Source: a virus
Virus record (IMG/VR): IMGVR_UViG_3300025913_000095
Span: 1-27,186 of that record
DNA: 27,186 nt
Direction: 5' to 3' (one strand)
This document shows, piece after piece, positions 1 to 27,186 of this stretch. Each line of letters starts with the position of its first letter. Positions within the stretch are counted from its first letter, which is position 1. Under the pieces are notes generated by a model, which was not told the origin of the DNA, did no database searches, and worked only from the letters and a program-made list of their open reading frames with translations. A program made the position numbers and the translations under genes.

Positions 1-39
1 TGTTTTTACTTCTACTGCACTACTAAAATTTAATTCCAT
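1..39 (-). CDS. 5' end of a gene running off the window, unknown
   Basis: An ATG at 39-37 on the minus strand opens a frame that continues past base 1, so only 13 codons (MELNFSSAVEVKT) are visible. It is preceded by an A-rich leader with a weak GAAGAGAA stretch. It follows the 138-365 gene after about 98 bases with no other gene. Too little is present to name a family. Confidence 0.5.
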   Translation of the reverse strand, partial: MELNFSSAVEVKT

Positions 40-137
40 TTTCTCTTCTTTTATATTTATTTTTATATTTTAAAATAAATTTCTACGCAGATTTACATTC
101 CCTATAAAACTTATTAAACGGTCTAATTATTGTTATA

Positions 138-365
138 TTAGTTTAGATTTTCAAAAACTAATTCTTTATCCATATTCAATTGATTTGTAGGAACATCATC
201 TACTAATACAAATTTAGGTTTAAAATCTCTTTTAATTTCTAAATTTAGTTCTTTAGCTATTGCTTTAATATTTGTTAATGATAATTCATATTTTTTCATT
301 AACTCTTTTCTAGTTTTTCCTGAAGTTACATCTATTGTAAATTCTGTTTTTGATATTTGTTTCAT
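138..365 (-). CDS. Small helix-turn-helix-like phage protein
   Basis: A 75-residue protein. Residues 15-45 (TSGKTRKELMKKYELSLTNI and following) have the pattern of a helix-turn-helix: a helix with KTRKELMKKY, a turn around LS, and a second helix with IKAIAKELN. Proteins with an N-terminal SGKTRKEL-type helix are common in phages and are presumed to bind DNA; that is family-level inference. The C-terminal third (FVLVDDVP onward) is acidic and probably extended. It sits at the end of the small-gene run downstream of the Sak4-like gene. No target or regulation can be read from the sequence. Confidence 0.6.
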   Translation of the reverse strand: MKQISKTEFTIDVTSGKTRKELMKKYELSLTNIKAIAKELNLEIKRDFKPKFVLVDDVPTNQLNMDKELVFENLN

Positions 366-376
366 ATTATTTATTT

Positions 377-577
377 TTATTTTAAATTTTTAATTTTTTC
401 ATAATCAAAATACTTCAAATAATTATCAATCATAAAGTGACAATTAGTAGTTCCACCAACAGAATATTCTAACTTCATAGCATTATCCATTGCTTTTCCT
501 GCTGCTATTGCTTTATTTCTTAATTTATCTAAAGAATTTTGATATAATGTTTCTGCTTTTTCTTTATAAGAAATCAT
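377..577 (-). CDS. Hypothetical protein, 66 aa
   Basis: A 66-residue protein, mostly helical and basic in the first half (EKAETLYQNSLDKLRNKAIA), followed by a GGTTNCHFMIDNYLKYFDYE segment. No family is recognised. It is 11 bases upstream of the 138-365 gene and 8 bases downstream of the 586-729 gene, so it belongs to the same transcript. Confidence 0.6.
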   Translation of the reverse strand: MISYKEKAETLYQNSLDKLRNKAIAAGKAMDNAMKLEYSVGGTTNCHFMIDNYLKYFDYEKIKNLK

Positions 578-585
578 TATCTTAT

Positions 586-729
586 TTACACTAATAATAA
601 CTTTTTATTTATTGTTTTTTCATTATCTCCAAGAAACTCACCATTTATATCAAAATATTTAATCACTCCATCAGAATATTTTAAACTATATTCTCCATCT
701 TGATAAACGTATTTAGTTATAGGTTCCAT
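586..729 (-). CDS. Hypothetical protein, 47 aa
   Basis: A short frame with ATG at 729-727 and TAA at 588-586, giving 47 residues starting MEPITKYVYQDGEYSLKYSD. The alternation of aromatic and polar residues (YVYQDGEYSLKYSDGVIKYF) suggests a small beta structure, much like a WD or MORN-type hairpin, followed by a basic tail. It fills a gap that would otherwise be empty between two tightly spaced genes, which is the main reason to accept it. Confidence 0.55.
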   Translation of the reverse strand: MEPITKYVYQDGEYSLKYSDGVIKYFDINGEFLGDNEKTINKKLLLV

Positions 730-731
730 TG

Positions 732-1022
732 TTAAAATAATTCTTTCTGTAATTCCTTAGCTAATTTTAATTCTCTTTCTTTTAAATCTTTAGTATCAAT
801 TGCTTCTAAAATTAATTTAAGATTAAAAGGTTTTTCACCCTTTGCTGTTTGAATTTTTAATTCTTGTTCAGCTATTGATTGTTCAATATTAATTACTTCT
901 TTCTCTAAATCTTTTTCAGCTTTTCTAGCCTCAAAAGGAGCTTTAATTGCATCTAAAGCATCTTTACCTAACTTAATCAGGTCTATATATTTTTTCTTAA
1001 CTTCTGTTGATAATTCACTCAT
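732..1022 (-). CDS. Coiled-coil protein, 96 aa
   Basis: A 96-residue, highly charged protein. Residues 25-60 (APFEARKAEKDLEKEVINIE and following) form a clear heptad-like coiled coil, and a second helix ends with KERELKLAKELQKELF. The start overlaps the end of the 1019-1396 gene by 4 bases (ATGA type), indicating coupled translation. No enzyme motif is present. A structural or adaptor role is possible but not shown. Confidence 0.65.
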   Translation of the reverse strand: MSELSTEVKKKYIDLIKLGKDALDAIKAPFEARKAEKDLEKEVINIEQSIAEQELKIQTAKGEKPFNLKLILEAIDTKDLKERELKLAKELQKELF

Positions 1023-1396
1023 AGTAATAATAATTTTTTATTTAATTTATTTTCTTGTTTAATTGGACTCTCTAATTTATATGGACTTATTGGACCATAT
1101 TGGCTTCTATCAAATTCTCTAAATGGATCAGAACTCATACTAATCTGATTTCTATCATTAATATTACTATCATCTTCTACACAAATAGACACTATATAAA
1201 CTCTACCATTAGAAATTAGATTATTAGTCATTAAATCTTGATATTTTCTTCTTAAATCATAATTTGTTTGAGGACTTATTCTATATCTTATACCTGTCTG
1301 ATATTCTTGTATAAAATAACCATTACTAGTACTTGTTACAACATTTAAAAAATCTAATAGATTAATATTAATTACTTTCATATTAGTACAATGCAT
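1019..1396 (-). CDS. Hypothetical protein, 125 aa
   Basis: A 125-residue protein whose first ATG overlaps the stop of the Sak4-like gene (TAATG). A second ATG at codon 6 (MKVININLLDFLNV) is an equally good start. Residues 25-75 alternate hydrophobic and polar residues like a small beta-rich domain (NGYFIQEYQTGIRYRISP; GRVYIVSICVEDD). The C-terminal half is low-complexity and hydrophilic. No family is recognised. Its position directly behind a recombination ATPase hints at, but does not prove, a related role. Confidence 0.6.
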   Translation of the reverse strand: MHCTNMKVININLLDFLNVVTSTSNGYFIQEYQTGIRYRISPQTNYDLRRKYQDLMTNNLISNGRVYIVSICVEDDSNINDRNQISMSSDPFREFDRSQYGPISPYKLESPIKQENKLNKKLLLL

Positions 1397-2205
1397 TAGT
1401 CAATATATATTTTAGACCAGAATGTTTCTGAATAATCTTTTTTCTCATTACTCCATTCTCCAATCATTAAATCCTGACCAGTAAGATGTTTACTTCTACT
1501 ACCTTCAGCTACAGCTTCTCCAGCTTTAAAACTTAAATATGTATTACCATCAGATCCTCTATGCAAATAAGCAATTGTGTCTACAAATGAAGTTGTTATT
1601 GACTTGAGCTTGCCTGTTAAATCAATATCTCTACCAACAACCTGATCTCCATTTTTACTTTCAATTAATTTATCCTTAATATGAGCTAAAAATATTTTTC
1701 TACATTTTAGAGCTTTCATTCTAAGAAACCATTTTTGATAAGACTCTCTACTCCATCTATAACCATAACCTTGACCTAAACTATGAACAGATTCAAATCC
1801 TTCTTTTCCTGGAGGAAATTTAGCTCCTAATTTATCTTGTGGTGCTAATCCTCTATCAATATGTTCTTGTAGCACTCTATTAAATGATTTACCTTGACTA
1901 CTATTCATATAATTTAATGTACCTTCAATCTCACACCATTCTTCTAATCTAGTCATTGTATCAAATGCAAGATATTTATATGGATTTTCTTTCTCAAGCC
2001 AAGTTAATAATTCATCTAATTCCTTTAAATTATTAACATTATGAACATATCCATTAACATAATTAGCTCCACCTTCCAATTCTATAATTCCACAATCCTC
2101 AATTCTACTAACTAAATCAGTTTTACCCATTTTAGGTTTAGAATAAATTAGAATTTCATTAGGAGATTGTAAACTAACTAATGTTTTTTCTTTCTTAAAT
2201 GCCAT
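1396..2205 (-). CDS. Sak4/RecA-like ATPase (AAA_24 type), probable phage recombinase
   Basis: A 269-residue P-loop ATPase. The Walker A motif SKPKMGKT lies at residues 22-29, immediately after a short N-terminal segment, and a Walker B-like strand YKYLAFDT ends in Asp82. A later strand KIFLAHIKDK (about residue 170) matches the sensor strand of the RecA core. The size, the very early P-loop and the absence of other domains fit the phage AAA_24/Sak4 group, which acts in single-strand annealing or strand exchange with a phage SSB. It lies at the downstream end of the replication operon, 2 bases after the 2207-2416 gene. An alternative is a generic phage NTPase of unknown role. The ATPase assignment is firm; recombination is family inference. 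Confidence 0.8.
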   Translation of the reverse strand: MAFKKEKTLVSLQSPNEILIYSKPKMGKTDLVSRIEDCGIIELEGGANYVNGYVHNVNNLKELDELLTWLEKENPYKYLAFDTMTRLEEWCEIEGTLNYMNSSQGKSFNRVLQEHIDRGLAPQDKLGAKFPPGKEGFESVHSLGQGYGYRWSRESYQKWFLRMKALKCRKIFLAHIKDKLIESKNGDQVVGRDIDLTGKLKSITTSFVDTIAYLHRGSDGNTYLSFKAGEAVAEGSRSKHLTGQDLMIGEWSNEKKDYSETFWSKIYID

Positions 2206-2206
2206 T

Positions 2207-2416
2207 TTATCCTTTTATTTCTTTTTTAATTTCATTTACAAATTTTAACAAATCTTTAGCAAATTTCTCCAATTGTTTTAAATTTAAATTATAATCCAAT
2301 GACAATTGAATGTCATCTTCTTGTAAATCATAAGTTAAATAAACCTCTGTAGGTTCTTCTATTGGAATATCTGAATTAATAAAGATTGTTTCATTATAAT
2401 ATATTTGTTTTTCCAT
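2207..2416 (-). CDS. Hypothetical acidic protein, 69 aa
   Basis: A 69-residue protein directly abutting the GIY-YIG endonuclease gene (its ATG is the next base after that stop). It begins MEKQIYYNETIFINSDIPIE and continues as predicted beta strands, then a charged helix (LKQLEKFAKDLLKFVNEIKK). No family recognised. It probably belonged to the original operon before the endonuclease inserted between it and the helicase gene. Confidence 0.6.
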   Translation of the reverse strand: MEKQIYYNETIFINSDIPIEEPTEVYLTYDLQEDDIQLSLDYNLNLKQLEKFAKDLLKFVNEIKKEIKG

Positions 2417-3271
2417 TTATAATTTTTCTATTATTTTATATTTCCATTTAAATTCTTTATATGAAGCTCTAATACCCCTTAAACATCTTGATATAGAAGT
2501 TTCTAATCCATTAATATTAATGGCAGCACTAGTTATAGATTCATGTTCTCTAATAAAATTATTATTTAAATCTAATTGTATTATAGTCTTCTTTCTAGTA
2601 TTTTCATAAGTTCTAGGTTTTCCTACAAAAGTATCTTTAAAAATTAAAGGAATTTCATTATTGATTTTAAATTTCCACTTAAATCCTTGACTTTTACTTC
2701 TATTGTTATTACAACAAGCACTAATACCAGAAGGATCAAATCCTAACTTACCAAGTTCTAAAGTAGTTCTCCACTCTTTAATAAACATATTATCTAAGCC
2801 GTATTGTAAAACAGGTTTATTATTAGTCATAATTTGACTTTTTCTAGCCTCTTTTAAACTGTTTTTATGCTCTTCTGTAAAATGACCACCAAAAGCATAA
2901 TGATTTTCACCAGTATTTGATTCTTTCAATTTTCTTTTATGTTCTTCACTAATAGTTCTTCCAATAAAAGGTCTATCTGCAATTTCACATAAATTATAAC
3001 CAAATCGACGATCATAACAATATGTTAAATCAATCCATTTTTGTTCATAAAAGATTAAATCTTCTATATTTTTGACATATTGTATAACTTCAAAAATAAA
3101 TACTCCTCTCTTATGTTTATTATAAGAATTTTGCAAATATTTATTTGTGTGTCTATTATGTTTTAAATTAGAAAAATGTTGTGTCTTTCTTTTAGAGAGA
3201 TTTTGTGCAGAACCTATATAAATTTTAGAATTATTTATATTAGTTATTCGATATATTCCAGCTTGTTTCAT
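2417..3271 (-). CDS. Free-standing GIY-YIG homing endonuclease with NUMOD repeats
   Basis: A 284-residue endonuclease. GIY is at residues 5-7 and YIG at 18-20, followed by SKRKTQH, and by Glu76 in FYEQKWID, which matches the metal-binding glutamate of the family. Residues about 105-140 hold two NUMOD3-like segments (TISEEHKRKLKES, FTEEHKNSLKEA), and the C-terminal half holds two NUMOD1-like DNA-binding segments (VLQYGLDNMFIKEW and IIQLDLNNNFIREHE). This is the layout of phage homing endonucleases that cut a cognate DNA site and spread their own gene. It sits between the DnaB-type helicase and the 2207-2416 gene with no intron signs, so it appears to be a free-standing insert. The 41-bp gap upstream can form a hairpin. 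Confidence 0.9.
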   Translation of the reverse strand: MKQAGIYRITNINNSKIYIGSAQNLSKRKTQHFSNLKHNRHTNKYLQNSYNKHKRGVFIFEVIQYVKNIEDLIFYEQKWIDLTYCYDRRFGYNLCEIADRPFIGRTISEEHKRKLKESNTGENHYAFGGHFTEEHKNSLKEARKSQIMTNNKPVLQYGLDNMFIKEWRTTLELGKLGFDPSGISACCNNNRSKSQGFKWKFKINNEIPLIFKDTFVGKPRTYENTRKKTIIQLDLNNNFIREHESITSAAININGLETSISRCLRGIRASYKEFKWKYKIIEKL

Positions 3272-3274
3272 AAT

Positions 3275-3303
3275 TGTAAAGTTACAAAATAAATTTGTAT
3301 TTT
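3275..3303 (-). terminator. Small hairpin between helicase and GIY-YIG genes
   Basis: The gap contains an imperfect inverted repeat, GTTACAAAATA and TATTTTACAAC, separated by six bases. It could shield the endonuclease start or attenuate transcription after the helicase gene. No clear U-tract follows it on the minus strand, so its role is uncertain. Confidence 0.3.
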
Positions 3304-3312
3304 ACAACTTAT

Positions 3313-4389
3313 TTATACCCTAAATTCACTATCTCCAAGCTCTCTAAAATAATTACACTCACCTTGAAAAAATAAATCTAAATTAATATTTCCTCCACCT
3401 CTTCTATTAAAAATAATACAAAGTTCTCTATAGTTATCTTTTAATTTTTCTATATTAAATCCTTGATATTCTTTAACTTTATAACGAGCTGGTGCAAATA
3501 AACCAATCATCAAATCACAATCCCTACCAGTTAATTTACAATCACCTAAACCATCAGCACTAGGTCTTAATTTATCAATAATTGTACTTCCCTTAAAAGT
3601 AAATTGTTGTTTTTCTTGATCTCCTGCTTGCTGTTGAATATTAACAACTGTATATTTAAAATTATCTCTCATTTTTAAACTATAATCAGAACTAAATTTA
3701 AACATAGCATCCCAAAGTTCTTGTTGTTTACCATCAATTTTTTCAGGTTGTAATAAAGATAAACTATCAGTTATAACTATAACTTGCTCATGAGGATCAT
3801 TTGGTTCATAATAATCATAAAATGGGTTAGCTACTGGATCCACTTCTGTACCATCTTTTAAAAAGAACTTACCATTTTCTCTAGCATATTTTCTAACCTC
3901 TTTATATATACCATGTGGATTTCTTATGTTATCTATTATTGTAACAATAGATTCCACTCTAGTAAAATAATCTTTATAACTGTCTATTAATTGTTCAACT
4001 CTATCCTCTAAAACATATCCTTTAAAATAAGATTTTAAATTATCCATAGAGATAATATATTTCTTATCATTATATATTTTATTAGAAATCATTTGTAATA
4101 ATTTATCTTCTTTCGAGATTTCCAAGCTGAAATAAAAAATTTTTAATTTAAGATTAGTTTTATTATTTAATATATAATTTAAAGGTTCATATAAATATAG
4201 ATAATCAGCAATTTGAGTTTTCCCAACTTTACTGTTTGCTGTTATAATTACATATCTACCTTTTTGTACTCCAGGAAGAACAGTAGAGAGTTTAGGTAAA
4301 TTTAACCAAGGTATTAAAATATCTTCACCTTTTAATCTCTTCTGTTTGTTTTCCTTTAGCTCTTCTATTACTCTTTCTATAATACTCAT
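3313..4389 (-). CDS. dnaB: Replicative DnaB-type helicase, short form
   Basis: A 358-residue RecA-fold ATPase. It has Walker A ANSKVGKT at residues 51-58, the DnaB motif H1a-like FSLE at 87-90, a Walker B strand VIVITDSLSLL around Asp208, and a later VNIQQQAGDQE segment in the position of the DnaB sensor/loop region. The usual N-terminal collar domain of bacterial DnaB (about 150 residues) is missing; only about 40 residues precede the core. Such short DnaB-type helicases are known in phages, including crAss-like phages. It unwinds DNA ahead of the phage polymerase at the fork. The next gene (4386-4997) lies upstream with an ATGA overlap and may load it. Confidence 0.85.
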   Translation of the reverse strand: MSIIERVIEELKENKQKRLKGEDILIPWLNLPKLSTVLPGVQKGRYVIITANSKVGKTQIADYLYLYEPLNYILNNKTNLKLKIFYFSLEISKEDKLLQMISNKIYNDKKYIISMDNLKSYFKGYVLEDRVEQLIDSYKDYFTRVESIVTIIDNIRNPHGIYKEVRKYARENGKFFLKDGTEVDPVANPFYDYYEPNDPHEQVIVITDSLSLLQPEKIDGKQQELWDAMFKFSSDYSLKMRDNFKYTVVNIQQQAGDQEKQQFTFKGSTIIDKLRPSADGLGDCKLTGRDCDLMIGLFAPARYKVKEYQGFNIEKLKDNYRELCIIFNRRGGGNINLDLFFQGECNYFRELGDSEFRV

Positions 4390-4997
4390 AATCTATCTTC
4401 TCTTAATTCATCACTTCCATTCTTATCAATAAACCCATCTTTCCTAATAATCTCTTCAACTTCTAATTTATATAATTCCCATTCTCTCTGGTTTAACCAT
4501 GTTGTCATTAATTTAAAATATTCTAAACTTTTAGCCTTAGTTCTTAAATTAATTTCATAATTAACACATTGTAATATTAAAGAATGTAATGCTTCATCAA
4601 TTCTACCATTTTTAATAATAATAGATTTATATAAATTCTTACATTTTTCAGGATTTCCTTGTAATCTTCTTTCAGAATTACCAGCTTTAATAGGAAAATG
4701 ATCCCTTAGTTGTTGAAAAGCATCATCAAATGTTAATGTACCATTATAATTAATTATTCCAAGAAATTCTTTAGCAAATTTATCTGTTAATTCAACATTA
4801 TTTAAATCATTGGTTTCTCCAGTAAAAATTAACCAATTATCATTAGATAATAATTCATAAATATTAATAGGAATAGATTTATTATTATTAATATAATTAG
4901 CTAACGCATCTACTTCTTCATTATAAATACACCAAAGAATAAAATAAGCTTCTAATGGAATCTTTAATTTTAATAATTTATCTATATTAACTTGCAT
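4386..4997 (-). CDS. Possible helicase loader/replication protein, 203 aa
   Basis: A 203-residue mostly helical protein whose stop overlaps the start of the DnaB-type helicase (ATGA), so the two are translationally coupled. The central part has ERRLQGNPEKCKNLYKSII, and the C-terminal part has MTTWLNQREWELY. This layout resembles phage replication proteins placed next to DnaB helicases. It has no Walker motif, so it is not a DnaC-type ATPase. The loader or adaptor role is inference from position and overall look. Confidence 0.55.
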   Translation of the reverse strand: MQVNIDKLLKLKIPLEAYFILWCIYNEEVDALANYINNNKSIPINIYELLSNDNWLIFTGETNDLNNVELTDKFAKEFLGIINYNGTLTFDDAFQQLRDHFPIKAGNSERRLQGNPEKCKNLYKSIIIKNGRIDEALHSLILQCVNYEINLRTKAKSLEYFKLMTTWLNQREWELYKLEVEEIIRKDGFIDKNGSDELREDRL

Positions 4998-5205
4998 TAT
5001 TCTCCTTAAATTTATCTAAATAATATTCCTTAGCTATATTATAAGCTTGTTCCATTAACATTTGGTTAATCATATCTCTAGGAATATTAATATTTACTTG
5101 TTTTTCTTTTAAATCAAAAATATATCTCTGAATTACTTCTATTTTATTTGGTGGTTGTAATTCTGCTATTTGAATTAATGATTTAATATCTTCATCATTT
5201 ATCAT
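4987..5205 (-). CDS. Hypothetical protein, 72 aa
   Basis: A 72-residue, largely helical protein (NDEDIKSLIQIAELQPPNKI, then a second helix with MLMEQAYNIAKEYYLDKFKE). It overlaps the 4386-4997 gene by 11 bases and touches the 5205-5480 gene by one base. No family recognised; the tight coupling suggests a partner of the replication proteins. Confidence 0.6.
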   Translation of the reverse strand: MINDEDIKSLIQIAELQPPNKIEVIQRYIFDLKEKQVNINIPRDMINQMLMEQAYNIAKEYYLDKFKENNAS

Positions 5206-5480
5206 TATAATATATCATAAGTTGCTTCAAATATATCTTTCTTACAAGGATAATATTCACCTTTTATACCTCTTATAATTATATCATCATTTGTTACATT
5301 ATATGAAGTTCCTTCCAATGTCTTTACACTTATTGTCTTGCTATCATAATTTAATACAAAATTATCAAGAAAATTATCATTAAATGAATTAACCCATTCA
5401 ACTAATTTTGTACCATTCTCTGATGATTCTGTATTAATTATATAATAATCAATTATTACTGGTTTTTTCTTCGCTTTCAT
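5205..5480 (-). CDS. Conserved phage protein of the 'KKPV...GEYYPCKKDIF' type
   Basis: A 91-residue protein. It opens with MKAKKKPVIIDYY and closes with DDIIIRGIKGEYYPCKKDIF followed by EATYDIL. This start and end pattern (basic KKPV strand; I-x-G-x-K-G-E-x-Y-P-C-K-x-D-I-F-x-x-T-Y) is a widespread small phage family of unknown function that I recognise from many Caudoviricetes. The fold is probably a small beta-rich domain with a single conserved Cys. It overlaps the 5449-5625 gene by 32 bases. Confidence 0.75.
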   Translation of the reverse strand: MKAKKKPVIIDYYIINTESSENGTKLVEWVNSFNDNFLDNFVLNYDSKTISVKTLEGTSYNVTNDDIIIRGIKGEYYPCKKDIFEATYDIL

Positions 5481-5625
5481 TTATATTTTCAATTTGTTGT
5501 TCATTTAAATTTATATCAAACTCATATTTTAAATCATCAATTAAATCATGAATATTATCATATATTTTACTTTTCATCATAAAATCAATATACATTTGTA
5601 ATTCTTCTGGTTCTTCAATAATCAT
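5449..5625 (-). CDS. Hypothetical acidic helical protein, 58 aa
   Basis: A short frame with ATG at 5625-5623 and TGA at 5451-5449, 58 residues. It begins MIIEEPEELQMYIDFMMKSK and is strongly acidic (about one third Asp/Glu) and helical. It overlaps the next gene's start by 32 bases in another frame. Overlaps this long are unusual here, so the real stop-region use is less certain, but the frame fills an otherwise empty 165-bp gap. Confidence 0.5.
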   Translation of the reverse strand: MIIEEPEELQMYIDFMMKSKIYDNIHDLIDDLKYEFDINLNEQQIENINESEEKTSNN

Positions 5626-5645
5626 AAATTTAAATTTAGTTTAGT

Positions 5646-5903
5646 TTACTTCCAATTTTCTATTACATCATAATACATAGGTTCTTTATTCTCATAAAAT
5701 CCATGTCTAAAATACTTCTTTCCTTTTAAATAAGCTTTCAAATGTCTTTTTTCATGAGCTTCTTCTAAAGAAGAAATAAAACCATCAATTTTACCACCAA
5801 AACTTCTTGTTAATTCTTTAGGTTCTTCAATTTTAGACATATCTCTATCATTAACTAACTGAGTAGCCATCCAAGATATATCTTCTTTACCATCTTCTGT
5901 CAT
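5646..5903 (-). CDS. Hypothetical protein, 85 aa
   Basis: An 85-residue protein with mixed charge. The middle contains SFGGKIDGFISSLEEAHEKR, and the end contains GKKYFRHGFYENKEPMYYDV. No family recognised. Its ATG is 2 bases after the stop of the Zn-ribbon-like gene at 5906-6085. Confidence 0.55.
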   Translation of the reverse strand: MTEDGKEDISWMATQLVNDRDMSKIEEPKELTRSFGGKIDGFISSLEEAHEKRHLKAYLKGKKYFRHGFYENKEPMYYDVIENWK

Positions 5904-5905
5904 AT

Positions 5906-6085
5906 TTATTCTTCTTTATTACTTTTATTATGTAAATTTAACCATACTTCTTCTCTACATTCAAAACACAACCAATAATCTCTTTCTACTTCTTTTAATT
6001 CATCAAATTCACAACATTTATCACAATATCCATTTCTATCAGGTTTATAATAAAATTCTGGAGGATTTAAATCTCTTTCTAACAT
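5906..6085 (-). CDS. Small zinc-ribbon-like protein, 59 aa
   Basis: ATG at 6085-6083, TAA at 5908-5906, 59 residues. It carries two cysteine pairs spaced like a zinc ribbon: CDKCCE near residues 21-26 and CFEC at 40-43, about 15 residues apart. It lies 5 bases downstream of the ligase gene. Four Cys in a CxxC...CxxC arrangement very likely bind one zinc ion. A role in DNA or RNA binding is plausible but unproven. Confidence 0.65.
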   Translation of the reverse strand: MLERDLNPPEFYYKPDRNGYCDKCCEFDELKEVERDYWLCFECREEVWLNLHNKSNKEE

Positions 6086-6090
6086 ATTTA

Positions 6091-7164
6091 TTAATTTAAA
6101 TCATTTCTAATTCCAACCATTACAGGAAATCTAGGAATTCCATCATCTGTTAATTCAAAATATCTAATAGTTGCTATTTTACCAATATACTCATCTTTAT
6201 TAGTTAATAAATCTTCTCTATCAGCATGAGATAATTTACAGCCTGCTTTAAAAAATTTACTATGTAAGCCTAATGTAAATAAAGGGGTTCCATGTAAAGG
6301 ATTAGCATCATTTGGTTCTATATCATAAATTGGTAAATCCATATCTTTAAAGTCTTTATACTTTAATAAATTAGAACTTCTTCCATTAACTTTATAACCT
6401 TCTTCTCCATGTCTAATGATAGAACCTTCAAAACCATCATTTATATTTAAAGAATGTGAAATTTTTAAATCACTTTCAGACTTACAAGGAGTAGTCTCTA
6501 CTAATTCAACTGTTTTAAAGAAAATTAAATTCTTACAAATTAAAGAATGTCTAGTATTATATGATTTATCAGAAATAACATCATATACATGATATTTTAT
6601 TAATTCAGATTCACCCTTTCTATATTTTTTAATTAGTTTCATATTTTCTTGAAAGCTTAATCCATGAGCATATAATTCACCATCCAAAATAATATCTTGT
6701 TTAATATTAGATAAATCATCAATAATATGTTGCATATTTTCAATTATCTTACCATCTCTAGACATTAATTTAACATCTCCATTTGATTTAATAAAAGCAA
6801 GGCAACGTTGACCATCTAATTTAGGCTGAATAAATACATTTTTAGACCAATCTATTTTATGCTTTTCATCATCATATGATTTAGCTAACATAGGAAGAAT
6901 TACTTTTTCACTTTCAGCTAATTCTTTAGTTTCAAAATAACCTTCATCAAGTTTTTGTTTAATCAAAGAATCCATTTCTAATAAAGCTTGTTGATTACAA
7001 TCTGTACCATTAGATTTACCAATATTCTTAGGAGTACAAAACTTTTGATGTTTAACTAATTTACCATCTTCTAATCCACTTTCTTGAATTAATAAAGCTC
7101 CTTGAGTATAAATTTGCCATATTCTAATCTTTCCACGACTATCACGCTTATATAATATTTTCAT
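6091..7164 (-). CDS. ATP-dependent DNA ligase with N-terminal WGR-like domain
   Basis: A 357-residue ligase that seals nicks in phage DNA through an enzyme-AMP intermediate. The nucleotidyltransferase motifs are all visible: motif I QPKLDGQR with the AMP-accepting Lys115, motif III DGELYAHG at 161-168, motif IV DGFEGSIIRH near 243-252, and motif V LLKYK at 266-270. The C-terminal 85 residues form the expected OB-like region. Residues 1-80 (IRIWQIYTQG, then GKSNGTDCNQQALLEMDSL) look like a WGR-type domain, seen fused to ligases in several phages. It abuts the 7164-7952 gene by one base. Motif evidence makes the assignment strong. Confidence 0.93.
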   Translation of the reverse strand: MKILYKRDSRGKIRIWQIYTQGALLIQESGLEDGKLVKHQKFCTPKNIGKSNGTDCNQQALLEMDSLIKQKLDEGYFETKELAESEKVILPMLAKSYDDEKHKIDWSKNVFIQPKLDGQRCLAFIKSNGDVKLMSRDGKIIENMQHIIDDLSNIKQDIILDGELYAHGLSFQENMKLIKKYRKGESELIKYHVYDVISDKSYNTRHSLICKNLIFFKTVELVETTPCKSESDLKISHSLNINDGFEGSIIRHGEEGYKVNGRSSNLLKYKDFKDMDLPIYDIEPNDANPLHGTPLFTLGLHSKFFKAGCKLSHADREDLLTNKDEYIGKIATIRYFELTDDGIPRFPVMVGIRNDLN

Positions 7165-7952
7165 TAAAATATAGTTTTATCAATTGAAAATTCTATTTTA
7201 TCTAATTTAATTTTATGTTTCACAAATAAATTATCTAATTCTTGTTGAAATTCTTCAATATATTTATTATATAACCATTCATGATGTTCCTGTTTAGTAC
7301 ATAATTCTCTATAATCATTTGCTTCATTTAAACGTAAACTCATATAAGGAAAACTTAAAGAATTAAGAAATCCTTTAAAAGAAATACTATCTTTATAATT
7401 ATTACGTCTAATACAATCAAACCAATATAAATTAAATAATTCTTGTAAATATATTTCATTAGTTTCCCAATTAGCATTAGACATAAATTCCATTGCTATT
7501 CTAATATTATCTTCTTGTCTAGATTTCAATAAATCACTACATTGAATAAATAATTCTTGATTACCATCATATTTATAAAGATATTTATATAATTCAGTAT
7601 CTAAAATATAATTATTATATTGATTATAAGTATTAAAGAAGTGTTCAATATTATATCTAGTATGAATTGCAACTTCACTTTTAGTTAAATAAGAAAAATT
7701 TGATTTCAATTTATAATAATCAGAAATAACAATAACATCAGCCTTAGATACATCTCTTTTTATAATAAATCCACTATCTCTTAATTTAGTCTGAGAAACT
7801 GTATTATTAATTAAATATAAAGATTTTCCTTTAATATCTTCAGAAATATATTTTATATTATTATTTTCAAAGAAATCATTAAATTCTTGTTTATTATAAT
7901 AATTCTCATTATATTTAACTTCTAAATGAATAGGTTTATTGTTTATTTGCAT
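7164..7952 (-). CDS. MoxR/VWA-neighbourhood protein, 262 aa, with D-N-x-x-[LI]-A motif
   Basis: A 262-residue protein of unknown family. The N-terminal half contains a beta strand pattern SKADVIVISDYYKL around residue 90. The middle holds SRQEDNIRIAMEFMSNANW, matching the D-N-x-x-[LI]-A pattern found in several neighbours. The C-terminus is helical. The protein encoded just upstream (7936-8763) has the same order of elements: a KADYVIINKFNL strand followed by SHSDNHQLAINMIIGSDL and then NNWEW. I infer that the two are distant paralogues produced by duplication. They overlap by 17 bases and lie between the MoxR ATPase and ligase. Confidence 0.7.
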   Translation of the reverse strand: MQINNKPIHLEVKYNENYYNKQEFNDFFENNNIKYISEDIKGKSLYLINNTVSQTKLRDSGFIIKRDVSKADVIVISDYYKLKSNFSYLTKSEVAIHTRYNIEHFFNTYNQYNNYILDTELYKYLYKYDGNQELFIQCSDLLKSRQEDNIRIAMEFMSNANWETNEIYLQELFNLYWFDCIRRNNYKDSISFKGFLNSLSFPYMSLRLNEANDYRELCTKQEHHEWLYNKYIEEFQQELDNLFVKHKIKLDKIEFSIDKTIF

Positions 7953-8763
7953 CGTATTCTATCTTAAAATCATTAAGTTTGAATTTTTGAGTACCTAAAG
8001 TTTTGAAATATTCATTAATCTTATTTTGAAATTGAGATTTTACCATATAAGTAAATCTATCTTTAACTTGAGGATTAGTCACAACAGCTAAAGAACTATC
8101 TATTCTTGGTAATAAATCATGTAATCCAAAACCTAAATTAAGTGTATCAAAATAATTTCTTATAATATTTTTTTTATCATAAGAAGTAACCTGAGCTCCT
8201 TTATTATGATATAAATATAATATCCACTCCCAATTATTCTTTAAATCACTTCCAATTATCATATTAATAGCTAATTGATGATTATCACTATGACTACTAT
8301 CAATTAACTCTTTTAATGTAGAATAACTCTCAATATCAATTATATAACCATTATTTAGACTATCATTAAGTTTGTTTTGATTAACATATTTAACTTCTTG
8401 TTTTCTATCTATAAAATCTAATATTAAATCAATTGTATCTTGAATTTCACATGATTCATTATAAATTCCATATACAACTTCTTTAGTATCATCATCAACT
8501 ATATTTGTTCCATCAAAATATTGAGGATAATTTGATAAATTAAACTTATTAATAATTACATAATCAGCTTTTTCTTTCTTTATTACTCTTGATATTTTCT
8601 TTCCACAATAATCAGTTATTAAACGATTAACTGTGGTATTTTTTGTAAAATAAATACAACTATCATTGTCTATTTCAATATCATATGTTACCCAAATCTG
8701 ATTAATATAATCGAATAAATCTTGATCTATAAATTTATTATTTCCACTTATTACTATTCTCAT
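7936..8763 (-). CDS. Paralogue of the 7164-7952 protein, 275 aa
   Basis: A 275-residue protein immediately downstream of the MoxR-type ATPase (one-base contact with its stop). It opens MRIVISGNNKFIDQ and has a predicted alpha/beta N-terminal part ending in EKADYVIINKFNL. The central motif SHSDNHQLAINMIIG gives the same D-N-x-x-[LI]-A helix as its neighbour, followed after a short gap by the NW pair. Genes next to MoxR/VWA pairs often encode substrates or adaptors; applied here that is inference. No catalytic signature is visible. Confidence 0.7.
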   Translation of the reverse strand: MRIVISGNNKFIDQDLFDYINQIWVTYDIEIDNDSCIYFTKNTTVNRLITDYCGKKISRVIKKEKADYVIINKFNLSNYPQYFDGTNIVDDDTKEVVYGIYNESCEIQDTIDLILDFIDRKQEVKYVNQNKLNDSLNNGYIIDIESYSTLKELIDSSHSDNHQLAINMIIGSDLKNNWEWILYLYHNKGAQVTSYDKKNIIRNYFDTLNLGFGLHDLLPRIDSSLAVVTNPQVKDRFTYMVKSQFQNKINEYFKTLGTQKFKLNDFKIEYDANKQ

Positions 8764-9983
8764 TATTTTACCATATATTTAATAAATTCAGGATTTCCAG
8801 CTAATAATTGAGAAAATGTATTATTAATTCCTACAGTCTGCTTAACCATTAAATATTTTTGATCTACACTAAAACTTGGATGTAAAATTAAAGCTAAATA
8901 TTGTTTAATATTATCTTTACTTACAGTTTTTTGATTAAATCTCATATAATTATACATACGTGTAGTTAATATAGCTGCTGTAGCCGCTTTCCAATTGCTA
9001 CTATCTTTCTCACTATCTCCACAACATTGTGTTAATTGAGATTTAGCTGTTTTTTCATCATATTCTTTAATTAGTTTCTCAACACTTGGAAGTTTATCTA
9101 ATTTCTTATTAACAAAATTAATTAATTGACTAGTTAAATCTTTACCTACTGATATATCTCCATAAGTAGATATTATATCTAAATGTTTATCAAAATCATC
9201 AATTGTACTCACTAAACTAAAAAACTTATCCATCATTCTGGGACTAACATTTCCACTTGCACTAATTCCTTCAGCTTTTTTATTTTCTAATAGTTCAGGA
9301 GCCCATAATACAAAATTAATTAAACGTTCATCTAAACCAATTTTTTCAGCCCTTTCAGCCCAATCCTTAGCATCCCATACCATATTTACTTTAACCATCC
9401 TAGAAGCATGAGCTGCATCAACTGTTTGAACATTATATTCTCCATCATCTGGATTTTCAGACAATATAACTTGAATCTTTTTATCTTTTAAATCCCAACC
9501 AATCATAGTTCCCTCATTACAGATTTCCATAACTGATTGCATTAGTAATTGATTACCTCTACTAAAATCATCTAAACACAATATTCCATTTTCTTTCAAA
9601 TTAACAACCCAATCTGGAGGACAAGCAGATGTTTTACTTAATGTAGTTCTTTGATAACCTAATTTACTATATTCAGGAATCATATTTTCAGTACACCATA
9701 TACTATCAGTACCACTTTTAGCCATTTCATATTCTTTAGTATAAAATCCAACTAATTCAGATGGTTCTGTAATTTGTGATAAATTTAATTTAAAAAAATC
9801 TCTACCTAATTCTTCAGCTAATTCTCTAATAACTGTAGTTTTTCCAATTCCATGAGGTCCAACTACAGACATTGAAATTGGAATTCCACCTTTATTAATT
9901 ATTTTATCATTTGAATCTATTAATTGTTTTAATAAATTATATGTTTCTGTAGGTTTATATGTTGTTTGTTTAATTACACTCAT
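8763..9983 (-). CDS. MoxR-type AAA+ ATPase
   Basis: A 406-residue AAA+ ATPase. Walker A GPHGIGKT is at residues 42-49, Walker B GILCLDDF at 133-140, a sensor-1 Asn at about 177 in VILSENPDDGEY, and a candidate arginine finger Arg195 in AHASRMV. The arrangement and single AAA module of this size match the MoxR/AAA_5 group, which remodels protein targets together with a VWA-domain partner. The partner is encoded upstream in the same operon (exons at 13334-13120 and 11977-11002). The C-terminal 150 residues are helical and probably form the lid and partner contact. Confidence 0.85.
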   Translation of the reverse strand: MSVIKQTTYKPTETYNLLKQLIDSNDKIINKGGIPISMSVVGPHGIGKTTVIRELAEELGRDFFKLNLSQITEPSELVGFYTKEYEMAKSGTDSIWCTENMIPEYSKLGYQRTTLSKTSACPPDWVVNLKENGILCLDDFSRGNQLLMQSVMEICNEGTMIGWDLKDKKIQVILSENPDDGEYNVQTVDAAHASRMVKVNMVWDAKDWAERAEKIGLDERLINFVLWAPELLENKKAEGISASGNVSPRMMDKFFSLVSTIDDFDKHLDIISTYGDISVGKDLTSQLINFVNKKLDKLPSVEKLIKEYDEKTAKSQLTQCCGDSEKDSSNWKAATAAILTTRMYNYMRFNQKTVSKDNIKQYLALILHPSFSVDQKYLMVKQTVGINNTFSQLLAGNPEFIKYMVK

Positions 9984-9990
9984 AATTATT

Positions 9991-10320
9991 TTAATATTTA
10001 GTTTTTAATCTACGTTCTTTTTTATATTTAAGAAAATCTTCATCTCTACTAATATAATATCTTTTATTTTCATAAGCAACCCTTGATAATCTATGTCTTT
10101 GAATTGCTTTATTAATCTTTTGTAAAAATCTATTCCCTAAATTATCCCAATGACGATAAATCTCTCTCATAATAATATCTAATTCAATTAAATCATTAAT
10201 AGGCATGTTCTTTAAATCAATTGAATTTATTGCCATAATCCAACCCATATCTCTAATGGTCCCATCTTTAGAAAATATAAAATCATCAAAATCTTCTAAT
10301 TTATATTTCTCCTTTACCAT
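9991..10320 (-). CDS. Hypothetical protein, 109 aa
   Basis: A 109-residue protein with acidic N-terminus (EKYKLEDFDDFIFSKDGTIR) and a strongly basic C-terminus (RYYISRDEDFLKYKKERRLK). The middle is predicted helix (INDLIELDIIMREIYRHWDN). It overlaps the 10301-10564 gene by 20 bases. No family recognised; it separates the MoxR ATPase from the run of small D-N-x-x-[LI]-A proteins. Confidence 0.6.
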   Translation of the reverse strand: MVKEKYKLEDFDDFIFSKDGTIRDMGWIMAINSIDLKNMPINDLIELDIIMREIYRHWDNLGNRFLQKINKAIQRHRLSRVAYENKRYYISRDEDFLKYKKERRLKTKY

Positions 10321-10564
10321 TATCTTCAGGTTCTAAATTCAAATCTTGTAAAGTTTTAAAATACCTAGTTTTATTAATTGAATTTCCATACTTATAATCT
10401 TTTATTTGATTATAAACATGAGTTTTAAACTTCTTTTCTGATGGATAAATTTCTAAATATTTTAAACACATAGTTTTAGCTAAAAGATAAGCATCTCTAT
10501 CACTACTAAACATAGAAAGAAGTTCAATTTTCTCTTGCTTAGTTAATCTTTGTATTTCTTTCAT
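10301..10564 (-). CDS. Small helical protein, 87 aa, weak member of the D-N-x-x-[LI]-A set
   Basis: An 87-residue helical protein. Its segment MFSSDRDAYLLAKTMCLKYL resembles the S-x-x-D-N-x-x-L-A-x-x-I helix of neighbours, but the Asn is replaced by Ala, so membership is tentative. The rest is basic. It overlaps genes on both sides (20 bases with 9991-10320; 4 bases with 10561-10803), which implies coupled translation. Confidence 0.6.
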   Translation of the reverse strand: MKEIQRLTKQEKIELLSMFSSDRDAYLLAKTMCLKYLEIYPSEKKFKTHVYNQIKDYKYGNSINKTRYFKTLQDLNLEPEDNGKGEI

Positions 10565-10803
10565 TTTTCTAATTCTAAACTATTTAATATATGAGCAGCT
10601 ATTATTAAATCTTGATCATTTTTTGATTCAGAATTTACTAATAAATCCATAACTGTTGATATTATTTGATCTACATTATCATTTTTAAATGAATAATTTT
10701 TATATTCAGATAAAACTAAATTAACAGCGGTTCTAAAATTACAGTCAGACTCAAGATTAAATTTTTTAAATAAAACTTCCTTTGTTAATTCTTTTTCATC
10801 CAT
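10561..10803 (-). CDS. Small helical protein with D-x-x-[LI]-A motif, 80 aa
   Basis: I place the start at the ATG at 10803 (MDEKELTKEVLFKKF). An upstream ATG at 10821 would add six residues (MIIKMK) and lengthen the overlap with the preceding gene to 26 bases. The protein is helical and ends SKNDQDLIIAAHILNSLELE, close to the D-N-x-x-[LI]-A-x-x-I helix seen in five nearby genes, with Gln in place of one motif residue. It lies in a run of small overlapping genes between MoxR and its VWA partner. Confidence 0.6.
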   Translation of the reverse strand: MDEKELTKEVLFKKFNLESDCNFRTAVNLVLSEYKNYSFKNDNVDQIISTVMDLLVNSESKNDQDLIIAAHILNSLELEK

Positions 10804-11002
10804 TTTCATTTTTATTATCAATTATAGCTTTAGCAATTAAAAAATTATCAAGATCTTCAGATTTCATCAAATCATCAATAAAATTTTGTTCCTCTTTAGA
10901 AAAATTAATATTAAGATAGGAAATATGACTTACTCTATCATCATTGTCTAATTTATACTGAAATACAGTTTCTTTATTATTTTTATAACCTAATGAATAC
11001 AT
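10796..11002 (-). CDS. Small D-N-x-x-[LI]-A protein, 68 aa
   Basis: A 68-residue protein that touches the stop of the VWA gene exon 2 by one base. The N-terminal half is beta-like (KETVFQYKLDNDDRVSHISY). The second half is helical with LMKSEDLDNFLIAKAIIDNK, the clearest copy of the shared helix. Together with 10561-10803 and 13319-13678 it forms a likely paralogous set flanking the VWA gene. Confidence 0.65.
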   Translation of the reverse strand: MYSLGYKNNKETVFQYKLDNDDRVSHISYLNINFSKEEQNFIDDLMKSEDLDNFLIAKAIIDNKNENG

Positions 11003-11977
11003 TAATTTTCTTTTGGAATTTTAATCCATTTTCCACACCCTTTAATTACTTCTTCTGATCCATTACTACTAATTACCCATAATAAAGTTTTATTTGTTTT
11101 AATTTCAGGAACTTCTGCATGACCATCAGTAAATATTAAACAAGTTTCATATTGTTTTTGTTTATTATAAAATTCAATACAAGGAGTAAAATAAGTTCCT
11201 CCACATCTACTTCTTATAAAAATATTTGAATTAGCTTTATATTTAACTATTGGTCCTACTTCTGTATCAAATGCTCTAATCTCTAAATCGGTTGTTTTAC
11301 TTAAATGCGCAATCTCATTCAGAAAGTCCAATAATTCAGGTTCACTAACAGAACCAGACTCATCAATAAGAACTAGCACTTTATTTTTAGGTCTTAAAAC
11401 TATCTTGGGAGATCCAGGAAATCTTTGATTTTCTCTTAATTTAGTTGTTTTAATAAAATATTGCGTTGAATTACCAACAAAATTTCTTATGTACTTCTTA
11501 TAATTAAATTTTGGTTTAGGCTTTTTAAAGCCTTTAATTAAACTACTTATTTCAGCAGGAATATGTCCTTGAGATTTTTCTATCTCTTCTACTATACTTT
11601 CAATTGTATGTTCAACCTGAACTCTTATAGCATCCTTTTGACTATCTGATAATGGATCATTTGATATATTTCCTTCTCCATCAACTACTATCCAATGATG
11701 TTCAGCTTTTTCATCAATTCCTATTTCTTCCTTTTGTTCATCTGAAAGTTTACCTAATTCTTTATAATAATGATCTCTTCCAGCATTTGCTTTCCAATCT
11801 AAATCTGGATATTTAGTTTTAAAATCATCTATAAATATTCCCCAACTTGGTAATTGACTCTTATTAATTGTTTGATTAATCTCTAAATCACAAGCTATAT
11901 TATCCATTTTAGAATTAGAATACATATCCATTGTAATTAAATGAAACAAACAAAGATGCTTTGCTTCATGACTGAGG
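11002..11977 (-). CDS. Exon 2 of the VWA/HExxH protein (MoxR partner)
   Basis: Exon 2 starts at 11977 and completes codon 72 begun in exon 1 (GT|C, Val). It then reads LSHEAKHLCLFHLITMDM, restoring a zinc-metallopeptidase-like HExxH motif (HEAKH) followed by a conserved-looking ACDLEIN. The C-terminal half is a von Willebrand A domain: the MIDAS motif DESGSVS, and FTDGHAE carrying the later Asp. This two-part layout (metallopeptidase-like N-terminus plus VWA) is the DUF2201/VWA-like family that works with MoxR ATPases. The combined frame from exon 1 plus exon 2 is 1191 bases, 396 codons and a stop. Without splicing, translation of exon 2 could begin only at a TTG (11949) inside the motif. Confidence 0.88.
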
Positions 11978-13119
11978 CATTTTGTTAACTTATATTCTCA
12001 TATAAGATCGGACTATCCCTTAATCCTCATTTGTAGGATTGTGTATTATAGTCTCTGAACGTCTTGGTATATAATTAAAAAATTTAATTTTCTTTCTTTC
12101 CATACATAAACAATTATCATAATAGAAAAAATCCCTTAATCTAATAGAGTCGAAACCTCTAAAATTAATTGTATATAATGGATTTTTTCTATTTTTTGTT
12201 ACTTCATGAAAAGATTTTAATTTTACAGGTAAAAATATTAATAATTGTTTTATAAATTCTTTATTAGCACATACAAAAGTTGAACCTAACAAAGTTCTTG
12301 TTTTTTGTCTACTTAAAGGATTAGATACACTACCATCACCATCCCATAAACCTCTACAAAAATCCCCAATATATTCTTTTGGAATAATTGGAAATTTTAA
12401 ATTCATGGTTTTATTAGGAGTTAATCCAAAAGATTCTAAATCTTTTCTCATTTGATGAGAACTTATTTTTAATTTATAAATATATTTATTATATTTTTTA
12501 TGATGTTCTTTATTAATTATACCAGTAAAATTAAACTCCTTTTTAATATCTTCTAATATTTGTAAATCAATATTAGAAATTATAAAAGATCTTTTATCTT
12601 TAGTTGGTAAATTTCCATCTGTATAAATTAAACCTAAAATATAATATTTATTTGAAGAGTCATTTGATTTAGAAAAGTAATTATCATTTACTTTATAAAT
12701 CTTTTTTTCTCCAACTTTTCTACTTATATTTAATTTTTTGGCATAAGACCATATTGTCTTATTATTTAATTTATATTTACTTGTAATTTGATTAATAGTC
12801 AAATTATCATAATCCCGTTTAAATTCTTCTAAATTTGTAATATTCTTAAATTTCATAATGTAATAGTTATTAGGTGTATATAATCATAACTTAATATACC
12901 ATTTATTTATAACATTTACAACTTATTACTAAAATTTATTTTATATTTACCACTTTCGCTGCTGATTGTCCAATTTTTATCTTTTTTACTATACCTGAGT
13001 AATTAATTCAGCCCTATATTATATTTCTATATATAGTTAGTAGATAAAACTCTAAGGAGTTTCCAGTCAATTTAACACATTTTAAATATATATTACTATA
13101 TATTGGAGCTCTCTAGTCA
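11978..13119 (-). ncRNA. Group I self-splicing intron, 1142 nt, with homing endonuclease gene
   Basis: The core elements occur in order on the minus strand. P1 pairs exon TTGGGGT (13126-13120) with GCTCCAA (13109-13103), giving seven pairs and the required U.G at the splice site. The P3/P4 strand GTGTTAAATTGACTGG is near 13078. A Q-like GGACAATCAGCAGCGAAAG is at 12972-12951. R, GTTCAGAGACTA, is at 12060-12049, followed by P3' TAATACAC. P8 pairs AATCCT with AGGATT (12040-12022), and S, AAGGGATAGTC, is at 12021-12011; GACTA/TAGTC forms P7. P9 pairs CTTATAT with ATATAAG (12006-11989). The last intron base is the expected G (11978). Splicing restores the reading frame exactly. Confidence 0.92.
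12020..12856 (-). CDS. LAGLIDADG homing endonuclease inside the group I intron
   Basis: A 278-residue endonuclease with two LAGLIDADG-type motifs, ILGLIYTDG at residues 73-81 and CRGLWDGDG at 167-175, so one chain can form the complete active site. Residues 1-50 add a helix-turn-helix-like DNA-binding segment (TINQITSKYKLNNKTIWSYA). It would cut intronless copies of the VWA gene near the exon junction and spread the intron. The gene begins in the loop after the Q element. Its last codons (encoding ETIIHNPTNED) run through the R, P3' and P8 strands, and the stop overlaps P8, so the 3' end is under both protein and RNA constraint. Confidence 0.92.
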   Translation of the reverse strand: MKFKNITNLEEFKRDYDNLTINQITSKYKLNNKTIWSYAKKLNISRKVGEKKIYKVNDNYFSKSNDSSNKYYILGLIYTDGNLPTKDKRSFIISNIDLQILEDIKKEFNFTGIINKEHHKKYNKYIYKLKISSHQMRKDLESFGLTPNKTMNLKFPIIPKEYIGDFCRGLWDGDGSVSNPLSRQKTRTLLGSTFVCANKEFIKQLLIFLPVKLKSFHEVTKNRKNPLYTINFRGFDSIRLRDFFYYDNCLCMERKKIKFFNYIPRRSETIIHNPTNED

Positions 13120-13334
13120 ACCCCAAACTTCACTTCATCACTAAATTTAAACCATTCTTCTGGATTAATTAATAAACTAAAGTCCATTGTACTCTTATTA
13201 ATAGCTACAGCAGCTACAGGAATATCCTTACATTCTTTTTTTTCAATGGTACTCATGAATAATCCATAGAAAATATCATTTATTAAAAGTTTTTTAGATA
13301 TTTTACTAATATCTTGTATTAAATCTTGTTGCAT
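13120..13334 (-). CDS. Exon 1 of the VWA/HExxH protein
   Basis: Exon 1 encodes residues 1-71 and the first two bases of codon 72. The segment ends SDEVKFGV and in unspliced RNA runs only one codon into the intron before a TAG at 13115-13113. The N-terminus (SKISKKLLINDIFYGLFMST) is the helical start typical of VWA-like/DUF2201 proteins, and the joined sequence continues into the HEAKH motif. It overlaps the start of the 13319-13678 gene's 3' end by 16 bases. The exon pair is the MoxR partner gene. Confidence 0.88.
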
Positions 13335-13678
13335 TCTATTAATTTTAATTTCTTTTCTTCTATTAAACTATAAATCATATGAGTTCCAATTAAAAAGTTA
13401 TCTTTGTCTTTAGTTTTTAATAAATCATAGCAATTATTAAGTTCATTTTTATTTATAAAGTTTAAAACAAAACTATTTATAATAATATATTCACTTAATA
13501 AATCACTAGATATTAAAACATCTTCAGAACTTTCTAATGTCATTCTTAATTTAAGTATTCTTCTATTCCTTATTTTAAAAGACATTAAATCAAGATTTTT
13601 TAATAAAGGAACAATATCATCGTTATGTATATTTGCTATTTTAGCAAATATATTATTATATTCTTTCTTTTTACTCAT
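13319..13678 (-). CDS. Small D-N-x-x-[LI]-[AG] protein, 119 aa
   Basis: A 119-residue helical protein between PolB and the VWA gene, overlapping both (8 and 16 bases). Its C-terminal helix LLKTKDKDNFLIGTHMIYSL is a near match to SEDLDNFLIAKAIID of the 10796-11002 protein, giving the D-N-F-L-I core. The N-terminal half is predicted helix and basic. The shared motif and position on both sides of the VWA gene argue for a family that works with it; function unknown. Confidence 0.65.
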   Translation of the reverse strand: MSKKKEYNNIFAKIANIHNDDIVPLLKNLDLMSFKIRNRRILKLRMTLESSEDVLISSDLLSEYIIINSFVLNFINKNELNNCYDLLKTKDKDNFLIGTHMIYSLIEEKKLKLIECNKI

Positions 13679-15668
13679 TTTCTATTTTATTAATAATCTT
13701 CATAGCTCTATCAATATAATATTTATAACATATATTATAATCATTAATATCTTTTTCAATATATTTATTAAATATTGTTGATAACCACCCAGCTTCAATT
13801 TCAGATTCTCTAGTTCCATCATTTTCATTTCCAAATATATCTAATTGTCTAGAAATTTTCTTATTTTCAAGAGGTTTTAAGCGTTTTATAAGATGCCAAC
13901 CATTATTTGATATATAATATCTATTTATCTTTTGAAGCTTAATTTCATTCCCTTTAATAGGTTCTAAATGAATTAATCTATTAGTTCCTATAGATTTAGT
14001 TCCTAAACAAAAATCATATATATTTTTATGATTTTCAATTGTCTCTTTCACTGGAGTTTTATTAACAAAATATTCTTGTAAAGCCAATGGTATAATTCTA
14101 GCAGATCTATTTTTATGAATTTCAAAATCTGTAGTAAACTCAGATTTAGTTTTAACTTCACCATTAGTTTTAATAGCTAAATAAGAATTAACACTGGTTT
14201 GAGCTAATAATTTATAATCTTGATATTCTAATTGACCTAAAATATTATTACCAATTTTAATTTCCCACTCTTTACATATTTTATAATATAATTCTTCTTT
14301 AGATTTATCAAATAAACTAACAATACCATCTGTATTAGCTGATATTACATGAATATCATTAATTTCAAGAGATTCTATTAACATTAAAATCTCTATTTGA
14401 TTTCCAATTGTTACACACATAACTGAAAATGGTGAATATTGCCAAGAATTTTCTTCTCCTAACTTACCATATCCACCACCATTTAAAGCCAATTTATAAG
14501 CTTCTTGAATAGCTTGATATTTTCCTTCTTTAGTTTCTTTATATTTCTTTTTAGCAGATATTCTATCTTGAATAATAGATGTATAACCAACCAACCATTC
14601 CTTTCCTAAATGTTGAGGAAATAATTCCCTCTTTCTAATACTATTAGGATATTGTGAACCAATGTCTGCATCTCTAAGGATTTCATTATCAAGAGGTTTA
14701 ACTAGTCTAGGTTTATCTTCAGAATGAATTCCTCCTCTTGCTATCACATAAGTTGTTTCATTAAAAGTAAATTTAAATTCTTGTTTAGAATTATCTGTCT
14801 CTTTTTTTAATCTCACCTCTATATTTGCAAAAGCATTAACAAAGTTTTTAAACTCACTGGTTTTGAATTCCATATATTCTGGAAAACAATCTTTAAATTT
14901 AAAAGGTTGTATAATTTTATTTGGTTTAGGTAATTTTCTTTTATCTACACCAGATAATCTACAATATTTAAATTTATTAATTTCATCACCTATTTTAACA
15001 TCATTAAAATTAATACATTTAATACCAAATTCTTTTATAATATCTTTTCTTAATTGAATTTTATCAATTCCTTTATATAAAGGATGATCTGTTTCACCAA
15101 TAGTTATTTTATAAAATTCATATGTAGCATATACATCATTTAAATTATAATCTAAAATAGATTGAATTTGATGTTCTTCTATTTCATCTTCATGATGAAT
15201 TGGCATTTCTTCTATATTATGAAAATTCATAGAATATTCAACCCATTTTAAACTGGTCATTTTAGCTTTATTATCAAAATGCCAAATTTTAAATAAATCT
15301 AATTCTTTAATATTCATTTTCCATTCAGGATAATCTCCCCAACCACCTTTATTAGAATTATCAATTACTTTTTGAGCATAATTATAAATTTCTTCTGATA
15401 TTCTATCACCAAATACTAATTTTGTTAAAAAAATAGAATTTTCTAACATCCATTGAATAACCTGTCCATCAAAATTAATATTATTATATCCAATATGCCC
15501 TTTAATACTATTTAAATGAGTTTTAAGATCTTTAATATCATTTCTTGACTTATGTATTACAAATTGAACTATCTCTTTAGTATCAATACTTAAAGCAGAA
15601 TATGTGAAACAATTTTTGAGAGTTTCAATATCATATACCCAACAATTTCTATTTAATATATTTGACAT
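13671..15668 (-). CDS. polB: Family B DNA polymerase
   Basis: A 665-residue replicative polymerase. The 3'-5' exonuclease motifs are DIE at 13-15 (Exo I), NNINFD at 62-67 (Exo II) and YNLND at 174-178 (Exo III). A YxGG-like RGGIHSE lies near 311-317. The polymerase motifs are A, DIGSQYP at 335-341; B, KLALNGGGYG at 392-401; and C, NTDG at 445-448. In motif C the first Asp of the usual DTD is Asn, while the metal-binding second Asp is kept. The size is small for family B but matches the type seen in crAss-like and related phages. It overlaps its small neighbours at both ends, heading the replication operon. Confidence 0.93.
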   Translation of the reverse strand: MSNILNRNCWVYDIETLKNCFTYSALSIDTKEIVQFVIHKSRNDIKDLKTHLNSIKGHIGYNNINFDGQVIQWMLENSIFLTKLVFGDRISEEIYNYAQKVIDNSNKGGWGDYPEWKMNIKELDLFKIWHFDNKAKMTSLKWVEYSMNFHNIEEMPIHHEDEIEEHQIQSILDYNLNDVYATYEFYKITIGETDHPLYKGIDKIQLRKDIIKEFGIKCINFNDVKIGDEINKFKYCRLSGVDKRKLPKPNKIIQPFKFKDCFPEYMEFKTSEFKNFVNAFANIEVRLKKETDNSKQEFKFTFNETTYVIARGGIHSEDKPRLVKPLDNEILRDADIGSQYPNSIRKRELFPQHLGKEWLVGYTSIIQDRISAKKKYKETKEGKYQAIQEAYKLALNGGGYGKLGEENSWQYSPFSVMCVTIGNQIEILMLIESLEINDIHVISANTDGIVSLFDKSKEELYYKICKEWEIKIGNNILGQLEYQDYKLLAQTSVNSYLAIKTNGEVKTKSEFTTDFEIHKNRSARIIPLALQEYFVNKTPVKETIENHKNIYDFCLGTKSIGTNRLIHLEPIKGNEIKLQKINRYYISNNGWHLIKRLKPLENKKISRQLDIFGNENDGTRESEIEAGWLSTIFNKYIEKDINDYNICYKYYIDRAMKIINKIENE

Positions 15669-15904
15669 ATTCTTGGTTTAACTAATTTAAATATATCATA
15701 AGGATGATTATTACAACTATTATCTTCTTCTAATCTTACAAATCCATTTTTCATCCCATTTCCATTACTATTTATGTCAGATATAGTATATTTCCAATGT
15801 TCTTCTAAGAAAGGAGAAGAATACATTTTTACTTCTTTATAAAATGATTTATCAAATAAAGACTTATCAATAACTACTATATCACCAATTTTAAATTTGT
15901 TCAT
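15653..15904 (-). CDS. Small SH3-like protein ending in CQIY (IQIY-tail set)
   Basis: An 83-residue protein directly upstream of PolB, overlapping its start by 16 bases. The N-terminus FKIGDIVVID has the look of an SH3/KOW-like barrel start (x-G-D-x-V strand), followed by short strands and WKYTISDI. It ends KPRICQIY, the most divergent copy of the tail shared by eight small proteins in this window (Cys for the second Ile). The role is unknown; the tail may be a docking signal. Confidence 0.65.
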   Translation of the reverse strand: MNKFKIGDIVVIDKSLFDKSFYKEVKMYSSPFLEEHWKYTISDINSNGNGMKNGFVRLEEDNSCNNHPYDIFKLVKPRICQIY

Positions 15905-16082
15905 TTTCTTTTAATTTTAAATAAATCTTTTGCATTGTAACCTTATCATCTTTAGTATATGTATTCCATTCTCCACCATATAATAGAAATAATCTAGTAT
16001 TATTAAAAGCATGAACTACATAAGCTGTAAATATTATTGCAAATACAAATGGTAATACTATTATTCTTGTTATATATTTCAT
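15891..16082 (-). CDS. Small single-pass membrane protein, 63 aa
   Basis: A 63-residue protein with a basic N-terminus (MKYITR) and a hydrophobic segment IIVLPFVFAIIFTAYVVHAF at about 8-27, so probably one transmembrane helix with the C-terminus outside or in the periplasm. It overlaps the 15653-15904 gene by 14 bases and the gene upstream by 4 bases. No family recognised. Confidence 0.6.
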   Translation of the reverse strand: MKYITRIIVLPFVFAIIFTAYVVHAFNNTRLFLLYGGEWNTYTKDDKVTMQKIYLKLKENEQI

Positions 16083-16309
16083 TTTATATTATATTTTTTT
16101 AATATTTTAATTAAATATGTATAATCATTATTAACTTCTTTTGGATTTTGTTTTATATTATCTGGTTCATAATATTCTCCATTATTTGCAGGACAAGTCA
16201 TAATATTTATCTTCCTATGAGGACCATTACAATTTAAAGTTCTATATTTACACTCATCACAAGCTTTCATTTGATTACCAGATGGATGCTTAACTAATAC
16301 TTCCATCAT
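16079..16309 (-). CDS. Small cysteine-rich protein, 76 aa
   Basis: A 76-residue protein with Cys spacing CDECKYRTLNC near residues 17-27 and a further Cys in MTCPANNGEYY. The pattern C-x2-C-x6-C then C about 12 later suggests a metal-binding site or short Zn finger, with a conserved-looking GPHRK between. The remainder is a short helix. Gene overlaps on both sides (ATGA) imply coupled translation. Confidence 0.6.
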   Translation of the reverse strand: MMEVLVKHPSGNQMKACDECKYRTLNCNGPHRKINIMTCPANNGEYYEPDNIKQNPKEVNNDYTYLIKILKKYNIK

Positions 16310-16575
16310 ATTAAAAAGTTTATATTATTATCGTTAATATTTGATTCTTTCTCTTGTTCATTATAATCATTAATTAAACTGTGTACATTTTCAATTAATT
16401 GTTTAAGCTTTCTATTCTTAAACTTTAAATTTCTATTATTAAGAATATCTAAACTTTCATCATATAATTCAATTGGCATTTTATTATATAATTCAAGTTT
16501 AGCTTTCTTAATTTCTTTTAAATTAATTAAATTTAATGCTATTTCATAATGATTTTTTATTAAATTTTCATTCAT
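16306..16575 (-). CDS. Helical protein, 89 aa
   Basis: An 89-residue helical, charged protein (NHYEIALNLINLKEIKKAKL; NRKLKQLIENVHSLINDYNE). It may form a short coiled coil. It lacks the D-N-x-x-[LI]-A motif of the replication-operon set. It shares its last base with the start region of the next gene. No family recognised. Confidence 0.6.
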   Translation of the reverse strand: MNENLIKNHYEIALNLINLKEIKKAKLELYNKMPIELYDESLDILNNRNLKFKNRKLKQLIENVHSLINDYNEQEKESNINDNNINFLI

Positions 16576-16868
16576 TAATATATCTGTATTATCTCTTTTT
16601 CTTTATAATTAGTTAATGTTTTATATTTATTAAACCAATTAATTTCTTTTTTTGCAGCAAGTCTTTGTGGTATTCCACAATAATTATTTTTAACCTCTCC
16701 ATAAGTATTATTAATTAAAACACCACCTTCAGAAAAATAAGTTTCTAATGATTCAAAATATAACACAGGAGTACTAAACTTACCATGTAAGGATATAGCT
16801 TTTCCCATAGTCTTTTTACCACTAGGCCAAGTTCTAACTATAAAATCATTTTCTTTTATTTTATTCAT
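16575..16868 (-). CDS. Small protein ending in IIQIY, 97 aa
   Basis: A 97-residue protein starting MNKIKENDFIVRTWPSGKKT, an SH3-like beta start with a short basic loop, and ending KEKEIIQIY. The codons of the last four residues are ATA CAG ATA TAT, differing at synonymous sites from its neighbours, so the tail is kept as protein rather than DNA. The stop overlaps the next gene's start region. No catalytic residue pattern visible. Confidence 0.65.
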   Translation of the reverse strand: MNKIKENDFIVRTWPSGKKTMGKAISLHGKFSTPVLYFESLETYFSEGGVLINNTYGEVKNNYCGIPQRLAAKKEINWFNKYKTLTNYKEKEIIQIY

Positions 16869-17071
16869 TAATAAATTTGTATTATTTTATTAGATTCATT
16901 TAAATTTCCTTTATATATCCAGCTTCCATTATTAATATTCCTTTGAATTGCTTGTTGATTCCAACCACTAAAAATTTTATATTTAGTAGTTTTAAACTTT
17001 TTATCAGGATCATATAAATATTTATCTTTATCTATTAAAATAATAGAACCTTCTTTAATTATATCATTCAT
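16868..17071 (-). CDS. Small protein ending in IIQIY, 67 aa
   Basis: A 67-residue protein: IIKEGSIILIDKDKYLYDPD is an SH3-like beta start, then KTTKYKIFSGWNQQAI, and the tail NESNKIIQIY. The tail codons are ATA ATA CAA ATT TAT. It touches the 16575-16868 gene by one base; both carry the tail, so they are adjacent members of the same set. No family assigned. Confidence 0.65.
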   Translation of the reverse strand: MNDIIKEGSIILIDKDKYLYDPDKKFKTTKYKIFSGWNQQAIQRNINNGSWIYKGNLNESNKIIQIY

Positions 17072-17237
17072 TTTCTTTTAATGTTTGATTATTATTAACT
17101 ACAAAAACTTTATCTGAATTAATTTCAAATCTAGGTAAACAATGAATTCCTTCTTTTAAATACAATTCTTTTTTAATAAATTTTCCATACTTCTTTAAAT
17201 CTTTAGCTTTTACTTGTTTATAGTCTATTTCTAACAT
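17064..17237 (-). CDS. Hypothetical protein, 57 aa
   Basis: A short frame: ATG at 17237-17235, TGA at 17066-17064, 57 residues. It starts MLEIDYKQVKAKDLKKYGKF and contains GIHCLPRFEINSDKVFVVNN. It overlaps the next gene by 8 bases. It fills the gap between the 16868-17071 and 17249-17560 genes, which is otherwise empty. No family recognised. Confidence 0.55.
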   Translation of the reverse strand: MLEIDYKQVKAKDLKKYGKFIKKELYLKEGIHCLPRFEINSDKVFVVNNNQTLKENE

Positions 17238-17248
17238 AATTTTAGTTT

Positions 17249-17560
17249 TTATTTATTAATATTAATTTCCATATATAATAATACTTCTCTTGCTAAATGA
17301 CCATCTTCTAATATAATATTAGGCATAAAACTGTCATCTATAATCATAAAATTATCTTCATTAAAAAATAATCGCGCACCATATATTGATGTATCAATTT
17401 CTTTTAATAAATATCCTTTTCTCTTTTTAAAATCTCCATAACCAATTACTTCATATTCTTGATCTAATTTAGGAATTAAGTAATCATCTCCAACTAATTT
17501 AATAGCTTTTAAAATTTTATTCTCTTCATCAAATTTATCATTTATACATTTAACTATCAT
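17249..17560 (-). CDS. SH3-like small phage protein, 103 aa, no IQIY tail
   Basis: A 103-residue protein starting MIVKCINDKFDEENKILKAI, with LDQEYEVIGYGDFKKRKGYL in the middle. The initial V-K-C-I-N strand and the later x-x-Y-x-V strand resemble the 20368-20601 protein (AKCINKDN, then GKTYEYF), so the two may share a beta-barrel fold. Unlike that one it ends YMEININK with no IQIY tail, which makes it a useful internal comparison. The upstream Zn-finger gene overlaps it by ATGA. Confidence 0.6.
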   Translation of the reverse strand: MIVKCINDKFDEENKILKAIKLVGDDYLIPKLDQEYEVIGYGDFKKRKGYLLKEIDTSIYGARLFFNEDNFMIIDDSFMPNIILEDGHLAREVLLYMEININK

Positions 17561-17721
17561 TTACTTATATTTTTAGTATTTTTACATTTAGGATAATTAG
17601 AACATCCAAGAAAATCTATATTTGTATTGTTATTCTTTCTTAATATCCAAGTATTACCACAAGAACATTTACCATATATTTTATCAAATCTATGTTTTAT
17701 ATTATAATTCTTTTTAAACAT
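17557..17721 (-). CDS. Small topoisomerase-type C4 zinc-finger protein, 54 aa
   Basis: ATG at 17721-17719, TGA at 17559-17557 overlapping the next ATG. The 54 residues contain GKCSCGN, then FLGCSNYPKCKNT. The second half, C-x-x-Y-P-x-C-x-x-T preceded by F-x-G, is the hallmark of the C-terminal zinc ribbon of type IA topoisomerases and related nucleases. Here it is a stand-alone protein with no catalytic domain. It probably binds one zinc and nucleic acid. Confidence 0.75.
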   Translation of the reverse strand: MFKKNYNIKHRFDKIYGKCSCGNTWILRKNNNTNIDFLGCSNYPKCKNTKNISK

Positions 17722-17754
17722 TATTATAATTTTTAAATTAATAATTTAATTAAG

Positions 17755-17822
17755 CTGTCTAGATTGGACTCGAACCAATACATCTATATTCCTACGTGCT
17801 TTTTCCAGCTAGCTACTAGACA
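17755..17822 (-). tRNA. tRNA-like sequence, degenerate (anticodon not assignable)
   Basis: Strong tRNA features on the minus strand: a 7-bp acceptor TGTCTAG/CTAGACA, U8, a D-arm-like GCT..AGC with CTGG in the loop, and a perfect T-arm ATTGG-TTCGAGT-CCAAT joined directly to the acceptor strand. However only 17 bases remain for the anticodon arm and no variable loop is left. The anticodon stem does not pair well and no U33 can be placed. Total length is 68 nt with no encoded CCA. I read it as a decayed or unusual tRNA; function uncertain. Confidence 0.5.
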
Positions 17823-17834
17823 GACCATTTTATA

Positions 17835-18248
17835 TTAGTTTAAACTAAGAACTTCTTCTTGTTTTTTAACAACAGTTGTAGCCAATACATGACCTTGTTG
17901 TTTAAGAATAGTTTCTAGTTTCTCTCCTCTAAGTAATATTAGAGAATAACTATCTACCATTCTCTCTCCAACTTGATAAGGAACTACTTTTACATTTAAA
18001 AATTGACCAGGAATTTCCCTGTTTTCAGCAATAAATTGTTTCATTATTGAAGGATCCCCTGATTTCCAAATACAATCTGTTCCAGCATCATTTACATGAG
18101 ATTGAAACACATTCCTTTGACGCATTTCAGCTAAAGGATTATTTGGATCCATAAAATAAAGTGTATAAAATTGACGGTTTTTCTTTGTGTCTTTAATTCT
18201 TTTTTCTGTTTTAATTTCAGACATTCTAATTGGTTTTACTGTTTCCAT
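17835..18248 (-). CDS. Possible ssDNA-binding protein, 137 aa
   Basis: A 137-residue protein preceded by a roughly 200-bp non-coding leader, which suggests it is strongly and separately expressed. The core NRQFYTLYFMDPNNPLAEMR, then RQRNVFQSH and IPGQFLNVKVVPYQVGERMV, reads like the strands of an OB fold, with a basic N-terminus (TEKRIKDTKKN). The position next to replication genes would suit a single-stranded DNA-binding protein. There is no acidic SSB tail; the end is VKKQEEVLSLN. The OB/SSB idea is inference with modest support. Confidence 0.55.
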   Translation of the reverse strand: METVKPIRMSEIKTEKRIKDTKKNRQFYTLYFMDPNNPLAEMRQRNVFQSHVNDAGTDCIWKSGDPSIMKQFIAENREIPGQFLNVKVVPYQVGERMVDSYSLILLRGEKLETILKQQGHVLATTVVKKQEEVLSLN

Positions 18249-18447
18249 AATGTTTTTGTTTTTTTGTTATATTTTATTATTTTTTATGATAATTTATTAT
18301 CATTTACACTTATATTTATAATGCCATAAGTTTCACATTTGTCCTTATTTTAAAGATATAGACTAATATCTATTAATAATATACAATTACAACTATCTCT
18401 GTGGTTTGTCCCATCTATATAGAGAATTTATATATTATTTAATACTT
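18249..18447 (-). promoter_or_regulatory. Structured 5' leader of the 17835-18248 gene
   Basis: About 200 bases without a gene. On the minus strand it contains a short hairpin AGATATTAGTCTATATCT (near 18353-18370), the segment CTCTATATAGATGGGACAAA with a matching AGAG further on, and a T/A-rich tract before the ATG. It probably holds the promoter and untranslated leader of the following gene. I cannot identify a specific -33/-7 promoter with confidence. Confidence 0.4.
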
Positions 18448-18537
18448 TTATAATTTGGTTAAAAACCAAAAAAATGCAATACAGACTATTGTTAAACAAA
18501 ATGTTTCTACTATTTCTATAATTACTTCATTTGTCAT
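18448..18537 (-). CDS. 29-residue membrane peptide
   Basis: ATG at 18537-18535 overlaps the lipoprotein gene's TGA (ATGA) and TAA is at 18450-18448. The peptide MTNEVIIEIVETFCLTIVCI continues as a hydrophobic stretch ending WFLTKL, so it should form one transmembrane helix. The exact stop/start overlap is the reason to accept a frame this short. Its role is unknown. Confidence 0.5.
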   Translation of the reverse strand: MTNEVIIEIVETFCLTIVCIAFFWFLTKL

Positions 18538-18743
18538 TTAATTGTATCTCCTATATAATATTTTTTGTTTGTGAAGTAATTTAATCCTCCTTCTAAATGA
18601 ACTATGTATCTATAGCCACTATAAACAGAATTATTAGTTTTATTATTAGTCTCAATTCCTGTAATCACCAATGGACTTAACATAAAACTTTCACAAGAAC
18701 ATAAAAATATTGCTAATAATACCACTAATATTTTTGTTTTCAT
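18534..18743 (-). CDS. Small lipoprotein, 69 aa
   Basis: A 69-residue protein with a clear lipoprotein signal: basic MKTK, hydrophobic ILVVLLAIF, then lipobox LCSC with the lipidated Cys at about 17, followed by ESF. The mature part is about 53 residues, polar with short strands (GYRYIVHLEGGLNYFTNK). It would sit in a membrane of a Gram-negative host, consistent with Bacteroidota. A role in superinfection exclusion or cell-surface change is a possibility, not shown. It overlaps the gene upstream by 4 bases. Confidence 0.75.
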   Translation of the reverse strand: MKTKILVVLLAIFLCSCESFMLSPLVITGIETNNKTNNSVYSGYRYIVHLEGGLNYFTNKKYYIGDTIK

Positions 18744-19102
18744 TTTTCTACAGGTTTAGATTCATTCCAATTTTTCTCTATTTCTAAATTTACTTTTGCT
18801 ATTTTATCTCTATCATCTTTATATCTTTGAGAATAATAAATAGCTTTACCATAATGAGAATTTAAATTATCATTTATATACACACCATCAATGAATTTTT
18901 CTCCATCTTTCATAACTTCTATTTGATGATACCTAGTAGCATATAAACTTTCTTTAGAATTCATATAAAACCAATTCCAAGAATATAATTCTTGTCTTCT
19001 TTTTAATAATTTTGATTTCTTAGATTCTTTGAAAGCTATTAAATTACTATTTTCATCAATTTTGAAATTGACACCATTCAATGTTATTATTTCTTCACTC
19101 AT
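18740..19102 (-). CDS. Hypothetical protein, 120 aa
   Basis: A 120-residue basic protein. The start MSEEIITLNGVNFKIDENSN is a short beta hairpin, followed by helices with many Tyr/Trp (ELYSWNWFYMNSKESLYATR) and ending with a charged helix (DKIAKVNLEIEKNWNESK). No family recognised. It is 2 bases downstream of the 19105-19398 gene. Confidence 0.6.
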   Translation of the reverse strand: MSEEIITLNGVNFKIDENSNLIAFKESKKSKLLKRRQELYSWNWFYMNSKESLYATRYHQIEVMKDGEKFIDGVYINDNLNSHYGKAIYYSQRYKDDRDKIAKVNLEIEKNWNESKPVEK

Positions 19103-19104
19103 AG

Positions 19105-19398
19105 TTAATATATTTGAATTATTTGTTTATATTGCTTAACTAAAGTAAATCTATTTTCTTTAAATGAAAGTCTAACAAATTTATTAGAATTATCTTTATA
19201 TTCTACTAAATAATCATCTTTTTGTATATCAATTATTTTAGCAAAATATTTATTATAATATTCTTTATTTATTATTAAACTTCCTCCAATAGTTAATTCT
19301 TTATTATTTCTTTTAAAAACATGTTCCCATTCACCTCCTATACGATAATCTACATCTAAATTGATAAATTTAACAATATCTCCTATTTTATATTTCAT
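19105..19398 (-). CDS. SH3-like small protein ending in IIQIY, 97 aa
   Basis: A 97-residue protein with a KOW/SH3-like start MKYKIGDIVKFINLDVDYRI and more strands (YFAKIIDIQKDDYLVEY). It ends LVKQYKQIIQIY. The tail codons are ATA ATT CAA ATA TAT. It is the clearest barrel-type member of the IQIY-tail set. It is the first gene after a terminator-like hairpin (19426-19481), so it may start its own transcription unit. Confidence 0.7.
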   Translation of the reverse strand: MKYKIGDIVKFINLDVDYRIGGEWEHVFKRNNKELTIGGSLIINKEYYNKYFAKIIDIQKDDYLVEYKDNSNKFVRLSFKENRFTLVKQYKQIIQIY

Positions 19399-19420
19399 TA
19401 ATTAATTATTAAATATTAAT

Positions 19421-19481
19421 AAAAATACAATAACCAAAACAATATATCAAATTAAATTGTAATATTATTAAGGTTATTGTA
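19421..19481 (-). terminator. Rho-independent-like terminator
   Basis: On the minus strand, TACAATAACC (19481-19472) and GGTTATTGTA (19435-19426) form a perfect 10-bp stem with a 36-base loop, followed at once by TTTTT and an AT tract. It lies between the 19547-19777 gene and the next gene, as expected for a terminator or attenuator. Confidence 0.6.
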
Positions 19482-19507
19482 TATAAATCAACTTTACCTA
19501 TTGATTT

Positions 19508-19539
19508 TGAGAACACAACATTTAAGTTGAGCACAAGAC
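19508..19539 (-). repeat. Conserved intergenic element, copy 1
   Basis: Plus-strand TGAGAACACAACATTTAAGT continues TGAGCACAAGAC. It closely matches the element at 25935-25965 and lies at the same place: just after a gene's stop and before a terminator-like hairpin. On the minus strand it contains a near-direct repeat, TTGTGCTCA and TTGTGTTCTCA, around CTTAAATG. A binding site for a phage or host factor, or a promoter, is possible. Confidence 0.5.
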
Positions 19540-19546
19540 GTTTAAA

Positions 19547-19777
19547 TTAGTAAATCTGAATTATTTTCTTTGGTTTTGATACTATTTTAGCCCATTTATC
19601 ATTATAATAAATATATTCTCCAGAATGTCCATTAATTGAAGCTAAAATAGATTCACTAGTACCAATCCAATATCTATCATTTTTTATAATATAAGTTCTA
19701 TTATTTTCAGGACTAATAAATTTAATACCAATAGGATAATCTCTTCTAGCTTTAATTAATAATTTTTCATTTGTCAT
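19547..19777 (-). CDS. Small protein ending in IIQIY, 76 aa
   Basis: A 76-residue protein: PIGIKFISPENNRTYIIKND is SH3-like, then GEYIYYNDKWAKIVSKPKK and the tail IIQIY. The tail codons are ATA ATT CAG ATT TAC, using the only Tyr TAC in the set, which stresses protein-level conservation. It is bounded by a perfect 12-bp hairpin upstream and the conserved element downstream, so it appears to be a separately transcribed unit. Confidence 0.7.
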   Translation of the reverse strand: MTNEKLLIKARRDYPIGIKFISPENNRTYIIKNDRYWIGTSESILASINGHSGEYIYYNDKWAKIVSKPKKIIQIY

Positions 19778-19790
19778 TATAATAATATAA

Positions 19791-19826
19791 AATATAAGAG
19801 AACATATTTCTACATTCTCTTATATT
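19791..19826 (-). terminator. Perfect 12-bp hairpin between genes
   Basis: AATATAAGAGAA (19791-19802) and TTCTCTTATATT (19815-19826) are perfectly complementary with a 12-base loop. On the minus strand it follows the stop of the 19836-20324 gene and is trailed by an AT-rich tract, so it is most likely a terminator or RNA-end stabiliser. Confidence 0.65.
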
Positions 19827-19835
19827 AATTAGTAA

Positions 19836-20324
19836 CTATTTATTTAAAATTTCTTTTAATGTAACACCAATACTTTCTAATCTTGCTTTCTTTTTAGCTT
19901 CTTCAGAAAGACATTCTTCTAAAGCTATTTTAGTTTTCTTTAATTTCTGTAATTCTTCTTCATGAGTTACATTAGCATATTGTTCTAAAATAGCTTCTTG
20001 CCATTCAGCAACAGTTCCACCTTCTTCTATATACTCTTTCAATTGTATTGGAGATACAGCAAGAAATTTATCTCTATTTTCTTCAATTGCTGCACCTTTT
20101 TTTGTAATATAAGCATATAATTCTTGAAGTTTATTAACATCTTTAACTTCTGAAAGAGTTTCTCCCATTAATTGACCACTAAGTCTTGATTTTTTCTCTT
20201 TACTGCCTGTTAATTGAGAAATTCTTTCAGTAATTTGTTTTAACATTGCTGGAATTCCTTCTTCAGTAATATTAAATTGTCCTGATAATGCTACTTCATT
20301 TGTTGCTTTTACTGTTTTTGCCAT
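19836..20324 (-). CDS. Coiled-coil phage protein, 162 aa
   Basis: A 162-residue protein, largely helical and charged. It has an N-terminal KATNEVALSGQFNITEEGIP segment, an early helix (MLKQITERISQLTG) and a C-terminal coiled coil (THEEELQKLKKTKIALEECL). It resembles conserved hypothetical proteins of Bacteroidota phages but I cannot name a function. It is the largest protein in the accessory small-gene region and ends at a strong hairpin, so it may be expressed on its own transcript. Confidence 0.65.
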   Translation of the reverse strand: MAKTVKATNEVALSGQFNITEEGIPAMLKQITERISQLTGSKEKKSRLSGQLMGETLSEVKDVNKLQELYAYITKKGAAIEENRDKFLAVSPIQLKEYIEEGGTVAEWQEAILEQYANVTHEEELQKLKKTKIALEECLSEEAKKKARLESIGVTLKEILNK

Positions 20325-20367
20325 AATTGTTTTTTGTTTTTAATTGTTATTATTTAATTTAAAATTC

Positions 20368-20601
20368 TTAATAAATTTGTATTACTCTTTTAATTGGTTT
20401 AATTGATTTAATTGGTTTAAAAAATTCTAAAAATTTCATCTTAGAAAAACCCAAACTATTACCACTATTTGAATACCCATTTTCTATTCCATCGTTTTCT
20501 ATCCAACTATAATTATTATTTTCTTTAATAAAATATTCATATGTTTTACCAATAGTTAAATCTTTATTATCTTTGTTTATACATTTAGCATATAACTTCA
20601 T
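20368..20601 (-). CDS. SH3-like small protein ending in VIQIY, 77 aa
   Basis: A 77-residue protein. LYAKCINKDNKDLTIGKTYE is a typical small phage beta-barrel start, with EYFIKENNNYSWIENDG following, then a repeated basic linker (FFKPIKSIKPIKR) before the tail VIQIY. The repeated KPIK linker holds the tail away from the barrel, as expected for a flexible docking peptide. Tail codons are GTA ATA CAA ATT TAT. Confidence 0.7.
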   Translation of the reverse strand: MKLYAKCINKDNKDLTIGKTYEYFIKENNNYSWIENDGIENGYSNSGNSLGFSKMKFLEFFKPIKSIKPIKRVIQIY

Positions 20602-20897
20602 AAATCTATATAATAAAATAGTTTAAATCCAAATATACCTCTTAGAAATCCAATTACTAATAATTTATTGGCCAAATTAGTTTCTTGATAATATCTAATA
20701 TAAATAATATCACCAATAAACTTTATTATTTGTTTTTTATAATTTAATATTAAACCAAATAAACCTAATCCTATTATATAACTCCCACCAATAAACAATA
20801 ATATTTGGTCTATTAAATCTAGATTTTTAAATAAGAATGGCATAAACCAAGCCCATATACCTATTGCTATTATAATTAATAATTTATTTGTTTTCAT
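20598..20897 (-). CDS. Membrane protein with about two to three TM helices, 99 aa
   Basis: A 99-residue protein: KLLIIIAIGIWAWFMPFLF is the first membrane helix, DQILLFIGGSYIIGLGLFGL the second, and the C-terminal GFLRGIFGFKLFYYIDL may be a third or an amphipathic helix. Its stop overlaps the next gene's ATG (ATGA). No family recognised; an inner-membrane location is likely. Confidence 0.6.
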   Translation of the reverse strand: MKTNKLLIIIAIGIWAWFMPFLFKNLDLIDQILLFIGGSYIIGLGLFGLILNYKKQIIKFIGDIIYIRYYQETNLANKLLVIGFLRGIFGFKLFYYIDL

Positions 20898-20899
20898 TT

Positions 20900-21061
20900 T
20901 TACTTCTTATTAAAAGCATTAATAACTCCAATAGCTAAGTTATTAGCTCTATTAAATGCTCTATTTTGATTAATTGTATTTCCTCTATATCCTGTAGAAG
21001 AAGCTAATAGAACCTTGTTTTGAACAATAATTCTAGGTCTTTTTGATGTGATTAGTGTCAT
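20900..21061 (-). CDS. Hypothetical protein, 53 aa
   Basis: ATG at 21061-21059, TAA at 20902-20900. The 53 residues start MTLITSKRPRIIVQNKVLLA and continue with SSTGYRGNTINQNRAFNRAN, then a helix. It is basic, so possibly nucleic-acid binding. The frame fills the gap between the 20598-20897 and 21073-21312 genes. Confidence 0.5.
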   Translation of the reverse strand: MTLITSKRPRIIVQNKVLLASSTGYRGNTINQNRAFNRANNLAIGVINAFNKK

Positions 21062-21072
21062 AGTTTTTAGTT

Positions 21073-21312
21073 TTAATAGATTTGTATTATTTTCTTAAAT
21101 TGATTTTTATATTCTTTTTCAGTAACTTCAATAAAATATTCTTCTTCCCTTTCATTGATAAAGTAAAGATTCTGATTAATTCTATAATTAAGATTACCTA
21201 ATGAATTATTAATTACTATACCAATATTATAAGATTGATATATAACATTCTTCATAATATAACCATTATAATTTTCTATTGCTTTTAAATATCTTATTTT
21301 AGTTATATCCAT
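21073..21312 (-). CDS. Small protein ending in IIQIY, 79 aa
   Basis: A 79-residue protein, MDITKIRYLKAIENYNGYIM followed by beta-like segments (SYNIGIVINNSLGNLNYRIN) and the acidic stretch NEREEEYFIEVTEKEY before NQFKKIIQIY. The tail codons are ATA ATA CAA ATC TAT. Its start overlaps the upstream membrane peptide gene by 14 bases. No enzymatic signature. Confidence 0.65.
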   Translation of the reverse strand: MDITKIRYLKAIENYNGYIMKNVIYQSYNIGIVINNSLGNLNYRINQNLYFINEREEEYFIEVTEKEYKNQFKKIIQIY

Positions 21313-21454
21313 ATTTGTAACATTTTATAAAAGGTATTTCTATTATTTTTGATTTAGCTTGTTCTTTGTTAATATCAGAAGTAATTAAAAATGAAGCTAT
21401 TATAACAAATAATAATATAAATATACAATTTAATAAGTTTTTAATTGTTTTCAT
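21299..21454 (-). CDS. Single-pass membrane peptide, 51 aa
   Basis: ATG at 21454-21452, TAA at 21301-21299. A basic start MKTIKNLLN leads to CIFILLFVIIASFLI (one transmembrane helix), then a polar tail TSDINKEQAKSKIIE. It overlaps the 21073-21312 gene by 14 bases. It is the first gene after the structured RNA segment at 21479-21660. Confidence 0.55.
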   Translation of the reverse strand: MKTIKNLLNCIFILLFVIIASFLITSDINKEQAKSKIIEIPFIKCYKYGYN

Positions 21455-21478
21455 TTGTTTATCATTTCTATGGTTTTT

Positions 21479-21542
21479 ACACTGGTGTAGAACAAGACTT
21501 TCAACTTCACTGTATATTTTGTTCTAACTTAACTACCAGTGT
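21479..21542 (-). ncRNA. Long two-part hairpin
   Basis: On the minus strand ACACTGGT (21542-21535) pairs with ACCAGTGT (21486-21479), and AGAACAA (21525-21519) pairs inside it with TTGTTCT (21495-21489). There are 15 pairs in two stems and a 23-base apical loop. No gene covers it. It could be a structured leader of the 21299-21454 gene, an RNA-processing site, or part of an intron remnant. Confidence 0.55.
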
Positions 21543-21618
21543 CATCAAATCTACTTATAATGCTACTATTTTCCTCTAAATCACATTGTTTAGTATAAAT
21601 ACTTAACTTTAATAGTTG

Positions 21619-21660
21619 TAGCTTTTCAGATTAATTATAAGCTGCTTCTTTGAAAAGCTA
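21619..21660 (-). terminator. 10-bp hairpin downstream of the HNH gene
   Basis: TAGCTTTTCA (21660-21651) and TGAAAAGCTA (21628-21619) form a perfect 10-bp stem on the minus strand, with a small inner AAGC..GCTT. It starts 8 bases after the HNH stop. No U-tract follows, so it may be a structural or processing element rather than a terminator. Confidence 0.5.
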
Positions 21661-21667
21661 GAAATAA

Positions 21668-22075
21668 TTAACAATATCTAGGCAAATTAGCTCTAGTTTT
21701 ATTTTTACTATATTGATTACCTGATTTCATTAAACCAATACTATAAGCATGTTTCTTGTTATCTGAATCAGAACACCATTCTAAATTATCTTTACAATTA
21801 TCTTCTTTATTCCCATTTTTATGATTTAATTGAGGCAAATTAAAAGGGTTAGGTATGAATAATTCTCCAACTAACCTATGTATTCTTAATGTTTTACTTG
21901 AATTTCCTTTAGTTACTGTAAATCTAAAATATCCAAATTTATCTGCGTTTAATTTAATTGGTTTGCCTTTTAATAAAACCTTGTTTTTAGAACATCTGTC
22001 TAAACTTCTTGCATTGCCAAAATTGCTTATTTGATATAAGTTTTCATAGTTTGGGACATCTTTCCATTGTTCCAT
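21668..22075 (-). CDS. HNH homing endonuclease with NUMOD4 domain
   Basis: A 135-residue protein: residues 3-27 (QWKDVPNYENLYQISNFGNA) are the NUMOD4 DNA-binding motif, and the HNH nuclease core follows with IHRLVGELFIPNP near 65-77, LNHKNGNKEDN near 83-93 and NLEWCSDSDN at 97-106. This is a standard phage homing endonuclease. It sits in an island with another endonuclease and structured RNA; it is bounded upstream by a terminator (22085-22122) and downstream by hairpins. Whether it belongs to an intron is unresolved. Confidence 0.88.
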   Translation of the reverse strand: MEQWKDVPNYENLYQISNFGNARSLDRCSKNKVLLKGKPIKLNADKFGYFRFTVTKGNSSKTLRIHRLVGELFIPNPFNLPQLNHKNGNKEDNCKDNLEWCSDSDNKKHAYSIGLMKSGNQYSKNKTRANLPRYC

Positions 22076-22084
22076 TTTTTACTT

Positions 22085-22122
22085 TTTTAAATAAAAACTA
22101 CTCCACCTTACAGGTAAGTAGT
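22085..22122 (-). terminator. Intrinsic terminator
   Basis: On the minus strand ACTACTTACCTGTAAGGTGG continues into AGTAGT; this folds into a hairpin with 11 pairs, one bulged G and a three-base loop, followed directly by TTTTTATTT. It lies 10 bases before the HNH start, ending the transcript that covers the structured region at 22132-22528. Confidence 0.75.
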
Positions 22123-22528
22123 GAGCTCATTTGTGTTGTAGAGCATAACCTTCTCTCTCTTGGGTTAATAATCCCTTTCTCAAGGGAACAACACATCTAA
22201 TATTTCTATTAGTATCTTTATGTAAATTAGAGTTATTCTATTGATATATAATCAATTCTTTATTCAGTATCACTACTGGCAGTTTTAAGCTTTTATAAGC
22301 CTCAATTAAGAGAAATTATTCTAGCACCTCTATCTGATTGTCCCAGATTAATTTACATCAGGATCAATGTTTAGCCTGTAATATGGCACCGCGGCTCAAA
22401 GTTGTAAAGTTTATTTTTCTCTATCTCGTAATAATGTACACTTATCCAAACTAGTATTTTTAAGCGTATATCTATTACTCCAGAGTTACCACCTTAAAGT
22501 GTTATGAGCCTTGGTATGTAAGTATAGA
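22123..22528 (-). other. Non-coding structured region between two homing endonucleases
   Basis: About 400 bases with no convincing gene. It holds a group I Q-like GGACAATCAG (22343-22334), shared word for word with the proven intron at 12972. It also holds a hairpin GAGCC...GGCT near 22397-22373, TTGAGCC and TAATTGAGGC segments like the 5' starts of known phage group I introns, and a three-way junction at 22132-22195. The elements do not assemble into a full P-Q-R-S core, and no splice sites can be set. It is probably a decayed or very divergent group I intron, but this is unproven. Confidence 0.45.
22132..22195 (-). ncRNA. Three-way-junction RNA
   Basis: On the minus strand TGTGTTGT and ACAACACA close a junction. 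One arm is TCCCTT-GAGA-AAGGGA, a six-pair stem capped by a GNRA-type GAGA loop. The second arm is TAACC with GGTTA around a 12-base loop. The perfect stems and GNRA loop indicate a real RNA fold. It could be the 3' part of a group I intron or an independent small RNA. Confidence 0.55.
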
Positions 22529-23197
22529 CTATCTGTCCATTTCTAAGTATTTTAATACTTCTTCTTCAACTTTTGAAGAAAATAAAACATTACTTTTTCC
22601 ATTTGTCTTTTTTCTAATTATAAACAATCCTTTATTATAAGTATAACCCTTTCTTTTTGATTTCCCTTTAACTTTAATCAAATTAGTTATTTCATTCCAT
22701 TGTCTTCCATTTTTAACACCAAAATGAATTTGTCTACTATAGGTTGGATAGAATAATTTAATATCTTCAGTGGATTTATTTTCTTTTATTAATTTCCAAA
22801 TATTTAACTTTTCTTCATTTGAAAATTTAGAAAACTGCCTACTCATTAATGATTTTCTTCTAATAATTTCTTCTTTAGAATAATTTTTTATTCCACTTCC
22901 TCCTAATCCACCATCAGAATTATTACAAAGATTAGGAATAATTTTTCTGTAAAAATCAATCCAATAAATTTCTTTTTCTTGCCAATTACTTTCATTACAA
23001 ATTTCTATAACTTCTATAATTGGAAGTAATCCAGAATTTATTAAATTGATTATCCAATTTAAAACATATCTTTTTCCTTTTGATTTTTTTGCTTCATATA
23101 TGTGCCCATATAATCTTCTTTTTATATTGGTTGTTTTACCAATATATCTAATTAACCCATTTGGGTCTTTTAAACAATAAATGTATATTTTTTTCAT
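22529..23197 (-). CDS. GIY-YIG homing endonuclease, 222 aa
   Basis: A 222-residue endonuclease. The N-terminal GIY-YIG module reads YIYCLKDPNGLIRYIGKTTN (residues 4-23, with YIY and YIG as the signature tyrosines), followed by IKRRLYGH and by Glu74/Glu76 in NWQEKEIYW. The C-terminal half is basic and likely binds DNA (YSRQIHFGVKNGRQWNEITN). Its start lies inside the broken gene at 23208-23352, so it appears to have inserted there with its flanking RNA. Ten bases near its stop (CAGATAGTCT) are complementary to AGACTATCTG just upstream of the gene. Confidence 0.88.
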   Translation of the reverse strand: MKKIYIYCLKDPNGLIRYIGKTTNIKRRLYGHIYEAKKSKGKRYVLNWIINLINSGLLPIIEVIEICNESNWQEKEIYWIDFYRKIIPNLCNNSDGGLGGSGIKNYSKEEIIRRKSLMSRQFSKFSNEEKLNIWKLIKENKSTEDIKLFYPTYSRQIHFGVKNGRQWNEITNLIKVKGKSKRKGYTYNKGLFIIRKKTNGKSNVLFSSKVEEEVLKYLEMDR

Positions 23198-23207
23198 ATA
23201 TATAAGA

Positions 23208-23352
23208 TGCAGAAAACATCAAAAAGGTTGCAAAAATATCTTCAGCAGATAGTCTAATTTCTTTATTTTCTATTAGTTAATCTAATATATCTCATCCAAT
23301 CATTGAAACAAGTAAATATTAAATCTGGATAAATTGTTTGTTTGATTTTCAT
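23208..23352 (-). pseudogene. Broken gene: frameshifted start of an unknown protein
   Basis: ATG at 23352 is two bases after the previous gene's stop. The frame encodes MKIKQTIYPDLIFTCFNDWM then RYIRLTNRK and stops at TAA (23265-23263). Directly after, the +1 frame continues in protein-like fashion with KEIRLSAEDIFATFLMFSA. The two halves read as one protein joined by a +1 shift at the A-rich AGAAAATAAAG. The frame then runs into the GIY-YIG gene in another frame and stops at 23150-23148. I see no clear remainder of the gene downstream. Alternatives are programmed frameshifting or a sequencing error. Confidence 0.55.
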
Positions 23353-23353
23353 A

Positions 23354-23554
23354 TTATAATTTTTTATCTATATAAAAGGCCCATGAAACTATTGTATTTA
23401 TTATAGAACCTATAATTATTATTGCTAAAGATATAAAAATTAAAAACATTTCATCTCTATCATAATTAAAAGTTTTTTGTATCCATCTACAATATAACGG
23501 AGAAAATTGAAATAACAAAAATGTTATTATTGTTGATATTATTGATTTTATCAT
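23354..23554 (-). CDS. Small membrane protein, 66 aa
   Basis: A 66-residue protein with two hydrophobic segments, IISTIITFLLFQFSPLYCRW and FLIFISLAIIIIGSIINTIV, separated by a charged FNYDRDEM turn, so a helical hairpin in the inner membrane. Its stop is one base before the next start, typical of coupled genes. Two-TM phage proteins of this size can be holins, but no adjacent lysis enzyme is present, so the role is open. Confidence 0.6.
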   Translation of the reverse strand: MIKSIISTIITFLLFQFSPLYCRWIQKTFNYDRDEMFLIFISLAIIIIGSIINTIVSWAFYIDKKL

Positions 23555-23568
23555 TTGTTTTAGTTTAT

Positions 23569-23865
23569 TTAATCATAAAATGCAGCAAATAATAGTAATA
23601 CAATAAATAATCCTATTACTATACCAATAAATATACCAAAACCAATATCATCAGTTTCTTTATAATATTCACCAATATATTCATTTTGTTTAGTTTCAAA
23701 CAAATATACTTTGTTATTATCAGATATTGTTAATACTGTATCAAATTTAGCTTCATCTTTTATTTTATCTACTAAAATAGGTAATTTATCTTGTTTTATT
23801 ATTGTTGGTTCTTGACATGATGTTACAACTAATGCAATCATGAACATAAATATAATTTTCTTCAT
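23569..23865 (-). CDS. Lipoprotein with C-terminal TM helix, possible unimolecular spanin
   Basis: A 98-residue protein. The N-terminus MKKIIFMFMIALVVTSCQEP is a lipoprotein signal with lipobox VTSC (lipidated Cys about 17). The last third, IGFGIFIGIVIGLFIVLLLF near 73-92, is a transmembrane helix. About 55 polar residues lie between. An outer-membrane lipid anchor plus an inner-membrane helix in one chain is the layout of unimolecular spanins (as in phage T1 gp11), which fuse the two membranes at lysis. The short middle segment and lack of other lysis genes keep this tentative. The two-TM protein immediately downstream (23354-23554) could be a partner. Confidence 0.65.
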   Translation of the reverse strand: MKKIIFMFMIALVVTSCQEPTIIKQDKLPILVDKIKDEAKFDTVLTISDNNKVYLFETKQNEYIGEYYKETDDIGFGIFIGIVIGLFIVLLLFAAFYD

Positions 23866-23915
23866 TTATTTTTAATTATTAATATTATTAATTACTAATT
23901 CATCTGAAGCTTCAA

Positions 23916-24314
23916 TTACCACCCATCACCATCATAACCCATATCACCCAAATTCATTCCAACTTCTTGATAGCTTTCATTTATTCCAGATTGCCATGAA
24001 TTTTCATTAGTATATGAGGATGATCTTTTGTTTGATGATTTATTAGAATAAGGTGGTTGAGATAATTCCCATTGTCTTTGATTCCAAGCTCTTTCAGCTT
24101 CTATTGCTTCATCAGCTATTTCTTTTAATTTAAGTTTTAATAATAGTTTAACTTCATCTGAAAACTGATGAGTTGTAACTGTTTTATTAAACCAATTTAA
24201 ATATTTATGTTGAGATGATATAAAATATACATTATCATCTAATAATGCTTCAATTGATAAACCTTTAAATTTACCAAATGGTATTTTATCTGTTAATTCT
24301 AATATAATTGACAT
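23916..24314 (-). CDS. DUF3820-like phage protein, 132 aa
   Basis: A 132-residue protein. Near the start, KIPFGKFKGLSIEALLDDNV followed by HKYLNWFN matches the P-F-G-K-x-K-G ... Y-L-x-W pattern of the small DUF3820-type domain often found in phages and beside exonucleases. A helical segment follows (KLLLKLKLKEIADEAIEAER). A Ser/Asn-rich linker leads to the acidic end LGDMGYDGDGW, which is similar in character, though not in sequence, to SSB C-terminal interaction tails. Function unknown; a nucleic-acid role is plausible. Confidence 0.7.
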   Translation of the reverse strand: MSIILELTDKIPFGKFKGLSIEALLDDNVYFISSQHKYLNWFNKTVTTHQFSDEVKLLLKLKLKEIADEAIEAERAWNQRQWELSQPPYSNKSSNKRSSSYTNENSWQSGINESYQEVGMNLGDMGYDGDGW

Positions 24315-24719
24315 GTTAGTTTATATATTAAGTTAATAATATAATAAGGATTATTATAATTGTAATGAATAAAAAGCTATAGTTTTGGATAATTATTATA
24401 AATTTAGAGAAAATTTCGCTAATAGAGAAAATAGATTATATGACCTACATCACTAGTCTAACTAAGAACATGACAATTCTGTGACAAATCTCTAAAATTA
24501 TATTAAAATATAACTAATTGATAATGAATAACTTAACTTATGACTAAAATAGAAGTTAAAATCTTTATTAAATCACTCATTATCAACTAATTAACTTAAT
24601 AATCAAACAATTATATATTAACATCTCAGGTTATAAGTCACTTAATAAAACAACTAATGTCCTCCTTTAATCATATAACTATTTGATTATCAATCATTCA
24701 CCAACACACTTGGTATCAT
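24315..24719 (-). other. 405-bp non-coding region with nested inverted repeats
   Basis: No gene is visible. It contains nested inverted repeats: TTGATAATGA (24518-24527) with TCATTATCAA (24577-24586), and inside it TTAACTT (24533-24539) with AAGTTAA (24553-24559). A second match, GACCTACATCACTAGTCTAA (24442-24461), equals the hairpin arm at 26228-26247 in 16 of 20 bases. On the minus strand AGGAGGAC also occurs near 24656-24664. It may hold a terminator plus a promoter, or an origin-like or RNA element. Confidence 0.5.
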
Positions 24720-24983
24720 TTAATAAATTTGAATAACTCTTTTAATACTATAATTAAAATTTAATAATTTAATTTCATCTAATGTAGCTTTTCTAATATC
24801 TTTATTATTAAAATCACATAAACATAATTCATTATTTAAAGTTTGATTTGTTTGTAAATTATTTCTCCACAAATAATCATCCATAATAAAAACATATTTA
24901 TCATTAATATATTTAAATCTAAAAATATATTCTCCATCGTTTAATGAATAATATTCACCTTTAATCATTTGATCTGCATTCAT
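24720..24983 (-). CDS. Small protein ending in VIQIY, 87 aa
   Basis: An 87-residue protein. MNADQMIKGEYYSLNDGEYI begins like the 25974-26168 protein (MNVEQLIIGKHYIYT), so these two are paralogues; beta strands follow (FRFKYINDKYVFIMDDYLW). It ends NYSIKRVIQIY, with tail codons GTT ATT CAA ATT TAT. The paralogue lacks the tail, indicating that the tail can be gained or lost as a unit. It is preceded by ATGA overlap with a membrane peptide. Confidence 0.7.
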   Translation of the reverse strand: MNADQMIKGEYYSLNDGEYIFRFKYINDKYVFIMDDYLWRNNLQTNQTLNNELCLCDFNNKDIRKATLDEIKLLNFNYSIKRVIQIY

Positions 24984-25075
24984 TTGTTATAAAATTTAAA
25001 GATTAATTCATGTATTAGACATAATACAAATAGAATTGTAACTAAGTCTACTAATATATTATCTAATATTACCAT
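24980..25075 (-). CDS. 31-residue membrane peptide
   Basis: ATG at 25075-25073; TGA at 24982-24980 overlaps the next ATG. The peptide MVILDNILVDLVTILFVLCL continues IHELIFKFYNK, one likely transmembrane helix. The start lies inside the end of the 25059-25226 frame (17-base overlap). Accepted because of the exact ATGA junction. Confidence 0.45.
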   Translation of the reverse strand: MVILDNILVDLVTILFVLCLIHELIFKFYNK

Positions 25076-25226
25076 ATATTCTAATATAAATGTAAATAAT
25101 ATTAAATATAACAATAATTAGAAACATAGTCCATAACACTATTAGAAACCAATTAGTTTTAAACCAATTAATTACATCAAATAATGTCAATATAAATGAA
25201 GCTGTTATTATTTTAAATGTGTTCAT
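25059..25226 (-). CDS. Small membrane protein, 55 aa
   Basis: ATG at 25226-25224 overlaps the upstream TGA (ATGA), TAA at 25061-25059. The sequence has two hydrophobic stretches, IITASFILTLFDVINWF and WFLIVLWTMFLIIVIFNIIY, so it is probably a two-helix membrane protein. No family recognised. It adds to a series of tiny membrane proteins in this part of the genome. Confidence 0.55.
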   Translation of the reverse strand: MNTFKIITASFILTLFDVINWFKTNWFLIVLWTMFLIIVIFNIIYIYIRIYGNIR

Positions 25227-25627
25227 TTAATTAGTTTTTTAATTATTAATTGATTAGAAACATATTCCTTACAAAAATTATCATAATAAAACTCTGATCC
25301 TTTAGGAATAATAGCTTTATATACAAAATCACTTTCATATGATTTGGCTTCATCTTTAGATGAATAAGAATGTAATCCTTTATTAATATAAAATATTGAC
25401 ATGCTACTACCATAGAAAGGATGTAATATTATTCCATTTTTAGTATTATTTGCACTAGACATATGAACTAATCTTCCTATTTTAACTTTGTATAACTTAT
25501 TATATTCATATTTAAATCTTTGATAAGGAGAAATTAATTCTCTATCTAATATTTTATAACAAGTTATATCTTGTTTAGCTACCCATAATGTAGCTGATTC
25601 TATGTTATTTCTTATATAAAAGCACAT
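25223..25627 (-). CDS. Conserved phage protein, 134 aa
   Basis: A 134-residue protein. It reads WVAKQDITCYKILDRELISP early on, a hallmark of a small family in Bacteroidota phages and mobile elements, and later HSYSSKDEAKSYESDFVYKA and IIPKGSEFYYDN, ending EYVSNQLIIKKLIK. The I-P-K-G-S-E-F-Y-Y segment and the final S-N-x-L strand are what I recognise of that family, whose function is unknown. Likely a compact alpha/beta domain. It is one base upstream of the 25059-25226 overlap and 1 base downstream of 25629-25886. Confidence 0.65.
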   Translation of the reverse strand: MCFYIRNNIESATLWVAKQDITCYKILDRELISPYQRFKYEYNKLYKVKIGRLVHMSSANNTKNGIILHPFYGSSMSIFYINKGLHSYSSKDEAKSYESDFVYKAIIPKGSEFYYDNFCKEYVSNQLIIKKLIK

Positions 25628-25628
25628 A

Positions 25629-25886
25629 TTAATTAGCTATTAGAAGTTTATATTTACTATTAGATCTTATATCTCCTCTATAAAACTCTAAATAAACAGT
25701 ATCATTAGATTCATAAACACCTAAAGTATCACCTTTAGTTATTTCCATAAATTCTTCTGGTAATGATAATGTCTTTAATTTAGGCTTATCAGCCTTACTA
25801 TTAATTAATAAAACTACACTAGTAAATAGAAATAATATAACTATCACTGGTGTTAAAGAATTAATTATTGTTTGTTTTGTTGCCAT
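25629..25886 (-). CDS. Membrane-anchored small protein, 85 aa
   Basis: An 85-residue protein with one N-terminal transmembrane helix (LTPVIVILFLFTSVVLLI, about 11-28) and a polar domain of about 55 residues with beta-like strands (GDTLGVYESNDTVYLEFYRG). The positive N-terminus (MATKQ) suggests the C-terminal domain faces the periplasm. Transcription into it comes past the hairpin at 25913-25933. No family recognised. Confidence 0.6.
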   Translation of the reverse strand: MATKQTIINSLTPVIVILFLFTSVVLLINSKADKPKLKTLSLPEEFMEITKGDTLGVYESNDTVYLEFYRGDIRSNSKYKLLIAN

Positions 25887-25912
25887 TTGTTTAAATATTA
25901 GATTAATAAAAT

Positions 25913-25933
25913 AATAGCCTTTAAGTAGCTATT
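25913..25933 (-). terminator. Terminator-like hairpin
   Basis: On the minus strand AATAGC (25933-25928) and GCTATT (25918-25913) form a 6-bp stem with a nine-base loop, followed by ATTTTATTAAT. It is weak but lies next to the conserved element at 25935-25965, as the hairpin at 19426-19481 does near the other copy. Confidence 0.45.
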
Positions 25934-25934
25934 G

Positions 25935-25965
25935 TGAGAACAGCACATTTAAGTGACAGTACAAC
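25935..25965 (-). repeat. Conserved intergenic element, copy 2
   Basis: Plus-strand TGAGAACAGCACATTTAAGT continues GACAGTACAAC. It matches the 19508-19539 copy in about three quarters of positions, including a TGAGAACA block, an ACATTTAAGT block and an ACAA.AC end. It lies between a gene stop and a hairpin, as the first copy does. Confidence 0.5.
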
Positions 25966-25973
25966 ATAATTAA

Positions 25974-26168
25974 TTATAATTCTTTAATACAATTTACAAC
26001 TTCAAAATCAAATAGAGAATATGTTGTAATACTATCAGTTTCATAACATCTAAACTTATAGAATGTTAATCCATCAGATACTACACCAATATATTCAACA
26101 TGAACTTCTTCATTATTATGATTTGTATAGATATAATGTTTACCTATTATTAGTTGTTCTACATTCAT
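25974..26168 (-). CDS. Paralogue of the 24720-24983 protein without IQIY tail, 64 aa
   Basis: A 64-residue protein starting MNVEQLIIGKHYIYTNHNNE, matching MNADQMIKGEYYSLNDGEYI of the 24720-24983 protein at the M-N-x-x-Q-x-I-x-G-x-x-Y positions. It ends FEVVNCIKEL, with no IQIY. Probably a small beta-barrel. The pair gives a natural comparison for what the tail does. It is separated from upstream genes by a 16-bp hairpin. Confidence 0.65.
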   Translation of the reverse strand: MNVEQLIIGKHYIYTNHNNEEVHVEYIGVVSDGLTFYKFRCYETDSITTYSLFDFEVVNCIKEL

Positions 26169-26196
26169 ATGTTTTAGTTTTTATAGATTAATACTA

Positions 26197-26248
26197 ATTA
26201 GACTAATAATGGTTAGAATCTCGTTCAATCCTCCATTACTAGTCTAAT
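26197..26248 (-). terminator. 16-bp intergenic hairpin
   Basis: On minus-strand RNA, ATTAGACTAGTAATGG pairs with CCATTATTAGTCTAAT over all 16 positions, with one G.U pair that would be an A.C mismatch in plus-strand RNA. The 20-base loop is AGGATTGAACGAGATTCTAA. This favours a function on minus-strand RNA, such as a terminator, stabiliser or regulatory element. Confidence 0.6.
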
Positions 26249-26273
26249 GTTCACTCCCCACACCAAGTATTAT

Positions 26274-26591
26274 TTATTCTCTATATTCTATTACTTTACA
26301 AATAGTTGCATTAGAATCTGATTTAAATAGATTAATTCCACTTAAACATAAAGTATCATTAATATATTTTAATTCTAACAAATCATTAACTTTAATACCA
26401 TAATGTAAATTAAGCCTACCTGAAACAGTATTAGGATCATTAACATCATGATTAATTAAATGATATTCAACTTTTAATGGAATATATTTATTAGATTTCT
26501 TAGGGTTATAAACATATAACTCACTAAAGGCTAAAACTATCAAACTGATAATTAAGTCTATTCCTGCTATTATAATCCATAGTTTTTTCAT
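26274..26591 (-). CDS. Membrane-anchored protein, 105 aa
   Basis: A 105-residue protein with an N-terminal transmembrane segment (LWIIIAGIDLIISLIVLAFS, about 4-22) and a polar domain with beta strands (KYIPLKVEYHLINHDVNDPN; LLELKYINDTLCLSGINL). It resembles the 25629-25886 protein in layout only. Its start overlaps the upstream stop (ATGA). The C-terminal domain would be periplasmic. No family recognised. Confidence 0.6.
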   Translation of the reverse strand: MKKLWIIIAGIDLIISLIVLAFSELYVYNPKKSNKYIPLKVEYHLINHDVNDPNTVSGRLNLHYGIKVNDLLELKYINDTLCLSGINLFKSDSNATICKVIEYRE

Positions 26592-26872
26592 AGATTTTTA
26601 AGTTTAAAGATTAATAATTCAATTACATTAATTCTTTGTTGCTGACCTTCAGCATCTAAAGACCACCATTCTTCCATTCTAACTCTATCAACTGGTTTAT
26701 AATCATTTAAATTGAATATAACTCTAATTTCTGTAGAATCATATATCAATCCAGTTTTATTCTCTGTTAACATTCTAATTGTTTCACAGAGATTATACTT
26801 GTTATGACTTTTAATCAATTCTAAAGCAGCTTGAAGAATAGCTATTTTCTGTTCATTTGTTATTTCTTTCAT
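26588..26872 (-). CDS. Hypothetical protein, 94 aa (internal ATG start preferred)
   Basis: I choose the ATG at 26872 (MKEITNEQKIAILQAALELI). An in-frame TTG at 26995 would extend it by 41 residues and overlap the 26985-27086 gene, but that extension (VKLIENILFKDGFWVVIDSI) looks less like the rest and starts on a rare codon. The protein is helical in the first half and contains RVIFNLNDYKPVDRVRMEEW, then a helix ending IELLIFKLKNL. No family recognised. Confidence 0.6.
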   Translation of the reverse strand: MKEITNEQKIAILQAALELIKSHNKYNLCETIRMLTENKTGLIYDSTEIRVIFNLNDYKPVDRVRMEEWWSLDAEGQQQRINVIELLIFKLKNL

Positions 26873-26984
26873 AATAAATTGATTTGTTGGAGAATAAGAA
26901 TGAGAATATATTAAATAAAGTTGAAAACATATAGAGTCAATCACAACCCAAAAACCATCTTTAAATAATATATTCTCAATAAGT

Positions 26985-27086
26985 TTAACATTCAATTAAT
27001 TCATTGAGTTCAAGATTTAGCTCTTGAATTGCTTGTTCTCTAGTAAAACCTAGTTCTAGTAAAGACAATATCTCTTGCTCAAACAT
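26985..27086 (-). CDS. 33-residue helical peptide
   Basis: ATG at 27086-27084, TAA at 26987-26985. The sequence MFEQEILSLLELGFTREQAI continues QELNLELNELIEC, one acidic amphipathic helix pair with the look of a UBA-like or short helical adaptor (L-G-F-T-R-E-Q-A). The frame fills the gap before the next gene. A short inverted repeat GCACT/AGTGC (27137-27150) precedes it within a non-coding leader. Confidence 0.45.
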   Translation of the reverse strand: MFEQEILSLLELGFTREQAIQELNLELNELIEC

Positions 27087-27186
27087 TAATTTAATGACAG
27101 AATAGTGTATGTATTGTTATTTCTGATATTTCTAAGCACTTCACAGTGCCTCCAAATGCTACTAATATAGTAATCACATGGAACTA

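Follow-up and report, generated by a model that had tools for sequence, protein, structure and literature searches.

Gene content of the window and phage identity

The window analysed here, the whole 27,186-nt stretch of an IMG/VR virus record (IMGVR_UViG_3300025913_000095, positions 1 to 27,186), contains eight open reading frames (ORFs) on the minus strand whose small products end in [IV][IC]QIY, followed directly by the stop codon TAA. These tailed proteins, referred to below by the first coordinate of their genes, and the neighbouring genes relevant to them are the following:

13671..15668 (-), DNA polymerase (phrog_1252), the neighbour used for finding relatives
15653..15904 (-), tailed protein, 83 aa, KOW/SH3-like N-terminus KIGDIVVID, tail RICQIY
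16575..16868 (-), tailed protein, 97 aa, tail EIIQIY
16868..17071 (-), tailed protein, 67 aa, tail KIIQIY; ortholog in strain L011 81% identical
17249..17560 (-), tail-less gene; its slot in L011 holds two tailed proteins (8301-8531, 8531-8812)
19105..19398 (-), tailed protein, 97 aa, KIGDIV N-terminus, tail QIIQIY
19547..19777 (-), tailed protein, 76 aa, 'W domain' (YPxG...WAKI), tail KIIQIY
19836..20324 (-), candidate platform protein, 162 aa, helical by composition, related to phrog_2574
20368..20601 (-), tailed protein, 77 aa, tail RVIQIY
21073..21312 (-), tailed protein, 79 aa, tail KIIQIY; 100% conserved in strains L011 and L008
24720..24983 (-), tailed protein, 87 aa, 'IRxATxxEI' family, tail RVIQIY
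25974..26168 (-), tail-less small protein, weakly similar to the 24720 family (HMM E 0.03)

The phage belongs to the crAss-like phages (Crassvirales). It encodes a terminase, a portal and a major capsid protein of the Crassvirales type (phrog_6681, phrog_6547 and phrog_11589, E < 1e-100), and the best matches of TerL were Crassvirales (34-36% identity). In GenBank phages, tblastn with the tailed bodies and the candidate platform as queries matched nothing but W-domain repeats in Cellulophaga phage Calle_1, and no relative was found in the bacterial genomes searched.

None of the eight tailed bodies had a convincing match in Pfam. The 19547 protein was modelled as a confident small fold of a helix and six strands, with the tail lying outside the folded W domain (model pLDDT 92), and a PDB structure search with this domain gave no significant match. 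The structure model of 24720 was too low in confidence for use. The original prediction that the bodies are mostly SH3-like barrels consequently held only in part.

A C-terminal tail shared by eight small proteins

Five of the ORFs (16575, 16868, 19105, 19547 and 21073) end in IIQIY, two (20368 and 24720) in VIQIY and one (15653) in ICQIY, and in most of the eight the tail is preceded by a K/R-rich linker; both the eight-member set with its common [IV]IQIY-type tail and the basic linker were thus recovered as originally described. In a six-frame scan every [IV]IQIY string coincided with an ORF end, the many remaining QIY strings being off-frame or internal and lacking the preceding [IV]I. Enrichment at the C-terminus over internal positions and random expectation, proposed earlier as a check, was evident in the sister record G002 (89.7 kb): the tail was found on exactly 8 of 139 ORFs, internal IQIY was absent from all 139, and no [IV]IQIY occurred in this genome outside the eight tails, while in random residue draws (n = 2000) a final 4-mer was common to at most two proteins.

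A survey of 133 loci (≥ 5 kb) revealed a single further tail common to three proteins, the YELW of one phage, which proved to be a second shared-tail system. In an exact-tail scan of IMG/VR, among the matches listed, repeats occurred only in the present phage, and the other, single matches were not ORF-terminal. No common tails were seen in crAss001, phi14:2, DAC15, cr10_1, cr52_1, cr273_1, Bohxovirus or Calle_1. The YYAK ends common to L060 and L073 were rejected as a tag, since by eye the proteins look like whole-length paralogs.

Selection on the peptide rather than on DNA

Comparison of 12 distinct bodies gave pS of 0.68 and pN of 0.056 over the last five codons (pN/pS = 0.08), as against pN/pS of 0.97 over the five codons preceding the tail. 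Since, moreover, DNA conservation ends at the TAA stop codon, the tail is under selection as a peptide, which confirms the earlier argument that residues stay fixed while synonymous codons vary.

A conserved DNA element, such as the translation initiation region of the following gene, a recombination site or a terminator, might instead happen to encode the tail. The coding sequence of some tails does run into the next start codon (window, TAATG; distant phage L075, ATGGTAA), that of the 15653 tail extends into the beginning of the DNA polymerase gene, and junctions between strains often fall at tails. The gap to the next gene however ranges from 0 to about 400 nt across tailed ORFs, with the genes after 24720, 20368 and 19547 beginning 44 nt to about 400 nt away, and free variation at synonymous sites together with unconserved flanks contradicts a nucleotide element not read as protein. 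As the main cause, this reading was ruled out by the codon-level evidence, and we consider it extremely improbable; because strain junctions often fall at tails, these may secondarily aid cassette exchange.

Body exchange and phage-specific tails

Between near-identical strains, bodies were swapped and the tail was retained. The slot of 20368 is occupied in L011 by an unrelated, likewise tailed body (5222-5482); 19105 is missing from L011, and in L008 an unrelated tailed body takes its slot (6092-6355); 16575 has no counterpart in L011, the DNA junction of that strain coinciding with the tail. The L011 ortholog of 15653 (9747-10016) is divergent and carries the same tail, and in the adjoining DNA polymerase the C-terminal part is near-identical between the window and L011 whereas the N-terminal part has diverged. 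For the 15653 ortholog missing in L008 an in-frame stop was found, so a replacement reading was dropped. The weak likeness of the tail-less 25974..26168 protein to the 24720 family suggests that the tail is modular.

The original prediction had counted missing enrichment in related phages as evidence against its reading of the tail. The exact IQIY tail is confined to this phage group, but the same phenomenon recurs, as independent systems with different tails, in two distant crAss-like phages, and the tail is therefore phage-specific. L075 (G022) carries [IC]YE[LT]W on four proteins and L208 (G026) carries E.Y[KQT]IF on seven (tail pN/pS 0.16), bringing the known tail-bearing lineages to only three, all metagenomic. 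Two body families are present in all three phages, each with the tail of the resident phage: W-domain homologs end in KCYELW in L075 and in ETYKIF-type tails in L208, while relatives of 24720 end in IIQIY (L011 8531), YELW (L075 11429, a match at E 0.016 only) and YQIF (L208 9428).

Fused counterparts in tail-less relatives

Relatives without the tail encode these domains as parts of long fusion proteins. All eight single-domain W proteins were tailed, compared with 0 of 17 multidomain W proteins (168-866 aa); an intermediate W count (8 versus 11) gave a Fisher p of 1.3e-5, the copies not being independent. In L207 and L238 a single chain contains both W and IRxAT domains. L075 has a fused W protein alongside tailed W proteins, so tagging and fusion can coexist. 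Short of proof, domain fusion suggests that the tailed proteins belong to a common complex.

These data bear on the possibility that the tail is a degradation or turnover signal, its hydrophobic C-terminus handing short-lived early proteins to a host protease. The C-terminal place, the hydrophobic end and the early-region genes without assigned function would agree with such a role. A host signal, however, should be alike among phages of related hosts, whereas the tails differ between phages and are fixed within each; adjoining small proteins in G002 have no tail, nor do the long fused homologs. An ssrA-like degron has a small-residue end (ALAA-like) and is added by tmRNA, whereas the present tails end in IQIY, YELW or YKIF and are gene-encoded. 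We give this reading little probability. Of the functions originally suggested, docking and targeting are supported; assembly is preferred to degradation, given that relatives lacking the tail carry these domains joined in a single chain.

Proposed role of the tail and a candidate platform

We see an even chance that the tail is an exchangeable C-terminal docking tag, which assembles separate proteins on one platform in place of covalent fusion. Separately translated small domains (W domain, IRxAT family, KOW-like and others) would end in a short linker and a beta-prone tag of the general form [IYC]-polar-[IL]-[YFW]-COOH. We infer one common site that would bind this tag and so gather different bodies on one platform in the infected cell, the same assembly that tail-less relatives would reach by fusing the domains into one chain. 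As tag and site would need to match only within a phage, the tag could drift between lineages, and new bodies could be swapped in if they carried the resident tag. Since the genes sit upstream of the replication genes, in the early region, which is variable, the likely role would be early takeover or counter-defence.

Our guess for the platform is the 19836-20324 protein. Its gene lies inside the tailed cluster, the homologs at 11746-12222 of L075 and 10801-11244 of L208 lie in or adjoin the tailed clusters of those phages, and this is the family common to all three tailed phages with the fewest tail-less carriers (3/3 tailed genomes versus 2/18 tail-less, G024 and G029). Exclusivity to tailed phages was rejected on account of these two carriers. 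Direct BLAST similarity between the window and L208 proteins was insignificant, the two being linked via L075 and phrog_2574.

An alternative form of the same idea is self-assembly, in which the hydrophobic beta-prone tails would bind each other by steric-zipper or beta-strand addition and no platform would be needed. It fits the sameness of tails within a phage and their freedom between phages, as well as the alternating hydrophobics and aromatic end, reminiscent of VQIVYK in tau, and none of the candidate partners is restricted to tailed phages. A zipper however needs no free carboxylate, whereas the tail is strictly C-terminal, with an aromatic residue last in every full tail, which suggests free-carboxylate recognition; we regard tail-tail binding as unlikely.

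More broadly, and at somewhat less than an even chance, Bacteroidota phages may carry private, evolving C-terminal address tags that make exchangeable domains one modular complex, tag and receptor co-diverging as a lineage's own code and takeover or counter-defence domains being plugged in by five added residues. If so, one short tag would mark, by sequence alone, a set of phage early proteins acting together, phages would be seen to extend an existing machine by new modules with no need for gene fusion, and a tail pull-down would offer a handle for finding the target of the tagged proteins. Looking for a C-terminal k-mer shared within one genome is a cheap scan, applicable to all phage genomes.

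Comparison with known systems

As originally stated, there seems to be no described system with this tail; none was found in the open-access literature. Clamp-binding and virion-packaging readings, like the degron, are weaker than a docking tag.

The tail might imitate a C-terminal clamp-binding peptide and dock to a replication factor of the host, such as the sliding clamp. It shares the hydrophobic-polar-aliphatic-aromatic pattern of the motif QL[SD]LF, DNA polymerases of relatives (G006, G026 and G030) end in QL[ST]LF-like sequences with the same spacing, and the tailed cluster abuts the polymerase gene. The defining first glutamine is however missing in all three tail types (the first pentapeptide position being I, V, T, S, N, L or C), the window polymerase ends in NKIENE without the motif, and tails differ between phages whereas the sliding-clamp binding site is conserved. 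Each phage bears its tail on 4-8 proteins of unassigned function. We consider clamp docking quite improbable.

Virion targeting would package the small tagged proteins in the capsid, from which they would be ejected into the host infected next. The T4 capsid targeting sequence (CTS) of the internal proteins IPI, IPII and IPIII follows this logic, with a short terminal peptide on small phage proteins whose bodies are unrelated, variable and exchangeable; it is N-terminal, about 10 residues long, and proteolytically removed in head maturation (PMC9026906). Cargo proteins are also present in crAss001 virions, although the cargo reported is the large gp45-50 set (PMC10172136). The present tail, in contrast, is C-terminal in all cases, next to the stop codon, and belongs to genes on the early/replication strand, apart from virion genes; no G002 virion protein bears it. 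The tailed proteins, known here from sequence alone, gave no sign of cleavage or virion loading, and the prospects of this reading are slim.

Encapsulin cargo-loading peptides are read by a common receptor. They too are short C-terminal peptides on different proteins. The present tail, in contrast, varies between related phages; no HK97-fold encapsulin shell gene was recognised near the tailed genes among the neighbours profiled, and the phage's own capsid gene is located away from them.

Dockerin-cohesin pairs of cellulosomes likewise place a shared, lineage-specific C-terminal docking module on different proteins, and in other organisms those domains are joined in a single chain. The dockerin is a folded, extracellular domain of about 70 residues, whereas the present tag is a five-residue peptide in a phage.

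Tail in the window and sister record

All eight small ORFs predicted to share a C-terminal tail (starting at 15653, 16575, 16868, 19105, 19547, 20368, 21073 and 24720) were found on the minus strand with [IV][IC]QIY immediately 5′ of TAA, and a six-frame scan of the window located each [IV]IQIY at the end of one of them. Sister record G002 (89.7 kb), whose polymerase is 100% identical to that of the window, carries the identical set and no further tailed ORF among 139 (8/139; ORFs here and in the other sequences predicted mechanically from ATG), and none of its ORFs contained an internal IQIY. In 2000 random draws of the final 4-mer, at most two proteins shared an ending. The sole other tail common to three proteins among 133 loci of at least 5 kb was YELW, in one phage. 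Apart from the tail, the best pair in G002 was NKKLLL[VL], ending two adjacent small proteins (586-729 and 1019-1396; TINKKLLLV and KLNKKLLLL).

By its terminase, portal and major capsid proteins, the window phage belongs to Crassvirales. The structural genes of G002 lie on a single strand, and its tailed genes occupy 75.8-85.2 kb, a variable early region directly upstream of DNA polymerase. Four window genes resemble homing endonucleases of GIY-YIG, LAGLIDADG and HNH types by motifs (2417-3271, 12020-12856, 21668-22075 and 22529-23197; the first and last 28% identical).

Selection on the peptide

Across twelve distinct bodies (the remainder of each protein before the tail) from the window and close strains L011 and L008, the last five codons gave pS of 0.68 and pN of 0.056 (ratio 0.08), against a ratio of 0.97 for the five preceding codons. 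Nucleotide conservation rose at the tail and returned to background directly past the stop. The constraint is thus on the peptide, not the DNA, as originally predicted. A start region alone does not explain the tail, since at some window loci 44 to about 400 nt separate it from the following gene.

Exchange of bodies between strains

Over long stretches, L011 and the window share 96-99% identity. Three of the eight tailed proteins (16575, 19105 and 20368) had no counterpart there by BLAST, the 20368 slot being occupied by an unrelated tailed protein; 15653 had only a diverged counterpart in unchanged position, and 19547 was about 55% identical over its full length. Two extra tailed proteins stand in L011 at the position of a tail-less window gene. 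Identity fell below 60% for 5/8 tailed versus 4/21 other genes of the region (Fisher p = 0.037, indicative only, as copies within one genome are related). A third, unrelated tailed body fills the 19105 slot in L008. The tail is constant while bodies vary between strains. Replacement of 15653 in L008 was rejected: its ortholog (around 9546-9800) is nearly identical in DNA with an in-frame stop inside, either a true mutation or a sequencing error. DNA polymerase (13671-15668) is mosaic, its C-terminal part and downstream region showing about 96% DNA identity to L011 and its N-terminal part about 71% or unalignable.

Other phages carry other tails

Two distant crAss-like phages have tails of their own. 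L075 (record G022, 63.6 kb) encodes four small proteins ending KIYELW, KCYELW, KIYETW and RIYELW, with no further match to this pattern elsewhere in G022, and L208 (record G026, 126.6 kb) encodes seven in a row ending [LMV]E.Y[KQT]IF. Tail codon ratios were 0.16 versus 0.82 just upstream in L208, and 0.33 versus 0.77 in L075 (four proteins only). At L075 12494-12954, consecutive tailed genes overlap, the final TGG TAA of a YELW tail sharing bases with the following ATG (ATGGTAA). L208 also holds a second large set of small paralogs (1030-1732, 5820-6688, 11945-13679) with a common N-terminal-proximal PVFGID motif.

Members of the W-domain family (that of 19547; YPxG...WAKI) and of the 24720 family (IRxATxxEI) carry the resident tail in each of the three phages, the L075 member of the latter linked only at E 0.016; which tail a protein bears therefore depends on the phage rather than on its family. 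In L208, a 24720-family member (8527-8823) immediately upstream of the tailed cluster ends LERYTI, resembling the resident tail minus its final aromatic residue. Tail clusters of unrelated bodies were confined to these three lineages, all metagenomic, among 22 whole or partial genomes, and none was seen in crAss001, phi14:2, DAC15 and five other named phages.

Of the docking, targeting or degradation signal originally proposed, docking is favoured, at about an even chance. Sameness within a phage and difference between phages are what one would expect if a tag were encoded, or selected, jointly with its receptor. That pattern is harder to square with a host degron or with binding to the clamp, a conserved host site; a degron and clamp binding are both improbable.

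Fused counterparts

In tail-less phages, a W-domain profile built without the tail detected the domain within long proteins of several domains, the smallest 168 aa.

Examples of multidomain W proteins in compared genomes
G003: multidomain protein, 369 aa
L207: multidomain protein, 428 aa
L237: multidomain protein, 609 aa
L238: multidomain protein, 866 aa, three W copies
L239: multidomain protein, 564 aa
Cellulophaga phage Calle_1: gp61, three W copies

All 8 distinct single-domain copies were tailed, versus 0/17 distinct multidomain copies. Both L238 (E 9.5e-4) and L207 (E 0.004) encode chains that combine the 24720 family with W domains, and L075 encodes a fused W protein alongside its tailed ones. 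By the usual gene-fusion argument, the tailed proteins, though separate, are probably partners in a single complex. The AlphaFold2 model of the W domain is confident (pLDDT 92) and places the tail outside the fold; the nearest predicted viral structures include longer proteins from other Bacteroidota phages, and the PDB gave no significant match. In L240 (5117-7063, 648 aa), a W domain (HMM), barrel-like segments and, by eye, a MoxR-type AAA+ ATPase appear fused, a possible hint to a working partner.

A candidate platform

With the tail as docking tag, separate domains would be brought together on one platform. The candidate, a probably helical protein (19836-20324), is encoded inside or adjoining the tailed cluster in 3/3 tailed phages (window-L075 E 3e-6; L075-L208 E 2e-6; window and L208 proteins both matching phrog_2574). 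In an unbiased comparison of families common to the three tailed genomes, it had the fewest tail-less carriers (2/18); exclusivity to tailed phages was rejected, tail-less genomes carrying it too. The protein at 17835-18248 has a homolog in L075 (8018-8446) and in no other genome compared. Tail-tail self-assembly ranks second to docking and is unlikely; loading into the virion is as improbable as a degron.

Comparison with known systems

A search of open-access papers gave no account of comparable C-terminal tags that differ from phage to phage. Short terminal tags are already known as a principle, encapsulin cargo peptides among them. The T4 capsid targeting sequence is another (PMC9026906). 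The present tails do not demonstrably share the defining features of either system.
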